NCBI GenBank assembly: GCA_015075175.1 | Contig: JABTUV010000009.1 | Coordinates: 124,001-188,000, forward strand | Length of the DNA: 64,000 nt | From: a bacterium | GTDB lineage: Bacteria; Hinthialibacterota; Hinthialibacteria; H5-UNCL2 | Direction: 5' to 3' | Part shown: piece after piece, positions 1-64,000 of the stretch | Layout of the letters: every line of letters begins with the position of its first letter | How positions within the stretch are numbered: position 1 is the first letter of the stretch | Position numbers and translations under genes: made by a program | Notes under the pieces: generated by a model | What the model saw: only the letters and a program-made list of their open reading frames with translations | Databases searched by the model: none | What the model was told of the DNA's origin: nothing

Positions 1-425
1 GCGACGGCGTGCCGGTCGAAGGGCAGCGACCGCCCCCAGCGGCGCGGCCGCTGCGCCAGGATGCCCATCAACTCGCCGCGGTCGAAGGCAAGATTACCCT
101 CCAGCGCCGCCTCGTGCACCGTGTGGCGCGGCCCTTCCATGATTTCAAGCGCGGGGGCGGCCGCCGTTGCGCCGCCACGTCCATGCCCGAAACCACGACC
201 TCCGCGTATCCGCGGCGGCTGTAAAGCTCACGCACCGACGCGGCGATCTCCTCGACCAGGTGGGGTGAATAGCGCGCGTACTCCAGGCCGGTCCAATATC
301 GCCTCAAGCAGCCTGCCCGCGACCTGCCGCTGGCCCCGGCTCGACGCGATAGTCGCGCCCCCTTCGCTTCAGAAGCGATGGCGGACGCCCCACACAAGAG
401 ACGAGCAACAGGCTGGCGCCGACTC
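1..425 (-). CDS. POTRA-domain outer-membrane assembly protein (BamA/TamA type), N-terminal part, frameshifted, runs off the window
   Basis: Three minus-strand frames must be joined to read this gene. One contains HLVEEIAASVRELYSRRGYA followed by EVVVSGMD. After a one-base shift near 170 the next frame reads EIMEGPRHTVHEAALEGNL. The pattern of a long helix ending in LYxxxGYA, then a strand, then an EGP..V....EGN strand is that of POTRA repeats in BamA/TamA proteins, which bind periplasmic substrate chains. It lies directly downstream of tamB on the same strand, the usual partner of such proteins. The gene continues past position 1. The indels are probably sequence errors, because the POTRA residues stay recognisable across them. 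A lipoprotein or other two-partner POTRA protein is possible, because the barrel is not in the window. Confidence 0.55.
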
Positions 426-441
426 CAGAATGGTGGCTCGT

Positions 442-532
442 AAGAAACAAGACCGAGTCCTCGAGTAGCGGCCCGCCGATTTCCTTCCAGTGTCCTGATA
501 CGTAACTCCGGGCCGCGTATCGAGAGGACGGC
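442..532. repeat. Dispersed about 90-bp element, copy 1
   Basis: It starts with AAGAAACAAGACCGAGTCC, continues with TCGAGTAGCGGC and ends with GCGTATCGAGAGGACGGC. The same start and end, with a different centre, recur at about 56899-56990, and a shorter derivative lies at about 56665-56710. It sits between tamB and the POTRA gene. No coding content was seen. Confidence 0.6.
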
Positions 533-561
533 TTTTCGCTGCCACCTTCGTGAAGAGCGCG

Positions 562-3500
562 CTAAAACAGAATCTCATAGATCATTTCAAGGATGTAGAC
601 GTTGTTGCGGCGGGCGCGCCCGGAGAGGCGCAGCCGCCGCGAGTGCGAGAGGTCCGCGCCCAGCCCGCTGGTCGACGGATCTTCCACCCCCACGTACTGT
701 TTGAGCGTTAAACGCTCGGTAAGTCTCTCCTCGGCGACCAGTTCCGAGGCCACGCCCTGTTCCGTTCGCACCGGCCGCAGCTCCAGCGAGTCGACCGCCA
801 GCGCGCGCGAGGCGGTCTCGCCCGCCGAGTGGCGCAGCCCTTGGGTGAGAATCCACGCCGCCGCCGCGCTGCTCCCGCTCGCGCCGTTGCGCGCGACCGT
901 CCCCGTCGAAAGCAGCCGCACGATCTCCTCCTCCGACAGCGGCGGACTGGAGGACCACGCCAGCTCCAGCGCGTTCGGCTCGCCGCTGATCTCGACCCGG
1001 ATCACGTAACCCGCTTCGCGCGCGACTCCCGAGACCAGCAGATAGGGCTTGAAGGGGCGGCTCTCCTCGAAAATGGCGGACGCGCGCTCGAACTGAAAGC
1101 GGGCGAAGTCCAGTTGGAAGGCGCCCCGCAAGACGTCCGCCTTGCCGGTAAACGACGGCGAAAGCAGCCTGCCGACCAGCCGCCCCCGCCCGGACAGCTC
1201 GGCGTTGACCATGCTGTTCCTGACCCAGAAGTTTCCCGGCACGGCCACGGCCAAGTCCAGTCGCGGCTGCCAGGCGGCGGTGCGCGGCGCGGGCGCGGGC
1301 CGCGGCCCCAGCCGCGCCAAGACCAGCCGCGTCCAGTCGAACGCCCGCGTGTACGCCCCGCGCGTGATGCGTACGTCGCCGGACAGGAGCGGACTTCCCA
1401 GCGGACCCGCCAGGCGCAGCCGCCCCTCGCCTTCGACGGACAGATCGCGGCCGTCCGTGTAGCGCAGGTCGGCGAAGCGGCCCGCAAGCTCGATCCGCGG
1501 CGAGCCGCCCGCCAGCGTGATCTCGCCCGAGGCCACGATCGTCCCTCGTCCCATCCTGCCCGACAACTCCCGCAACGCCAGCGCGTTCTCGTCTCCCGCC
1601 AGCGTGAACCGCCCGTCGTAGAACGTGTCCGGCAGGCCCTCCGCGCGCAGGCGTATCTCCCGTCCCTGCACCTGCCCCACGATGGCCGGATCGCCGACCG
1701 GTCCCGTGACGCGCCCGCTGCCTTCCACCACGCCCGACAGCTCGTGCACCCACCACGCCAACTCGGACAACCCCGACAGGTTGAGCCGCTCGAGTCGATA
1801 GCCGATGTCCAGGATGGGTTCGCCGGTTTCCCACGTTACGCTTCCCGACAGTGAGAGCCGCGCGTCCGGCAGGCGCGGATCGCGCCATTCCCACGGCGGA
1901 ATCTCGACCCGCGAGGCATGAATCCGCAGTCTCGTCGGTTGCGTCTGCTCCAGATTCCAGCCGGGAAGGGCGAGAGCCGTGCGCCGGCACGAGACCTCCA
2001 ACTGCGGCCCCTGCCGGTCGTGCCAGAGGCCCGTCATCGCTCCGCTGCTCGAGATGGTAAGCGGCGCGGTGGTATCGGAGACCAGTCGCACCAGTTCGAG
2101 TTCCCGCCACGCGCCCCAAAGCCGCGTCTCGTCGCTGGAAAGCTCGCGCGCGGCGGAGAGTTGCAGGTCAGGACTGGCGGAGAGGACGGAGAGACTCGCC
2201 AACCCGTCAACCAGCGAGGCGTCCACCACCAGCCGCTCGAAGTTCAGGCGGTCGTGGCGCGCGTCGTGGCCGGTGAAATGCGCGTCGGCGGTGAGGTGGC
2301 GCATCCACGCGCGCCGCGCGTCCGCGGGCCAGGGCAGAAGCGGCGCATTCCACGTCGCGTGGGCGCGGCCGCTCCAGCGCCCGAAATCCCGCCCAGTCCC
2401 CCTTGTTAAGGGGGGAGCGAGGTCCAACACTTCGGCCTGCAGGTGCAACGGTCCGGCAAGGGCGCCCTCCGCCGTCGCGCTCGTGCACCCATCCCAGAGC
2501 GAAAGCGAGAGCCTGCCCTTGACCTGCCCGCGCTCCAACGTCGCCCGCAGCGACACGTCCGTCGCCGTCTCGCCCATCGCCTCCATTCGCGCCGACGCCA
2601 GCTCCGCCGACAGCGCCGACAGGCCGTTCCGCCACTCCATCTCCAGTCGCCCCGAAACCACGCCGTCCACGGGCATGGGCTGAGCAAGAAACGATTGCAC
2701 CATGGCCAGCGGCAGCCGATCCGCCGCCACCGACAGCGCCCAACCGCGACGAGTGCCGAAGTCCCAGTCGAGACTGCCGCGAAACCGCGCCTCCGCCCCT
2801 TCAACCGAGACTTCGCGCAGTTGCAGGCGCCGGTCCTCCCAGAAAAGCACGCCGCGCGCCTCGTCTACCTCCACGCCCCGATAGCGCGCTCCCTTGGCCA
2901 AGAATCGTGCAGCGAAGTTGGGACTCTCCAAGGTCCCGCTGCACGAACCCGTCAGGGACAAACTGCTCTGCGGCCCGATTTCCAGCTCGGGCAATGGCGG
3001 CAGGCTTCGCAACACTTCCGAAGACAGGTCGGCCGCAAACGAGATGTCGAGCGCACGCGAGGCGGACAGGTCCAGTCGTCCGTGCGCCTGCAGGCGACTT
3101 GCCCCCGAGCGGATGGAGAATCCGTCAAAACGCACCGTCGCGCCGTTCCAGCTTACCCGGCTTGAAACGTCGGCGGGCCGGATGGAAACCTCGTCCCAGG
3201 CCAGCTCGTCCAGCGTGGCGGAGAAGTCCCCCCCAACCCCCCTTATTAAGGCGGGAGTGAGGGAGACCGAGGCATCCACGACGCCCGTGGCTCGAAGCGC
3301 CGACGCATACGCGACCACAACCGACGCGGGAAAGCGGCGCAACTCAATCTCGCCGACGGGAAGATCGAACCGGCCTGCCCGCCATGAAGACTCCAGCCGG
3401 GCGGACAGCGCCCCCTCGCCTACGGAGAGATCACGCGTGTTGACGAGAAGCCGCGAGCCGTCCCAGTCTCCCGCCAACTCGCCCGCCATGCGCAGAGGCT

Positions 3501-4764
3501 CCGGCAGGCCGGGCGGATGCACGAGGCCGTCCAAGTGCAGGTTCGCCGTAGCGTGCGTCACGGTCGCCGGCGCCAGCGTCCCCGACGCGAACAACTCCAG
3601 CATCGCCTCTCCGTCGGCCGGTACGAATCCCGCCCACCCCCCCTTTTTTAGGGGGGAGATGGTCACCGGTGAAGCGGGACGAACCTCTACCTGCCAGGCG
3701 AACGGCCGCTCCATCGCCGCTCCGCCGGAAAACTCGACGGGAAAGACCAGCGGCACGGAATCCCCCTCGCCCCCCCGGCGAGTGGGGGGAGTAAAGAAAG
3801 CTCTCGCTTGTTCCATTACGGTGCCGGCCGCGTCCGCGTGAGCTTCGAGTTGCGGGATGGCCACTTCCCCCCACCCGCCGGAGAGTGCCAGGTCGCGCGC
3901 AAAAACCGCGACGGACAGCCCGCTGGAACCCGACGCGATCTTGAGCGCGGCCAAGCTGGGCGGACGAAACTCCACGCCGGAAGCCGGCGCGCCCTCCCCC
4001 GTCGCGTTGGGATTGGCGACGGCAAGAAGATGCAGGCCGGAGTCGGTGAAGGCGGCCAGCGCCTCCGCCGGTTCGTTCGCGCTCCGGGCGCGCGCGACCT
4101 CCTCCCTTAACCGCAACAAGTCCTTGATGCGTCCCGCGACCTTGAAAGTTCCCAGCTCATGGTCAAACAGGCAATCGACGCGCGACAGTCCCGGCCCGCT
4201 CGTCTCCAACGTAACCACCAGATCCTTCAGCGACAACTCCGGGCGCGCCTCGTCCGTGAGAGCATCGCCATACGCCCGGAAACTCCATTCGCCCGTCGCG
4301 GTGCGATGCGCGGACACGTTCGTCTTGTGCAGTCGCGGACGCGCGCCGGAATCCAATTCCGCGCTCGCGTGCGCCACGTCGAAGGAAAAACGCGCGAGAT
4401 ACGGCGGCAATCGGTCCGCCACCCGACTGGAGGGAGATGGTTCGCGCGAGAAGACGAGCGCGCCGTAGTCGAGGGTGGCCGAGAGCTGTTGCAGCGAGAT
4501 TTCCGCACGCCGCACGTGCCCGCTGGCGGCCACGGGCGCCCCCGCCGCGCGCAGCCCCCGGACTAGAACCCGCCCGCCGGGGAGCGAGAGGTCGAGGCGT
4601 TGCACGTCGACCTGTGGGAACCCCTGCGCCGCGGCCCACTTTCGCAGTTGCGAAAGCGCCGCGCGCTCCAGTACCGCGTCCAGCAGCGCGTACCCGACCA
4701 CGAGACAGGCGAGCACGAGAACGAGACGCCGCAGCTTGCGCAAGGGGAGTGTGGGCAGTTTCAA
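562..4764 (-). CDS. tamB: TamB-like translocation and assembly module protein (DUF490 family)
   Basis: 1400 aa, an AsmA/TamB-type inner-membrane-anchored protein spanning the periplasm, thought to act with a BamA-type barrel in outer-membrane biogenesis or lipid transfer. A single N-terminal membrane segment (about residues 14-33, LVLVLACLVVGYALLDAVL) is followed by a very long beta-rich region. The last 350 residues show the TamB C-terminal domain, including GAFQLDFARFQFERASAIF and LSEEEIVRLLSTG. The length matches the family (about 1200-1600 aa). The neighbouring POTRA gene downstream supports the assignment. Unusually, four short palindromic GC-rich elements are inserted in frame and add loops such as PPLTRGTGRDF and SPLKKGGWAGF (separate entries). 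The start is the first ATG, just ahead of the membrane segment. Confidence 0.85.
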   Translation of the reverse strand: MKLPTLPLRKLRRLVLVLACLVVGYALLDAVLERAALSQLRKWAAAQGFPQVDVQRLDLSLPGGRVLVRGLRAAGAPVAASGHVRRAEISLQQLSATLDYGALVFSREPSPSSRVADRLPPYLARFSFDVAHASAELDSGARPRLHKTNVSAHRTATGEWSFRAYGDALTDEARPELSLKDLVVTLETSGPGLSRVDCLFDHELGTFKVAGRIKDLLRLREEVARARSANEPAEALAAFTDSGLHLLAVANPNATGEGAPASGVEFRPPSLAALKIASGSSGLSVAVFARDLALSGGWGEVAIPQLEAHADAAGTVMEQARAFFTPPTRRGGEGDSVPLVFPVEFSGGAAMERPFAWQVEVRPASPVTISPLKKGGWAGFVPADGEAMLELFASGTLAPATVTHATANLHLDGLVHPPGLPEPLRMAGELAGDWDGSRLLVNTRDLSVGEGALSARLESSWRAGRFDLPVGEIELRRFPASVVVAYASALRATGVVDASVSLTPALIRGVGGDFSATLDELAWDEVSIRPADVSSRVSWNGATVRFDGFSIRSGASRLQAHGRLDLSASRALDISFAADLSSEVLRSLPPLPELEIGPQSSLSLTGSCSGTLESPNFAARFLAKGARYRGVEVDEARGVLFWEDRRLQLREVSVEGAEARFRGSLDWDFGTRRGWALSVAADRLPLAMVQSFLAQPMPVDGVVSGRLEMEWRNGLSALSAELASARMEAMGETATDVSLRATLERGQVKGRLSLSLWDGCTSATAEGALAGPLHLQAEVLDLAPPLTRGTGRDFGRWSGRAHATWNAPLLPWPADARRAWMRHLTADAHFTGHDARHDRLNFERLVVDASLVDGLASLSVLSASPDLQLSAARELSSDETRLWGAWRELELVRLVSDTTAPLTISSSGAMTGLWHDRQGPQLEVSCRRTALALPGWNLEQTQPTRLRIHASRVEIPPWEWRDPRLPDARLSLSGSVTWETGEPILDIGYRLERLNLSGLSELAWWVHELSGVVEGSGRVTGPVGDPAIVGQVQGREIRLRAEGLPDTFYDGRFTLAGDENALALRELSGRMGRGTIVASGEITLAGGSPRIELAGRFADLRYTDGRDLSVEGEGRLRLAGPLGSPLLSGDVRITRGAYTRAFDWTRLVLARLGPRPAPAPRTAAWQPRLDLAVAVPGNFWVRNSMVNAELSGRGRLVGRLLSPSFTGKADVLRGAFQLDFARFQFERASAIFEESRPFKPYLLVSGVAREAGYVIRVEISGEPNALELAWSSSPPLSEEEIVRLLSTGTVARNGASGSSAAAAWILTQGLRHSAGETASRALAVDSLELRPVRTEQGVASELVAEERLTERLTLKQYVGVEDPSTSGLGADLSHSRRLRLSGRARRNNVYILEMIYEILF
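2384..2417 (-). repeat. In-frame palindromic element within tamB, copy a
   Basis: A CCCCCTTGTTAAGGGGGG palindrome core with a GAAATCCCGCCCAGT tail. On the tamB strand it encodes APPLTRGTGRDF. The same core-plus-tail design recurs three more times in this gene and once at 15346. Confidence 0.65.
3224..3258 (-). repeat. In-frame palindromic element within tamB, copy b
   Basis: The core CCCCCCTTATTAAGGCGGG, followed by GTCCCCCCCAA on the other side, encodes PALIRGVGGDF in TamB. It belongs to the same family as copies a and c. Confidence 0.6.
3627..3662 (-). repeat. In-frame palindromic element within tamB, copy c
   Basis: The core CCCCCCTTTTTTAGGGGGG with a GAATCCCGCCCA tail encodes SPLKKGGWAGF in TamB. 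This is the classic xPLxKGGxxGxF peptide produced when such palindromes are translated in this frame. Confidence 0.65.
3760..3797 (-). repeat. In-frame palindromic element within tamB, copy d (variant stem)
   Basis: A variant element, CCCCCTCGCCCCCCCGGCGA then GTGGGGGGAG, encodes TPPTRRGGEGDS in TamB. It has the same GGAATCC tail as copies a and c. Confidence 0.5.
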
Positions 4765-4897
4765 GGCTTCTACCGCGCTTTCTCGGGAAACCGGCGTTGG
4801 ACGGCGAGTATATCGCCGCTACGCCGCCATGAAAAGGGGCAGAGCCTGAGGCCGACCCTTTGGACTGCGGCAACCGGCTGCCGCGCCCCGCTCGAAC

Positions 4898-4913
4898 TCG
4901 TACTCGAGTACGA
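4898..4913. repeat. 16-bp perfect palindrome upstream of tamB
   Basis: TCGTACTCGAGTACGA is a perfect 16-bp palindrome in the 228-bp gap between tamB and the ORF6N gene. The rest of the gap (4765-4992) holds GC-rich partial repeats (GGACTGCGGCA appears twice) and no gene. The palindrome could be an operator or part of the dispersed CTCGAGTA element family. Confidence 0.4.
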
Positions 4914-4992
4914 TTAAGATTACGAGGCGCCGCCTCCTCTGGACTGCGGCAGCTTGCTGCCGCCGGCCTGCCGGCCTTGCCCGCCGCAATAC

Positions 4993-5563
4993 CTATTTTT
5001 CCTTATCTTGCGGCGCCGCAAATCCGCTCCGCGGCAGGCGCCTCGGCTCCGGCGGCTGCGCCAGCTCGCGCAACTTGCGCACGATGCCCGCCAGATGCAC
5101 GTCATGCTGCGCCACGCGACGTTCCACTTCATAAAGACGGCGCGCCAGCTCCTCGTATTGCGGCGCCGCCTCCCGCAGGCGCCCAATCGCCCGCACCACC
5201 AAGACGCTCATGCCTACCGCCCGCTCGGAATTGAGCACGTTGGCCGCCATCAAGGCGCCGTACTCGGTGAAGGCGTAGGGTAACATCTTGGAGAATCTTA
5301 GGTTATAGAGGTGGTCACAATTTGTGACCACCTTCCCCTTCTCCTCTCGCGTCAGCCGGTACATGAAGTCCTCAGGAAACCGGCTGGCGTTGCGCTTGAC
5401 AACGGTTGAGAGCAGCGGTGGGAACCCCGTACAATTCCTCAAGTTCTTCCTCCCGAATGACTTTCCTGCCCCGAAGGACGACAATGGCGTGCTTGACGCG
5501 CACGGAGGGAACCGCGGCGCAATCATGGGTAGCCGACTGGACCTCACGCGGAAACACAAACAA
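4993..5563 (-). CDS. ORF6N-domain DNA-binding protein, one frameshift
   Basis: ORF6N proteins (KilA/Bro-N relatives) are phage-type or mobile-element DNA-binding proteins. The first frame (5563 to about 5400) carries VLRGRKVIREEELEELYGVP, the usual start of the domain. The second frame continues with VKRNASRFPEDFMYRLTREE and then LPYAFTEYGALMAANVLNSE. These two blocks are the conserved core of the family. The C-terminal part (about 70 residues, RRLYEVERRVAQHDVHLAG) is helical and probably coiled. One indel near 5400 splits the domain between its two conserved blocks. The gene lies just beside an IS end scar, in keeping with a mobile origin. Confidence 0.75.
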
Positions 5564-5619
5564 GACGACCCGTCGAAACCGTTACTGCATTGGCAGAGAG
5601 AATGTGGTGTCCAGCCCCG

Positions 5620-5742
5620 TGTCCAGCCCCCATTTTGTTTACCACGGGGAATGTTAGTCTTCCGGGGTTATGAAGCCCGCCACCGGGGCGGAGTTGTTGA
5701 TCTCGTCACCCGCGTGATAGAGTTCTCCTGCCGGCCCGGAGG
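5620..5742 (-). mobile_element. Orphan right end of the IS3-type element found at 37.8-40.3 kb
   Basis: Beginning with TGTCCAGCCCC, this stretch matches the reverse complement of the right end at about 40215-40335. It includes the CGTGATAGAGTTCTC and GCCGGCCCGGAGG blocks and the TTTGTTTACCAC...GGGAATGTTAG terminal part. No transposase remains. It is a solo end left by a deleted copy, immediately upstream of the restriction-modification genes. A short extra GTGTCCAGCCCC lies just before it (5607-5619). Confidence 0.75.
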
Positions 5743-5904
5743 TACGATGCTTCTTGACTTTCCCCTCACAACAAGATATTGATTATTTCATCGCCAGACG
5801 TACCAGATATTGTGGATAATCGGCGAAACTCCTGTGGATGGAGTCGGGATACACAGTGGACTGGCGATAGATCGGCGTGGCGGCATTGGAGGTTGGGGGC
5901 GTCC

Positions 5905-6819
5905 GTGAGAATCCCGCATCCCATCCAGTATCAGGGCAGCAAGCGCGTCTTGGCGCCCACTATCCTGCGCTACCTGCCGCGCTCCATGGAGCGCTTCGTC
6001 GAGCCCTTCGCCGGCTCGGGCGCCCTCTCGATTGCCTGCGCCGCCCTCGGTAGAGCCAAGTCGTTTTGGATTAATGACCTTAACAAACCCCTGGCGGATC
6101 TCTTGAACTTGATCGTCAACCGCCCTAAGGAAGTGGCGGACGCTTACGAGCGCACCTGGAACGGGCAGACCGGTGACAGTCTGGAACACTACTATCGGGT
6201 TCGAGAGGACTTTAACCGTTCGGGAGACCCCCGGCTTTTTCTTTATCTTTTGGCGCGCTGCGTCAAGGGATCGGTCCGGTATAACGCGGACGGTCTTTTC
6301 AACCAAAGCCCGGATAAACGGCGGCGGGGTACGCGGCCGGAGACCATGCGCGCCAACATCGTGGCGGTGTCGCGTCTTTTAAGGGGCAAAGCCGTGGTTT
6401 CGTGCATGGACTATCGCGACGTGTTGGCCAACGTCAATGAAGCGGACGTGGTCTACATGGACCCGCCGTATCAAGGCGTTTGCGGAGACCGCGATTCCCG
6501 CTATTTCGCCGGCGTGGACTTTGACGGCTTTGCCGCCGCCTTGTCCGACTTGAACCGCAGGAGCATACGTTTCGCGGTCAGCTACGACGGGCGCACGGGC
6601 GGAAAGACCTTCGGTCGCCGCCTGCCCGGCGCCTTGCGGCTCACGCATATTCAATTGGAGGCCGGGCGTTCCTCTCAAGCCACGCTGTTGGGAAGGAAAG
6701 ACGTGACGGTCGAATCGCTGTACCTTTCCGCACCGCTGGCGCGTGAGATGGGCGCCAAACCGCGCGTCCATCGTCGCGGAGAAGAGCAGCGGCTCATGTT
6801 TGAGGTCAACCGGCGGTGA
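5905..6819 (+). CDS. D12-class N6-adenine DNA methyltransferase (Dam family)
   Basis: 304 aa from the GTG at 5905. The reading frame is open from 5779, but the first 42 codons show no family similarity. It transfers a methyl group from AdoMet to adenine in a specific DNA site. Motifs in order are QYQGSKR (the N-terminal block, usually xxGGKR), FVEPFAGSGAL (AdoMet-binding motif I), NDLNKPLADLLN, and the catalytic VVYMDPPYQG (DPPY, motif IV). These are the alpha-group Dam/D12 motifs. The gene ends one base before the HNH gene starts, so the two form a compact modification-restriction operon. An IS end scar lies 160 bp upstream. The target site cannot be read from the sequence. Confidence 0.85.
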   Translation: MRIPHPIQYQGSKRVLAPTILRYLPRSMERFVEPFAGSGALSIACAALGRAKSFWINDLNKPLADLLNLIVNRPKEVADAYERTWNGQTGDSLEHYYRVREDFNRSGDPRLFLYLLARCVKGSVRYNADGLFNQSPDKRRRGTRPETMRANIVAVSRLLRGKAVVSCMDYRDVLANVNEADVVYMDPPYQGVCGDRDSRYFAGVDFDGFAAALSDLNRRSIRFAVSYDGRTGGKTFGRRLPGALRLTHIQLEAGRSSQATLLGRKDVTVESLYLSAPLAREMGAKPRVHRRGEEQRLMFEVNRR

Positions 6820-6820
6820 G

Positions 6821-7447
6821 ATGGTAAGGTACTCGAAAAGTCTGTTGCGATTATGTGAATCCGTGACGGCCAAGCGTCCGCGCACCGTCATCGACCATAT
6901 ATTGAAGCACGGGCACATTACGACGCAGGAATTGAGAGACATTTACGGCTACAACCACCCCCCGCGCGCCGCGCGGGACGTCAAGGAGCACGGGATACCG
7001 TTGGAACGATTCTCGGTCGTTGGCAGCGATGGTCGCAGGATCGCCGCGTATCGATTCTCCACGGGCGGCGCCGTGCGGTTGCGTCGATTCTCCGGGCGAA
7101 CGGCATTGGGCAAAAGGATCAAAGCGGAGCTCATCCGGCTGTACGGCGCCCGATGCTTCATTTATTCGGAGCCAATGTCGGAGCAGGAACTCCAGATAGA
7201 CCATCGCATACCGTATGCGATCGCTGGAGAGTCTAGGCAGATGAAACCGGAGGAGTTCATGCTGCTTTGCGGTTCCGCCAACCGTGCCAAGTCGTGGTGT
7301 TGCGAACATTGCGAGAATTGGCGGCGACTGAAGCGGAAGGACATTTGCGCGTTGTGTTATTGGGCGTACCCGGAGCATTATGACCACGTAGCCATGAATG
7401 CAAGGCGCCGTCTTGACCTCATGTGGCAGGGCGATGAAGTCTCGTAG
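6821..7447 (+). CDS. HNH-family endonuclease with N-terminal winged-helix-like domain, probable restriction partner
   Basis: 208 aa, starting at ATG 6821, one base after the methylase stop, which implies coupled translation. The N-terminal part (about residues 15-75) includes TVIDHILKHGHITTQELRDI, which looks like a winged-helix DNA-binding unit. The centre holds ELQIDHRIPYAIAG, the DH-containing core of an HNH nuclease, followed by EEFMLLCGSANRAKS. The C-terminal CCEHC and CALC pairs are probable zinc ligands. Position and architecture suggest the restriction enzyme of a type II system protected by the upstream Dam-like methylase. I infer this and cannot show cleavage. The next 123 bases (7448-7570) hold only a short open tail and no recognisable gene. 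Confidence 0.7.
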   Translation: MVRYSKSLLRLCESVTAKRPRTVIDHILKHGHITTQELRDIYGYNHPPRAARDVKEHGIPLERFSVVGSDGRRIAAYRFSTGGAVRLRRFSGRTALGKRIKAELIRLYGARCFIYSEPMSEQELQIDHRIPYAIAGESRQMKPEEFMLLCGSANRAKSWCCEHCENWRRLKRKDICALCYWAYPEHYDHVAMNARRRLDLMWQGDEVS

Positions 7448-7570
7448 TACGACGAGCTGCGGGAACGGGCGGGCAGAGCGGGGGAAGAAATGCCCGCGTA
7501 CGTCAAGAAGGTGCTGGCGAGGGGATTGAGCAGAGGATGATACGCGAGTATTGGGAGAAGACCGATTAAC

Positions 7571-10012
7571 ATGTTAACCCCCAAGCGCCCCAAAGGCCCC
7601 GGCGCCGGCGTCGATTTCTTCGAGACCATCGTCCCGCGCGATCTCTTCCAGCGCATCCAGAAGCGCGACGGTCGCATCGTCGATTTCGACAAGCGCAAGG
7701 TCACCGCCGCCATCTGGAAGGCTGCCCAGGCGGTCGGCGGCAAGGACCAGGCCCTCTCCGACATGCTCGCCGACCGTGTCATCATCTACCTCTCCGGCCT
7801 CTACGACGACCACCTCCTTACCGTAGAGGAAGTGCAGGACGCGGTGGAAAAGGTCCTCATCGAAAACGGCCACGCAAAGACCGCCAAGGCCTTCATCCTC
7901 TACCGGGAAGAGCGGCGCCGCCGGCGCGAGATGCGCACCAGCCTGGAGAGCGAAGCCCCGCCCGACGCCGCCGACCTGCCGCTGCCCAGCCTGTCGGTTC
8001 GCACCAGCGGCGACGAGATCGTGCGCTGGGACCGCCGCCGCATCACCGACGCGCTCGTGCGCGAGACCGGGCTGCCCCGCACGACCGCCGACCGGATCGC
8101 CATCGAGGTGCAAAAGCAGGTCATCCACTCCAAAATCCAGACCGTGACGGCGGGTCTCGTGCGCGAGCTGGTCAACGCAAAGCTGGTGGAACTGGGTTTT
8201 GAAGAAGAGCGGCGGCTGCACGCGCGGCTGGGCGTGCCGCTCTACGACGCCGAGCGCATCCTGACACGGCCGGCGACGGCCGGTTGGGGCAAGACGCCGA
8301 CCGGCAACGCCCCCGCCGCCGGTAACGCCGCCCTGGCGGATGCCATTACCCGCCAGTTCGCCCTAGCCCGCGTCTTTCCCGAGCCTGTCAACGACGCCCA
8401 CCTGCAAGGCGAACTGCACATCCACGACCTGGGCCAGGTCACGCGACCGTATTCGCTCCTGCTTACGCCGGAATACGTGAAGAAGTACGGCCTGGCGCTG
8501 CCGGCGGCGTTCGCCACGGCGGGGCCGGCGCGCCGCGCCGGCACGCTTTGCGCCCATCTCGCCCGCGCCAGCGCCGCCCTGGACGCCTGCTTCGCCCATA
8601 CCGTCGCCTGGGAGGGCTGGAACGTCTTCCTTGCGCCCATGATCGAGGGGATGAAGGAGTCCGATCTGGCCGATCTGTGCGAGGGGATGCTCTACGAGTT
8701 CAGCCAGCAAGGCTCCATGCAGAGCGCAGGCCCCCTGCGAGTGGACCTGCACCTCTATCCCGGCGTGCCGGCGCACCTGGCGGACGTGCCCGCGCTGGGA
8801 CCGGGTGGAGAACCGACGGGCAAGTGCTACGGCGAGTATGCGCGCCCCGCGCGCCGCCTCCTTTCCGCCCTCCTTGCGGCCTATGAAAAGGGCGACGCCC
8901 TGGGCCGGCCCTTCGGCTCCCCGCGGCCGCTCCTGCACGTTTCGGCGGCGGACCTGGAGGAACCGGCGGCCCGCGACCTCCTCAAACAGGCCGGGCGCGT
9001 GGCCGAAAGCAAGGGCAATCCTACCTTCGTCTTCGACCGCGACGGCGACGTGTACGCGGGCGACGTGGGGCGGCTCAATTACGCGCCCGGCCGAACCGAG
9101 GCGCGCGACATCCGGCATCCCTGGAAGCTGCGCTGCGCCGCCTTGGGCCTGGTCAGCCTCAACCTGGCCCGCGCCGCCTATCGCGCCGAAGGCAGCGACG
9201 AGCTTCTGGAGAATCGCATCTCCGACCTGTTGACCCTGGCCGCACGCGCTCACGAGGCCAAGCGCCAGTTCCTCTCGCTGCTGCTGGCCAAGGGCGACGC
9301 GGGTCCCCTGGCGCTCCTCTCGCAGCGGATCGACGGCGAAGCCCTGCTGCGCCTGCCCAGCGCCGTGGGCCTCGTCGGGCTGGTCGGCTTGGACGCCTTG
9401 TGCCGGGTGCATTGGGGGGTCTCGCTGGAAGAAGATCTGGCCGGCCCGGGTCGCGCCCGCGCGCTCCTGGAGTTCATGCGCACCCGCTGCCGCGCCCTTT
9501 CGGAAACCTACGAAATGTCCCTGCTCCTCCACCATCCCGCCGGCGGCAACGCCCTCGCCCGGCTGGCCCGCATGGACTTGGAGCGTTTCCCCCGCGAGAC
9601 CGCCGCCGTGGTCGGCGGCATCCCCGAGGACGGCCTCGTCTATTATACCAGCGGCCTGGCCACGCGCGGGCGGCAGAGTCCCTGGGAACGGCTGCGGCTG
9701 GAGGGAAGCGGCCATGCGCTCCTGGAGGCGGGGGCCGTGACCGTGGTGCATCCCGAGAAACCCGCCGCGGAGGTTTACAAGCTGCTTCCGCGCATCTATC
9801 ACGAGACGGGCGCCGTTCAGTTGGCCTGGACGCCCGAGTTCACCGCTTGCCGGGACTGCCGCGCGCTGGCGCGGGGATTGTCGCCGGTCTGCCGCCAGTG
9901 CGGCTCGTCCAACGTGGAGGAGCTGTCGCGCATGGCGGACGGCTACGGCCCGCTCCAGCCGCGTTCGGCGGCCTGGTGCGAGGCGGTGGAGCGGGGCGCC
10001 CTGGTCGCCTGA
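7571..10012 (+). CDS. nrdD: Anaerobic ribonucleoside-triphosphate reductase homologue (class III, NrdD), divergent
   Basis: 813 aa. Class III reductases make dNTPs from NTPs under anoxic conditions with a glycyl radical. Two ATP-cone regulatory domains occupy about residues 25-120 (RDGRIVDFDKRKVTAAIWKA) and 135-225 (DEIVRWDRRRITDALVRET). The catalytic region has HIHDLGQVTRPYS, GNPTFVFDRDGDVY and LVSLNLARAAYRAEGSDELL, matching the family's TINLPR block. The C-terminus has the zinc site CRDC...CRQC followed by SRMADGYGPL, where other NrdD proteins have R-x-x-GYL as the radical loop. The extra residue before GY and the loss of several family signatures make it a divergent member, so activity is uncertain. 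No nrdG activase is visible nearby. A small thioredoxin-fold gene follows. Confidence 0.75.
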   Translation: MLTPKRPKGPGAGVDFFETIVPRDLFQRIQKRDGRIVDFDKRKVTAAIWKAAQAVGGKDQALSDMLADRVIIYLSGLYDDHLLTVEEVQDAVEKVLIENGHAKTAKAFILYREERRRRREMRTSLESEAPPDAADLPLPSLSVRTSGDEIVRWDRRRITDALVRETGLPRTTADRIAIEVQKQVIHSKIQTVTAGLVRELVNAKLVELGFEEERRLHARLGVPLYDAERILTRPATAGWGKTPTGNAPAAGNAALADAITRQFALARVFPEPVNDAHLQGELHIHDLGQVTRPYSLLLTPEYVKKYGLALPAAFATAGPARRAGTLCAHLARASAALDACFAHTVAWEGWNVFLAPMIEGMKESDLADLCEGMLYEFSQQGSMQSAGPLRVDLHLYPGVPAHLADVPALGPGGEPTGKCYGEYARPARRLLSALLAAYEKGDALGRPFGSPRPLLHVSAADLEEPAARDLLKQAGRVAESKGNPTFVFDRDGDVYAGDVGRLNYAPGRTEARDIRHPWKLRCAALGLVSLNLARAAYRAEGSDELLENRISDLLTLAARAHEAKRQFLSLLLAKGDAGPLALLSQRIDGEALLRLPSAVGLVGLVGLDALCRVHWGVSLEEDLAGPGRARALLEFMRTRCRALSETYEMSLLLHHPAGGNALARLARMDLERFPRETAAVVGGIPEDGLVYYTSGLATRGRQSPWERLRLEGSGHALLEAGAVTVVHPEKPAAEVYKLLPRIYHETGAVQLAWTPEFTACRDCRALARGLSPVCRQCGSSNVEELSRMADGYGPLQPRSAAWCEAVERGALVA

Positions 10013-10024
10013 GGGAGGGTTCGG

Positions 10025-10300
10025 ATGTTCATTAGAATCTTCGGCATGAGCCGCCGGGCGGCCTCGTTGCGCTGGTGCAGGGCGGTCGAAGAGGTGGTGT
10101 CGCAGAGCCGGGGCGGCTCGGCGCTGTCCATGGCCTTCCTGGACCTGGACGAGCGCGCGGCGCAGCGCCAGGCCCAAAAGCACCAGGTGCAAGCTCCCGG
10201 GCCTACCCTGCTGGCCACGACGGAGGAGGGCGAAGTGGTAGCCCGCTGCGCCGACGAAGCGGCGGTCCACGCCTTCCTGTCGCGGTTGCAGGGGCGCTAG
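10025..10300 (+). CDS. Small thioredoxin/glutaredoxin-fold protein without a CxxC site
   Basis: 91 aa, starting 12 bases after nrdD behind a GAGGGAGGG ribosome-binding site. The predicted order is strand (MFIRIFG), helix, strand (ALSMAFLDLDE), helix, then APGPTLLATTEEGEVV with a cis-proline-like PT, and a final helix (AAVHAFLSRL). This is the order of a minimal thioredoxin fold. The usual active-site cysteine pair is missing; only single Cys residues occur (RWC, ARC). Tight linkage suggests it works with the reductase, for instance as a docking or redox accessory protein. This is an inference from fold pattern and position only. Confidence 0.55.
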   Translation: MFIRIFGMSRRAASLRWCRAVEEVVSQSRGGSALSMAFLDLDERAAQRQAQKHQVQAPGPTLLATTEEGEVVARCADEAAVHAFLSRLQGR

Positions 10301-10406
10301 GGCCGACCCCGCGCGCCCAGGCGCCTCACGTTGCGCTGCCACCCGTAAGTGCGCACCGCGCACCGGCGTAGCGGCTGCCCGTCCCATAGCCCCCACCAAA
10401 TTTCCC

Positions 10407-10436
10407 TTGACAGGGGGCGGGCGGTTTTTTTTAGAT
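10407..10436 (+). promoter_or_regulatory. Possible sigma-70-type promoter upstream of the secreted-protein genes
   Basis: TTGACA at 10407-10412 and, after an 18-base spacer, TTAGAT at 10431-10436. The -35 is perfect and the -10 is weak. It lies in the 435-base gap 10301-10735, which otherwise contains only the two operator-like palindromes and no gene. Confidence 0.35.
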
Positions 10437-10512
10437 CATGTGACCTTTGAGATGATCTGGCTTCGCCGGCGGGAAAACGAAGGCCGGCGAGGGATTCTTT
10501 CGGACGTGTTAT

Positions 10513-10524
10513 GTTAACGTTAAT
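10513..10524. promoter_or_regulatory. Operator-like palindrome GTTAACGTTAAT (site 1)
   Basis: One mismatch from the perfect palindrome GTTAACGTTAAC found 107 bp downstream. The TTAACGTTAA core with a central CG resembles operators of LacI-family regulators. It lies 211 bp ahead of the beta-helix gene at 10736. Confidence 0.5.
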
Positions 10525-10619
10525 AGGTGCATTCAGGAGGGTCGGAAACCGGCCTCTTATGGCTCTTCCGAGGAGAGTTTCGCGGCCTCTGGCGCGGGCG
10601 GTCCTTTTGCACCGCGTGC

Positions 10620-10631
10620 GTTAACGTTAAC
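10620..10631. promoter_or_regulatory. Operator-like perfect palindrome GTTAACGTTAAC (site 2)
   Basis: A perfect 12-bp palindrome, 104 bp ahead of the start at 10736. Centre-to-centre distance to site 1 is 107 bp, close to ten helical turns, which would allow a tetrameric repressor to bridge both sites. No regulator gene of the LacI family is in the window. Confidence 0.55.
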
Positions 10632-10735
10632 AGAACCAGCAGGTACGGGATACGTCCATCGCGGGCGTCGCCGGCCGCGCCGGCAGGCGATGCCGGGGAT
10701 GTTCGTCAAACACAATCAGGAGGTGCAAAGACACG

Positions 10736-12589
10736 ATGAAACGCATTTTCTTACTGCTTGCCTTGGGCGTCGCACTTTTGATGCTGCCCGGGCAAGGCCA
10801 GGCGCGCGTCGTCAATCGCCTGGGCGGCGCCGACTTCACCACCATCGGGGCCGCCCTGGCCGCGGCCAACCCGGGCGAGACCATCGAGATCGACGCCGCC
10901 GGCAATCCCTATCCGGACGAGGGCCTCTTGATCATCGGCCAAACCGGGGTCACCCTCACCAGCCGCAACGGCATCGCCCTCCTGCAGCGCACGCGCTTCA
11001 CCATCATGGCCAACAACGTGACTGTCCGCGACATCCACATGGATGGGCAAAAGGCCAACAAGCGCCTGATCACCATCCTGGGGACCAGCGGCGCCACCAT
11101 CCGCGCGTGCACGCTGGTCAATCCGGCCAGCGGCGGAACCGATGCCAACGCCGCCGACGATCTTCTGGACATGGACGAGGCGCTGGACTGCGGCGTCGCC
11201 ATCAGCGCCGAGGGAGGCGAAAACCTCACCATCCAGGACAACGACATGCGCTCGGACAACGACGACACGCTGGCCAACCAGGGCAACATCCAGCTCCTGC
11301 CCGGCGTGGGAACGCGCACCGGCCTCGTGATCCGCGGCAACCTGTTCGGCGCGGAGACCCGCAACGTCTCCTTCTGGACCGGCTGGACCAACGTAACCGT
11401 CGAGAACAACACCTTCGCGCGCGCCGATCTGGGCACGGCCCGCTCGGGAACCAACCTGCTCGTCTCCACGCTGCGCTCGGAGACCCTTGCCGCCAACCGG
11501 CTCTGTCGCAACTGGACCATCCGCAACAACACCTTCACCTACGGCAACGACTGCAACATCGCCTTCGAGCACGCCGTGGTGGAAGGGATCGTGATCGAGG
11601 GCAACACCTTCGTCAACGCGCCCGACTTCAACGCCGTTTCCTTCCAAGCCGGCGGAATACCGACGTGGTGGTGCGCAACAATACCGTGGGCAGCAGCGGC
11701 TCCTGCGGCATCTTTCTTCTACAACGGCGAATTGCAGGGGGATTCGGCGGCGGTCGGCAACGTGCTGGTTTCCGACAACTACCTGGCCGATCCGGCCATG
11801 GGGATGCAGTTGGGACCGGCCGTCAGCCAGGGCATCGTGCTGCGGGACAACGTGATCGACCAGTTGGACAGCACGGTGGGCTTCTCCTTCGTGGGCGGAA
11901 ACTCCAGCGCGCTGGTGCAACGCAACGTGATCTCGCGCGGCGGTAGCAGCAGCTGCGTCAACCTGGACGGCATCGGCGCGGCCATCTTGGACAACGTGTT
12001 CATCGGCGGCCGCCGCGGCGTCTCGTTCTACTCGCAGACCACCTACACCAGCACCGGCGGCAACAACCTGGTGGCGCGCAACCTGATCGTGGAGCCGGGG
12101 TTGTCGGGCAGCGCGGGCCGGATTCACGGCGTCGGCGACTGGGAGGACGCCTCCTCCTACAAGCCGCAATTCGGCGGCAACCGCATCATCGGCAACACCA
12201 TCGTGCTTTCCGCCGAAGACGGCATCTACATCGCCGCTCCCTCCGCGGTCTGTTACAACAACATTTCCGCCTTCAACGTGGGCGGCGGCATCAAGGTGAA
12301 GGCCGGCACGACGCCCGCGCTTCTGGACTTTAACCTGGTGTTCCAGAACGCAGGCGGCAACTACATCGGCACGACTCAGAAGCCGCACGACGTGGTCGCC
12401 AATCCGCGTTTCGTCACCTTCTTCGGAGTCTCGACCGGGGCCGACTTCCACCTGCGCCCCGACAGTCCCGCCCGCAACGCGGGCACCAGCAACGGCGTCG
12501 ATCCCGACTACGTCACGGAACTCGGCGCCCTGCAGGACGTGACCGTCGATACCGCCGTGCCGGCTGCCGCCTGGCAGCTGTACCGGTAG
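10736..12589 (+). CDS. Secreted right-handed parallel beta-helix protein
   Basis: 617 aa with a signal peptide (MKRIFLLLALGVALLMLPG, then QGQARV). The start is supported by AGGAGGTGCAAAGACACG just upstream. The body is a series of short strand repeats with asparagine ladders (IRGNLFG, VENNTFAR, IRNNTFTYGNDCN, VLRDNVIDQL), typical of pectate-lyase-like or carbohydrate-binding beta-helices. A C-terminal block, FHLRPDSPARNAGTSNGVDP, is the usual closing motif of this group. Residues about 306-327 are out of the ancestral frame: a one-base loss near 11655 and a gain near 11713 hide the repeat VVVRNNTVGSSGSCGIFF, readable in the adjacent frame. The substrate is unknown. It probably forms one transcription unit with the next beta-helix gene 43 bp downstream. 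Confidence 0.8.
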   Translation: MKRIFLLLALGVALLMLPGQGQARVVNRLGGADFTTIGAALAAANPGETIEIDAAGNPYPDEGLLIIGQTGVTLTSRNGIALLQRTRFTIMANNVTVRDIHMDGQKANKRLITILGTSGATIRACTLVNPASGGTDANAADDLLDMDEALDCGVAISAEGGENLTIQDNDMRSDNDDTLANQGNIQLLPGVGTRTGLVIRGNLFGAETRNVSFWTGWTNVTVENNTFARADLGTARSGTNLLVSTLRSETLAANRLCRNWTIRNNTFTYGNDCNIAFEHAVVEGIVIEGNTFVNAPDFNAVSFQAGGIPTWWCATIPWAAAAPAASFFYNGELQGDSAAVGNVLVSDNYLADPAMGMQLGPAVSQGIVLRDNVIDQLDSTVGFSFVGGNSSALVQRNVISRGGSSSCVNLDGIGAAILDNVFIGGRRGVSFYSQTTYTSTGGNNLVARNLIVEPGLSGSAGRIHGVGDWEDASSYKPQFGGNRIIGNTIVLSAEDGIYIAAPSAVCYNNISAFNVGGGIKVKAGTTPALLDFNLVFQNAGGNYIGTTQKPHDVVANPRFVTFFGVSTGADFHLRPDSPARNAGTSNGVDPDYVTELGALQDVTVDTAVPAAAWQLYR

Positions 12590-12632
12590 GGGGGAGGTGG
12601 ACGCCATGAAAAGAACTTCTCAAGGAGCAAGC

Positions 12633-15248
12633 ATGATGCGACTCGTCATGATGATCTTTCTCTTCGCGGCGGTCTTCGCCGCACCGGGCTACTGCCAGAC
12701 GGTGGCAGTGGACGCGCTGCTGGGCAACGATGGTACCGGCGTGCCCGCCTACCAAACCCTCCAAGCGGCGGTCAACGCCGTCTTGGCCAACCCGGCCACG
12801 CCCGACGTGATCAATCTTAACACCAACGCGCCCCACATCCAGACGGCCATCGTCCAGATTCCCGTGGTGGGCGGCAACCTGACCCTTCAGGGCACGGCCG
12901 GACGGATCGCCACCATCGTCGGCGCCAATTTCACCAACACGGTGGACTTGGTCAACCAGGGGGCCATCATCTGCTCGGCCACCAACTCCACGATACTCTT
13001 CAAGGATTTTGTGCTGATCCCCCCGCCCGCCAGCATCGTGGGAACGGGGGGCGCGGTAGGCGGCGACGGCAACGGCATGAACGGCCTCGTGCTGCACACG
13101 GACTCCAACAACTCCACCGTAACCTGCCGCAACGTGGTCGTGACCGGCAACAACAACGCCAACCAGCCGACCTCCCTGGACGGCTCGGCCGACCTGACCT
13201 CCAATCCCAATGCCACCTACTGGCCGGGCGCCTGCCTGCGCTTCAACGCCAACGTGGGCATGAACTACAACTTCGAGAACTGCGTGCTCAGCCAAAGCGC
13301 CGACCAGGGGCTCAACGTCAACCAGAACATCAGCGGGGCGACCACCGCCGTCGGGCCGGTGGTGGTGATGTCGGGAACGGGGCGATACACGTATTGTGAA
13401 AACGGTCCGCTCTACTTCAACGCGGGCAGCCTCACGGTGCAGGGCTCCGGCCCGCGCGCCATCGAGCTCTTCCATCCCGGCCTCTCCACCGGCGACAGCG
13501 CGATCGTGATTCACAAGGCGGCGACGGTGCTCCTGCAGAACATCTGGATTCACGACTTCGGCGCCACGACCGGAAATCGCGGCGTGTATGTGCTGGGGGT
13601 GGGAGGCCACAATACGCTGACCATGCGCAACTGTGAGCTGACGCGGGTTTCGGGTACGGTAGTTCGCACCGCGTTCAATCTGCCCAACCCGACGCAGATG
13701 GAAGGCGCCAGTTGGCTGATCGAGGACTGCACATTCGAGGAGAGCGCGCAGCAGGGTTTCTACGATGCCAACAGCCTCACCGTAGCCGGACCCTCGCCCG
13801 CCAGTATCATCTTCCGCCGCTGCACCTTCCGCAACAACGCCGCCAACGGCATCCGTCCGCGCACCTGGCGCAATACGCTGGTGCAGGATTGCTGGTTCTT
13901 CAATAACGGCAAGCAGAATGCGCTGGCCGCCACCCTCGGGTTGAACTACGAGACGGCTTTTGACAACGGCACCCAGTGCTTCATCGACATGGAGTCCATC
14001 GGACGGACCGACACGGTGGGGACGCTGGAGCGTTGCAAGTTCGAAGACGGCGGCAACTACGGCTGTTATGTATTCGCGTTCAATTCCACCATCCGCAACT
14101 GCCTGTCGATTTTCAACGGCGGGCCGGGTATTGGAGCGGGGTCGCGCAACGGCCGCGCCGACGTGATCCTGATCGAGGACTCAACCTCGGCCTTCGACGC
14201 GGATAACCCCACCTTCACGGGGGCGATCGAGACGCGCCTGTGCGCGGTCGCCACGCGTGGCAACGACATCACCTTCCGCCGGCTCTACGTTGAAGGTTCG
14301 CCGCTCAACGGCATCTTTACCCTGTCGGAGTCGTACCGCAACAACGAGCTCAACCGCCTGGAGAACGTGACCATCGTCAACTGCGCGAGTACCGCCGTGC
14401 GCTTGGAGAACGCCACGACGGAACTGGAGAACTGCCTCTTTTTCAACAACTTGGGCGCGGGTCTGCGCAAGCAGGTGAACGCGGGCGACGTCTCCACGCC
14501 CAGTCAGGCCAACGGCCCCATCACCATCAACGGCTGCCTTTTCCAGCAGTGCACGGACGGCGGAGTCACGACCGACTTCAACATCAATGGGATCACCACC
14601 ATTAATAACTCGATCTTCCGCAACAACGGCGGCTACGGCGCGGACCTGACGTCGTGCACGGCGCGCATCAACGAGTGCACGTTCATCAGCAACGCCACCG
14701 CGGGCGTGCGCATCGGACGAGGCCCCGGCCCCAACGCCATTCTCGACTACGTCCGCAACAGCGTGTTTCTCGATAATGCGCAGGCCGGCGTCTACGTCGG
14801 CGAGGCGGCGGGCGCGGCGGTGGGGACCGTGACCAACTGCACCATCTTGGGTAGCAACGACGGCATCCACGTGGAGGGCATCGGCATTACCGCGCCCATT
14901 ACGGTCAGCGACTGCATCATCGGCGGTGCGGGCAAGACCGGCATCTTCGCCGACTCGTTCCTGTTTACGCCCGGCATCACGGTGTCGCACTCTTCGCTGA
15001 TCCTCTCAGGGGTGCACGCCCTGGCGGCGGTCGAGAACGACGCCGGCAACTTTGTGACGCTGACGGCCAGCGTCATCAACAGCGACCCGTTGTTCCTGAA
15101 CGCCAACAATCCGGACGGGGCGAACTTCTTCGACGTGGACAGCAGCTACTTCGGCGACAAGGGCAGCGGCACGCCGCCCATGCCGCTGCGCGGCGGCGCC
15201 GCCTACCTGGGCGGGACGGTCGAGATCGGCGCTTGGAGGCTGTTCTAA
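12633..15248 (+). CDS. Large secreted right-handed beta-helix protein
   Basis: 871 aa from ATG 12633, which follows CAAGGAGCAAGC and opens directly into a signal peptide (MMRLVMMIFLFAAVFAAPGY, cleavage near C-QT). A longer start at 12606 is possible. The mature part repeats short strands ending in N/C ladders (IRNCLSIFNGG, INNSIFRNNGGYG, INECTFISNATAG, VSDCIIGGAG), consistent with a right-handed beta-helix of roughly 25-30 coils. It ends in GAAYLGGTVEIGAWRLF, a terminal motif common in such proteins. No dockerin, anchor or catalytic motif is obvious, so the role (glycan binding, surface or matrix protein) is open. A strong hairpin follows the gene. Confidence 0.8.
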   Translation: MMRLVMMIFLFAAVFAAPGYCQTVAVDALLGNDGTGVPAYQTLQAAVNAVLANPATPDVINLNTNAPHIQTAIVQIPVVGGNLTLQGTAGRIATIVGANFTNTVDLVNQGAIICSATNSTILFKDFVLIPPPASIVGTGGAVGGDGNGMNGLVLHTDSNNSTVTCRNVVVTGNNNANQPTSLDGSADLTSNPNATYWPGACLRFNANVGMNYNFENCVLSQSADQGLNVNQNISGATTAVGPVVVMSGTGRYTYCENGPLYFNAGSLTVQGSGPRAIELFHPGLSTGDSAIVIHKAATVLLQNIWIHDFGATTGNRGVYVLGVGGHNTLTMRNCELTRVSGTVVRTAFNLPNPTQMEGASWLIEDCTFEESAQQGFYDANSLTVAGPSPASIIFRRCTFRNNAANGIRPRTWRNTLVQDCWFFNNGKQNALAATLGLNYETAFDNGTQCFIDMESIGRTDTVGTLERCKFEDGGNYGCYVFAFNSTIRNCLSIFNGGPGIGAGSRNGRADVILIEDSTSAFDADNPTFTGAIETRLCAVATRGNDITFRRLYVEGSPLNGIFTLSESYRNNELNRLENVTIVNCASTAVRLENATTELENCLFFNNLGAGLRKQVNAGDVSTPSQANGPITINGCLFQQCTDGGVTTDFNINGITTINNSIFRNNGGYGADLTSCTARINECTFISNATAGVRIGRGPGPNAILDYVRNSVFLDNAQAGVYVGEAAGAAVGTVTNCTILGSNDGIHVEGIGITAPITVSDCIIGGAGKTGIFADSFLFTPGITVSHSSLILSGVHALAAVENDAGNFVTLTASVINSDPLFLNANNPDGANFFDVDSSYFGDKGSGTPPMPLRGGAAYLGGTVEIGAWRLF

Positions 15249-15300
15249 ACCGCCGGTAAGTCAAGCGCACGGGCAGGAAGCCCGTGCCACGTCACACCAC

Positions 15301-15332
15301 GGCGGGGGCGTCCGGCAACGGACGCCCCCGCC
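15301..15332 (+). terminator. Strong GC hairpin after the beta-helix genes
   Basis: A 14-bp perfect stem (GGCGGGGGCGTCCG with its complement) closed by a GCAA tetraloop, 53 bp after the stop. There is no T-tract, so it may act as an mRNA-stabilising end or a factor-assisted terminator. A smaller stem (GCACGGG...CCCGTGC) lies at 15268-15288. Confidence 0.55.
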
Positions 15333-15345
15333 ATTCGGTATCTTC

Positions 15346-15372
15346 CCCTTAACGAAGGGGGTTGGCGGGATG
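15346..15372. repeat. Palindromic element of the tamB-insert family, intergenic copy
   Basis: CCCCTTAACGAAGGGG followed by GTTGGCGGGAT matches the core and tail of the elements found inside tamB, here in a non-coding gap. Confidence 0.5.
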
Positions 15373-15531
15373 GCGCGGAACAGGATGGGACCTATGAGGC
15401 CCATGGGACCCATGGGACGCGCGGCGGCGCGAGGCGTCGTTTTTTCCGCCGTGACAGCGATGCGCTCTCACGCTACGCTTCCGGTACGCGGCAGCAAGCA
15501 GCCGCACTCCAGAATCGTCACGAGGTGCACC

Positions 15532-16704
15532 ATGTGCGGCTTGCGCCTGTTCCCCTGCTTCCTGGCGACGCTGAGCCTCGCGCTGACCTCGGCGCGCGCC
15601 GACGACTTCGGCAACTTCTACCAGACCGCCTATCAACTCACCCTGGGCGTGCCCGTCAACGGCCAGCACGAAACCGCCGGCGACGTGGACTTCTTCAAGT
15701 TCAACGCCGTCGTCAACCGCCTGTACATCGCCAGAATCACCAATCTGAACGGCCTCTCCGACACCGTACTGCGCCTTTGGGATACCAACGGGACCACCCT
15801 CCTGATCGAAAAAGACGAGATCGGCCAGGGCGAGACCATTACGTGGCGCGCTCCCGCCAGTGGTGTGTATTACCTCTCCGTGCACCAGTTTTTTCCCGAG
15901 CAGACGGGGATTTACACGCTCACCGTCACCGACCAGGGCGCGGTCGTGGACGACTACGGCGACAGTCCGGCCACGGCGCAGGCTCTACCCACCGACGGCG
16001 GCGTGACGCCCGGAAACATCGAGTTCGCCGGCGACGTGGACTTCTTCTCCATCGCTACTCTGCCCGACCAGTTCTATCGCATCGAAACGCTCCTGTTGGA
16101 AAACGGCGTGGACACGGTCATGACGCTGTACGCGGGCGACGGGGCGACCGTCCTGCGGGAGGACGACCAGGGCGGGCGCGAGGCCAACGCCTCGCGCATC
16201 ATCTTCGGCGCCACCCTTTCGGGTCTCTATTTCGTCCAAGTACGGCTGTTCTTCCCCGACGACACCGGCGGATATGCCATCTCCGCGACCGCCGAAGGCG
16301 TTCCCGCCGTCCTCTCCGTGGATGGTCCACCGTCCACCGGCACGCTGGCGACCCGCGACGCCATCGAGGTCTTCGCGTTCACCGGCGTCGGCGGACACCG
16401 GCTGCTCTTCCAGGCGACCGGCGAAGCAACCGGCAGCGCTTTCCAGATGACGCTTCTGGCCGGCAATGGCCTCACTTCCCTTTACAGCTACGACTTTGGC
16501 AAGGCGCCCACGACCACATGGCTGTGCCCTGGCGATGGGACGTACTTTCTGATCCTGGAAGAACCTTACCAAGGTGGAGGTTACAGCCTCTCCGCCTCCG
16601 ATCTCGGGCCGCCACCCCCTCCCGTGGACGTGAACGGCGACGGAGTCGTGGACGTTCTTGATCTCCTGCTCCTCTCTCTCTATTGGCATCAAAGCCCGCA
16701 TTGA
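15532..16704 (+). CDS. Secreted protein with PPC-like beta-sandwich domains and a C-terminal dockerin-like motif
   Basis: 390 aa from ATG 15532, behind GAGGTGCACC. The signal peptide (CGLRLFPCFLATLSLALTSA) ends at ARA-DD. Two clear domains of the bacterial pre-peptidase C-terminal type follow: residues about 25-140 (AGDVDFFKFNA, SGVYYLSVHQFFPEQTGIYT) and 140-255 (AGDVDFFSIATLPDQFYRIE, SGLYFVQVRLFFPDDTGGYA). A third, weaker one runs to about 355. PPC domains usually assist secretion or bind glycans or collagen. After a proline stretch (GPPPPPVDV) comes DVNGDGVVDVLDLLLLSLYW, a calcium-binding dockerin-type repeat at the extreme C-terminus. Only one half of a dockerin is present. No catalytic domain is seen. 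Confidence 0.75.
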   Translation: MCGLRLFPCFLATLSLALTSARADDFGNFYQTAYQLTLGVPVNGQHETAGDVDFFKFNAVVNRLYIARITNLNGLSDTVLRLWDTNGTTLLIEKDEIGQGETITWRAPASGVYYLSVHQFFPEQTGIYTLTVTDQGAVVDDYGDSPATAQALPTDGGVTPGNIEFAGDVDFFSIATLPDQFYRIETLLLENGVDTVMTLYAGDGATVLREDDQGGREANASRIIFGATLSGLYFVQVRLFFPDDTGGYAISATAEGVPAVLSVDGPPSTGTLATRDAIEVFAFTGVGGHRLLFQATGEATGSAFQMTLLAGNGLTSLYSYDFGKAPTTTWLCPGDGTYFLILEEPYQGGGYSLSASDLGPPPPPVDVNGDGVVDVLDLLLLSLYWHQSPH

Positions 16705-16809
16705 GGCGTACCGATTGGTACACTTGGCTGGAGCGACTGTACCGATGGGTGCGCAACGCTGCCGCAAGTTCCTGGCCAGAATCGCATAACTATCTGTTTT
16801 TGATAAAGT

Positions 16810-16815
16810 TATAAT
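16810..16815 (+). promoter_or_regulatory. Possible -10 element for the helical-repeat gene
   Basis: A perfect TATAAT in an AT-rich patch 80 bp ahead of the start at 16895. The -35 region is poor. Confidence 0.35.
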
Positions 16816-16894
16816 CACAGTGCGGGGTGGCACGAGGGTTGCATAGGAGGGCCGTGGGAAATATGGGGATACTTACCAGCGAGGTGGTTTCATC

Positions 16895-18289
16895 ATGAGA
16901 AGTTGGGCAAAGACGACGGTATGGGGTCTGGCGTTGGTGCTGGCGTTGAGCCTGGTTCTTCCGGCTTCGGCGCAGCCGACGCTGGCGGACCAGACGGCGC
17001 GGGTCCAGCAGGCGCTCTCTGGCCTGCAGGAGTTTCTGGCCAAGTATCGGGATGCGATCACGTCCAGCGACAACGACAAGGCCAAGGAGCTGTTCGCCAA
17101 GGCGGAGGAAGAGGCGGCGGCGGCGGAGGCGGCCCTGGGCGAGGGGAAACTGGAGGAGGCGATGCGGCACATCGCGCGCGCGCGGCTGCTGGCCGAGAAC
17201 GCCCTGCGTGAACTGCGCGGCGTGACCGGCGGCGGCAATCTCCACATGATGCGCGAGCGCCTGATGCGCCAGATCGTGCAACTGCGCGAGCAGGAAGAGC
17301 GCTGCAGCCAGCTGCTCTCCGGCCTGGACTGCCCCGGGGGCCAGCAGCAGTTCGAGCAGGGTAAGGAGGCCGCCGACAAGGCCCGCCAGCTGTTCGCCGA
17401 GCAGCAGTACGCCGCCGCCGAGCAGCAGATGCGCCGCGCCATGCAGTTCTTCACGCAGTGCCTGCGCGAGATTCTCTTGTGCAGCAATAACGTCGAGGAG
17501 CGTATCAACCAGCAGATCGCGGCGGTCGAGGAGCTGATCGCCGAGGTCGAGGCGCTCCTGGCCGAGAATCCCAATCCTGAGGCGGAGAATGTGCTGGCCG
17601 CGGCCAAGGATGCCCTGGCCAAGGCCAAGGAGTTGATGGAAGCCGAGGAGCCGGACCTGCGCGCGGTGCTGGCGCAGGTAGCACGCGCGCGCGAACTCGC
17701 CATGCACGCCAAGCGGCTGGTTTCCGGCGCTCCCACGCCCGGCGATCGCATCAAGGAGTACTGTGAGCAGCAGTTGCAGCGCCTCACCCGTCTCCTGGCG
17801 ACCGCCCACGGCGTCGTGGACGACAGCACCAGCGAGGAGGCCAAGGCCAAGCTGGCGCAGGCCGACGCCTTGGCGGCCGAGGCGCAAACCGCCTTCGAGG
17901 CGGGCGAGTATCGCAAGTGCCTGGCCAAGGTCAACGAGGCCATGCGACTGGCCAACCAGGCCATCTTCCTGGCGCGCCAGAACGGTGGGCTGGTCCCGCC
18001 GCCGGTGCGCGACTATCTGAGGGACAGCGCGGAGAAGGCGCTGGCCGCCTGGGAGGACGTGGCCGCCCGCGTCGCGCCCGTGGTCGCCGCCAGTACCAAT
18101 GAGCACGACTGCAGCAGATGTGGACCGATGCGCAGGCGCTGGCGGACGAAGCGCAGGCCGCCTTCCTGGCAAGGCAAGTATCTGGAGACCGAGCAGAAAA
18201 TCTCCGCGGCCATTCAACTGGCGACGCGTGCGGCCATGCTGGCCACCCAGCCCGGCCCACCCAGGCCACCCATGGAGGGTAACCGCTGA
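16895..18289 (+). CDS. Exported alpha-helical repeat protein of unknown function
   Basis: 464 aa with a signal peptide (TTVWGLALVLALSLVLPASA, cleavage before QP). The rest is almost wholly helical, Ala/Glu/Lys/Arg-rich, and made of diverged repeats of about 45-50 residues with the pattern A..LA.EA..AF..G.Y/L......I..A..LA..A, for example AAEAQTAFEAGEYRKCLAKV. This resembles TPR-like helical hairpins or a periplasmic coiled coil. Near the C-terminus (about 18107-18170) the frame shifts and returns. The adjacent frame reads LQQMWTDAQALADEAQAAFL, which restores one more repeat, so the visible RCGPMRRRWRTKRRPPSW stretch is probably artefactual. A hairpin terminator follows. The family was not recognised. 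Confidence 0.65.
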   Translation: MRSWAKTTVWGLALVLALSLVLPASAQPTLADQTARVQQALSGLQEFLAKYRDAITSSDNDKAKELFAKAEEEAAAAEAALGEGKLEEAMRHIARARLLAENALRELRGVTGGGNLHMMRERLMRQIVQLREQEERCSQLLSGLDCPGGQQQFEQGKEAADKARQLFAEQQYAAAEQQMRRAMQFFTQCLREILLCSNNVEERINQQIAAVEELIAEVEALLAENPNPEAENVLAAAKDALAKAKELMEAEEPDLRAVLAQVARARELAMHAKRLVSGAPTPGDRIKEYCEQQLQRLTRLLATAHGVVDDSTSEEAKAKLAQADALAAEAQTAFEAGEYRKCLAKVNEAMRLANQAIFLARQNGGLVPPPVRDYLRDSAEKALAAWEDVAARVAPVVAASTNEHDCSRCGPMRRRWRTKRRPPSWQGKYLETEQKISAAIQLATRAAMLATQPGPPRPPMEGNR

Positions 18290-18321
18290 GCCTTGGCACG
18301 CGCTGGCCTTGTTTGTTCTCC

Positions 18322-18350
18322 GGCCCCGGGGCGATCCGGGGCCGATCTTT
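18322..18350 (+). terminator. Rho-independent terminator after the helical-repeat gene
   Basis: The stem GGCCCCGG/CCGGGGCC with loop GGCGA/T, followed by GATCTTTT, 33 bp after the stop. Confidence 0.7.
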
Positions 18351-18464
18351 TGGTACCGCCGGTATTACCCCGTAGTTGCGCAGCGCCTCACCCCGAGTAA
18401 GCCGGAGGCCCTACCGAGGGGTGCTGCGGACGCCCGGCGAAGCCGGCGGTGCATGGCGCGCACC

Positions 18465-19442
18465 CTACCGCAACACCATCGGCATGAATTCGGTGCTGCC
18501 GAAGACGCCGTAGATGCCGCGCTCGCGCAACCACAGCGCGCGCTTCAGGTAACCCAGCGCCGGGCCCAGCACGTTGGCCGCCATGCTGGTCTCGTTGCCC
18601 AAAACGAACCTGTGGCTGCTGCGTTTGCCCTCAAACGTCGTGCCCGTCAGCGTCATGGTGGTTTGCACCGGCTTTTGCGCGCTGCGCGTGTCCATCACCC
18701 CGCCGACGGTCACCTGGTCGAGCCGATCCACCACGCCCACTTTTTGCAGCAGCAGGTCGTCGGCATGCTCCATGTCGCGCAGGGTGAGTTTGCCGTCGGT
18801 CTCGGCCAGCAGCGCGTCGATCTCGGCGTCGGTCATTTTCGCCGCCCGCTCGACGCTGTAACCCGGCAGGTGCGCGATGTCCTCGCGGATGGTGGCGCGA
18901 TAGGCGTCCCAGTTGGCGATGCCCACGCCCCACCAGATGTCCACCCTCTCGACTTCGACGAACGACTGTGCGGCGAGTACCGCGGCGGCGGAGAGGAGTC
19001 CGGGCGTCGCGCCCGCGCCGGTGATGGCCACGCACCGCGCCGCGCGGAGCTTTTCGTCGAGCGCAAACATGAGTTGCATGGCGCGCGTGCGCTTGAGCGC
19101 ATCCACGAAGACGCCCGAGTAGCCCGCGTCCACAATGCGCTCGACCACGCCGGGCATGAATTCGTTGGGCAGGTTGGGCAGCGTCAGCAGCATGGCGTCG
19201 ACGTCAGCCCGATGATGGATGAGCGCGCCGATGCTGTCGTCGACCGGCTCGCCGAGCGCCGCGCAGCCGCCGTTTTCCAGCGCCGTCGCGGTCTCCGCAT
19301 CGAAGCCCTTGGAACAAAAAGCATATCCGCCGCGGTCGCACAGCGCGACCACCTTCGCTTCTTGCTTGTGCGCCAGCAGCCGCAGGGCGGCTCGCCCCAG
19401 CCCCCCGGCGCCGACCACGGCGATACGAATCGGATGTTGCAT
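18465..19442 (-). CDS. Saccharopine-dehydrogenase-like NAD(P)-binding oxidoreductase
   Basis: 325 aa. An N-terminal Rossmann motif, IAVVGAGGLGRAALRLLA (residues about 6-23), binds NAD(P). GAGATPGLLSAAAVLAAQ near residue 145 is the typical second block of saccharopine dehydrogenase-related reductases. The start is supported by GGAGGAACGTAAC upstream. The C-terminal half (HRFVLGNETSMAANVLGPAL) matches the substrate-domain pattern of the group. The substrate cannot be named from the sequence; lysine metabolism is only one option for this broad family. The gene stands alone, converging with the helical-repeat gene, with a long hairpin repeat just upstream of its start. Confidence 0.7.
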   Translation of the reverse strand: MQHPIRIAVVGAGGLGRAALRLLAHKQEAKVVALCDRGGYAFCSKGFDAETATALENGGCAALGEPVDDSIGALIHHRADVDAMLLTLPNLPNEFMPGVVERIVDAGYSGVFVDALKRTRAMQLMFALDEKLRAARCVAITGAGATPGLLSAAAVLAAQSFVEVERVDIWWGVGIANWDAYRATIREDIAHLPGYSVERAAKMTDAEIDALLAETDGKLTLRDMEHADDLLLQKVGVVDRLDQVTVGGVMDTRSAQKPVQTTMTLTGTTFEGKRSSHRFVLGNETSMAANVLGPALGYLKRALWLRERGIYGVFGSTEFMPMVLR

Positions 19443-19461
19443 GTTACGTTCCTCCCGGAAA

Positions 19462-19542
19462 ATTAGGGTCAGCGCCTATTTTTCCCTGTCGATACTGTGT
19501 TCCCCGCTTGGGCTGCGGGGAAAAATAGGCGCTGACCCTAAT
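19462..19542. repeat. Long perfect inverted repeat (25-bp arms, 31-bp loop)
   Basis: Left arm 19462-19486 (begins ATTAGGGTCAGCGCC) and right arm 19518-19542 (ends GGCGCTGACCCTAAT) are exact reverse complements. The element fills the gap between two minus-strand genes. The size and the GTCAGCGCC motif recall REP/REPIN-type elements moved by a RAYT transposase, but no RAYT gene is in the window. It could also fold as a transcript end. Confidence 0.7.
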
Positions 19543-19549
19543 GTTCCTG

Positions 19550-19873
19550 CTAATTCCACCTCTGTTGCCAGTCACGGGGCGGCGCCTCGTCGGGGGGAAA
19601 GCCGATCTTGCCGAACTGCTCCTCGTACTTGGCGATGGCCTGGCGCAAGGCGTGCATCACGCACTTGGCGGTCTGCGGACTCATTTTCACCCCGCAGGAG
19701 AACGCGACCGTGCCCGGATGGTCGGGGTCCACGTCCCCGAAATCCACCACGAACTCCAGGCCGGTGTGATTGATGCGCGCCGCCGAGCAGTACGGCCGGC
19801 GAATGAACGCGGGCGGCTGCGGCGGCCTCGGCGGCTCCTTGCCGGGTTCCGGTTTCTGATCGTCGTCTTTCAT
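19550..19873 (-). CDS. DUF3467 family protein
   Basis: 107 aa. The central block reads INHTGLEFVVDFGDVDP and the end reads SPQTAKCVMHALRQAIAKYE followed by EQFGKIG. Both are characteristic of DUF3467, a small conserved bacterial family of unknown function. The N-terminus is a Pro/Lys/Asp-rich tail of about 25 residues. The start overlaps the stop of the HATPase-STAS gene (ATGA), so the two are translated together, which suggests a shared regulatory role. Confidence 0.75.
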   Translation of the reverse strand: MKDDDQKPEPGKEPPRPPQPPAFIRRPYCSAARINHTGLEFVVDFGDVDPDHPGTVAFSCGVKMSPQTAKCVMHALRQAIAKYEEQFGKIGFPPDEAPPRDWQQRWN

Positions 19874-20664
19874 GGCCTCTCTCCCTTCTCTCCGGCCTCA
19901 GCCAAGAGCTCCAACGCCTCGGCGAGCCGGCTGCGGCAGTCTACCCGGGGCGACAGCCCATGTCGATGCAACAATGAACCCGCGCGCGGATCGGCATGCA
20001 CCACTACCAACCGCGCGCCGTCTTTCACTACCCGCGTCGACAGTCCCACCAGCGCCGCGATCGTCTCCGGCTCCAACTGCGAATGCCGCGACAGGTCCAG
20101 TACCAGCCGCCGATGACCCGTGTCCAGAAGGTCCCCCAGGCACACGCCGATCACGTAAGAATAGCATGCCGGCAGCTCCGCGGGAACGTCCAGAATGTTG
20201 ATTCCGGCGCTCTCCCAGATTTTCAGTCCCGGCCAGCCTGTCAGTTCGCCCCTCTCACGCCGATACACGAGCGTGATCTCGTTCCCCTTCTCGTTGAAAC
20301 GGACCTCGGACATGAACTGCTGGATGAGGAAGATGCCGCGCCCGTGCGTGCGGTCGAGCGCGGCATCCTCCCGCGGATCGTCCAGCCCATGGTGGTCGAA
20401 ACCGTCGCCCTCGTCTCCCACCACGACCTTGACGCGATGCGGGGTGATCTCGTAGGTCACGCGGATGCGCCGGTCGGAGCGCCGGCGGTTGCCGTGATCG
20501 TAGGCGTTGGCCAGCGCCTCGTCCAACGCCAGGCGCAGCGCGAAATGCGCGTTCTCGTCGTAACCCCGCTCGGAGGCGTGATCCAGAATCTCGCGCACCA
20601 GCACGTGAATGGCGTCGAAGTCGTTGGGAATCTCCTGGTGCTTGAGGACACGGGACGTGGGCAT
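19870..20664 (-). CDS. Fusion of anti-sigma-factor-type HATPase kinase and STAS anti-anti-sigma domain
   Basis: 264 aa. The N-terminal half is an RsbW/SpoIIAB-like GHKL kinase: LRLALDEALANAYDHGNRRR (N box), VVVGDEGDGFD (G1) and THGRGIFLIQQFMSEV (G2). The C-terminal half (from about residue 160) is a STAS domain with GINILDVPAELPACY, then LVLDLSRHSQLEPETIAALV carrying the phospho-acceptor region DLS-R-HS, as in SpoIIAA. Normally the kinase and its STAS substrate are separate proteins in partner-switching control of sigma factors. Here they are one chain, so intramolecular phosphorylation is likely. The start ATG 20664 opens the conserved part; the longer frame upstream crosses repeat DNA. No sigma factor gene is nearby. 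Confidence 0.8.
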   Translation of the reverse strand: MPTSRVLKHQEIPNDFDAIHVLVREILDHASERGYDENAHFALRLALDEALANAYDHGNRRRSDRRIRVTYEITPHRVKVVVGDEGDGFDHHGLDDPREDAALDRTHGRGIFLIQQFMSEVRFNEKGNEITLVYRRERGELTGWPGLKIWESAGINILDVPAELPACYSYVIGVCLGDLLDTGHRRLVLDLSRHSQLEPETIAALVGLSTRVVKDGARLVVVHADPRAGSLLHRHGLSPRVDCRSRLAEALELLAEAGEKGERP

Positions 20665-20782
20665 CAACGGGCGCCTCACCAAAAAATCCGGCTCGGGTCG
20701 CGGCTCGGACGGCAATTTAGTCGGCGAGAAGCGCGCTGGCAAGCCCGAACCCGGCAAGGCCATCCTCCACTTCTCCGCCGCC

Positions 20783-21058
20783 CCCTCTAACCCTCTCCCC
20801 GAGGGAGAGGGACTATCTCTCCCTTGGGGAGAGGTCGGCGCGAGCGCCGGGTGAGGGGAAGCCCGCCTGTGCGCCACGCCCCTCACTCAAACCTCTCCCC
20901 GAGGGAGAGGCACCTCTCCTTGAGAGAGAGGGGCGCTAAGCGCATTCTTCACCTCTCCTTGAGGGAGGGTCGGCGCCAGAGCGCCGGGTGAGGAAGGTCG
21001 CCTAAAGACGCGCCGCATCGATGCAGCGCGTTCTCCCTCCCTCACTAACCTCTCCCCA
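20783..21058. repeat. Cluster of CCCTCTCC-type palindromic repeats
   Basis: Several copies of CCTCTCCCCGAGGGAGAGG (for example 20791-20810 and 20891-20910), with variants CCTCTCCTTGAGAGAGAGG and CCTCTCCTTGAGGGAG, are joined by GGTCGGCGC...GCGCCGGGTGAGG spacers. Each unit can form a hairpin. A second cluster sits on the other side of the transposase remnant at 22389. Confidence 0.65.
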
Positions 21059-22331
21059 GGGTATATGCGCCAACTTGCTGGAGGCGAAGTGGGGGTCGTT
21101 GCGCCATCTGTCGTTGGCGGCGGCGCGGGGATCGCACAAAGCGCCCCAGCCGGGCATCTTGCGTTGCAGCAGCGGCAACGTGATGGCGCCTTTCACCGTG
21201 CTCCGCAGCCAGTCCAACCAGAGGGCCTCCATCCGCCATGGGCTAAGCCGCTTCTGCGGAAGGGGAATCCCCAGGGAAAAAAGCCAACGCCCCTCCGTCA
21301 TCTCCTCCACGATCACTGCCCCAGTAACTTGCCAAACACATAGGTACGGGCGAGATTCTCATCCTTGGCCCGCACATGGTCCAGGTGGTGGAGGCCCTTC
21401 AAGCGCTTGAACTCCATCTCGATCTGCCAGCGGAAGCGGTACAACTCAGCGCCTGTGTCGCCGACAGCTCCGTCTCCGCCAAAGTCCGTGACGACCATCA
21501 CGTAACCGGCCGCCCGTAAAGATCTCGGGTCCGGGGTGCGCCCCTTGCGCCTGGCCTCCTTCTCGATCTCTTCGCGCTCGCACTCCGCAGCTGGCGCGGA
21601 CTTCTTAATCACAATCATGCGCATCGGAAAGCGATCCCGACCATCCTCCACCACCACCGGCCAGTCTCCCACTTCCCCGCCGTCCCCACGAGGCTCATCA
21701 GGGCGATCGTATCCACCTTCTTTCCCGCGCGCTCTTCAATGGCAGATTCTGCCAATGCCCGCGCACCACCACATGCCCCTGTTGGCAGAAGAATCGATGC
21801 GATTCCCGCGCCATGCGCGTAGCCGCGATCTCCCAGAACAATCTCTCCTGCCTGCACCCGATGGCGCTTAAAGGGTCTCCCCGGACGCGTCGGTCAGTTC
21901 CAGCGCGGAGGCCGCTGCCCAGCCAGGTCAAAACTGGCGTGCAGGCGCAGGTCCGTGCCTTTACTGCCCGGGCGTTGAATCGTGGTCGCGTCCAGGATGC
22001 GCACCTGGCAGCCAGTACTTGGCGTGTCACGCCCGCTTTTGCAGCATCTGCAGAACCAAATATTTAACCACTCCGACGCATGCCGCAAGCGTTTGAGGAT
22101 CGCCACGTCCGACAGTTCCCCAAGCCCGGCCACGGTGCTCCACGCCGCCAACTGGCGCAGTGACATGTCGCATAGGCTGTACCCCAGGCAGAGGCGCAAC
22201 AGGTCCTCCGCGCTGGAAATCCGGCGCCTGCGCACCAATGCTAACTTTTCTTCGCAGCTGGCTTCCAGGTCTCCCGGCAGCAGGCTCAGCACATGCCGCC
22301 ACTCTTCATTGATTAGATCTGTATTTTCCAT
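21040..22331 (-). pseudogene. IS4-type (DDE) transposase, broken by several frameshifts
   Basis: The N-terminal frame (22331-21894) reads MENTDLINEEWRHVLSLLPG, then RILDATTIQRPGSKGTDLRL with the first catalytic Asp. The middle frame (about 21870-21615) has VQAGEIVLGDRGYAHGAGI with the second Asp. The next frame (21672-21313) has ELYRFRWQIEMEFKRLKGLH with the catalytic Glu and RAKDENLARTYVFGKLLGQ. The end (about 21316-21045) continues in a third frame. D-D-E spacing and the YRFRWQIE signature fit the IS4 superfamily. At least three indels occur, so it is either inactive or mis-sequenced. It lies between two clusters of palindromic repeats. No clear terminal inverted repeats were found. Confidence 0.75.
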
Positions 22332-22388
22332 GCAGCCAGCCTACCACTGCGCCGGTTTGCTGTCAATTCATTAAGTTAGCGCAAATGC

Positions 22389-22585
22389 CCTAACCCTCTC
22401 CCCGAGGGAGAGGGAACTTCACCTCTCCCTTGAGGGAGACGGCGCTTCACCTCTCCCTTGAGGGGTTAGGTCGGCGCGGAGCGCCGGGTGAGGGGGAAGC
22501 CCGCCTGTACGCCACGCCCCCCTCACCCTAACCCTCTCCCCGAGGGAGAGGGAACTGGACCTCTCCCCGGGGGAGAGGGGACTGG
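22389..22585. repeat. Second cluster of CCCTCTCC-type palindromic repeats
   Basis: Repeats of CCCTCTCCCCGAGGGAGAGG (22391, about 22530) and CCTCTCCCTTGAGGG with the GGTCGGCGCGGAGCGCCGGG spacer, as in the cluster at 20783. It lies between the transposase remnant and the prepilin stop. Confidence 0.65.
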
Positions 22586-22596
22586 ACCTAGGACGG

Positions 22597-23127
22597 TCAG
22601 GGGCCGAAGCGCACGATGTCCCCGCTCGAGCGCAACCCGTTGCTGGGATCGTAGCTGCCCAAAATATAGGCGAAGCGGCTCGTCGCCAGCGTCTCAAGAT
22701 AGAAGCGCGCCTCCGGTAGACTCTCCACCAGGTCAGCACCGGGGCTTTCCAGACACCAACCGTCGCCCGCTGGCGCCAGCCCATATTGCCACCAGTGCTG
22801 GCGGTTCCAGTCCTCCTGGGTCACGAAGTGATTCACCGGCAGGCTTTTCAGGTAGGGAACGGGCGTCGTCAAGAGCTGGGCCATACCATCGTCGCTGGAC
22901 AGGTGCGGCCCCCGTTCAGGTGGGTAGGCCAGATAATCCACGCAGTAGGCCTCCAGCGCGGTCGCTACCGTGCGCATGTTCTCCTGGCAATGGGCCAGTT
23001 TCGCCCGCACCTGCGCGTGCAGAAAGTTGGGGACGGCAATCGCCGCCAGGACGGAAATGATGGCTACCACGATCAGGAGTTCGATGAGCGTGAAGGCCCG
23101 GCTGGTTGGAGAAGGATGGTGGGTCAT
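22597..23127 (-). CDS. Type IV/type II secretion prepilin-like protein
   Basis: 176 aa from ATG 23127, behind TTGGAGGGAC. A short positively charged leader is followed by RAFTLIELLIVVAIISVLAA, the class III signal: cleavage before F by a prepilin peptidase with Glu at +5, and a hydrophobic helix. The mature part, NFLHAQVRAK followed by ENMRTVATALEAYCVDYLAY, is the typical pseudopilin helix of planctomycete-like and related candidate phyla. The globular end has GFAYILGSYDPSN-like residues (RFAYILGSYDPSNG). It probably forms part of a pilus or pseudopilus, or a secreted structural fibre. No secretion machinery genes are adjacent; ispH lies upstream on the same strand. Confidence 0.85.
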   Translation of the reverse strand: MTHHPSPTSRAFTLIELLIVVAIISVLAAIAVPNFLHAQVRAKLAHCQENMRTVATALEAYCVDYLAYPPERGPHLSSDDGMAQLLTTPVPYLKSLPVNHFVTQEDWNRQHWWQYGLAPAGDGWCLESPGADLVESLPEARFYLETLATSRFAYILGSYDPSNGLRSSGDIVRFGP

Positions 23128-23183
23128 GTCCCTCCAACGGACAACCCTGGGGCGAGGCAACGGTCGCAGGCGAGAAAACCAAG

Positions 23184-24433
23184 TCAGGCCGAGATGGAAG
23201 CGTCGGAATCGGGCAGGGGGATGGCCTCGATTCCGCAGAGGCGGGCCAATCGGACGATGGCATCCTCGACGACCCGGTCGGGGGTGCTTGCGCCTGCAGT
23301 AAGTCCAATCTTTACGGGACCTTGTGGAAACCAATCCCGACTGACGACGGCCTCCTTTCCGCCCACCGGTTTATGGTGGATTTCGTCCCGGGAACGAATG
23401 CAGGCCGGTTCGCAGATGTGAAACGTGGGGGCGTGCTGGTGGGCCATTTCGGCCAAGTGGTTGGTGTTGCTGCTGTTGTAGCCGCCCAAGACGAGGATCA
23501 GGTCAGGCTTTTCCTCGGCCAGTCGCAGCATGGCGTCCTGACGTTCCTGAGTCGCCGAGCAGATGGTGTCGAAGTTGCGGAAACGCGCCGCGCCCTCCGC
23601 CGGCCCGTAGCGGTCCACGAGCGCCTGCTGCAACATCACGGCGATGGCCTGAGACTCGCTGGAGAGCATGGTAGTTTGGTTGGCTACCCCAAGGCGCGAG
23701 AGATGCAAGTCGGGATCGAATCCGGGCGAGTGGGCATGGCGAAACGTGGCCAGAAAGTCGCGTCGGTCGCCTCCGTTTCGGATGTAGTCGCAGACTATCT
23801 GGGTTTGCGCCTTGTCCAGCACGACGAGGTGGTGGGCGCCGGGGTAGGCTACGACCCGGGCTGGTCGCCTGGGTCTCCTCGTGGAAGTACTTGCCGTGGA
23901 TGACGGCCGTGGTTTTTCGCGGGCGTACTGTTCGACGCGCTTCCAGACGTTCATCACGCTGGCGCAGGTGGTATCGACGAGGATGCAGCCCTTCTCGGTG
24001 AGCGCCTCCAGCTCGGGCAGACGCGCGCCGAACGCGGGCAGGATGACGACGTCTTCGGCGGAGATATCGGCCAGCGTTTTGCCGGTACTGTATTGACCGG
24101 AGAGGAACTCGACGCCCATCTCGCGCAGTTTCAGGTTCACGCGAGGATTGTGGATGATCTCGGTCGTGATGAACTTGCGCTTGTCGGGAAAGCGGCGGCA
24201 GGTTTCGTAGGCGATTTGGACGGCGCCGTCCACGCCGTAGCAGAAGCCGAACTCCTTGGCCAGGACGAAGGTGAGGTGGGGCAGGACGAGGCGATAGTCA
24301 TGCTCGCGCATCCAGCGCACGAGAGGGCTGTGGTAGTCGGAGACGAGGCTGTCGGCGATTTCTTCGCGCAGGCCGAAACCGCGACGGTTCGAAAGCTTGA
24401 AGCGTTGAGCGGTGTAGGACGTTTTTCGGCCAT
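23184..24433 (-). CDS. ispH: 4-hydroxy-3-methylbut-2-enyl diphosphate reductase (IspH/LytB), with apparent indel errors
   Basis: IspH carries out the last step of the MEP pathway, reducing HMBPP to IPP and DMAPP with a 4Fe-4S cluster. The three cluster cysteines are visible in KEFGFCYGVDGAV, GCILVDTTCASVMNVW and NFDTICSATQERQDAM, and the His of IIHNP is present. The family block IHGKYFHEETQAT is hidden by a paired frameshift at about 23860-23915; the adjacent minus-strand frame reads TAVIHGKYFHEETQATS. At the N-terminus, YTAQRFKLSNRRGFGLREEI lies upstream of the apparent GTG start (24320). It connects to ATG 24433 only if the A5 run at about 24420 has six bases. The gene is essential in MEP-pathway organisms and its core is intact, so I read these as sequencing errors. 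The prepilin gene follows 56 bp later. Confidence 0.85.
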
Positions 24434-24584
24434 GGGTGGACTTGCGGATTCCTTTCCGTTGCGGACGTCAGGCTACAGGAACGCGTACGGGATGGTCAAG
24501 GTGAAAGGCGCCGACCGGCGCGGGCGGGCTTAACCACGAGCGGGATGGACGTACTTCCAGGTGGGAACCGAAGCCAGGAATGTC

Positions 24585-24612
24585 TTGACAGGGCTTCAGC
24601 CATGGATAGAAT
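24585..24612 (+). promoter_or_regulatory. Sigma-70-type promoter of the tRNA-Gly-like gene
   Basis: TTGACA (24585-24590), a 16-base spacer, then TAGAAT (24607-24612). The tRNA-like sequence starts 12 bases after the -10, as expected for a tRNA transcript with a short leader. Confidence 0.6.
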
Positions 24613-24623
24613 GATGGCAACCT

Positions 24624-24699
24624 GCGGGAGTAAAACCCAGTTGGTAGAGCGTCGAGCTCCCAAGAAACAATCGCGGGTTCAAGCCCCGTCTCCGCTCCA
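24624..24699 (+). tRNA. tRNA-Gly-like gene (apparent anticodon CCC), structurally imperfect
   Basis: The 5' part GCGGGAGTA, the D-arm end CAGTTGGTAGAGC, the loop CTCCCAA (anticodon CCC in standard numbering), a full T-arm GCGGGTTCAAGCCCCG and an encoded CCA end are all present. The acceptor 3' strand lacks one C of the expected CTCCCGC. The D-arm 5' strand (AAAACC) and the anticodon 3' strand (GAAAC) do not pair. A good promoter stands directly upstream. It is either a real tRNA with sequence errors or one damaged by insertion of the neighbouring integrase element, for which it would be the natural attachment site. Confidence 0.5.
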
Positions 24700-24789
24700 C
24701 TCTAAACCTCTACATTTCAATGGCTTAGTGATTCTGCCACAGACCTCAGGTTGCCCCAAAAACGGCCGGGGGCAACCTAAAGGGGCAAC

Positions 24790-25818
24790 CTAACGCATCC
24801 CGGCCCGTTTGAGAGCCGACTCAATGTGGTCCCAGTGCAGATGCGTGTACCGCTCCGTCACCCGGAGGCTGCTGTGCCCGGCCATCTGCATCACGGCGAC
24901 CGGGTCGACACCCGATCCGATCATCTCCGTCACGAAAGTGTGGCGGAGATGGTACGGGGTGATGTCCTTGAACCCGGCATTTCGAATCGCGGTGGACAGG
25001 CTCTTGTTGAGGCTGTCCATCCGCTGGCCGTTGCAGTGCGCAAACACCCACTTGCTGTCAGCCGCCTTCTTCTGCCACTGCCGGAGAAGCCCACAAGCTG
25101 GCTGGGGCAGCAGCGTCAGGCGCGTCTTCCCGCTTTTGGTCCGCCGCTCGGGCGGTTGGTGGACCACTCGGATCAGGCCCTTCTCCTCGTCGATGTCCTT
25201 CCACTGGAGATTGACGACCTCTCCATTCCGCAGGCCCCCGTAACGCATCAGCGTGAGGGCCAGCCGCGTGTAGAGGAGCTTCGCGTTGGAGAAAATGGCC
25301 TTGAACTCCTCGTCGGTCACGATCCGCTCCCGGCAAGGCGCGGAACCAGGGATACGCCGGACGCCCTCCACCGGATTCCGAATCGCTCGACCGGTCTCGA
25401 CTGCCCATTCAAAGAACTGCCGGAGTCCGGACAGGTAGTGGTTCACCGTCGTTCGACTCCGCTTCTGTTCCAAGAGCAGGTACTCCTTGAATCGAGCGAT
25501 TTCCTTGCTGCTGACCTCCTCGACCCGGGCGCCCTCCTCCAGCCGATCCGAAAACACCTTAAGGTAAGTCCTCAGATTGCTGTAGTACAGGGGCGTCACG
25601 CGGGTTTGGCTCAGCTCCAGGTATCGTTCCACGGCCTTGCTCAGCGCCGTGTCCTGCACGAGGGCGCGTCGCGCGTCGATCTCGGCTTGACGAAGCCTCG
25701 CCTCGCTCAGATTCCGCTTGCCCGTTGACCGCCGCTGAGTCCGGCCCTCCGCATCCTTCCAGTGAACGTAGTAAATGCCGTCCTTATCCTTCCGGCGTGC
25801 CAGCCATGATGGTGTCAT
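24790..25818 (-). CDS. Tyrosine recombinase (phage-type integrase)
   Basis: 342 aa from ATG 25818, preceded by an ideal GGAAGGAGGTAGA site; the frame continues upstream but without family similarity. The N-terminal region has a SAM-like core-binding domain (SKAVERYLELSQTRVTPLYY, RTTVNHYLSGLRQFFEWAVE). The catalytic domain shows the first Arg in MRYGGLRNGEVVNLQW, Lys in TKSGKTRLTL, H-x-x-R in ITPYHLRHTFVTEM, His in MAGHSSLRVT and the nucleophile Tyr in TERYTHLH. All six catalytic positions are present, so it should be active. The gene ends 91 bp from the tRNA-Gly-like sequence and points toward it, a classic integrative-element end. The body of such an element would extend to the right, but its far attachment site was not found. 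Confidence 0.9.
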   Translation of the reverse strand: MTPSWLARRKDKDGIYYVHWKDAEGRTQRRSTGKRNLSEARLRQAEIDARRALVQDTALSKAVERYLELSQTRVTPLYYSNLRTYLKVFSDRLEEGARVEEVSSKEIARFKEYLLLEQKRSRTTVNHYLSGLRQFFEWAVETGRAIRNPVEGVRRIPGSAPCRERIVTDEEFKAIFSNAKLLYTRLALTLMRYGGLRNGEVVNLQWKDIDEEKGLIRVVHQPPERRTKSGKTRLTLLPQPACGLLRQWQKKAADSKWVFAHCNGQRMDSLNKSLSTAIRNAGFKDITPYHLRHTFVTEMIGSGVDPVAVMQMAGHSSLRVTERYTHLHWDHIESALKRAGMR

Positions 25819-26207
25819 TCTACCTCCTTCCCCCCATGGCTGGCGCAGATGTCCAGGAGAAAATTCTTCTTTGCGGACCGCGGCAGCCTCGTTCAACCTG
25901 GTCAGCATCCGATCGGACAGGTCGTCCGGCGGGGAGGGTAGAGCGGAATGAGGAAGACTGCGGTAGGTATGGGTGAGGTGAAGAGGAACGGTTGGGCGCC
26001 CCACAAAGCGAAACTGCGGGGAGAAAGCATTGAAGTTAAGGCGATGGTAATAGCAGCGCTTCTGTCCCGAGAGTTACGCGGAGCGCAGGCCGCCGTACTC
26101 CCAAGTGAAGTTGGCCAATTTCATGGGGAAGAAAGGGCTTTCGCATCATGGCCTACCGGATCGAGGAACAACCTGTTTGATTTTCTGGATGAGCGCGAAT
26201 TGGGACA
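25819..26207. other. Gap between the integrase and the IS66 composite, no recognised gene
   Basis: 389 bases. An open plus-strand frame (25948-26211, containing EVGQFHGEERAFASWPTG) gives no recognisable domain and is cut by the IS66 end. It may be the 5' part of a gene truncated by the insertion. Nothing else was seen. Confidence 0.3.
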
Positions 26208-26279
26208 GTAACCGTCCGGTGAAGTGCATCTTCTCGCTGGGGAGGTGGATCAGGATGGGCGCCATGGAGGTGGAAACCC

Positions 26280-26725
26280 ATGGCACGACGCAGGCAGAAC
26301 GCAGAATCCCGGCCACCGGCGAGGCAGCAGAAGGCCAGGCGTGGAAGCTGAAGGGCGTGAAGCGCGCTGGCGGCGTCTCAGCCGTCAGTGGGAAGCCCAG
26401 CGGGCTGACGCAACGGGAGTTCTGCGAGCAACAGAAGGTTTCCCTGGTGTCCTTGTGTTGGTGGCGGTGTGAATTGGCGCGTCGCGACCGCGAACAGGCT
26501 ACATCGCATCCCATCCCAACCAGTGGGCCGCGCGCAAGCACGCCGGCGCACGGCTGGCCGCAGCCCGGCAGCACAGGAGGCCGCGCCGTCCGCCGCGGCG
26601 ATTTCAAGCGCAAGAGGACCAAGTCGGGAAAGCGGAACGAAGCGAGGCGGGGAGGCGCACGTCCTACCCGCCCTGCCTGGGCAAGGCACACAGACAAAAA
26701 CCCTTCATCCCGGTGCAGTTGATTG
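26280..26725 (+). pseudogene. tnpA: IS66 TnpA (helix-turn-helix accessory), copy A, frameshifted
   Basis: Begins MARRRQNAES (ATG 26280). The conserved block LTQREFCEQQKVS then CWWRCELARRDRE is split over two frames. This small protein is the usual first gene of IS66 elements. The C-terminal half differs from the TnpA in the inverted X' fragments. Single-base indels at several points differ from those in copy B, so a joint consensus gives an open frame. Confidence 0.65.
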
Positions 26726-27195
26726 GCCTTCGTTCTCGCGGCCCCATGCCCTCGGTGGTCAGGCCCCGCCGCTCTGGAGGTCGTGCTCGCCTCGGGGCGC
26801 TGTATCCGCATTCACGGGGACTTCGCCGCCGCCCTCTTGCAGAAACTGATCGCCGTCTTGGGCGTCCCCATATTGAGTCTGCCGCCCAGCGTGCGCATCT
26901 ATCTGTGCACCGCGCCGACCGACATGCGGCGCGGCTTCGACGGTCTGGCGCTCTGGCGCGTGACGTGCTGCAACAGGATCCCTCTCCGGCCACCTCTTCG
27001 TGTTTGGCAACAAGCGCGCGGACCGCGTCAAAATCCTCTACTGGGATCGCTCCGGCTTCTGCCTCTGGTACAAGCGCATCAGAAAGGGCCGCTTCCATTT
27101 CCCCGACGGCGCGACCGCCTCCGTGCGGCTCGACGCCGCCGAGTTAACGCTGCTCTTGGAAGGGATTCAATTGCAACACGCAGTACGCCGCCCCG
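26726..27195 (+). pseudogene. tnpB: IS66 TnpB (IS66 Orf2-like), copy A, frameshifted
   Basis: The TnpB core LPPSVRIYLCTAPTDMRRGF appears, then, after a shift, VFGNKRADRVKILYWDRSGF, then FCLWYKRIRKGRFHFPDGA. This is the signature of the IS66 Orf2 family (PF05717), needed for transposition with unclear function. The normal start (ATGTTGAGTCTG in copy C) reads ATATTGAGTCTG here. Confidence 0.75.
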
Positions 27196-27333
27196 CTTCG
27201 TCCCTCAATCTCGTCATCGCCTCCACGCATGATTCAACCGTAACCGCACGCCGCAATCACACATCGCCGTCACGGCAAAAAAAATCATCGCAGCAGAGCT
27301 TTGCGGGACTTTTTCCGCTCGTGCGTTTTGTAA

Positions 27334-28636
27334 ATGACCATGCGATTCGATCTGAACAACCTACCCAAGACCCGGCGCTGTTGCAGCAGATGATCCTCGA
27401 TCTGCTGACGCAGGCTGCGCGGAAGGATCAGCGCATCGAAAACTCTCGCACCTGTTGGCGCTGCTGCAGCGCTCGGTTCGGGCGCAAGTCGGAGCAGGTA
27501 CCCCTGGAGCAACTGCTGTTCGCCTTCGCAGAGGCCATGCGCGACGGAGAGGTGGAAACCAATCCGCAGGCAGAGGCCGCGACGGAAGCGGAAGCCATCA
27601 AACAGGACAAACCGGCGAAGTCTTCCGGCAACAGGCACAGTCGTAATCCGCTGCCAGCCAGCCCTGCCGCGCGAGCGGTATGGAGTATGCGCTGCCCGAA
27701 GAAGGCATGCAAGTGCCAGGAGTGCGGCGCGCCGCTGGAGCGCATGGGCGAAGAGTGACGCGGCAGTTGGGTACGTCCCGCCTCCTTCATCGTGCGCGAG
27801 CACGTGCAGGTCAAATATGCCTGCAAGCGCTGCCAGGGCAACGTGGTGGTCAGTGCCATGCCGGCGCAGCCGGTTGAAGAGTCTGCCCGGTCCGGGTCTC
27901 CCTGGCGCACGTGTTGGTCAGCAAGTGCGCGACCATCTGCCGTTGCACCGCCAGGAGGCGATCATGCAACGGTATGGCATCGAGGTTGTCGCGAGGGACC
28001 ATGAGCGACTGGGTAAAGGGCCGGCGCGCAGTTGCTCCGGCCGCTGTATGACGTGATGCGACGAGAAGTGCTGCAAGGCAGGGAAGATCAACACGGACGA
28101 CTCACCCGTCCCCGTGCAAGAGCCGGGAACCAGCAAAGACGCGCCAGGGGCGGCTGTGGTGTGTACGTGGGGACGGGGAGCATGAGCATACGGTGTTTGA
28201 CTTCACGCCCAACCGAAAACAGGACGGGCCGATGAAGTTTTTGCATGGCTACCGGGGCTACCTGCAGGCGGATGCGTATACGGGTTACGACAGGTTGTAC
28301 CGGAGCGGGGAGATCGTTGAGGGGGTGCTGGGCGCATGCGCGCCGGAAGTTCTATGAGGCGCAGGACGGCGACCGGGAGCGGGCGCTGGTGGCGCTGGCG
28401 TATATCGGCCGCCTCTACCAAGTGGAAAAGCGGGGACGTGAAGATGGGCTGTCCCCTGCGGATCTCTGCGCTACGCCGACAGGAGCGCGCCGATCCTCTC
28501 CGACTTGCATGCCTGGCTGCAAGCGCAGGCGCAAGCAGTGTTGCCGCGGAGCCCGATGGGCGAGGCCATTGGTTATGCGCTGGGACAATGGACGGCCTTG
28601 ACGCGTTACCTGGAGGACGGGGACCTGGAGATCGAC
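27334..28636 (+). pseudogene. tnpC: IS66 TnpC transposase, copy A, 5' part (interrupted by the inner composite)
   Basis: Starts MTMRFDLNNLPK. It contains the leucine-rich N-terminal coil (FGRKSEQVPLEQLLFAFAEA), the zinc-finger block CPK..H.C.ECGAPLERMGEE, and the catalytic region with FLHGYRGYLQADAYTGYD. The frame ends in DGDLEID, where an 8-bp target site (AGATCGAC) is followed by the inner element. The rest of the gene resumes at 32433. Several one-base indels occur. Confidence 0.75.
28629..28636. repeat. 8-bp target-site duplication AGATCGAC (left copy)
   Basis: Directly precedes the left end of the inner composite and is repeated exactly at 32433-32440. Confidence 0.9.
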
Positions 28637-28710
28637 GTAACCGTCCGGTGAAGTGCATCTTCTCAAACGGGGAGGGTGGATCAGGATGGGCGCCATGGAG
28701 GTGGAAACCC

Positions 28711-29150
28711 ATGGCGGCGAGCAGGCAAGAACGCAGAATCCGGCCACCGGCGAGCCGGCAGCGGCCAGGCGTGGGCTGAGCAGGCGCGTGAAGCGCGCTG
28801 GCGGCGTCTCAGCCGTCAGTGGGAAGCCAGCGGGCTGACGCAACGGGAGTTCTGCGAGCAACAGAGGTTTCCTGGTGTCCTTGTGTTGGTGGCGGTTGTG
28901 AATTGGCGCATCGCGACCGCGAACGAGCTACCGCATCCCATCAACCAGTGGGCCGCGCGCAAGCACGCCGGCGCACGGCTGGCCAGGCCTGGCAGCACAG
29001 GAGGCCGCGCCGTCCGCCGCGGCGTTTCAAGCGCAAGAGGACCAAGTCGGAAAGCGGAACCAGAGCGAGGCGGGAGGAGGCGCGTCTACCCGCCCTGCCT
29101 GGGCAAGGCACACAGACAAAACCCTTCATCCGGTGCAGTTGATTGGCCTT
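28711..29150 (+). pseudogene. tnpA: IS66 TnpA, copy B, frameshifted
   Basis: Equivalent to copy A: WEASGLTQREFCEQQ- and CWWR-type residues across frames, then the same Arg/Pro-rich tail. The indels are at other positions than in copy A. Confidence 0.6.
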
Positions 29151-29640
29151 CGTTCTCCGCGGCCCCATGCCCTCCGGTGGTCAGGCCCCGCCGCTCTGGA
29201 GGTCGTGCTCGCCTCGGGCGCTGTATCCGCATTCACGGGACTTCGCCGCCGCCCTCTTGCGAAACTGATCGCCGTCTTGGAGGCGTCCCCATATTGAGTC
29301 TGCCGCCCAGCGTGCGCATCTATCTGCACCGCGCCGACCGACATGCGGCGCGGCTTCGACGGTCTGGCCGCTCTGGCGCGTGACGTGCTGCAACAGGATC
29401 CCTCTCGGCCACCTCTTCGTGTTTGGCAACAAGCGCGCGGACCGCGTCAAAATCCTCTACTGGGATCGCTCAGCTTCTGCCTCTGGTACAAGCGCATCAG
29501 AAAAGGGCCGCTTCCATTTCCCCGACAGCGCGACCGCCTCCGTGCAGCTCGACGCCGCCAGGTTGGCGCTGCTCTTGGAAGAATCCAATTGCAACACGCA
29601 GTACGCCGCCCCGCTTCGTCCCTCAATCTCCGTCATCGCC
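29151..29640 (+). pseudogene. tnpB: IS66 TnpB, copy B, frameshifted
   Basis: LPPSVRIYLHRADRHAARL in one frame, then HLFVFGNKRADRVKILYWDR and ASEKGRFHFPDSATASVQLD in the next. Same family block as in copy A. Confidence 0.7.
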
Positions 29641-29745
29641 TCGCATGATTCAACCGTAACCGCACGCCGCAATCACACATCGCCGTCACGGCAAAAAAAT
29701 CATCGCAGCAGGGGCAGAGACTTTTCCCCGCTCGTGCGTTTGTAA

Positions 29746-31359
29746 ATGACCATGCGATTCGATCTGAACAACCTACCCCAAAGACCCGGCGCTGTTGCAG
29801 CAGATGATCCTCGATCTGCTGACGCGGCTGCGCGAAGAAGGATCAGCGCATCGGGCTCTCGCACCTGTTGGCGCTGCTGCAGCGCTCCAGTTCGGGCGCA
29901 AGTCGGAGCAGGTACCCCTGGAGCAACTGCTGTTCGCCTTCGCAGAGGCCATGCGCGACGGAGAGGTGGAAACCAATCCGCAGGCAGAGGCCGCGACGGA
30001 AGCGGAAGCCATCAAACAGGACAAACCGGCGAGAAGTCTTCGGCAGCAGGCACGGTCGTAATCCGCTGCCCGAAAGCCTGCCGCGCGGCGGGTGGGTATG
30101 CGCTGCCCGAAGAGGCATCACAAGTGCCAGGAGTGCGGCGCGCCGCTGGAGCGCATGGGCGAAGAAGTGACGCGGCAGTTGGGTACGTCCCGCCTCCTTC
30201 ATCGTGCGCGAGCACGTGCGGGTCAATGTATGCCTGCAAGCGCTGCCAGGGCAACGTGGTGGTCAGTGCCATGCCAGCGCAGCCGGTTAGAAGGGTCTGC
30301 CCGGTCCGGGTCTCCTGGCGCACGTGTTGGTCAGCAGTATTGCGACCATCTGCCGTTGCACCGCCAGGAACGCGATCATGCAACGGTATGGCATCAGTTG
30401 TCGCGAGGGACCATGAGCGACTGGGTAAGGGCCGGCGCGCAGTTGCTCCGGCCGCTGTGTATGACGTGATGGCGACGAAGTGCTGCAAGGCAGGAAGATC
30501 AACACGGACGACTCACCCGTCCCCGTGCAGGGCCGGGAACCAGCAAGACGCGCCAGGGCGGCTGTGGGTGTACGTGGGGACGGGGAGCATGAGCATGTCG
30601 GTGTTTGACTTCAGCGCCAACCGAAAACGGGACGGGCCGATGAAGTTTTGCATGGCTACCGGGGCTACCTGCGGGCGGATGCGTATACGGGTTACGACGA
30701 GTTGTACCGGGCGGGAGATCGTTGAGGTTGTGGGGTGCTGGGCGCATGCGCCGGAAGTTCTATGAGGCGCAGGACGGCGACCGGGAGCGGGCGCTGGTGG
30801 CGCTGGGCGTATATCGGCCGCCTCTACCAAGTGGAAAAGCGGGGACGTGAAGATGGGCTGTCCCCTGCGGATCTCTGCGCGCTACGCCGACAGGAGAGCG
30901 CGCCGATCCTCTCCGACTTGCATGCCTGGCTGCAAGCGCAGGCGCAAGCGGTGTTGCCGCAGGCCCCGATGGGCGAGGCCATTGGTTATGCGCTGGGGAC
31001 AATGGACGGCCTTGACGCGTTACCTGGAGGACGGGGACCTGGAGATCGACAACAACGTCGCGGTAACGCGCTCTTGCGGCAGGTGGCGCTTGGACGAAAA
31101 ACCTTGGTTGTTTGCGGGCGGTGATGAAGGTGGGCGGCGGGCGGCGATCCTCTACACCGCGGTCGCCAGTTGCCAGCAACATGGTGGAACCCTTCGCCTA
31201 CCTGCGGGACGTGCTGGCGCGCATCCCGCCACCGCGCAGAGCCGCATTGAACCTCTTGCCGAACAGGATTGGCGCGCGGAACGCCACGACCGCCTTTCTG
31301 CGCCATGGTTCAGCGGCCCGACCCAACCGGAGAGCAGGTCGCGGACCTTCGACGGCTAA
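29746..31359 (+). pseudogene. tnpC: IS66 TnpC transposase, copy B, full length but frameshifted
   Basis: Starts MTMRFDLNNL at 29746 and runs to a stop near 31359. Recognisable blocks in changing frames are FGRKSEQVPLEQLLFAFAEA, GVRRAAGAHGRR-flanked zinc-finger residues, TYTGYDELY-type catalytic residues, GDLEIDNNVAVTR (EIDNNVAER in the intact family form) and EPFAYLRDVLARI. A consensus with copy A would give a normal transposase of about 520 aa. Confidence 0.75.
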
Positions 31360-31501
31360 CCGCGACGCCAGGACTTCTTTGCCTCCAGCTTCGCTTCAAC
31401 GATTCGAATCTTCCACCCTGACAGGCTTCCGCTTCTGACGGCTGGCACGACCGCGCTCAGCCCCGCGCCTTCCCAGGATGCCTTGCGGACCGAAGCTTTA
31501 C

Positions 31502-31800
31502 CTCCAAGAGCAGCGCCAACTCCGGCGGCGTCGAGAAACAATGCGCGGCGGTCGCGCCGTCGGGAAATGGAAGCGGCCCTTCGCCCCGCCAGCGCTTGTA
31601 CCAGAGGCAGAAGCCGGAGCGAATCAGTAGGATTTTGACGCGGTCCGCGCGCTTGTTGCCAAACACGAAGAGGGTGGCCGGAGGGGATCCTGTTGCAGCA
31701 CGTCACGCGCCCAGGCGGCCAGACCGTCGAAACGCGCCGCGGTCAGGTCGGCGCGGTGCAGGTATAGATGCGCACGCTGGGCGGCAGACTCAACATGGGG
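31502..31800 (-). pseudogene. tnpB: Inverted IS66 TnpB fragment, copy C (3'-truncated)
   Basis: On the minus strand it reads LAALARDVLQQDP-, VFGNKRADRVKIL- and FCLWYKRW-type residues, up to the junction with the right end of copy B at 31501, where the gene is cut near its C-terminus. Confidence 0.7.
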
Positions 31801-31929
31801 ACGCCTCAAGACGGCGATCAGTTTCTGCCAGGGCGGCGGCGGGGTCCCCGTGAATGCGGATACAGCGAGGCGAGGCAGGCGACCTCCAGAGCGGCGGGGC
31901 CCGACCACCGGAGGGCATGGGGCCGCGGA

Positions 31930-32355
31930 CGAAGGGCCAATCAACTGCACCGGGATGAAGGTTTTCTTCTGTCTGCCGCCTTGCGGGCAGGGCAGATGGG
32001 ACGGAGACCTCGCCAGGCCGCATGCGCGTTTGATTGGATGCGGCCACCGCCGGTCGCCCTTCTCCGCCGCGCACTTCATCCATCCCCCACAACACCGCTC
32101 GTCGCTGCTCTTGCGCGCGGTCGACCTGCTGGGATGCGCGGGGAGGACTCGTTGGCGCGTGACGCGCCAGTTCGCACCGCCACCAGCAGGGTCGAGCGGA
32201 ACCGCCTGCCGCCGGCAAACTCGGACTGTGTCAGGCCGCTGGCTACTCACGGTTCAGACGCCGCCAATCCGCTTCACGCCGCCGCGGGACTCCGCGCTTG
32301 CGCTTCTGCCGGCTCGCCGGTGGCCGGGGATTCTGTTCCTGCCTGTTCGTGCCAT
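31930..32355 (-). pseudogene. tnpA: Inverted IS66 TnpA, copy C (variant X isoform), frameshifted
   Basis: Starts MARTGRN-like at 32355. It carries a SEFCRRQAVPL block where copies A and B have REFCEQQKVSL, and a different second half (RPAVAASNQTRMRPGEVSVP). The same variant recurs in copy D. Confidence 0.65.
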
Positions 32356-32432
32356 GGGTTTCTGCACCTCCATGGCGCCCATCCTGATCCACCCTCCTCA
32401 GCTTGAGAAGATGCACTTCACCGGACGGTTAC

Positions 32433-32440
32433 AGATCGAC
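32433..32440. repeat. 8-bp target-site duplication AGATCGAC (right copy)
   Basis: Exact repeat of 28629-28636; outer tnpC resumes here with ATCGACAACAACGTC. Confidence 0.9.
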
Positions 32441-32722
32441 AACAACGTCGCGGAACGCGCCTTGCGGCGGGTGGCGCTTGGACGAAAAAATTGGTTGTTT
32501 GCGGGCAGTGATGAAGGTGGGCGGCGGGCGGCGATCCTCTACACCATGATCGCCAGTTGCCAGCAACATGGAGTGGAACCCTTCGCCTACCTGCGGGACG
32601 TGCTGGCGCGCATCCCGGAGCACTTGCAGAGCCGCATTGAAGAACTCTTGCCGAACCATTGGCACGCGGAGACGCCACGGGCTCCCGTTTCAGCGCACCC
32701 GACCCAACCCAGCAACGGCTGA
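32433..32722 (+). pseudogene. tnpC: IS66 TnpC transposase, copy A, 3' part
   Basis: Continues the interrupted gene with IDNNVAERALRRVALGRKNW, the C-terminal block with the catalytic Glu region of IS66 transposases, then IASCQQHGVEPFAYLRDVLA and a stop at about 32722. This part is free of indels. The element's right end, TTCACCGGACGGTTAC, lies at 32860-32875. Confidence 0.8.
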
Positions 32723-32875
32723 CCTTCGACGGCTAACCGCGACGCCAGGACTTCTTTTGCCTCCCTTTTCCTTCAACGATTCCGAATCTTCAACCTGACA
32801 GGCTTCCATGACGGCTGGCGCCACGACCGCTCCAGCCCCGTGCCTTCCCCAGGAAGTACTTCACCGGACGGTTAC

Positions 32876-33330
32876 CTTCCAGAATAGCGCCAAACTCGGC
32901 GGCGTCGAGCTGCGGAGGCGGTCGCGCCGTCGGGAAATGGAAGCGGCCTTTCGATGCGCTTGTACCAGAGGCGAAGCCAGAGCGATCCCAGTAGAGGATT
33001 TTGACGCGGTCCGCGCTTGTTGCCAAACACGAGAGGTGGCCGGAGCCTGTTGCAGCACGTCACGCGCCAGAGAGCAGCCAGACCGTCGAAGCCGCGCCGC
33101 ATGTCGGTCGGCGCGGTGCACAGATAGATGCGCACGCTGGGCGGCAGACTCAACATGGGGACGCCTCCAAGACGGCGATCAGTTTCTGCAAGAGGGCGGC
33201 GGCGAAGTCCCCGTGAATGCGGATACAGCGCCCCGAGGCGAGCACGACCTCCAGAGCGGCGGGGGCTCCGACCACCGGAGGGCATGGGGCCGCGGAGAAC
33301 GAAGGGCCAATCAACTGCACCGGGATGAAG
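32876..33330 (-). pseudogene. tnpB: Inverted IS66 TnpB fragment, copy D (3'-truncated)
   Basis: On the minus strand it reads VVLASGRCIRIHGDFAAALL, QKLIAVLE, LPPSVRIYLCTAPTDMRRGF and VKILYWDRS-type blocks. It is truncated at the right end of copy A at the same place as copy C. Confidence 0.75.
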
Positions 33331-33743
33331 GGATTTTCTGTCTGTGTGCCTTGCCCAGGCAGGGCAGATGGGACGGAGACCTCGCCAGGCCGCATGCGCG
33401 TTTGATTGGATGCGGCCACCGCCGGTCGCCCCTTCTCCCGCCGCACTTTTCCTCCATCCCCCACAACGCACCGCTCGTCGCTGCTCTTGCGCGCGGTCGA
33501 CTTGCTGGGATGCGATGCGGGGACTCGTTGGCGCTCGCGACGCGCCAGTTCGCACCGCCACCAGCAGAAGGTCGAGAGCGGAACCGCCTGCCGCCGGCAA
33601 AACTCGGACTGTGTCAGGCCGCTGGCTTCCCACTCACGGTTCAGACGCCGCCAATCCGCTTCACGCCGCCGCAGGACTCCGCGCTTGCGCTTCTGCCGGC
33701 TCGCCGGTGGCCGGGGTTCTGCGTTCCTGCCTGTTCGTGCCAT
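33331..33743 (-). CDS. tnpA: Inverted IS66 TnpA, copy D (variant X isoform), open frame
   Basis: ATG 33743 opens MARTGRNAEPRPPASRQKRK, then NREWEASGLTQSEFCRRQ and PLSTFCWWRCELARRER. This is the best-preserved TnpA of the four and shows the HTH-like block intact. The open frame runs on into the tnpB leader without a stop (to 33150). Second-half sequence differs from copies A and B, so the inverted arms come from a related isoform. Confidence 0.65.
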
Positions 33744-33818
33744 GGGTTTCCACCTCCATGGCGCCCATCCTGATCCACCCTCCTCAGCTTGAGAAGATGC
33801 ACTTCACCGGACGGTTAC

Positions 33819-34975
33819 GCTCCGACAACGGTCGGCAGGTCACTCTCTCCTGAGGCTTCGAGAGTCAACCCATCTGTATTCAAGGTAACCTGCTCCCGGT
33901 AAACACCTGTGCCACCTCGATGAAGGTCGCGCCGTACTCTGGATGCGCTGTGACTTGACCGAGCGCGTACGTGATGGTCTTAAACGGGCTGCCCAGACTA
34001 CCGTCGTTGGTATTGTCGCCGTCCGCGTCTGAAACGAAATACGCCGTCGCCACGGTGATGGTCACGCTGGCCGTGGCGCTGTTGTCGGCGTAGTCCGTAC
34101 ACGCGACGATCAATTGATGATAACCCTTTCAGCCGTGGTGGTATCCCAGCCTGGATTGTAACTGCCGGAGGAGAGCCGCCCGTGCCTGCCAGCACCGGAG
34201 GCGCCACGCCATCGTCCTTGTCCCAATAGAGACGACATCGCGAACGCCCAACCCCTCGTCAATGGCCGTCGCCTCCAAGATTTCGACTCCCGCAATCGCC
34301 TCGCCCGTTGTCGGCGAAATGATCGCGCAAGTCGGGTCCGTGGTGTCCGCAGGGGTCGGCGTCGGCGTCTCCGTAGGCGTGTTCGTGGCCGTCGGGGTAT
34401 TGGTCCACGTCCAGGTCGGTGTCCATGTCCACGTCCACGTGGGGTCGGCGTCCACGTCCACGTGGAGTGGGTGTCGGCGTGTTCGTTGCCGTGGGCGTGT
34501 TGGTAAAAAATGGCGTGTCCGTTGGTGTATCCGTCAGGGTGAACGTCGGCGTCGGCGTGTCGGTGTCGGTCGGCGTGGGTGTCGGCGTATGCGTGGTGGT
34601 AGACGTATCGGTTGGCGTCGGCGTCGGCGTGTAGGTCGCCGTCGGCGTGTTGGTCGGCGCGAACGTCGGCGTCCTGATATCGGACCGCCGCCGTAGTGGT
34701 AACCCGCATCCGCCGGATACGAATCCGCGGTCGTGTCTGTGCTCGTATAGCCTGTGTCGGAAGTAGATATCCAGAACCCATCCACAATGTCCACCGCCGG
34801 GCTGGAAGCGCCTGCGCCAAACGCCCCGACGGCAAGGCCGCCGGCATCCTCGAGCATGGCGTAGCGCGCATTCTGGGTGACCATCCTCCCACGACGAGCG
34901 GACGTCGTGCGTACCGTTGGCGTAGTACGTACTCCCGTCCAGCGCGACCCACAAGCACAGAAAGGCGTACATCAT
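33819..34975 (-). pseudogene. Beta-helix protein 1, N-terminal part, truncated by the IS66 composite
   Basis: The start ATG-ATG at 34975 follows a GGCAGGAGTATTC site, 56 bp after the FGE-1 stop. It reads [20 protein letters not shown], then [11 protein letters not shown] and [10 protein letters not shown]-type residues, the Thr/Pro linker, and [20 protein letters not shown], the start of the large beta-helix. It ends at GCTCCGAC, where the IS66 left end is inserted. The sequence is almost identical to beta-helix 3 at 47.5-48.65 kb, apart from single-base indels. The missing downstream part is not on the other side of the IS66 unit. Confidence 0.75.
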
Positions 34976-35031
34976 GAATACTCCTGCCCCGCACACGCGC
35001 CCACGCGATGCGTTGTGTAAAGCACACCCAC

Positions 35032-37629
35032 TCAAGGCATCCACACGAGCCGGAAGCCGTATTCATCCGGGTGAACATCCGGCGCATCGCTGCTGCGGGC
35101 CGCCGAGCGGCAAGTGTTCTGCGAAGGTTCGATGAAATCGCCGCCGCGAAGCACTCGAAGGTTGGTACGGGGCGAGGAGACCCAGGCACTCCCATCGGCA
35201 GGAGCGTCTTGATAACTCCCATGCGCGTCGTCTTCGCACCACTCTCGGACGTTTCCGATGATGTCGTAGAGCCTCCAAGGGTTGGGCAGCTTCAGGCCGA
35301 CGACGTGGGCGTACTGCTCTTGGGCAAAGTATGCATTGACGCCATACCATGCATAGTCATCGATTTCAGTGCCAGAGGGATCATCACCCCAATAGAACCT
35401 CGTCGTTGTCGTGGCGCGGCAGGCGTACTCCCACTCCGCCTCACTCGGCAGGCGGAAGGCCCCCAGACCGAGGCCGTTGAGCTTGTCAAGGAAACCACCC
35501 GCGCCGCGAACATCATTCCACGTGACAATCACCGCCGGGCTGTTGGGATCATCGAGAGCGAGGTAGTGCCCTTGCCAGGGAGTGGTCTCCATCACAGCTT
35601 CCCACTGCGCCTTGGTGATCTCATATTTGCTCATGTAGAAGTCGTAGCTGATGTCCACCTGGTGCTGAGGAGCTTCGATACCGGAACTCCCCTGCTCTCC
35701 GGGATAGCGCCCCATCATGAAACTGCCGGCAGGAATCCGGACCATGGTTAGCGGCGTGGCGTCGTGCGGAAGGCCGGGCAACTGCACGATGATGTCCGGA
35801 TTCTCGGAAATCACCGTGTAGTTTACATTCAGCGACACTCTTTCAGGCAACTGGCTGGTGACGCGGATATGGGTTTCGTAGTCTCCGGTCTGATCCGTAG
35901 GGAAGTTGCTATACCGCGGGATGGCCGCCTTGCCATGCCGCATGAGCACGCTCAACGGGCCGCTGTCGTGCACAAGTGTCCCATCCCTCATCGTTATCCA
36001 CTGGTAGACGACGGGACCATCCCCTGATCCCCCAATTGCGGCGTTCACGGCCGTTTTCTCGCCCTGTACTACCGTCATCGGAAGACACGCGCCCAACGTG
36101 ACGGATTCCACGTAACCAGTAGATGGTTCGACAAAATAGCTCGCGCGCGGCGAATCCACGTAGGGAGGCGGAGCGGTAGTACGGATGAAGGATTCATAGA
36201 AGCCCCATGGGTCGGTGGGAAAGCGGTTATAGGAAGGGATGGTCGCCGCGCCGTCCGCCATTTGCACGAGGTGCCCGCTGTCATCGACAAGCATACCGTT
36301 TCTCTGGGTCACCCAATGGTAGACGACAAGGCCGCTGCCTCCGCCCGACAACGCGCCGTCATTGGAGACGCTGCCCCACTGCAGCACTGTCGGAGGCGTA
36401 AACGAACCCACCGACACGGCATCCACGGGTCCCGTGGCTGGCTCCGCCGTCCATGCGACACGAAATCCTAGATTGGGAAAGGCGTAGCTACTGGACGACC
36501 AAGCGGAGCGTGCCGCCGAACGACAGTCTGATGGGTGGCCCAAATAATACCCTCCTCGCTGCACGCGACCTCCTGAGCCAGTTGTCCAAGCGCTTCCATC
36601 ACTCGGCGCACCTTGGTAGTCCACGTGACCCCGATCCTCGCACCACTCCAACGCGTTGCCGCTCATATCATGAAGTCCCCAGGCGTTAGGTAGCTTTAGT
36701 CCGACCACATGCGCGTACCGCTCGAGCCCGCGCGTGTCAGCGAAGTACCAGGCGTACTTGTCTATCTGTGAACCATCGAGATCATCTCCCCAGTAGAAGC
36801 GCGTCGTCGTCCCGGCTCGGCACGCGTACTCCCACTCCGCCTCGCTGGGCAGGCGGAACGTACCGAGCCCTAACGCATTAAGATTATCTAGAAATCCACT
36901 TGCGCTCCGGATGTTATCCCACGTAATACCCACCGCCGGGCTGTTCGGATCGTCGCTGACATCATATACGCCTTCCCACGGTGTGGTCCCCATGACTGCC
37001 TGCCACTGCGCCTTGGTGATTTCATACTTGCCCATGTAGAAGTCGTATCCGATATTCACCTCATGTTGAGGCTCCTCATCACTGGTCCCACCCACTTCGC
37101 CGAGATAGTGACCCATCATGAAACTGCCCGCCGGGATCTTCATCAAAGTCAAGGGTGTGGCATCCTGTGGCAGGCCGGAGATGTCGATGATAATCTCGTC
37201 GGAGAGCGTTGTCGGTGCCAGCCAAGTTGGCGTTGGCGTCTCGGTCGGTGTGGGCGTCTCCGTAAAGGTCGGCGTTGCCGTGGGCGTTTCCGTCGCCGTG
37301 TTGGTCCAAGTTGGCGTCGGCGGCGGGATCAGCGTGAATGTGGCACTCGGCGTAACGGTCGGAGTCGCTGTACTGGTTTCGGTCGGTGTATCGGTAGCCG
37401 TCGGCGTCGGACTGGTCGCTTCTTTCCAGTGTGCAATCACATAGAGAATATCGGCTTCACCTACGATGCCATCCCCATTGTAGTCACCCGCACCGCCCGA
37501 CGTACTCTGCCAGCTCTCGGCGATGTTGAGAAGGTCCCCACGGTCGATACGACCGTCGCTGTAGCCCACCATGGCGCAGCAGAAAAGCAATACCCATCCA
37601 GCTACAAATAAAAGCGAAGGTCGCTTCAT
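35032..37629 (-). CDS. FGE-1: secreted protein with N-terminal dockerin-like repeats and two FGE-sulfatase-fold domains
   Basis: 865 aa. The signal peptide ([20 protein letters not shown]) is followed by a dockerin-like pair: [14 protein letters not shown] and [20 protein letters not shown] with Asp/Asn at calcium positions. A Thr/Pro linker spans about residues 73-125. Domain 1 (about 145-400) has [49 protein letters not shown] and NLGFRVAW. A beta-rich region (about 405-620) precedes domain 2 (about 620-865), with the same order of motifs ending in [10 protein letters not shown]. The fold is that of formylglycine-generating enzyme and C-type-lectin-like DGR proteins. The FGE catalytic cysteine pair is not evident, so binding is more likely than catalysis. 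The stop lies 56 bp before beta-helix 1. Confidence 0.85.
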
Positions 37630-37658
37630 CAGTATTTCCTAATATCCCCGGCCACCCG

Positions 37659-37774
37659 TCAATAGTGAGACTCGAAAGCGCCGATATCCGTTGTGCCATT
37701 GTTATAGGGAACTGTCGTTTGTCTAGTGAAATCGACATCAGGGTGTATCTCGTTCGCTCCCGAATTGACGGGCG
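37659..37774 (-). pseudogene. Beta-helix protein 2, C-terminal end (separated by the IS3 insertion)
   Basis: Reads PVNSGANEIHPDVDF, then NNGTTDIGAFESHY and a stop. This is homologous to the end of beta-helix 3 ([11 protein letters not shown]...DIGAFEYH). It joins the main part at 40336 once the IS3 pair is removed, giving SPAV-NSGANEIHPDVD across the site. Its stop lies 29 bp before the FGE-1 start. Confidence 0.8.
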
Positions 37775-37835
37775 TGCCCCCTGTAAACTTTACCAGTGGG
37801 AATGTTAGGATCTCCTGTCAACAGGAGGGTCCAAG

Positions 37836-38098
37836 ATGAAGAGGAGTCGGTACAACGAGGAGCGATCATCCGGATTCTGCGGGAGGCGGAGGCCACGGTC
37901 GTTCTGGGCGGAGGTGTGCCGCAAGCAGGGCATTAGCGAGCAGACCCTTCTACCGCTGGCGTCGAAGCTCGGGGAAATGAGCGTTCCGGAGGCCTCGTCG
38001 GCTGCGGGAACTGGAGCGGGAAAACAGTCAGTTGAAGCGGATGGTGGCGGAGCGGGACCTGGAGATCGAAACGATCTGGGGCTGTTAAGAAAGTGGTA
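37836..38098 (+). pseudogene. IS3 OrfA (HTH_Tnp_1-like), copy 1, frameshifted
   Basis: Starts MKRSRYNEE, then CRKQGISEQT-type HTH residues and ERDLEIET near the end, spread over frames. Ribosome-binding site CAGGAGGGTCC upstream. The A-rich slippage run of copy 2 is shortened here (AAGAAAGTGG). Confidence 0.65.
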
Positions 38099-39110
38099 AC
38101 GGCGCAACAGCGTCGCGAGAGCGTGGACTTGCGCCAAGCGACGCGGCCTCTCCGGAACGACGCGGTTGCGCCCTTGCGAGATCAGCCGTCCCGGTTACTA
38201 CCAGCCGCAGCGCGACGATACGGTTCTGGCCAGGCGCTTCTGGGCGAGATCGCCCGGGGCGCAAAGTGGGCCGGTTATCGCACCGCCTGGGGAGTGCTGA
38301 GGCTGGAAGGAAGTCATCAACCCCAAACAGGTGCACCGGGTGTGGCGCCAGGAAGGCTTGTCCCAATCCAGGCGCAGGAAGCGCCGGCGACGTGGGAGGG
38401 AGTCCAACCCCTTGCGGGCCGAGTATCCGGACCACGTCTGGACTACGACTCGGCATGGAGGATGCCACGGCAGGCCGCAAGCTGCGGGTGTTGACGCTGG
38501 TGGATGAGCACACCCGCGAATGCCCGGTGATCAGCGGATCGCAGGATGAAGGCCAAGGATGTGATCCGCGCTGGAGAGGGTGATGAGTGGGGAGCGCCCC
38601 CAGTACCTGCGCAGCGACAACGGCCCAGGTTCATCGCCAAGGCGCTCTCGACCTGGCTGTCAGGCGCAGGGCGTAGACGCACCACATCGATCCGGGCAGT
38701 CCGTGGCAGAATCCCTCGGGGAGAGCTCGGCAGGCTGCGGGACGAGTGCTTGAACCTGAACTGTTCCAGAATCTCTTGGAGGCGAAGGTGGTCGTCGAGG
38801 AGTGGCGCAAAAGACTATTAACCTGGCCCGGCCGCACAGCAGCCTGGGTTACCGCACCCCGCGCAGTTCCTGCCGCCGCCTGGCTGAAGGATGAGGGGCC
38901 TGCCCCGAACCCCGGAGTTTATCGCTTTCCGGCCTCCCGGAGAGCCAGCAAACGAAAGGCAGGGATGGACGTCTCCCTGCCCCTCTCCGTACAGGCACCG
39001 GCCGCGGCGCTCGGGTCGCTCTCCAGCGGAGCCCTATCCTCCGGGCCGGCAAGAGAACTCTATCACGCGGGGGCTGAGGTCGACAACTCCGCCTTGGTGC
39101 GGGCATCATA
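38093..39110 (+). pseudogene. IS3 OrfB transposase, copy 1, frameshifted
   Basis: Fragments QQRRESVDLRQATR, EYPDHVW-, TLVDEHTRECPV, YLRSDNG- and ECLNLELFQ-type blocks occur in changing frames. Same protein as the intact copy 2. Confidence 0.7.
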
Positions 39111-39246
39111 ACCCCGGAGGACTAACATTCCCGGTGGTAAACAAAATGGGGGCTGGACAGCGGGAACTGGAGCGGGAAAACAGTCAGTTGAAGCGGATGG
39201 TGGCGGAGCGGGACCTGGAGATCGAAACGATCAAGGGGCTGTTAAG

Positions 39247-39253
39247 AAAAAAG
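39247..39253 (+). promoter_or_regulatory. Probable programmed -1 frameshift site between orfA and orfB
   Basis: AAAAAAG, the slippery heptamer A-AAA-AAG used by IS3 elements to make the OrfAB fusion transposase. It lies just before the orfA stop (39257-39259). Confidence 0.6.
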
Positions 39254-40302
39254 TGGTAACGGCGCAACAGCGTCGCGAGAGCGTGGACTTCGCCAAGCGA
39301 CGCGGCCTCTCGGAACGACGCGGTTGCGCCTTGCTTGAGATCAGCCGTCCCGGTTACCACTACCAGCCGCAGCGCGACGATACGGCCCTGGCCAGGCGCT
39401 TGGGCGAGATCGCCCGGGAGCGCAAGCGGGCCGGTTATCGCACCGCCTGGGGAGTGCTGAGGCTGGAAGGGGAAGTCATCAACCCCAAACGGGTGCACCG
39501 GGTGTGGCGCCAGGAAGGCTTGTCCCAGCCTAGACGCAGGAAGCGCCGGCGACGTGGGGAGAAGAGTCCAACCCCCTTGCGGGCCGAGTATCCGGACCAC
39601 GTCTGGACCTACGACTTCATGGAGGATGCCACCGCGGAAGGCCGCAAACTGCGGGTGTTGACGCTGGTGGATGAGTACACGCGCGAATGCCCGGTGATCG
39701 AGGTAGACCGCAGGATGAAGGCCAAGGACGTGATCCGGGTGCTGGAGAGGGTGATGAGTGGGGGGAGACGCCCCAAGTACCTGCGCAGCGACAACGGCCC
39801 GGAGTTCATTGCCAAGGCGCTCTCGACCTGGCTGTCGAAGCGGGGCGTAGAGACGCACCACATCGATCCGGGCAGCCCGTGGCAGAATCCCTTCGGGGAG
39901 AGCTTCAACGGGCGGCTGCGGGACGAGTGCTTGAACCTGGAACTGTTCCAGCATCTCTTGGAGGCGAAGGTGGTCGTTGAGGATTGGCGCAGAGACTACA
40001 ACCTGGCCCGCCGCACAGCAGCCTGGTTACCGCACCCCGCGCAGGCTCCGTGCGGCGTGGCTGAAGGATGCGGGCCTGCCCCGAACCCCGGAGTTTATCG
40101 CTTTCCGGCCTCCCGGAGAGAGGACCAACAAACGAAAGGCAGGGATGGACATCTCCCTGCCCCCTCTCCGTGGGCAGGCCCGGCCACGGCGCTCGGGTCG
40201 CTCTCCAGCGGGCTATCCTCCGGGCCGGCAAGAGAACTCTATCACGCGGAGATGAGGTCGACAACCCGCCCTGGTGGCGGGCATCATAACCCGGAGGACT
40301 AA
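39253..40302 (+). CDS. IS3-family OrfB transposase, copy 2
   Basis: 349 codons. An HTH_21-like region (LSERRGCALLEISRPGYHYQ) precedes the rve integrase core: WTYDFMEDAT (first Asp), LRSDNGPEFIAKALSTWL (second Asp) and NPFGESFNGRLRDECLNLEL (Glu). The D-D-E triad and spacing are intact. The last part should read as the family's R-P-H-S-S-L-G-Y-R-T-P, but a deletion near 40012 shifts the frame (RRTAAWLPHPAQ), so the natural stop is earlier (about 40100) in the neighbouring frame. It would be made by -1 frameshifting from orfA, whose start is missing here, so it is probably not expressed normally. Confidence 0.85.
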   Translation: MVTAQQRRESVDFAKRRGLSERRGCALLEISRPGYHYQPQRDDTALARRLGEIARERKRAGYRTAWGVLRLEGEVINPKRVHRVWRQEGLSQPRRRKRRRRGEKSPTPLRAEYPDHVWTYDFMEDATAEGRKLRVLTLVDEYTRECPVIEVDRRMKAKDVIRVLERVMSGGRRPKYLRSDNGPEFIAKALSTWLSKRGVETHHIDPGSPWQNPFGESFNGRLRDECLNLELFQHLLEAKVVVEDWRRDYNLARRTAAWLPHPAQAPCGVAEGCGPAPNPGVYRFPASRREDQQTKGRDGHLPAPSPWAGPATALGSLSSGLSSGPARELYHAEMRSTTRPGGGHHNPED

Positions 40303-40335
40303 CATTCCCGGTGGTAAACAAAATGGGGCTGGACA

Positions 40336-43122
40336 TGACGGCCGGCGAGAAAACGCTACTCAATGCAAATCCGAAGGGCGGATTGCCGGTGTTTACGAAC
40401 CCGGATCCCCCACGGGCTGTTCTGATCGAAGTGGTTGCTGCCGTGGTTTCAGCCAAAACGTCCTCGTCCGATCAGAGCCGTCGACTTCCACGGGGCCTAC
40501 ATCCGCGACGCTTGATAGAACAGGTTATAGTTGCATACGTTCGTGATGCCGCTTGGTTCGTAATCGTAGTATTTCACACACCTTCCGGACCCGTCGGGAG
40601 CAAGAATGTTATTGTAGAACGTGTTCTGGCTGCAATTTGCGTGATAGCCGCCGAAGAAGATTTCTGTATCGAACTCGCTCCCGCTGGTCCCTCCTCCTGG
40701 CGAGCCGTTGTAGTTATGGTATAGCGTGTTGTTGTAAACCTGGTTGCCGGTAGCCGTCTCGACGCCGCTGGACAGACAGGAGACGGTGATGCCACCATCG
40801 TTGCCGTGGCAGATATTGCTGTAGACATCGCACTCATCCGCGTTGTAGACGTAGATTCCCCGACCTCCATTGTCGTAGAGGTAGTTGCGGTAGACTTGGG
40901 CGCCGTTGGCATTGAAATCCACCGCGATGCCTCCACCGTCGTCGGTACCGTTACCCGCGATGCAGTGGGAGACGGTATTATCGTGAACGAGCGCCGCGAC
41001 AAAAGGGCCTCTGAGGATCCGTCCCCGATTGACCGCCGTCGTTGAGGTGGATTCCACATGAGGCGTTCTTCTTCGTGGCCCGCCCAACGTACTCAGCGGC
41101 CATCGCCCAAGCGATTGCAGTATGAGATAATATTGTCGTGGATGTCAATCTCACCGCTGGCATAGTCGGCGCCGCGAGCTTTGTACACTGAGATGCCCGC
41201 CTGCCCGCATTGGGACAGCACGTTGCCCCAAATCGCGACCTCGGTACCGGAAGTAATGGTCGCGTCGACGTAGATGCCGTGGAGCCGGTGTAATAGATAT
41301 AGTTATCGCTGACCTCGGCCGTCGCGCCGACAGTACCGGTGAGACGGATTCCATAACTCTGAAATGCGGGCGCGTCATTGTTCGCCGTGTACTGATCCGC
41401 CGAGTACCAGATGCCGTTGCCGATAATCCGGCAGCGTGTGGCCTTGCTGACGATTCCGCTCACCAGAGCGTAGCGCGTGGCCTCTCCGACATCGTAGGAC
41501 GCGGTGCCGCAGCCGAACGTGCAGCCGACGATGGAAACGTCCGCGGCATGACTGCCGACGTAAACGGCGGCGTTGTTCTCCCGATCTCGCCACGCCTTGC
41601 TCCGAACCAGCGGTCTTCGAGCGTGGCCCACGAAGCATAATCGGCGACATGGACATTGGTGCCCCTGCTCCGGATGAAATGGAATCCGCGGAACGTCGTT
41701 CCGTTGTGGTTGTTGAAGTGGACGCGGTGGTCGCGCAATGGGTACTCCAGCGTCCATACCTCGTTCGGATCGTGTTGAGTCTCCATAAACATAAAGCGAC
41801 TGCGTGCCCGCATCCCAATACCAGTCGCGCAACGCGTTAAGGTCCCCAGCGAGGTTCTCGCTGGCGCCGCGTGGATTACCAAAAAGAGTTGGCTTCGGAT
41901 CGGACGCAACCGAGGGCGCCCCAAATCATACCGGAGTGATACGTCCATGTAGGCGCGAATGACGTTGCTCCGACAACGGTCGGCAGGTCACTCTCTCCCT
42001 GAGGCTTCGAGAGTCAACCCATCTGTATTCTAAGGTAACCCGCTCCCGGTAAACACCTGTGGCACCTCGATGAAGGTCGCGCCGTACTCTGGATGCGCTG
42101 TGACTTGACCGAGCGCGTACGTGATGGTCTTAAACGGGCTGCCCAGACACCGTCGTTGGTATTGTCGCCGTCCGCGTCTGAAACGAAATACGCCGTCGCC
42201 ACGGTGATGGTCACGCTGGCCGTGGCGCTGTTGTCGGCGTAGTCCGTACGCGACGATCAATTGATGATAACCCTTTCAGCCGTGGTGGTATCCCGCTGGA
42301 TTGTAACTGCCGGAGGAGGAGCCGCCCGTGCCTGCCAGCACCGGAGCGCCACGCCATCGTCCTTGTCCCAATAGAAGACGACATCGCGAACGCCCAACCC
42401 CTCGTCAATGGCCGTCGCCTCCAAGATTTCGACTCCCCGCAATCGCCTCGCCCGTTGTCGGCGAAATGATCGCGCAAGTCGGGTCCGTGGTGTCCGCAGG
42501 GTCGGCGTCGGCGTCTCCGTAGGCGTGTTCGTGGCCGTCGGGTATTGGTCCACGTCCAGGTCGGTGTCCATGTCCACGTCCACGTGGGGTCGGCGTCCAC
42601 GTCCACGGGGAGGGATGTCGGCGTGTTCGTTGCCGTGGGCGTGTTGGTAAAAACTGGCGTGTCCGTTGGTGTATCCGTCGGGGTGAACGTCGGCGTCGGC
42701 GTGTCGGTGTCGGTCGGCGTGGGTGTCGGCGTATGCGTGGTGGTAGACGTATCGGTTGGCGTCGGCGTCGGCGTGTAGGTCGCCGTCGGCGTGTTGGTCG
42801 GCGTGAACGTCGGCGTCCTGATATCCGGACCGCCGCCGTAGTGGTAACCCGCATCCGCCGGATGCGAATCCGCGGTCGTGTCTGTGCTCGTATAGCCTGT
42901 GTCAGAGTAGATATCCGAGAAACCCATCCACAATGTCCACCGCCGGGCTGGAAGCGCCTGCGCCAAACGCCCCGACGGCAAGGGCCGCCGGCATCCTCGA
43001 GCATGGCGTAGCGCGCATTCTGGGTGACCATCTCCTCCCGACGAGCGGACGTCGTGCGTACCGTTGGCGTAGTACGTACTCCCGTCCAGCGCGACCCACA
43101 GGCAAAGAACGGCGTACATCAT
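40336..43122 (-). pseudogene. Beta-helix protein 2, main part, frameshifted and interrupted by the IS3 pair
   Basis: The start ATG-ATG at 43122 ([20 protein letters not shown]) has a GGCAGGAGTATTC site, 56 bp after the FGE-2 stop. Order: a short N-terminal region, a Thr/Pro/Trp linker, a beta-sandwich ([20 protein letters not shown]), then the beta-helix. From 43100 to about 41420 it is nearly identical to beta-helix 3; identity then drops, and 40340-41030 is a clearly different homologue (IFFGGYHANCSQNTFYNNIL against [20 protein letters not shown]). It is cut at SSVFSPAV by the IS3 block; the last codons are at 37774-37659. Many one-base indels occur in the part shared with beta-helix 3. Confidence 0.8.
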
Positions 43123-43178
43123 GAATACTCCTGCCCCGCACACGCGCCCACGCGATGCGCTGTGTAAAGCACACCTGC

Positions 43179-45785
43179 TCATGGCGTCCACACGAGGCGG
43201 AAGCCGGTATCGTACGAACCCGTGATTTTGAAACGGCGCGACGCCGAACGACACTCCTTGGCGCGGCTGCCCCAATATCCACCGCGAACAACACGCATGT
43301 TCGCCTGTCCTCCGGTGGTCCAGGCACTTCCATCGGCGGGGGCTCCCTGGTAGGTTGAGTGCTGCACATCCTCGCACCATTCATACGCATTGCCGCACAT
43401 ATCGTACAGTCCCCAGGGATTGGGGTGCTTTCCGCCTACTACGTGGGCATACCATTCACCGAGGTGCTGTGTGTTGAAAAGGAAATACCAAGCGAAATCG
43501 CTCACTTCGGCGTCGCCGGGGTCGTCACCCCAATAGAACCGCGTGGTGGTCGTGCCTCGGCAGGCGTATTCCCACTCTGATTCGCTCGGCAGGCGAAAAG
43601 TCCCCAGGCCCAGGGCATTGAGCCTGTCCAGAAAACCGTTCGCCTGGCGGATACTATCCCAGGAGATGTACACCGCCGCGCTGTTGGAAGCGCCCAGCAC
43701 GTAGTTCTGGCCCTGCCACGGGGCGGTTCCCATCACCGCTTCCCACTGGGCCTTCGTGAGCTCGTACTTGCTCATGTAGAAATCGTAGCCGAAGTTGACT
43801 ACGTGCTGAGGATCTTCTTCGGCAATACTCCCCTGCTCCCCCGGATAACGTCCCATCATGAAGCTGCCGGAGGGAATCCTGACAAATGTCAACGGTGTAG
43901 CATCTTGTGGAAGGCCGGGCAGCTGGATGATGATATCCGGGCTTTCGGAAACGACGGTGTAATTGACGTTCAGCGAAATCCACTCGGGCGTCTGGCTCGT
44001 GACGCTAATGTACGTCTGATAGTCGCCTGTCGCGTCGGTCGGGAAGTCGCTGTACCGTGGGATGTCCGCCTTCCCGTGACGCATGAGCACGTGCAGCGGA
44101 CCACTGTCATGTATTGGCGTACCGTTCCTCTCCGTCATCCAGTGGTAGACCACCGGCCCGTCACCCAAACCGGAAAACTCCCCGTTGATGGAGGTTGTCG
44201 CTCCCTGTACCACCGTGATGGGCAGGAACGCGCCAAAGGTGACGGATTCCACGTACCCCGTGGACGGCTCTACGGTATAGCTGGCAGCCTCGGATTCCAG
44301 GAGCGACGGATACGTCACATCTACGAAAGATGTATAAGTCCCCCATGGGTCGGTGGGAAAGCGGCGGTATGTAGGAAGGCTCGCCTCTCCACTTGCCATG
44401 AGTACGGTCAACGGACCGCTGTCATGAACCGGCGCGCCTTCCCTCTGTGTCATCCAGTGATAGACCGCAATGCCAGAGCCCGTCCCCGAGAAGATACCGT
44501 CATTGGAAACGCTGCCCCATTGCAAAGCCGTCGGAGGCGAAAACGATCCCACCGAGGCAGAACGCACATATTCCGATGCCGCTCCCACCGACCACGCTGC
44601 TCGGAAGCCGAGGTCGTGACCAGCATGGGCAACGCCAGGTGCAAACCGTACAGCCGAGCGGCAGATGGACGGCTGTTCGAAATAGTCGCCGCCCCGGGCC
44701 ATTCGCAGGATGGGATTCCCCCCGGTTGTCCAGGCGCTCCCATCGGTGGGCGCACCCTGATAGTTTGCATGGTAAACATCCTCGCACAATTCTTCAACAT
44801 TGCCGCTCATGTCGCAAAGTCCAAAGGCGTTGGAAAGCTTCAATCCCACCACGTGCGGGTAGTCCTCCTCGAACGGCCCCTGCGTATTTGCGTGATACCA
44901 CGCGTAGTCGCCAATCTCCGTCCCATCGAGGTCGTCACCCCAGTAGAATCGCGTCGTTGTCCCCGCCCGGCAGGCGTACTCCCACTCCGCCTCGCTGGGC
45001 AGGCGAAATGTCCCCACACCGAGCATGTTCAGCTTGTCCAAAAAGCCGCTTGCCTCCCGAATGTCATTCCAGGAGACAAAACAGGCCGGGCTGTTCGGGT
45101 CGACTAGAACGTCATTCTGTCCTTCCCAAGGCGTCGTGCCCATCACGGCCTGCCACTGCGCCTGGGTCACCTCGTACTTGCCCATATAAAAGTCGTGGCC
45201 GATGTTCACCTGGTGTTGAGGGTCTTCGCTCGCAAAGCTGTCCTGCTCCCCTGGATAACGGCCCATCATGAAGCTGCCGGCGGGAATCCTTACCAGCGTC
45301 AGCGGCGTCGCATCCACCGGCAGGCCCGGTATCTGGACGATGATTTCGCTTGGCAGTTCTGCCACCGTCGGTGGTGGAGTCGGTGTTGGGGTTGGCGTTG
45401 CGGTATCGGTCGGACTCGGAGTCGAGGTAGGTGTTGGAGTGAACGTCGCAGTCGGGGAGGCGGTGGAAGTCGGCGTCCAGGTCATGGAAGGTGTCCGACT
45501 AGGCGTATCCGTCGGCGTCGCTGTGGCCGTCGCGGTTGGGCTCGCCGTGTCCGTTGGAGTCGCTGTCGGGCTCGTCGCTTCTTTCCAGTGTTGGATAACA
45601 TAGAGCACGTCCGCCTCGTCGACCACCCCATCGCCGGTGAAGTCGCCCGGCCCGCCCATCGTACTCTGCCAGTTCTCGGCGATGTTCAGCAGGGCCTGCC
45701 TGTCGATGCGACCGTAGATCTGCCCGGCGACAGCGCAGCACAGAAACACGATCAGGAACGGAGCCGAAAGGAGCCGCCGTTTCAT
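43179..45785 (-). CDS. FGE-2: secreted protein with dockerin-like repeats and two FGE-sulfatase-fold domains
   Basis: 868 aa, paralogue of FGE-1 with the same layout: a signal peptide (SAPFLIVFLCCAVAG), dockerin-like RIDRQALLNIAENW and GDFTGDGVVDEADVLYVIQH, a Thr/Pro linker (about 75-130), FGE domain 1 ([49 protein letters not shown]), a beta-rich spacer, and FGE domain 2 ([50 protein letters not shown]). Its ATG overlaps the beta-helix 3 stop (TGATG), so translation is coupled. It is clearly diverged from FGE-1 although the neighbouring beta-helix genes are near-identical. Like FGE-1 it lacks an obvious catalytic Cys pair. Confidence 0.85.
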   Translation of the reverse strand: MKRRLLSAPFLIVFLCCAVAGQIYGRIDRQALLNIAENWQSTMGGPGDFTGDGVVDEADVLYVIQHWKEATSPTATPTDTASPTATATATPTDTPSRTPSMTWTPTSTASPTATFTPTPTSTPSPTDTATPTPTPTPPPTVAELPSEIIVQIPGLPVDATPLTLVRIPAGSFMMGRYPGEQDSFASEDPQHQVNIGHDFYMGKYEVTQAQWQAVMGTTPWEGQNDVLVDPNSPACFVSWNDIREASGFLDKLNMLGVGTFRLPSEAEWEYACRAGTTTRFYWGDDLDGTEIGDYAWYHANTQGPFEEDYPHVVGLKLSNAFGLCDMSGNVEELCEDVYHANYQGAPTDGSAWTTGGNPILRMARGGDYFEQPSICRSAVRFAPGVAHAGHDLGFRAAWSVGAASEYVRSASVGSFSPPTALQWGSVSNDGIFSGTGSGIAVYHWMTQREGAPVHDSGPLTVLMASGEASLPTYRRFPTDPWGTYTSFVDVTYPSLLESEAASYTVEPSTGYVESVTFGAFLPITVVQGATTSINGEFSGLGDGPVVYHWMTERNGTPIHDSGPLHVLMRHGKADIPRYSDFPTDATGDYQTYISVTSQTPEWISLNVNYTVVSESPDIIIQLPGLPQDATPLTFVRIPSGSFMMGRYPGEQGSIAEEDPQHVVNFGYDFYMSKYELTKAQWEAVMGTAPWQGQNYVLGASNSAAVYISWDSIRQANGFLDRLNALGLGTFRLPSESEWEYACRGTTTTRFYWGDDPGDAEVSDFAWYFLFNTQHLGEWYAHVVGGKHPNPWGLYDMCGNAYEWCEDVQHSTYQGAPADGSAWTTGGQANMRVVRGGYWGSRAKECRSASRRFKITGSYDTGFRLVWTP

Positions 45786-48700
45786 CAGTGATACTCAAAA
45801 GCGCCGATATCTACCCTCGGCCCCTGTGGAATCGTCGTGCCGATAAAGTCGACATCCGGATGTAGGCCATCAAGGCTACCTTTATCCTTAGCGTTTCCAC
45901 CAGTGCTGGTCAATGCAAAACCGAAGGGTGGACTGCCGGAGTTGACGAACCCCGGTACCCCCGTCTGGCTCTGCTGATCGAACAACTTGTCCGGGTCGTT
46001 CTTCCAGTCGTACCAAGTGATCTGTTCCAATGACCAATTGACGACCCTGTAGTCCGTATCGGTAGCTGCGTACACAACGTTGTAGTTGCAGATGTTCGTG
46101 CCATGCGTTGCCCAGATGATGCAATATCCGGCCGGGTCGGCGACGAGAATGTTGTTCTCGAATATGTTGTCGGTACAATTGTCAGTGCTGCCGCCAAACC
46201 AGAGTTCCGTGTTGTAGCCGTGTCCGGGACTCCCGTTGTAGTTCTGGTAAAGCGTATTATTGTAAACCCTGTTACCCATGGCCGTCTCGCTCGCGTCACT
46301 TGTGCAAGAAACGGAAATACCCGCGTCATTCCCGAAGCAGATATTGCTGTAGACATCGCACTCATCCGCGTTATAGACGTAGATTCCCCGACCTCCATTG
46401 TCGTGGAGGTAGTTGCGATACACCTGTGCTCCATTGGCATTGAAATCCACCGCGATGCCTCCGCCGTCATTGGTGCCATTTCCTGCAATGCAATGGGAGA
46501 CGGTGTTATCGTGAACGAGCGTCGCGACAAAGGGCTTCTGAGGATCTATCCCCGATTGACCGCCGTCGTTGAGGTGGATTCCACACGAGGCGTTCTTCAT
46601 CGCGACCCCGCCCAACGTACTCAGCGGCCCATCGCCCAGGCGGTTGCAGTATGAAATAACGTTGTCGTGGATGTCAATCTCACCGCTGGCGTAATTCGTG
46701 CCGCGGGCCTTGAACACCGAGATGCCCGCCTGCCCGCATTGGGACAGCACGTTGCCCCAAATCTCGACTTCGGTACCGGAAGTAATGGTCGCATCAACGT
46801 AGATGCCGTGAGAGCCGGTGTAATAGATATAATTGTTGCTGACCTCGGCCGTCGCGCCGACCACGCCGGTAAGACGGATTCCATAACTCTGAAACGCGGG
46901 CGCGTCGTTGTTCGCCGTGTACTGATCCGCCGAGTACCAGATGCCGTTGCCAATAATCCGGCAGCGTGTGGCCTTGCTGACGATTCCGCTCACCGAAGCG
47001 TAGCGCGTGGCCTCTCCGACATCGTAGGACGCGGTGCCGCAGCCGAACGTGCAGCCGACGATGGAAACGTCCGCGGCATGACTGCCGACGTAAACGGCGG
47101 CGTTGTTCTCCCCGATCTCCGCCACGCCTTGCTCGAACCAGCAGTCTTCGAGCGTGGCCCACGAAGCATAATCGGCGACATGGACATTGGTACCCTTGCT
47201 CCGGATGAAATGGAATCCGCGGAACGTCGTTCCGTTGTGGTTGTTGAAATGGACGCAGTGGTCGCGCAATGGGTACTCCAGCGTCCATACCTCGTTCGGA
47301 TCGTAAGTTGAGTCTCCATAAACATAAAGCGACTGCGTGCCCGCATCCCAATACCAGTCGCGCAACGCGTTAAGGTCCCCCAGCGAGTTCTCGCTGGCGC
47401 CGCGTGGATTACCAAAAAAGAGTTGCTTCGGATCGGACGCAACCGAGGCGCCCCAAATGTTACCGGAGTGATACGTCCATGTAGGCGCGAATGACGTTGC
47501 TCCGACAACGGTCGGCAGGTCACTCTCTCCTGAGGCTTCGAGAGTCAACCCATCTGTATTCAAGGTAACCTGCTCCCGGTAAACACCTGTAGCTACCTCG
47601 ATGAAGGTCGCGCCGTACTCTGGATGCGCTGTGACTTGACCGAGCGCGTACGTGATGGTCTTAAACGGGCTGCCCAGACTACCGTCGTTGGTATTGTCGC
47701 CGTCCGCGTCTGAAACGAAATACGCCGTCGCCACGGTGATGGTCACGCTGGCCGTGGCGCTGTTGTCGGCGTAGTCCGTACACGCGACGATCAATTGATG
47801 ATAACCCTTTTCAGCCGTGGTGGTATCCCAGCTGAATTTGTAACTGCCGGAGGAGAGCTCGCCCGTGCCTGCCAGCACCGGAGGCGCCACGCCATCGTCC
47901 TTGTCCCAATAGAAGACGACATCGCGAACGCCCAACCCCTCGTCAATGGCCGTCGCCTCCAAGATTTCGACTCCCGCAATCGCCTCGCCCGTTGTCGGCG
48001 AAATGATCGCGCAAGTCGGGTCCGTGGTGTCCGCAGGGGTCGGCGTCGGCGTCTCCGTAGGCGTGTTCGTGGCCGTCGGGGTATTGGTCCACGTCCAGGT
48101 CGGTGTCCATGTCCACGTCCACGTGGGAGTCGGCGTCCACGTCCACGTGGGAGTGGGTGTCGGCGTGTTCGTTGCCGTGGGCGTGTTGGTAAAGCTTGGC
48201 GTGTCCGTTGGTGTATCCGTCGGGGTGAACGTCGGCGTCGGCGTGTCGGTGTCGGTCGGCGTGGGTGTCGGCGTATGCGTGGTGGTAGACGTATCGGTTG
48301 GCGTCGGCGTCGGCGTGTAGGTCGCCGTCGGCGTGTTGGTCGGCGTGAACGTCGGCGTCCTGATATCCGGACCGCCGCCGTAGTGGTAACCCGCATCCGC
48401 CGGATACGAATCCGCGGTCGTGTCTGTGCTCGTATAGCCTGTGTCGAAGTAGATATCCAGAAACCCATCCACAATGTCCACCGCCGGGCTGGAAGCGCCT
48501 GCGCCAAACGCCCCGACGGCAAGGCCGCCGGCATCCTCGAGCATGGCGTAGCGCGCATTCTGGGTGACCATCTCCTCCCACGACGAGCGGACGTCGTGCG
48601 TACCGTTGGCGTAGTACGTACTCCCGTCCAGCGCGACCCACAGGCACATCCGGGTTCCCTCCGCGATCTCGTCCAATCGATCTCGATCCACGTAGATCGT

Positions 48701-48793
48701 CAGGTCCGTGTCGTTGCGGAAGCGCACCTTGAAACTCGCCATACCGGAAGAGACCTCCGTGTCCCCAAAGTCGCGCCAGATGCAGATCAGCAT
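45785..48793 (-). CDS. Beta-helix protein 3: giant secreted-type protein with Thr/Pro/Trp linker and parallel beta-helix
   Basis: 1002 aa from the first usable start (48793), but the frame is open upstream (AADIYDGDVSVSYQANEIDE) and no signal peptide is seen, so this is probably the C-terminal part of a longer protein joined to the 49295-51943 gene. Order: a beta-rich domain (about 1-145), a low-complexity linker (about 146-253) of Thr-Pro and Thr-Trp pairs, a beta-sandwich-like domain (about 255-340), then a DUF1565/beta-helix region starting [20 protein letters not shown] with repeats such as [20 protein letters not shown] and [17 protein letters not shown]. It ends DFIGTT...DIGAFEYH. This is the intact reference copy for beta-helix 1 and 2. 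Confidence 0.85.
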
Positions 48794-49294
48794 GTCGCCC
48801 TCATCGATCTCGTTCGCCTGGTAGGATACCGAGACGTCCCCGTCATAGATATCGGCCGCCGCCTGTAGTGGTAATCTGGAAAATATACGTCCCAGAGGAG
48901 TTTGATATCGTCGAGAGCGCGTATGGCATGCGCCAGTTATCAGTGCTGGTAGGCCAATTGGTCACCGTGTTGATTGCGCTGGTACTGTTCTCGGCCTTCA
49001 TGCATCGCGAGCGGGCGCGCGACACGTCCCCGGCATTCTGGGCCAACAAGAACCCGTTTACTGCGGCAGCGGGATCTCCTGTATCGCTGACGAAGAGTGG
49101 ATTGAGGGACGTGGAGTAGGGTGGGTGTCATTCACCCCAAGGTTAATGCTCCGTGTCGACGTTCCGGTTCGCATCGATACCGTTGCTCCAGAAGAGATTG
49201 TCATTCCCCACCGTTGCAGTTTACGGTCTGGTACGAGGCGGCGCAGGAACTATCTCCCTTAACGCCATGTTGCGTATTGGCGAAAATGCAGCGA
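48794..49294 (-). other. Frame-broken coding stretch joining the two large beta-helix reading frames
   Basis: No single frame is open, but beta-helix-like coding pieces follow one another on the minus strand: HLYNGNYGLYLHGAFIRRVE (starting about 49360), SLNPLFVSDTGDPAAAVNGF, LLAQNAGD, and AADIYDGDVSVSYQANEIDE leading into 48793. The SDTGDP..NGFLLAQNAGD motif usually closes a beta-helix. I infer that at least three indels break one gene of about 2000 codons (51943 to 45785). Confidence 0.5.
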
Positions 49295-51943
49295 TTAGCT
49301 TCGTGTTCCACGCGCCTGATGAACGCGCCATGCAGGTACAATCCATAGTTGCCGTTGTAGAGGTGTTATTATACGACTTGAGTAATAGTATCCCGCGTCG
49401 TTAGCCGCGTTACCAAGCAAATATGCGTAGCCGGTCCAGTCGACAAAAAGGTTGTTCCGGATCGTCAGAGGATTATTCTGCGGATTGGTGTAATAGTAGA
49501 GGCAACAGCAGGAGTTGTTGCACTCGAACATGTTGTTCTCAATCGGATTGTTCCACAGGCTCGTCGCGCCCGAGGGGGCCCACTGATAGATCGCGACATT
49601 GAAGTGGCGGAAGATGCAAAACGCTATTTGATGATTCGTGCTTGTTGCACCGTAGAACTGAATCGAGTTGACGTCGTCATTATTCGCCGTACGGCTACCG
49701 AAGAAGTTGGTTCCAAGATAGTAGGCGGAATCGAACAGGATCATGTCCGTTGCCGTACCCTCGGCGAGGAGCTTGGCATTGGCGCCGGAAAACTGCAGGA
49801 TGGGCAAGTATGCCGTGTTCGAAGGACGGAAGAACGATACTACCACACCAGGATCCACCGTGAGCTGCGCGGTGACGGCGACGGTCTTGTCGCCTGATCC
49901 CGCGTTGTCGGCGACAAGGTAATCGACGCGGGGATGGTGGTAACCGAGATCGAGGCCATCGGGGTCTACTTCACCATCGTTCAGAATCTCCCACGCTGCT
50001 GTGCTACTGATCGGGGCGTTGACGTCGATGTGGTGGGGTGCAATTGTAGTCCGGTTCGCTAAGACATATCCGTTAAGTGTTCCCTCTCCGGCATCGAGGA
50101 AGTCGGAGGTCGAATCGAGGTAGTAGCTGCCGTTGCCGTTGTCCTGGTCGAACGTGGTCCCCGTCTCTTCGATGGACCCCCAGAAGCCTTGGGCAAACAT
50201 GCCGGTAAACCAATCGCTCTCACCGCTCCCGACACTGCTGAAGCCATTATTGTCCAGATCGAGTGTCCAGGATTCAGGGGCTTCGTCCGGATCGTAGAAG
50301 CCGTAATCGCAGTCGGCTATGATGTTGTCCGTCGTCACCAAGTCCATGCATATCCCGGCGTCGGTGCGCTGAACTGCAACTGCTGCATCGTTGCAGTCGT
50401 CGATCGTATTCGCGTAGAGTTCGAGCCCGAAGGTTCCGTACCCATCCACGGCGAATGCGTGAGCGAAAACCCCGCAGTCACAGTCGTAGATGAGATTGTT
50501 CGTTGCATTGAGCCTGGAGGGTCCCGTTTCCGGGATGCTGTGTTTACTGTCGCCGCCATCGCACTCAAGGAAGATCGCGTTGCCGTTCTGCGCGAAGACG
50601 TTGTCACGCACGGGTTCCGTCAAGGTGGAGCCGTAGAGATAGAGCGCGTGCGAGGCATAGCGGAAGCGGCAATTCTTGATTTCCGATGGATTGTCGGTCG
50701 CTTCGTTGAAATAGAACGCACTCAGATACCCACCTACAGCCGGAGCCTCCTCGGTAACGTCAACGCCGTTACCTTCGTCCGCCAGGGACGTAATGAAGAT
50801 GGGCATATAGGGATCGCCTACGGCTTGCACCTCGGCGCCGTCTTCCACGATAATGCACTCGTCGTTGTTGCCGTCGTAGTCGCTTCCGATCTTTACCACG
50901 GCGCCTGGCTGAATCACCAGGTGGTCTCCGTCATTGAGCGTGTACTGATCGGAGACCCACCAGGTCTTGCTCCGGTCCCACACCTCGGAGCCGACGGCGC
51001 TCTGGGTCTTCTCCACGTAGTCGATGGTTACTGGGAAGGTCATTTCCGCGAGGGTGGTATAGGGAATACCCTCCAGCAGGAATATACCGCCCTCCTCGCG
51101 CACGACGCGCTTGAAAACCGTGAGTTGCCTGTGCGGTGCGGCCGAGTCCCATGCCTTGCCGGTGGCCAGGTAGTGGACAATGAGCCCGTTGTTGTCCCGG
51201 AAGGTGAACTTCTTCGCTTCCATCGCGGCGACCGATTCCAGGTTTACTCCATCGCCCCAAAGTGTCCGCTCGGAGCCGCCGCAGTCGATTTGCGTGACGA
51301 CCACCAGGAAAGTGCTCGAAGCGTCCATCCCCAGACCCGCTGGGGCCGGCAGCCGCTGCGGGTCCTTCAGAACTACGTTCTGCTTCAGGATGGTATTGTC
51401 ATTGACGTACTCCACGTCGGCTCCCGGGAATGCACCGGGATAAATGATGCGATTGGGGGCGGAGCCGTACCTGGGATCCACGTTCTGCACGTTCGCGAGA
51501 ACTCGCCTGGCCCCGGTTGACCGATCGAAATAGGCAAGGGAGCGGATGCCGAGGTGAATGCTGCGTCCGCCGATCTCATACTCGGCGTTCATCCCCCCCA
51601 ACGGAGCAAAGCGTACCTTGGCACGCTGGCGCGTGGCCTCCAGGAAGTAGCCGGGCTTGGAGGACAGCGTGATGTCCGTGTTTACACGTTGCCACACGCC
51701 GGATTCGTCCAGGTAGTTGATGTCCGTACCCTTTTCAACAACGGTGCGTGTCACTTCAAGGATCTCGGGAGTGGGGAGTAGGGACGCGTCTTCTCGGTAG
51801 ACGTACTCGTGCACGCGCGTATGCGCACTTCGCTTACCGACGAGTTCGCGAGCGCTGATCAACTCCGCCTGACTGAACGAGCAAAGCGAAACTACGACGG
51901 CCCAAGCGAGAATGCTGGGCAGGGAGCGAAGGAAGCGTGCCAT
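49295..51943 (-). CDS. Large secreted beta-helix protein (probable N-terminal part of a giant gene)
   Basis: 882 aa with signal peptide (RSLPSILAWAVVVSLCSFSQA, cleavage before EL). Residues about 25-290 form a beta-rich region without a recognised domain (GVWQRVNTDITLSSKPGYFL). From about residue 300, LNDGDHLVIQPGAVVKIGSD starts a beta-helix with repeats like IKNCRFRYASHALYLYGS, LNATNNLIYDCDCGVFAH and IENNMFECNNSCCCLYYY. The last 20 residues (ITPLQRQLWIVPAWRVHQAR) are out of frame; the adjacent frame reads HLYNGNYGLYLHGAF and continues the repeat. It is the first gene of the alternating beta-helix/FGE array, and the promoter should lie in the 51944-52328 gap. Confidence 0.8.
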   Translation of the reverse strand: MARFLRSLPSILAWAVVVSLCSFSQAELISARELVGKRSAHTRVHEYVYREDASLLPTPEILEVTRTVVEKGTDINYLDESGVWQRVNTDITLSSKPGYFLEATRQRAKVRFAPLGGMNAEYEIGGRSIHLGIRSLAYFDRSTGARRVLANVQNVDPRYGSAPNRIIYPGAFPGADVEYVNDNTILKQNVVLKDPQRLPAPAGLGMDASSTFLVVVTQIDCGGSERTLWGDGVNLESVAAMEAKKFTFRDNNGLIVHYLATGKAWDSAAPHRQLTVFKRVVREEGGIFLLEGIPYTTLAEMTFPVTIDYVEKTQSAVGSEVWDRSKTWWVSDQYTLNDGDHLVIQPGAVVKIGSDYDGNNDECIIVEDGAEVQAVGDPYMPIFITSLADEGNGVDVTEEAPAVGGYLSAFYFNEATDNPSEIKNCRFRYASHALYLYGSTLTEPVRDNVFAQNGNAIFLECDGGDSKHSIPETGPSRLNATNNLIYDCDCGVFAHAFAVDGYGTFGLELYANTIDDCNDAAVAVQRTDAGICMDLVTTDNIIADCDYGFYDPDEAPESWTLDLDNNGFSSVGSGESDWFTGMFAQGFWGSIEETGTTFDQDNGNGSYYLDSTSDFLDAGEGTLNGYVLANRTTIAPHHIDVNAPISSTAAWEILNDGEVDPDGLDLGYHHPRVDYLVADNAGSGDKTVAVTAQLTVDPGVVVSFFRPSNTAYLPILQFSGANAKLLAEGTATDMILFDSAYYLGTNFFGSRTANNDDVNSIQFYGATSTNHQIAFCIFRHFNVAIYQWAPSGATSLWNNPIENNMFECNNSCCCLYYYTNPQNNPLTIRNNLFVDWTGYAYLLGNAANDAGYYYSSRIITPLQRQLWIVPAWRVHQARGTRS

Positions 51944-52328
51944 GATGACCTCCTTGGCACGCCGGGGGACAGGGCCCCGGCAACACGGTTACACCGATAC
52001 CGCCATGCACCCGCCACGCCGGCGGGCGGAATAATTCTCTCGCATTAGGAATACCGCGCAAAACAAGGCGAACCGCATCGGTCCCTTCAAGATGTAGTAG
52101 GAGGTCTGTGGACGCAAGGGGCAGACAAATGGTTCACTATATGAAGTATCGTGGATTTGGGTCTGACGTCAAGGACTTTTCGTCTCTTCACGCTAGATTA
52201 AGATGCGGCCGTGCTAAGGTCGCAGGTGGCGTCCCGATTGTGGGGGAAAAAGAAAAGGCGTATCCTATGGGGAGATAAACCCAATACTTGAGCCGAGTTA
52301 GGAGACTCGGCCCCCAGGAGGATACGCC
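51944..52328. other. Gap upstream of the beta-helix array, no gene
   Basis: 385 bases. The left half is the presumed promoter region of the minus-strand array (AT-richer around 52100-52190). The right half (from about 52195) belongs to the IS256 remnant leader, ending in CAGGAGGATACGCC just before its start. No clear -35/-10 pair was identified. Confidence 0.35.
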
Positions 52329-52577
52329 ATGAAGAAGGATACAACGAAAGGGCGGCAGGCGGCAAGGGAAGAACGCGCGGGATGGTTGGAGGCGCAATTG
52401 CGGCAGAGGACGCGCGAGTGGATCGAGGAGATGGTGGAGGAGGAACTGGACGCCGCCCTGGGCACGGGGCGGCATGAGCGCAGCGAGGAGCGGCTCGGCT
52501 ACCGCAAGGGGCGGCGGCCGCGCACGCTGACCACCAGCAATGGAAAGCACGTGCTCAACCTGCCGCGGGGCGAGTAA
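52329..52577 (+). pseudogene. IS256 (Mutator-type) transposase, N-terminal fragment
   Basis: 82 codons. The block IEEMVEEELDAALGTGRHER, then SEERLGYRKGRRPRTLTTSN and VLNLPRGE, is the N-terminal region of IS256-family transposases (usually ELDEALGY..YERSEERxGYRNGxRPRTLxTR.G...LxVPR). Good ribosome-binding site CAGGAGGATACGCC. The gene stops after 82 codons at an inverted repeat of its own sequence and the DDE part (about 320 residues) is missing. Confidence 0.8.
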
Positions 52578-52618
52578 GTGCTTGCCGTTGCTGGTGGTCA
52601 GGGTGCGCGGGCGCCGCC
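52514..52618. repeat. Inverted duplication of the IS256 fragment
   Basis: GCGCACGCTGACCACCAGCA (about 52519-52538), with AAAGCAC further on, returns inverted as GTGCTTGCCG, TTGCTGGTGGTCAGGGTGCGC at about 52578-52608. A copy of the 5' part of the transposase gene has been joined head-to-head at its breakpoint. Confidence 0.6.
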
Positions 52619-52861
52619 AAGTGAAAAGTCATAACGATCGCCCTTGCGACACGTGATGCTCGATAGGTTACCCGTCCCCGCGTCGGACGCACAAGTCGTG
52701 GACGCGTCGTGGTGAGACTCCCAATTGTTGGAACCACTCTGGCTGGCAATAAGGTGTTTGTGGGGCCGGATTGATTGAGATTCCGAACAGGAATGACAGG
52801 GAGCAAAAGGAACATCCGGGCTCGCCTGCCCCTTCCGTCCGGTTATTTGGTGCAAGGCAAA

Positions 52862-52902
52862 GAGAAAGGCCACCCGCCCGTTACTGCAAGTGGCCTTTTC
52901 TC
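52862..52902 (-). terminator. Terminator for the spoVG/tRNA-Ala unit
   Basis: Inverted repeat GAGAAAGGCCAC (52862-52873) and GTGGCCTTTTCTC (52890-52902). On the minus strand the stem ends in GTGGCCTTTCTCTTT, 15 bp after the tRNA 3' end. Confidence 0.6.
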
Positions 52903-52916
52903 AAGGACTTAAGAAG

Positions 52917-52989
52917 TGGAGCTGAGGGGGGTCGAACCCCTGGCCTCCTGAATGCCATTCAGGCGCTCTCCCAACTGAGCTACAGCCCC
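52917..52989 (-). tRNA. tRNA-Ala (anticodon GGC)
   Basis: 73 nt on the minus strand, starting GGGGCTGTAGCTCAGTTGGG. Acceptor GGGGCTG pairs with CAGCTCC (one G-T), the anticodon stem CCTGA/TCAGG encloses ATGGCAT (anticodon GGC), and the T-arm is CAGGGGTTCGACCCCCCTC. CCA is not encoded. It lies 18 bp downstream of spoVG on the same strand and probably shares its transcript. Confidence 0.92.
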
Positions 52990-53007
52990 ACCGTCGTGTT
53001 TCTTCCC

Positions 53008-53349
53008 CTATTCGACATAAAACCCCGAACCGTCGAAATCCGGCACGCTCCCGCCCATCGGTTGAGACTTGCGCGTCGAGCCTGGGTGCGCCAACTCCTG
53101 ATGGTACGCCGCCAGAATCCGCTCTTCCATCTGGTACCGCGTCGTATTGTTGATTGGATGGCAAACATCCTGCGATGAGCCATCCTCCCGCTTGCGTCGC
53201 GGCATCCCTACAAACAGCCCCCGCTCCCCTTCGATGATCTTGATTCCGTGGATCACGAACGCCCCGTCAAGGGTCACGCTCGCGTAAGCCCTCAGGTTTG
53301 TGTCCTCCCTGCCCACGACGTGGACCCGTATCTCCGTGATGTTCAGCAT
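53008..53349 (-). CDS. spoVG: SpoVG family RNA/DNA-binding regulator
   Basis: 113 aa. SpoVG proteins are small global regulators that bind nucleic acids. Family motifs are ITEIRVHVV at the start, LRAYASVTLDGAFVIHGIKI, EGERGLFVGMPRRK and VCHPINNTTRYQMEERIL. The size is slightly above the usual 85-100 aa because of a C-terminal tail (STRKSQPMGGSVPDFDGSGF). It is followed by tRNA-Ala and preceded on the same strand by the LysM/M23 gene, 63 bp away. Assignment by sequence pattern is firm; the target genes are unknown. Confidence 0.92.
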   Translation of the reverse strand: MLNITEIRVHVVGREDTNLRAYASVTLDGAFVIHGIKIIEGERGLFVGMPRRKREDGSSQDVCHPINNTTRYQMEERILAAYHQELAHPGSTRKSQPMGGSVPDFDGSGFYVE

Positions 53350-53412
53350 GGCCTGTCGTGGATAACCTCAAACTATCCGCGCCGCGCAACAAAAAAACGC
53401 GGTCGATCGACC

Positions 53413-54393
53413 TTACCGCTTCAACGACGGAAGCACTGGAAGTGGATCCATGGGCCGGTCGTTTCTATGTATCTCAAAATGCAAATGCGCACCCGTCGCC
53501 TGCCCCGTTCGACCCACCAGGGCAATCGTTTCCCCCTGCTTGATCTCCATGCCTACTTTTACCAGAATCCGGCTGGCATGTCCATAAACAGTTTTGTAAC
53601 CGTCGGCATGTTGCAGAATAACGCACAACCCCAGCGAGCCGTTGCGTTCGGCCAACACGACCCGTCCGTCCTGCGCCGCTACGATCGGCCGCCCGGTCGG
53701 CGCGGGAATGTCGATGCCGTAATGGAATTTCGTCCCACCGCCCAGGGGATGGCGGCGCGTGCCATAGGTCGAGGACACCCGGCCGGCCCGCACCGGCCAG
53801 ATGAAGTAATTACTCGAACGTCTTGCCCGCGCGCCCGGCAGAAAGAGCATCGTTCCCGGCTTCAAACGGTCGGCATCCGACAGCGAGTTGTGGACCAGCA
53901 CGTCCACCATCGCCACGTCATAGTCCCGGCAAATCGAGGTCAACGTCTCGCCCGAACGCACCTTGCGGTACAGCCCCGGCCGGTGGGTCACCGCCAGCGT
54001 CTCGCCAGGCCGCAACAGCTTGCCCCGGGTCAGGTCGTTGGTCTCCATCAGTTGAGTCAGCTTGACGCCATACAGCTGCGAAATCGACCACAAGGATTCC
54101 CCCGGCTGGATGACGTGGATGTGCACGGAAAGATCGTCCGGACTGAGTTTGCGCGAGGGCGCGGGCGGCCTGGTAGTCGTACGGCGGGGCCGCAATTCGG
54201 GCGGTACCGTGGGGTTTCCGGCCGACAGAGCCTCGACCGTGGACGGCGGGACGCCGTCAACGTCTCCAGCCTGCGCGCGATCCTGTGAGAGGGCTCGGGC
54301 GGGAATCAGCGCGGCCAAGGCCAAGAGAACGGCGCAAAGCCCACGCTGAATCCCCTTCCCACAGGGGAAGCGACGGGCAAGAGGCAATCTCAT
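53413..54393 (-). CDS. LysM-domain peptidase M23 (NlpD/EnvC-like cell-wall hydrolase or amidase activator)
   Basis: 326 aa from ATG 54393; the signal sequence (GLCAVLLALAALIPARALS) ends near residue 36. A Pro/Arg-rich linker follows, then two LysM peptidoglycan-binding motifs: HVIQPGESLWSISQLYGVKL (about 93-140) and RKVRSGETLTSICRDYDVAM (about 142-190). The C-terminal M23 domain shows STYGTRRHPLGGGTKFHYGI (HxxxD zinc site) and TGAHLHFEIH (the HxH motif). With both zinc motifs kept, it may be an active endopeptidase rather than only an activator. It acts in the periplasm on peptidoglycan during division or remodelling. Confidence 0.9.
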   Translation of the reverse strand: MRLPLARRFPCGKGIQRGLCAVLLALAALIPARALSQDRAQAGDVDGVPPSTVEALSAGNPTVPPELRPRRTTTRPPAPSRKLSPDDLSVHIHVIQPGESLWSISQLYGVKLTQLMETNDLTRGKLLRPGETLAVTHRPGLYRKVRSGETLTSICRDYDVAMVDVLVHNSLSDADRLKPGTMLFLPGARARRSSNYFIWPVRAGRVSSTYGTRRHPLGGGTKFHYGIDIPAPTGRPIVAAQDGRVVLAERNGSLGLCVILQHADGYKTVYGHASRILVKVGMEIKQGETIALVGRTGQATGAHLHFEIHRNDRPMDPLPVLPSLKR

Positions 54394-54765
54394 AAGACCA
54401 TCCCGATCACTAGTCTTCTGCGAATTGTAAGAAAGGCTACCCCGGCGACTTGCCAGTCTCCAAGGTAGGCGGCCTACCGCTCGAATGTCAAGGCAAAAAG
54501 AATACGCCCCTACCCCCAAGAGTATAACGCAGACGGGACCGCCGGCCACCGACCCGTCGCTGGTCCTCAAGTTTATCTTGGTCAATATCAGTAACTTACA
54601 CATTTTCAGGAAATTCTGGAGAGGTCTTGCGCGGCCTGATCCCGCCGGCGCGCGACGAACCCTCCCGGTCGTTAATCGTTCCACAAGTGGGTTGGAACCG
54701 GAGACGTCGGCAGGCCGAGGCCTACACGCGGGCTCGGCCGGTAAGTGACGAAGACAAAAAACAAC

Positions 54766-54794
54766 TTGACAATGGCGGAGTTGCTTAATTGAAT
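54766..54794 (+). promoter_or_regulatory. Possible promoter of the MarR-type gene
   Basis: TTGACA at 54766-54771 and TTGAAT at 54789-54794 with a 17-base spacer, 46 bp ahead of the preferred start 54840. It lies in the 446-base gap 54394-54839, where I see no gene. Confidence 0.45.
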
Positions 54795-54839
54795 TGAATG
54801 TTTCTGCGCCTGACGATTGTGCCAAGGAGCAAAGCGCCC

Positions 54840-55430
54840 ATGAGCGAGTTGTCGAGAGACTTATTGAGACATTTTCACGTTTTCAGCCACGCCATTCAGA
54901 CCGTATTGCAGAACAGCGTGGCCGCCGGCGTCTCGGGGGCACGCTCTCTTCCGGCAGGTCAGCCTCCTGGTCCTCATCGAAACGAAGGGCGGGCACCTGG
55001 TGGGCGACATTGTGCATTTTCTGGGCGTGAGTTACGCGGCCGCCAGCCAGACGGTCGACAAGCTGGTGAAAATGAATCTCCTTACGCTGGAGTCGGACCC
55101 GCGCGACCGGCGGGTGAAGCGCATCAGCGTGACGGAGAAAGGTGCGCGCATCGCCCAGCAGTTCCAGGAAGAGCAGGCGCGCCGGGTGCAACGCCTGATT
55201 GCGCAATACGAGCCGGAGGCGCTCAAGCGGCTCTCTCGACGGCCTGGCTGACATGGCTACCATCCTGATGACCGCGCAGAGCTCGGAGGATCAGCCGGTC
55301 TGCCTGCAATGCGGCATCTTTGACGTCAACGGGTGCGTACTGGACGGCGAAACCGAGGCCACCTGCCCGTATCAGTCCCACTGGGACGAACACGCCGACA
55401 GCGGGACCGCCCCAAGGGCGACCGCTGAAG
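54840..55430 (+). CDS. MarR-family transcriptional regulator with C-terminal four-cysteine tail, two frameshifts
   Basis: The preferred start ATG 54840 has AAGGAG 10 bases upstream. Frame 1 gives MSELSRDLLRHFHVFSHAIQ. After an indel near 54940 the next frame gives VSLLVLIETKGGHLVGDIVH, FLGVSYAAASQTVDKLVKMN (recognition helix) and LESDPRDRRVKRISVTEKGA (the wing, with the family's DxRDRR motif). A second indel near 55236 leads to LADMATILMTAQSSEDQPVC, then LQCGIFDVNGCVLDGETEAT-C. The CxxC...C...C tail of about 30 residues is not part of ordinary MarR proteins and suggests a metal or Fe-S sensor. The true end is uncertain; a further frame change would place it near 55437. Confidence 0.7.
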
Positions 55431-55449
55431 CGATGAGGCGGGCCGTAAC

Positions 55450-55530
55450 GGCGACATCTTGTCGCCGGTCGTCGGCATCCTGCCGACACCGGCGGCGAGA
55501 CGCCGCCGAGACCGGCGACAGGATGTCGCC
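55450..55530. repeat. Three-way-junction repeat (outer stem plus two hairpins)
   Basis: Outer arms 55450-55470 and 55510-55530 pair over 21 bp with one T/C mismatch (begins GGCGACATCTTGTCGCC). Inside are two 7-bp hairpins with 3-base loops: GTCGGCATCCTGCCGAC (55471-55487) and GGCGGCGAGACGCCGCC (55491-55507). The layout is a small cloverleaf. It sits between two convergent genes. Confidence 0.75.
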
Positions 55531-55554
55531 GCTACGTCGGAGGCCGGCCGTGCC

Positions 55555-55947
55555 TTACAGCAGCGCCGCGCCCGCCAGGAGACAGTACGCCAGGCAGCCG
55601 CAGGCCAGTCCGAAGCGCATCGAGCGCGGATGGAAATGGTCGATGGCGAGATAGCGGTAGACTTCGCGCATGGTGTTGGCGATGCACACAAGAAGTACCA
55701 CGGGCGCAACCAGTTCCCGACCCGCCACAAGCCAGGTCACGGGTACGCACAGGGCTGCGAGGATGACGCACTGGACGGCGGCGTAGAGGGCGAACATGAG
55801 CGCGCCCAAGGGATCGTCATGCTTGCCGTAGAGTACCGCCAGGTGGGGCGCAAGCATCAGCGCCAGGGCCGTCCCGCCTCCCAGCGCCAGGATGAGCCAG
55901 GCGTAGCCCGTCAGGAGCAGCGAGACGCACGCGACGCCGCGGATCAC
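55555..55947 (-). CDS. Four-helix membrane protein of unknown function, coupled to psd
   Basis: 130 aa. About four hydrophobic segments are visible: GVACVSLLLTGYAWLILALG, the following ALALMLAPHL, YAAVQCVILAALCVPVTWLV, VAPVVLLVCIANTM, and FGLACGCLAYCLLAGAALL near the end. Its start overlaps the psd stop (ATGA), so it is translated with phosphatidylserine decarboxylase. In related gene orders psd is followed by pssA (phosphatidylserine synthase). This protein is too short for PssA and lacks its motif, so no function is assigned. Confidence 0.6.
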   Translation of the reverse strand: MIRGVACVSLLLTGYAWLILALGGGTALALMLAPHLAVLYGKHDDPLGALMFALYAAVQCVILAALCVPVTWLVAGRELVAPVVLLVCIANTMREVYRYLAIDHFHPRSMRFGLACGCLAYCLLAGAALL

Positions 55948-56585
55948 GGTTCACACCTCCAGCGTAGGAGCGGCCGGCCCAGGCCCAGCTTGGCGCCCTC
56001 GGCTACCAGCGGTTCCACGCTGCGCGGCGGAAACAGGAGCACCACCGAGGAACCCAGCCGGAACTCGCCCAATCGCTGGCCGGTCGCCAGGTTCTGGCCG
56101 GTCCGCGCCAGCACCGCCAGGCTGTTGACCATGAAACTGCCGATCATCATCAGGTAGTAATAGTCGCCGCGGGACGTCTGCATGAGCAGGCCGTGCTTGC
56201 GGTTCTCCAAGTCGGCGGAAGGCATGAAGACGAGCGGAAGCGCGCTTCCCTGGACGCGGTCCTGGCGCAGCACGCGGGCGGCGTGCGGGCAGACCACGCC
56301 GTGCCGGTCCCACGGGGCGAGGTAGATTTTTAGATAGAGGCCGTGGAGGAAAAGGTCGCGGAACTCGGCCGGCAGCCGCAGGTCGGAGAGCGCCAGCCGG
56401 CGCGGGCGACCCAGTACCGGTTTCTCCTCGAAGCGGCCCTCGCCGTCGATGGGCGCCAGCTTGTCCAGGAGTCCCTGGCAGGGGCTGACCAGCACGTCCG
56501 GCGGCAGCCCCGCCAGCGGCAGCGGCGGATGGCGCGTGAAAACCGCGTTGATGCCGAAAAAGTCGAGCGCGCGTTCGATCAGCAT
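55944..56585 (-). CDS. psd: Phosphatidylserine decarboxylase proenzyme
   Basis: 213 aa. It makes phosphatidylethanolamine from phosphatidylserine using a pyruvoyl group formed by self-cleavage. The cleavage-site region is GEFRLGSSVVLLFPP near residue 175, matching the LGS(S/T) motif where Ser becomes the pyruvoyl group. Upstream blocks VSPCQGLLDKLAPIDG, HGLYLKIYLAPWDRHGVVCP and MMIGSFMVNSLAVLARTGQ match the family's PADG, YLxPxDYHR and VGAxxVGSI segments in diverged form (the His after DR is kept). The gene starts with a LIERALDFFGINAVF helix. The length suits the shorter Psd type. A membrane protein gene overlaps its end. Confidence 0.85.
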   Translation of the reverse strand: MLIERALDFFGINAVFTRHPPLPLAGLPPDVLVSPCQGLLDKLAPIDGEGRFEEKPVLGRPRRLALSDLRLPAEFRDLFLHGLYLKIYLAPWDRHGVVCPHAARVLRQDRVQGSALPLVFMPSADLENRKHGLLMQTSRGDYYYLMMIGSFMVNSLAVLARTGQNLATGQRLGEFRLGSSVVLLFPPRSVEPLVAEGAKLGLGRPLLRWRCEP

Positions 56586-56664
56586 GAAGGCACTATGCGA
56601 AGTCGACGCGCGCGGGTCAAGCGCAGAAAGCCACGCGGGGGACCGGCGCCAGGCCGCCGTGCCT

Positions 56665-56710
56665 CTCGATAGCTCTCCCGAGTAGCGAAGCGTATCGAGG
56701 GACGGCCCCG
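56665..56710. repeat. Short derivative of the dispersed 90-bp element
   Basis: CTCCCGAGTAGCGAAGCGTATCGAGGGACGG keeps the first (CGAGTAGCG) and last (GCGTATCGAG-GACGG) parts of the element with the centre missing. Confidence 0.45.
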
Positions 56711-56746
56711 AAGTTACCTCTCGCCTCCCATGGTAGTACCTCGGCG

Positions 56747-56850
56747 GGGCCTACTCGAGGAGACGGCTTACTTTTTCTGCATCAAGGGGCCTACTCGAGG
56801 AGACGGCTTACTTTTTCTGCATCAAGGGGCCTACTCGAGGACACGGCTTA
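56747..56850. repeat. Tandem repeat, 40-bp unit, 2.6 copies
   Basis: Unit GGGGCCTACTCGAGGAGACG followed by GCTTACTTTTTCTGCATCAA: copy 1 at 56747-56786, copy 2 at 56787-56826, partial copy 3 to about 56850 with ACACGGCTTAC. The CCTACTCGAGGA core is the inverse of the TCCTCGAGTAGC in the dispersed element that follows. Confidence 0.75.
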
Positions 56851-56898
56851 CACTTTTGCGTTCCGGTTTGAAAAAGGTGTTTACAAGCAGCTCCGGAA

Positions 56899-56990
56899 GA
56901 AAGAAAAACCGAGTCCTCGAGTAGCGGCGCGCTGCCCGGCCTGCTTGAAGTGGGATGTGTAACTTCGCGCCGCGTATCGAGAGGACGGCA
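56899..56990. repeat. Dispersed about 90-bp element, copy 2
   Basis: GAAAGAAAAACCGAGTCCTC, then GAGTAGCGGC and GCGTATCGAGAGGACGGCA: same ends as 442-532. With the tandem array it fills most of the 485-base gap 56586-57070, which contains no gene. Confidence 0.6.
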
Positions 56991-57070
56991 TGGACGCGAG
57001 CAGCCCGCCTTCGGAGCGGCCTTGATTTTCATCCTCCACGGGTAAGGCGAAACCTCGTGAGGGACTTTGC

Positions 57071-57811
57071 CTACCTGGGTCTGCGCCGCTGCGCCAGCAG
57101 CCAATCCCAGAACTCGGGGTTGTCGTAGGTCTCGGTCCAGGAGTCATGCCCCGCTTCGGGATAGACGGTGAAGCGGACGTCGGCTCCCAGCGCGCGCAAC
57201 GCCTCCACCATCTGCTCCGAATAGGTGATGGGCACGAGGTTGTCCCGGGCGCCGTGAAACACCCACAGCGGCAAGTGTTTGAGCCGGGGCGCCCCCTCGG
57301 GGCTGGCGCGGCCGCAGATGGGCGCGGCGGCGGCGAATCGCTCCGGATGCTCCGAGGCCAGGAGCCACGTGCCGTAGCCGCCCATGGAAAGCCCCGTCAC
57401 GTACACGCGATCCGGGTCCACGCGATACTGCGCTTGGATATGGTCGAGCAGCTTGATCAGCGGGGCGCTCTGCCAGCGCCTGCCCGCCGGACATTGCGGC
57501 GAAACCAGGATGAAGGGGAAGTCCTTGCCCTGCGCCACCAGTCTGGGCGGGCCGTGCACCTTCAGCCGCTCCAGGTTGGCGCCGCGCTCACCCGCGCCGT
57601 GCAGGAAAAGCACAAGCGGCCAGCGCGCGCGGGACCGGGCGTAATCGGGCGGCAGATACAGGAGATAGTGCAGAGGCTGGCCGGCCGCGCCGACGTCGGC
57701 CAGCGTCTGCGGCGTCTGCCTTGGTCCGGCGGTCGCCGCGCGTCGTCCCGTAGACGTGCAACCGACGACGCAAGCCAGCAATACGATGGCGAGGAAGCTC
57801 AGTTTCTTCAT
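57071..57811 (-). CDS. Lipoprotein esterase/dienelactone-hydrolase-like peptidase (alpha/beta hydrolase)
   Basis: 246 aa from ATG 57811, preceded by GAGGTGACACG. The lipobox LLACVVGC (Cys about 17) predicts lipid anchoring. The hydrolase core has WPLVLFLHGAGERGANLERL (oxyanion strand), YVTGLSMGGYGTWLLASEHP (nucleophile Ser in GLSMGG), WVFHGARDNLVPI (Asp) and YPEAGHDSWTETY (His), a full Ser-Asp-His triad. This group includes PHB-depolymerase-like and feruloyl/acetyl-xylan esterases as well as predicted peptidases; the natural substrate is probably a glycan ester. It lies 4 bases after the DUF1499 gene, so the two are co-translated. Confidence 0.85.
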   Translation of the reverse strand: MKKLSFLAIVLLACVVGCTSTGRRAATAGPRQTPQTLADVGAAGQPLHYLLYLPPDYARSRARWPLVLFLHGAGERGANLERLKVHGPPRLVAQGKDFPFILVSPQCPAGRRWQSAPLIKLLDHIQAQYRVDPDRVYVTGLSMGGYGTWLLASEHPERFAAAAPICGRASPEGAPRLKHLPLWVFHGARDNLVPITYSEQMVEALRALGADVRFTVYPEAGHDSWTETYDNPEFWDWLLAQRRRPR

Positions 57812-57815
57812 CGTG

Positions 57816-58235
57816 TCACCTCTCGGGTTCGGGAAGTTCGCTGGAAAACGCCGACGGGGGCGGGACGGGGGGCGGCTGAAGGCCCGCGAAGAGCTCGCGG
57901 AGGTTGCGGGCGTTGCGGCCCAGGTCGCCGACGCCCAGGCGCGAGGCGCTGCGCGCGTCGATCTCGACCCGGTTCTCCTGGGGAGCGTGGAACGTGATGC
58001 AGACCTCCTCCACGAAACCACCGAAACGCGCGCGCCGCTCGGCGAAGATGCGGCCGGCGCCCGGCGAGTCGTAGACGATGCACCAGCCGGGAAGGGCGGC
58101 GATGCGCCCTCGCACCGCCTCCATCGCGTCCGCCAGCCCCGCCTTCCACACCCGCGTCCGCAACCGCGGATCCCGGTGCTGGGGATGGGTCTCGGCGACG
58201 TTACTGAACAGGAGATCGAACAGCGACACGCTCAC
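57816..58235 (-). CDS. DUF1499 family protein
   Basis: 139 aa from GTG 58235 (VSVSLFDLLFSNVAETHPQH); the frame is open to 58283. The pattern VYDSPGAGRIFAERRARFGG, then FHAPQENRVEIDARSASRLG and GDLGRNARNLRELFAGL, is that of DUF1499: an Ile-rich beta sheet and a final DLGxNxxRI.xF helix. Function unknown. It shares an operon with the esterase lipoprotein downstream. The Pro-rich tail (PPPVPPPSAF) is unusual. Confidence 0.75.
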   Translation of the reverse strand: MSVSLFDLLFSNVAETHPQHRDPRLRTRVWKAGLADAMEAVRGRIAALPGWCIVYDSPGAGRIFAERRARFGGFVEEVCITFHAPQENRVEIDARSASRLGVGDLGRNARNLRELFAGLQPPPVPPPSAFSSELPEPER

Positions 58236-58437
58236 GCCTCCGGCAGCCCGAGGTACTTTACTCGCATCCCGCCCGCGGCTCAAGGGCGATGGGACCTATG
58301 GGACGTATGGGGCTGGGCCGCCACGCGCGGGCCTCCGCGCGTTTGCCGCCATTTACCTTTCGCATGGCAGGTGCTAGCATAGCGGTGTTCCAATGCGCCT
58401 CGTGGCCCGAAATCCGACCGCCCAAGGAGCATCCAGC

Positions 58438-59151
58438 ATGAACGAGAAACACATCGTGGTCTGCGACGACGACGAGGTCGTCTATCTCTCGGTCCGGTCC
58501 ATCATGGAAAAGATGGGCTATCAGGTGCACGAGGCGCACGACGGGATGACGGCGCTGCGGTTGGCGGCGCAGCACAGTCCCGCCATCATGTTCCAGGACA
58601 TCCAGATGCCGGGCATCGACGGCTACGAAGTGTGCCGGCGGCTGAAGTCGGACTCGAGCCTGCGCCGGATACCGCTGGCCTTCGTGTCGGCGATGGACTT
58701 CGAGAAGGCGCTGGACCAGTGCCTGTCGGTGGGAGCGGACTACTTCATCGCCAAGCCGTTCGCGCCCAACGACCTGGCGGCGGACCTGTACTTCCTGGCG
58801 GCGGCGGATTTTCATCCCGAGTACGGGACGCTGACCAAGCTGCGCATCACGCGCAGTCTGGCGGTGGAAAAGCAGCGCAAGCGGAGCAAGGGCATTTCCG
58901 TGGGGGTGGGCGAGGGGATCGTGGAGCCGCCCGCGCCCGAGGCGGCGCCCGGCCGGGCGCCCACCGGGGCGGCGCAACTGTCGCGCCAAGTCGCCGGTCT
59001 CATCAAGCGCATCCACCTGCTGGAGACGCTCTTGCACGAAAAGCGCATCCTCTCCGACCACGACGCCGAACGGCTGCGGGCCACGCTTGCCTCCCAGGAA
59101 TCGCCGGCCGCCGAGGAGCAGAAGAAAGATGACGTCAGCTGGGAGGGGTAG
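58438..59151 (+). CDS. Response regulator with receiver domain and helical C-terminal extension
   Basis: 237 aa from ATG 58438, behind AAGGAGCATCCAGC. The receiver domain fills about residues 1-125: VVCDDDEVVYLSVRSIMEK (acidic pair), MFQDIQMPGIDGYEVCRRLK (phospho-acceptor Asp), PLAFVSAMDFEKAL (Ser/Thr switch) and YFIAKPFAPNDL (Lys). After a linker with Pro/Ala (VEPPAPEAAPGRAPTG) comes a helix, LSRQVAGLIKRIHLLETLLH, probably a coiled coil. There is no DNA-binding or enzymatic output domain. It may act as a scaffold or adaptor, or regulate through protein contact. No histidine kinase gene is adjacent. Confidence 0.85.
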   Translation: MNEKHIVVCDDDEVVYLSVRSIMEKMGYQVHEAHDGMTALRLAAQHSPAIMFQDIQMPGIDGYEVCRRLKSDSSLRRIPLAFVSAMDFEKALDQCLSVGADYFIAKPFAPNDLAADLYFLAAADFHPEYGTLTKLRITRSLAVEKQRKRSKGISVGVGEGIVEPPAPEAAPGRAPTGAAQLSRQVAGLIKRIHLLETLLHEKRILSDHDAERLRATLASQESPAAEEQKKDDVSWEG

Positions 59152-59295
59152 GAGCGCTCCTTCCCCCGCCGGTTGGACGGCCCTCCCGGTCGTGACAGAC
59201 TGGCTGACAGTACATTTCCATTCCGCTTCTGGGAATGGTTCTGCAACCTGCATCCTGGCTTGGCCCTGTGACCTATTGAACGAGGAGGATCATTT

Positions 59296-61845
59296 ATGCC
59301 CTGCCGTCGCATCGTATCCGTCTGCCTCTCGCTCATGCTCATGAGCAGCCTTGCCGCCGCCCAGGCGCCCGAAGCCGACCGCGACGTGCTGGAGTACCGC
59401 GGTTGGAGCACGCTTCACGGCGATCTGGACTATCTTGCGGACTTCGTGGCGCGGGCCAAGGCGGCGGGCATGAACCGCGTCCAGCTCTGCCACGGCGTGG
59501 TGCGCCCGCGCGTGGAGGAGATGCTCGGCGGCCCGCGCGCCGACGAGATCACCCACCGCGTCAACACCGTCACGCGAATGGCCCACGAGGCCGGACTCCG
59601 CGTGGACATGTGGGTCAACGAGCTGTCCGAAGCTCCCGAGGAGTTCCGCGACGGCCGCCGTGTCAAACTCACCCAGGCTTATTACCAATGGCTGGAAGAG
59701 AAATACGACCGCGTGTTCGAGAAGGTCCCCGCGATCGACGGCCTCGTGGTCACCGCCTGGGAGTGCGTTTATCCCGTCATCCTCGACAGCCACGTGGTCT
59801 CCGACAAGCCGCCCGCCGAGCGCGTGGCCGAACTGGCCCGGACCTTCGCCCGCATCTGCGAGAAGCACGACAAGGCGCTCATCTTTCGCACCTTTACCTA
59901 CGAACCGTGGCAACTGGAGGCGATGCGGGAAGGATTGATTCTGGCCGCGGCGGACAAGCTGGTCCAAAAGCGGCTGATGGTGATGAGCAAGTGCGTGCCG
60001 GGCGACTGGTCGCCGTATTATCCTTACAATCCGGTGCTGGGCGACGTTGGCGGGCTGCGGCAGATCGTCGAGCTGGACCTGGGCATGGAGTTCTCCGGCC
60101 AGAACCAGCTTCCCTTCGACAACGTGGGTTATGTCAAACAGGTACTGGATTACGCGCGGGCGAAGGGGGTGACGGGGGCGGTAGCGCGGGTGGAGCGCTC
60201 TGGCAACACGGCGCTGGGGACGCCCAACGAGGTGAACCTGCGCGCCTACAGCGTGCTGTTGCGCAGTCCCGCGCCCGAGGTCGAGTATCTCTGGCACGGC
60301 TGGGCCACGGAGAGGTACGGAAGCGCCGGCGGGCTTCTCGTCATGCGCGCCCTCAAGCGCAGCTTCGATATCAACAACATGATCTTCTTTCCCTTGCAGG
60401 AATGGGTCGCCAACCACTCGCGCGTGCCCAGTTGGGATTACGCGCACGACGCCCTCTCCAACTGGACGCGCGCCAAGTGGACGGCCGCCCCGGTCGATGA
60501 ACGCAAGCGCGAGGAGTTCCTCCATCCCACCCCCGAACTGCTGACCAAGCTGGCGATGGAGAAGGAGACCGCCCGCCGACTGCTCCGCGAGGCCCGGCAG
60601 GACCTCCTGCAGACGCGCGTCATCCTTCCCGCCACCGACTACGCGGAGCTGACGGCCTATTTCGACCGCATGGAAATCGTGATCGACGTGCACGACCACC
60701 ATCAGCAGGCGCTGTTTTCCGCCTGGCGCTACCTGGACGTGGATACGCCGCGCGAGCATCAGCTGCCGACCGAGCGCATGATCCTGCGGCATCGCATCCT
60801 CGGCCATCTGGCGGCGCTGGAGCGGCTGGCGGCCGAAGTGGAGGAGACATACGGACCCGACTTCCTGTGCGCGCGGCCCGCCGACATCCGCGCCTTCCGC
60901 GCCGATGTCATCAAGCGCCTGCAACTGGAGGACGCGGTGCAATTGCGCTCGATGCGCTTCGCCGCCACGACCGCTGAAGACGCGCGCGCCTGGCAGGAGG
61001 CGCTGCGCCCCAAACTCTTCGAACTCCTGGCCATGACCGATCTTGTGCAGCGCGCCCAGCCCATCCCCTTCAACGTCAAGGTGCTCTCGACGACCGACCG
61101 AGGGGATTACACGCTGTCGGAAATCGAGTTCAACTCGACGCCGGGCCGGCGCATCAAGGCCTGGCTGGGCAAGCCCAAGAAGCTCTCGGGCAAGCATCCC
61201 GCGGTGGTCTGTATCGGCGGGCACGGCAGCACGCGCTGGACGCCGTTTGACATCGATCCGGCCTCGGGCAACCGCATCTATTATCGCTTCGGCGACGCCC
61301 TGACGCGCGAGGGCTGCGTCACCATTTCCACCGACGTGTCGCAGCACGAGGTGTACGAGTCCGGGCGCACGCTGATGGGCGAGCGGCTGTGGGACCTGAT
61401 GCGCTGCGTGGACTACCTGCAATCGCTGCCGGAAGTGGATGGAGAGCGCATCGCCTGCGGCGGGCTGTCCTTGGGGGGAGAGATGGTCATGTGGTTGGCG
61501 GCGATGGATACGCGCTTGAAGGCTTCCGTGTCGTGCGGATTCCTGACCCTGATGGACCGGATGGAGCAGGGGCACTGCATGTGCTGGAAGTTCCCGGGCG
61601 AGCGGGAGCTGGTGGACTATGCGGACATTTACGCGCTGACGGCGCCGCGCGCGCTGCAATGCCAGAACGGGCTGCGCGAGCCGCCGGGATCGTTCTACGT
61701 ACCGCTGGCGCGGCTGGCGTTGGAGGAGATCATCCCGGCGTACCGGTGCTTTGGGCGGAGCGACGACGTGGAGTTGCACGTGCACGAGGGCGGCCACGTG
61801 ATTGACACGCCCGCGCTGGTCGGGTTCATCAAGAAGCACCTGTGA
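59296..61845 (+). CDS. Secreted two-domain protein: N-terminal TIM-barrel-like region and C-terminal acetyl-xylan-esterase-like hydrolase
   Basis: 849 aa with signal peptide (SVCLSLMLMSSLAAAQ) and a GAGGAGGATCATTT ribosome-binding site. Residues about 30-420 look like an (alpha/beta)8 glycoside-hydrolase-type barrel (LDYLADFVARAKAAGMNRVQ, HEAGLRVDMWVNELSEAPEE, VTAWECVYPVILDS), though the family is not identified. A helical region (about 420-560) follows. From about 575 the chain is an alpha/beta hydrolase: HPAVVCIGGHGSTRWTPFDI, VDGERIACGGLSLGGEMVMW (nucleophile Ser in GLSLGG) and ELHVHEGGHVIDTPALVGF (His). The combination suggests removal of acyl groups from polysaccharide with the barrel binding or cleaving the glycan. 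A proline-racemase-family gene follows 118 bp later. Confidence 0.75.
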   Translation: MPCRRIVSVCLSLMLMSSLAAAQAPEADRDVLEYRGWSTLHGDLDYLADFVARAKAAGMNRVQLCHGVVRPRVEEMLGGPRADEITHRVNTVTRMAHEAGLRVDMWVNELSEAPEEFRDGRRVKLTQAYYQWLEEKYDRVFEKVPAIDGLVVTAWECVYPVILDSHVVSDKPPAERVAELARTFARICEKHDKALIFRTFTYEPWQLEAMREGLILAAADKLVQKRLMVMSKCVPGDWSPYYPYNPVLGDVGGLRQIVELDLGMEFSGQNQLPFDNVGYVKQVLDYARAKGVTGAVARVERSGNTALGTPNEVNLRAYSVLLRSPAPEVEYLWHGWATERYGSAGGLLVMRALKRSFDINNMIFFPLQEWVANHSRVPSWDYAHDALSNWTRAKWTAAPVDERKREEFLHPTPELLTKLAMEKETARRLLREARQDLLQTRVILPATDYAELTAYFDRMEIVIDVHDHHQQALFSAWRYLDVDTPREHQLPTERMILRHRILGHLAALERLAAEVEETYGPDFLCARPADIRAFRADVIKRLQLEDAVQLRSMRFAATTAEDARAWQEALRPKLFELLAMTDLVQRAQPIPFNVKVLSTTDRGDYTLSEIEFNSTPGRRIKAWLGKPKKLSGKHPAVVCIGGHGSTRWTPFDIDPASGNRIYYRFGDALTREGCVTISTDVSQHEVYESGRTLMGERLWDLMRCVDYLQSLPEVDGERIACGGLSLGGEMVMWLAAMDTRLKASVSCGFLTLMDRMEQGHCMCWKFPGERELVDYADIYALTAPRALQCQNGLREPPGSFYVPLARLALEEIIPAYRCFGRSDDVELHVHEGGHVIDTPALVGFIKKHL

Positions 61846-61963
61846 CGCCGGCGGTACGGTGTCGTTGCGCCGCGGGCTGCGCCTGTTCCGCGCAGGCTTG
61901 GCGCGGGGAACGGTCACCCAGTGGCGCAGCACGCGGCGCGACTGCGGTTGGGCGGTGGTTGGC

Positions 61964-62955
61964 GTGAAATTTTCCAGTCCCATCGAATGCGTCGAGTCGC
62001 ATACCGCGGGCGAGCCGACGCGCATCGTCGTGGGCGGCCTGCCCGAGGTCCCGGGCGCCAGCATGGCCGACAAGCGCGCCTGGTTGGCGGTCCACGCCGA
62101 CGCCTTGCGCACCGCGTTGATGCACGAACCGCGCGGCCATGCCGATATGTTCGGCGCCATCCTCCTCTCTCCCACGCAAAGCCAGGCGCAGCTGGGGGTG
62201 GTCTTCATGGACGGCGGCGGATGGCTGCCCATGTGCGGGCACGGCGCCATCGGCGTGGCCACGGTCGCGGTGGAAACCGGGCGGGTTGCGTGCAGCCCGC
62301 CGGAGACGGTGCTGATGCTGGAGGCGCCCGCGGGGCTGGTGCGCTGCCGAGTGCGCGTGGAAAACGGAAAGGCGCGGCAGGTGGCGCTGGAAAACGTGCC
62401 GTCGTTTCTTGTACAGAGCGACGTTGTGCTCGATGTCGCCGGCCTGGGCCGCATCACCTGCGACGTGCCTTCGGCGGGCTCTGCGCTGGTAGACGGGCAA
62501 AAGCACGGCCTCGCGCCGGCTCCCCAAACCGGCTGGTGCAGGTCGGTCTCGCCCTGCGCGACGCGCTGTCCGCCGCCCTCTGCGTCCAGCATCCCACGCA
62601 GCCGTATCCGGCCGGCGTCGATCTGATTGAATTCTACTGGAAGAGCACGGCGCCCGGCGTCGATTACGCGCATTGCGTGGTGTTCGGCGACGGGCAGATC
62701 GACCGCTCTCCCTGCGGCACGGGCACGAGCGCGCACCTGGCGGCGCTGTGGGCGCGGGGCGAGCTTGACTTGGACGCGCCCACCGTCCACGCCGGCCCGC
62801 TCGGCACGACCTTCACCGCGCGCGCCCTGCGCGCGACCGCCGTCGGTCCCTTCCCGGCCGTCATACCCGAGATCATCGGCACGGCGTGGATCACAGGATA
62901 CTCACAGTTCGTGATTGATGCGGGTGATGCGCTGGGAGGCGGATTTCGACTTTGA
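61964..62955 (+). CDS. Proline racemase / 4-hydroxyproline epimerase family enzyme, with indels
   Basis: Start GTG 61964 (MKFSSPIECVESHTAGEPTR, with the family's HTAGEPxRxxxGG start). Both catalytic cysteines are present: GGWLPMCGHGAIGVAT and DRSPCGTGTSAHLAAL, which fits racemase/epimerase activity rather than the Cys-to-Thr dehydratase type. Near 62466-62490 the apparent VPSAGSAL replaces a family-like AFGGLCA block that is readable one frame over. Near 62530 a further shift moves the rest (NRLVQVGLALRDALSAALCV to ITGYSQFVIDAGDALGGGFR) into another frame. I read these as sequence errors in one gene of about 330 codons. Whether proline, hydroxyproline or another substrate is used cannot be told. 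The following 301 bases (62956-63256) hold no recognised gene, only a CAAGCTTCAGCTTG palindrome (about 62982). Confidence 0.8.
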
Positions 62956-63256
62956 TGGGGCGCGGAGTGCCGACCCGGAGTACAAGCTTCAGCTTGCGCG
63001 CAGACAGGCTGAAGCCTGAACTCCGCGGAGGCGGAGATTTTCGTTTGTTCAAGCCGGGTGGAAAACGCCTGCCCGCGACACGGCTCGCCGCCAGACTTCG
63101 GGCAACGTCGCCCGCCCAACGACGGGCAGGATAGACGTCGCAACCGGCAGCCGATCGTTCACGCCCCCGTTCGCCGGTGACGCCGTACTGTATTTTAAGG
63201 CGGCGGATGCAGAGCCGGCTCGCCCGTCGACTCCCTGAAACCCATCGGGAATAGGC

Positions 63257-63988
63257 TCAAGGGCCTGCACAGGGGGGCGGCGCCGCCATCTCGAATTCCC
63301 CCACCAGCGTCCTGAAGTAACCCGGCGTTGTGGCCTCGAACATCATCGGGTTGCCGCTGAAGGGGTGCAAAAAAGTAATCGACCGGGCGTGCAGCGCCAA
63401 CCGTTTGTGCGTGTCTTGCTGCGCGCCATACTTCCGGTCGCCGACGATCGGGTGTCCGATCCCCGCCAGATGTACTCTTATCTGATGCTTGCGGCCGGTC
63501 AAAAGACCCACTGCCAGCAGACTGTAAGCCTTGGTTTCCCGCAGCACCCGGTAAGCCGTTTGCGATGGCTTGCCGCGCCGTGGATCAGTGGTCGAGTGGA
63601 CGATGTGGGCGCGGTTCTCCGCCAGATAGGTCGTAATGGTATCGGCGCGCTTGTCCAGCTTGCCATGCACGACGGCCAGATACTCTTTCCGCGTGCGGTC
63701 CCACTCGCCTTGCAGGCGGAGCTTTGCCTTAGCTGTCCGCGCGAATACGAGAATGCCCGACGCCTCCCGGTCCAATCGGTGCACGATGAAGACGCGGTGG
63801 GGAGACTTGGCGTTGCCCTTGCGCGCGTAATCGGTGAGCACGTGGTAGGCGGTGCGCTCCCGTTGCTTGTCCGTGGCGATGGTCAGGAGGCCGGCGGGCT
63901 TGTTGACCACGAAGATATCGCGATCTTCGTAAAGCATCTGGAGCCCCAGCGGCAGGAGGCGGTCGCCTGGAACGGGATGCTTGCGCAT
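63257..63988 (-). CDS. RluA-family pseudouridine synthase
   Basis: 243 aa. It isomerises uridine to pseudouridine in rRNA or tRNA. MLYEDRDIFVVNKPAGLLTI opens the catalytic domain, VHRLDREASGILVFARTAKA holds the catalytic Asp, and LTGRKHQIRVHLAGIGHPIV with GDRKYG closes it. No S4 RNA-binding domain precedes the core, as in RluA/TruC-type enzymes; however, the gene starts 12 bp from the window end and the frame may continue further upstream. Target site unknown. Confidence 0.9.
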   Translation of the reverse strand: MRKHPVPGDRLLPLGLQMLYEDRDIFVVNKPAGLLTIATDKQRERTAYHVLTDYARKGNAKSPHRVFIVHRLDREASGILVFARTAKAKLRLQGEWDRTRKEYLAVVHGKLDKRADTITTYLAENRAHIVHSTTDPRRGKPSQTAYRVLRETKAYSLLAVGLLTGRKHQIRVHLAGIGHPIVGDRKYGAQQDTHKRLALHARSITFLHPFSGNPMMFEATTPGYFRTLVGEFEMAAPPPCAGP

Positions 63989-64000
63989 GAGCGTCTCGGT

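Follow-up and report, generated by a model that had tools for sequence, protein, structure and literature searches.

The window analysed here, a 64,000-nucleotide stretch of DNA (C49:124001-188000) in an assembly of 4.98 Mb (49 contigs, estimated 84% complete), carries on its minus strand a striking alternation of giant beta-helix genes (BH) and genes combining a dockerin-like segment with a double FGE fold (FGE). This alternation raises the question of whether the two kinds of protein work together, as the original prediction had proposed from the strict order and spacing of five genes, or whether the arrangement has another origin.

Layout of the locus

Inspection of the sequence confirmed the order BH3, FGE-2, BH2, FGE-1 and BH1 on the minus strand (Table 1). 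However, the locus does not consist of five intact genes. Among the gene positions described between 51943 and 33819, only FGE-1 and FGE-2 are intact as annotated, and BH1 and BH2 are partial, broken copies. The predicted junctions were present: the FGE-2 start overlaps the preceding stop at 45785 in the sequence TGATG, and a 29-bp gap separates the BH2 stop (37659) from the FGE-1 start (37629). The 56-bp spacers from each FGE gene to the ATG of the next beta-helix copy were also found, but BH1 and BH2, being without a long open frame, do not stand as genes. Promoter and terminator scans of the locus gave results at chance level (10 versus 6.6 ± 2.8; 15 versus 13.7 ± 3.1), and therefore neither support nor refute an operon.

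Table 1 Features of the locus and members of the giant beta-helix family. Positions are those of the window unless a contig (C) is given.
Feature	Position	Strand	Description
BH3	45785..51943	-	Fusion of a giant beta-helix gene with a Thr/Pro linker and a further beta-helix domain
BH3, part homologous to the giant paralogues (~1280 aa)	48374..51943	-	Paralogues on C48, C45 (two) and C1 (two); broken copy on C2
FGE-2	43179..45785	-	868 aa; signal-peptide-like start, dockerin-like segment, Thr/Pro linker, FGE domain, ~200-aa middle, FGE domain
BH2	37659..43122	-	Partial copy of the 3' part of BH3; many frame breaks; interrupted by 38004-40335
Two head-to-tail IS3-family copies	38004..40335	+	Inserted in BH2; transposase identified
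FGE-1	35032..37629	-	865 aa; architecture as in FGE-2
BH1	33819..34975	-	Partial copy of the 3' part of BH3; broken frame; cut off abruptly by an IS66 copy
Array of IS66-family copies and fragments	26204..33829	+	Truncates BH1
Giant beta-helix family members	C48:67-71 kb, C45:168-171 kb, C45:191-195 kb, C1:935-939 kb, C1:11-14 kb; C2:87-90 kb		C2 member broken

The beta-helix genes and inserted elements

The original prediction treated 49295-51943 and 45785-48793 as beta-helix sequences. Both are, but they form one gene with two frame breaks. The two ORFs lie in the same frame and are parted by breaks near 49380 and 48880; when paralogues were mapped onto BH3, the match ran in frame -1 to 49385, in frame -3 from about 49376 to 48858, and then in frame -1 again. 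We assign both ORFs to a single gene because the reading frame of paralogues on other contigs (~1280 aa) runs through both breaks without interruption. These giant paralogues end at the motif DAGYHYxGW, where BH3 continues into its Thr/Pro linker and second beta-helix. The beta-helix of 45785-48793 was matched in Pfam by PF13229 and DUF1565. In a structure model of the 882-aa ORF at 49295-51943 (moderate confidence; pLDDT mostly 60-85 up to residue 550), residues 318-604 aligned with the folds of polygalacturonase, pectate lyase and tailspike proteins (Z scores of 17-18; rmsd of about 3 Å), which supports a right-handed parallel beta-helix. In both its Pfam and fold matches, BH3 thus resembles secreted, pectate-lyase-like proteins of this fold. 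Unlike these, its giant N-terminal family is nearly confined to this genome: among 290 genomes searched, matches were found here and, as N-terminal fragments, in one distant genome only.

BH1 and BH2 copy the BH3 region 46233-48648, the copied part starting at 48648, and the C-terminus of BH2 picks up again past the IS3 pair. The IS66-family copies that truncate BH1 stand head-to-tail (26204-28636, 28634-31050, 31043-32443 and 32433-33829); many frame-breaking indels separate them, and the array is possibly an assembly artefact. A 135-bp piece of the IS3-family element also occurs in inverted orientation at 5610-5742.

Elsewhere in the window, a further beta-helix protein of 883 aa is encoded at 12597-15248 (+); the gene after it (15370-16704, +) specifies a PPC-domain protein whose C-terminus carries a weak dockerin.

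The FGE-fold proteins

FGE-1 and FGE-2 share 64% amino acid identity. The predicted double FGE fold was recovered by Pfam as two PF03781 domains in each protein, with whole-protein scores of 273.6 and 285.7 bits against a cut-off of 23.3. Their dockerin-like segments scored 18.0 and 19.1 bits in the protein scan, just below the cut-off of 22.9, and 22.9 and 32.7 bits in the genome scan once neighbouring in-frame matches were joined. The segment is degenerate, the DxN part being missing from the first repeat. The middle of FGE-2 (~200 residues) was all-beta in a low-confidence structure model (mean pLDDT 48.6), which was used for this segment only. With signal-peptide-like starts, the linker and the dockerin-like segment, the secreted, Thr/Pro-linked and dockerin-bearing nature proposed for these proteins holds, export being a prediction from their N-termini.

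The relatives of the FGE-fold domains in the PDB are PvdO, a Treponema variable protein, PorK and FGE itself. Both domains of both proteins match the PF03781 family strongly. What differs is that the FGE cysteine pair is not present and that the domains are placed, two to a protein, around an all-beta middle in one secreted, dockerin-bearing chain. The reference motif of the bacterial enzyme 6muj is GSYLCHDSYC, the cysteines of which we take to be the catalytic pair of FGE. The first catalytic cysteine is absent from all four FGE-fold domains; therefore, FGE-1 and FGE-2 are not expected to be formylglycine-generating enzymes. This catalytic role was rejected, the fold being present but the active-site pair absent. 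A sequence search of the genome contigs collection with FGE-2 returned distant FGE proteins only, and a literature search on dockerin together with FGE found no paper in the library covered.

Origin of the alternation and state of the copies

DNA comparisons show that the locus was duplicated. Segment 40705-43104 is 94% identical to 46233-48646, and 33819-34959 is 98% identical to 47499-48648. Segment 33819-35062 is 96.7% identical to 41967-43210 across an FGE 3' end and the 56-bp spacer. The spacing is beyond chance and the 56-bp spacers are identical because this is duplicated DNA, not because of an independent constraint. The best explanation for the alternation, and quite probably the right one, is thus that a beta-helix/FGE unit was duplicated in tandem, with later IS hits and broken beta-helix copies. 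This unit would have comprised a gene for a secreted beta-helix protein and a gene for a secreted protein with a dockerin-like segment and double FGE fold, and its copies would be BH3-FGE2, BH2-FGE1 and BH1, the remainder of the last unit being lost. The FGE copies would then have diverged as intact genes, while the beta-helix copies would have been partly homogenised or recopied recently and subsequently struck by the IS3 and IS66 elements. A single recent duplication is contradicted by the FGE pair, whose 64% amino acid identity contrasts with 94-98% DNA identity of the beta-helix copies. Gene conversion, several events or mis-assembly must therefore be added. A striking gene alternation can accordingly be left behind by tandem duplication and need not be a sign of functional pairing.

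Whether the beta-helix copies are truly broken is a separate matter. Compared with BH3, all 24 indels of BH2 and all 10 of BH1 break the frame (135 and 12 substitutions, respectively), whereas none of 13 does so between FGE-1 and FGE-2 (825 substitutions). The IS66 and IS3 copies at the locus show a comparable excess of frame-breaking indels; the ratio of indels to substitutions is 0.2-0.8 in the repeated DNA (BH, IS66 and IS3 copies) versus 0.02 in the FGE pair. Indels in such excess, with no substitutions to match, speak for consensus error in repeated DNA and not for long decay, and residual indels are, according to PMC9262707, a known problem of long-read sequences. The substitutions between BH3 and BH2 fall into two patterns. 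In 46233-46900, 55 of 88 are at codon position 3, and both copies were therefore once under protein-level selection; in the near-identical stretch 46901-48646 they are flat across codon positions (17, 14 and 16), and the frame breaks there stem either from errors left in the consensus of an unpolished repeat or from very recent decay. We lean slightly towards the explanation that long-read metagenome assembly produced the frame breaks as artefacts, and possibly some of the repeat structure and the IS tandems as well; in the organism, the beta-helix copies would then be intact except for the IS insertions. Against it, frame breaks also occur in DNA that was not found repeated here (48793-49295, and partner genes on C48 and C45). 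This explanation concerns the state of the beta-helix copies and is compatible with tandem duplication. It also serves as a warning that broken copies may be assembly errors.

Two functional readings of the locus were weighed against duplication. In one, selection would maintain the alternation as a functional operon, and every FGE protein would be a partner dedicated to the beta-helix protein encoded next to it. The tight spacing on one strand, the TGATG overlap, the lack of internal promoter signals above chance, the intact FGE genes and the third-position bias, by which BH2 was once maintained, agree with such an operon. We nevertheless consider it unlikely, on the evidence of gene neighbourhoods in five genomes, namely this one and four relatives from its class. 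Of the 85 FGE places in them, only 5 have a beta-helix match within 5 kb, the window being one of the five, compared with roughly 2-3 expected from the density of beta-helix matches (a rough estimate). The count of five is a lower bound, since the beta-helix profile misses divergent members; the beta-helix of the window itself, missed by the profile search at its threshold, was added to the neighbour list by hand. No beta-helix was found directly beside the closest dockerin-FGE paralogues (C49:88-90 kb and C12:84-88 kb), nor was an FGE gene found beside the giant beta-helix paralogues of the genome. In these genomes the homologues thus mostly occur without each other, an outcome that the original prediction had itself named as refuting the FGE/beta-helix partnership. 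The strict alternation, coming from one duplicated unit with broken 3' copies, is not the sign of partnership for which it had been taken. In the other reading, the FGE-fold domains would be targets of a diversity-generating retroelement (DGR), that is, variable C-type-lectin-fold domains displayed on secreted fibres. The variable protein of Treponema denticola is indeed the second-best PDB match. However, the only reverse transcriptase in the assembled, 84%-complete genome (C1:1172931-1173479) is of the retron type, its best profile matches in family scoring being retron and related, and it lies far from any FGE gene; moreover, the window was found to contain no template repeat nearly identical to the FGE 3' ends. 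We therefore rejected the DGR hypothesis as highly improbable.

A recurrent giant beta-helix pair

The pairing that recurs in this genome is another one. At C48, both C45 loci, C1:935 kb and the broken C2 copy (four clear loci and one broken), the next gene starts at or near the stop of the giant gene. The product of this partner gene has a Thr/Pro linker and a beta-helix, ends in a dockerin at those loci whose frame is intact, and contains no FGE domain. The giant gene at C1:11-14 kb showed no such partner. Two of the partner proteins are 44% identical. We consider this giant beta-helix/dockerin pair a better lead to a surface assembly system in this unstudied lineage than the FGE alternation, because its members diverge (33-44% identical) but keep their order.

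The second beta-helix of BH3 had no detectable sequence relationship to the partner beta-helix of the paralogous loci. A plain fusion of the two genes found at the other loci therefore does not account for the window, and this origin was discarded. Tentatively, the pair may represent an undescribed, nearly private two-gene module of a ~1280-aa giant beta-helix protein and a Thr/Pro-linker beta-helix-dockerin protein, together forming a cohesin-docked surface fibre system, of which the window would be a rearranged version with fusion, FGE-fold neighbours and tandem copying in place of the second gene.

Possible function of the encoded proteins

The FGE and beta-helix proteins are most likely noncatalytic surface or matrix proteins, and may bind glycans. 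We infer that, after export, the FGE/C-type-lectin-fold domains would bind a ligand, and that the beta-helices would act as rigid stalks or as glycan-binding or glycan-processing domains. The dockerin-like segment could dock on cohesin-bearing proteins of the same cell. The genome contains 51 dockerin-like and 8 cohesin-like matches at E <= 0.01, which makes a cohesin-dockerin assembly of secreted or surface proteins plausible. In the presence of these cohesin-like domains and of a dockerin-like segment with a Thr/Pro linker, the system resembles type I cohesin-dockerin networks, both cellulosomal and non-cellulosomal. Unlike in those networks, the dockerin is degenerate and near the Pfam cut-off, and no glycoside hydrolase domain was found on these proteins. 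At C1:995-997 kb, a dockerin-FGE gene is immediately preceded by a gene for a protein with a cohesin-like domain and a Thr/Pro linker; the frame apparently changes between the two.
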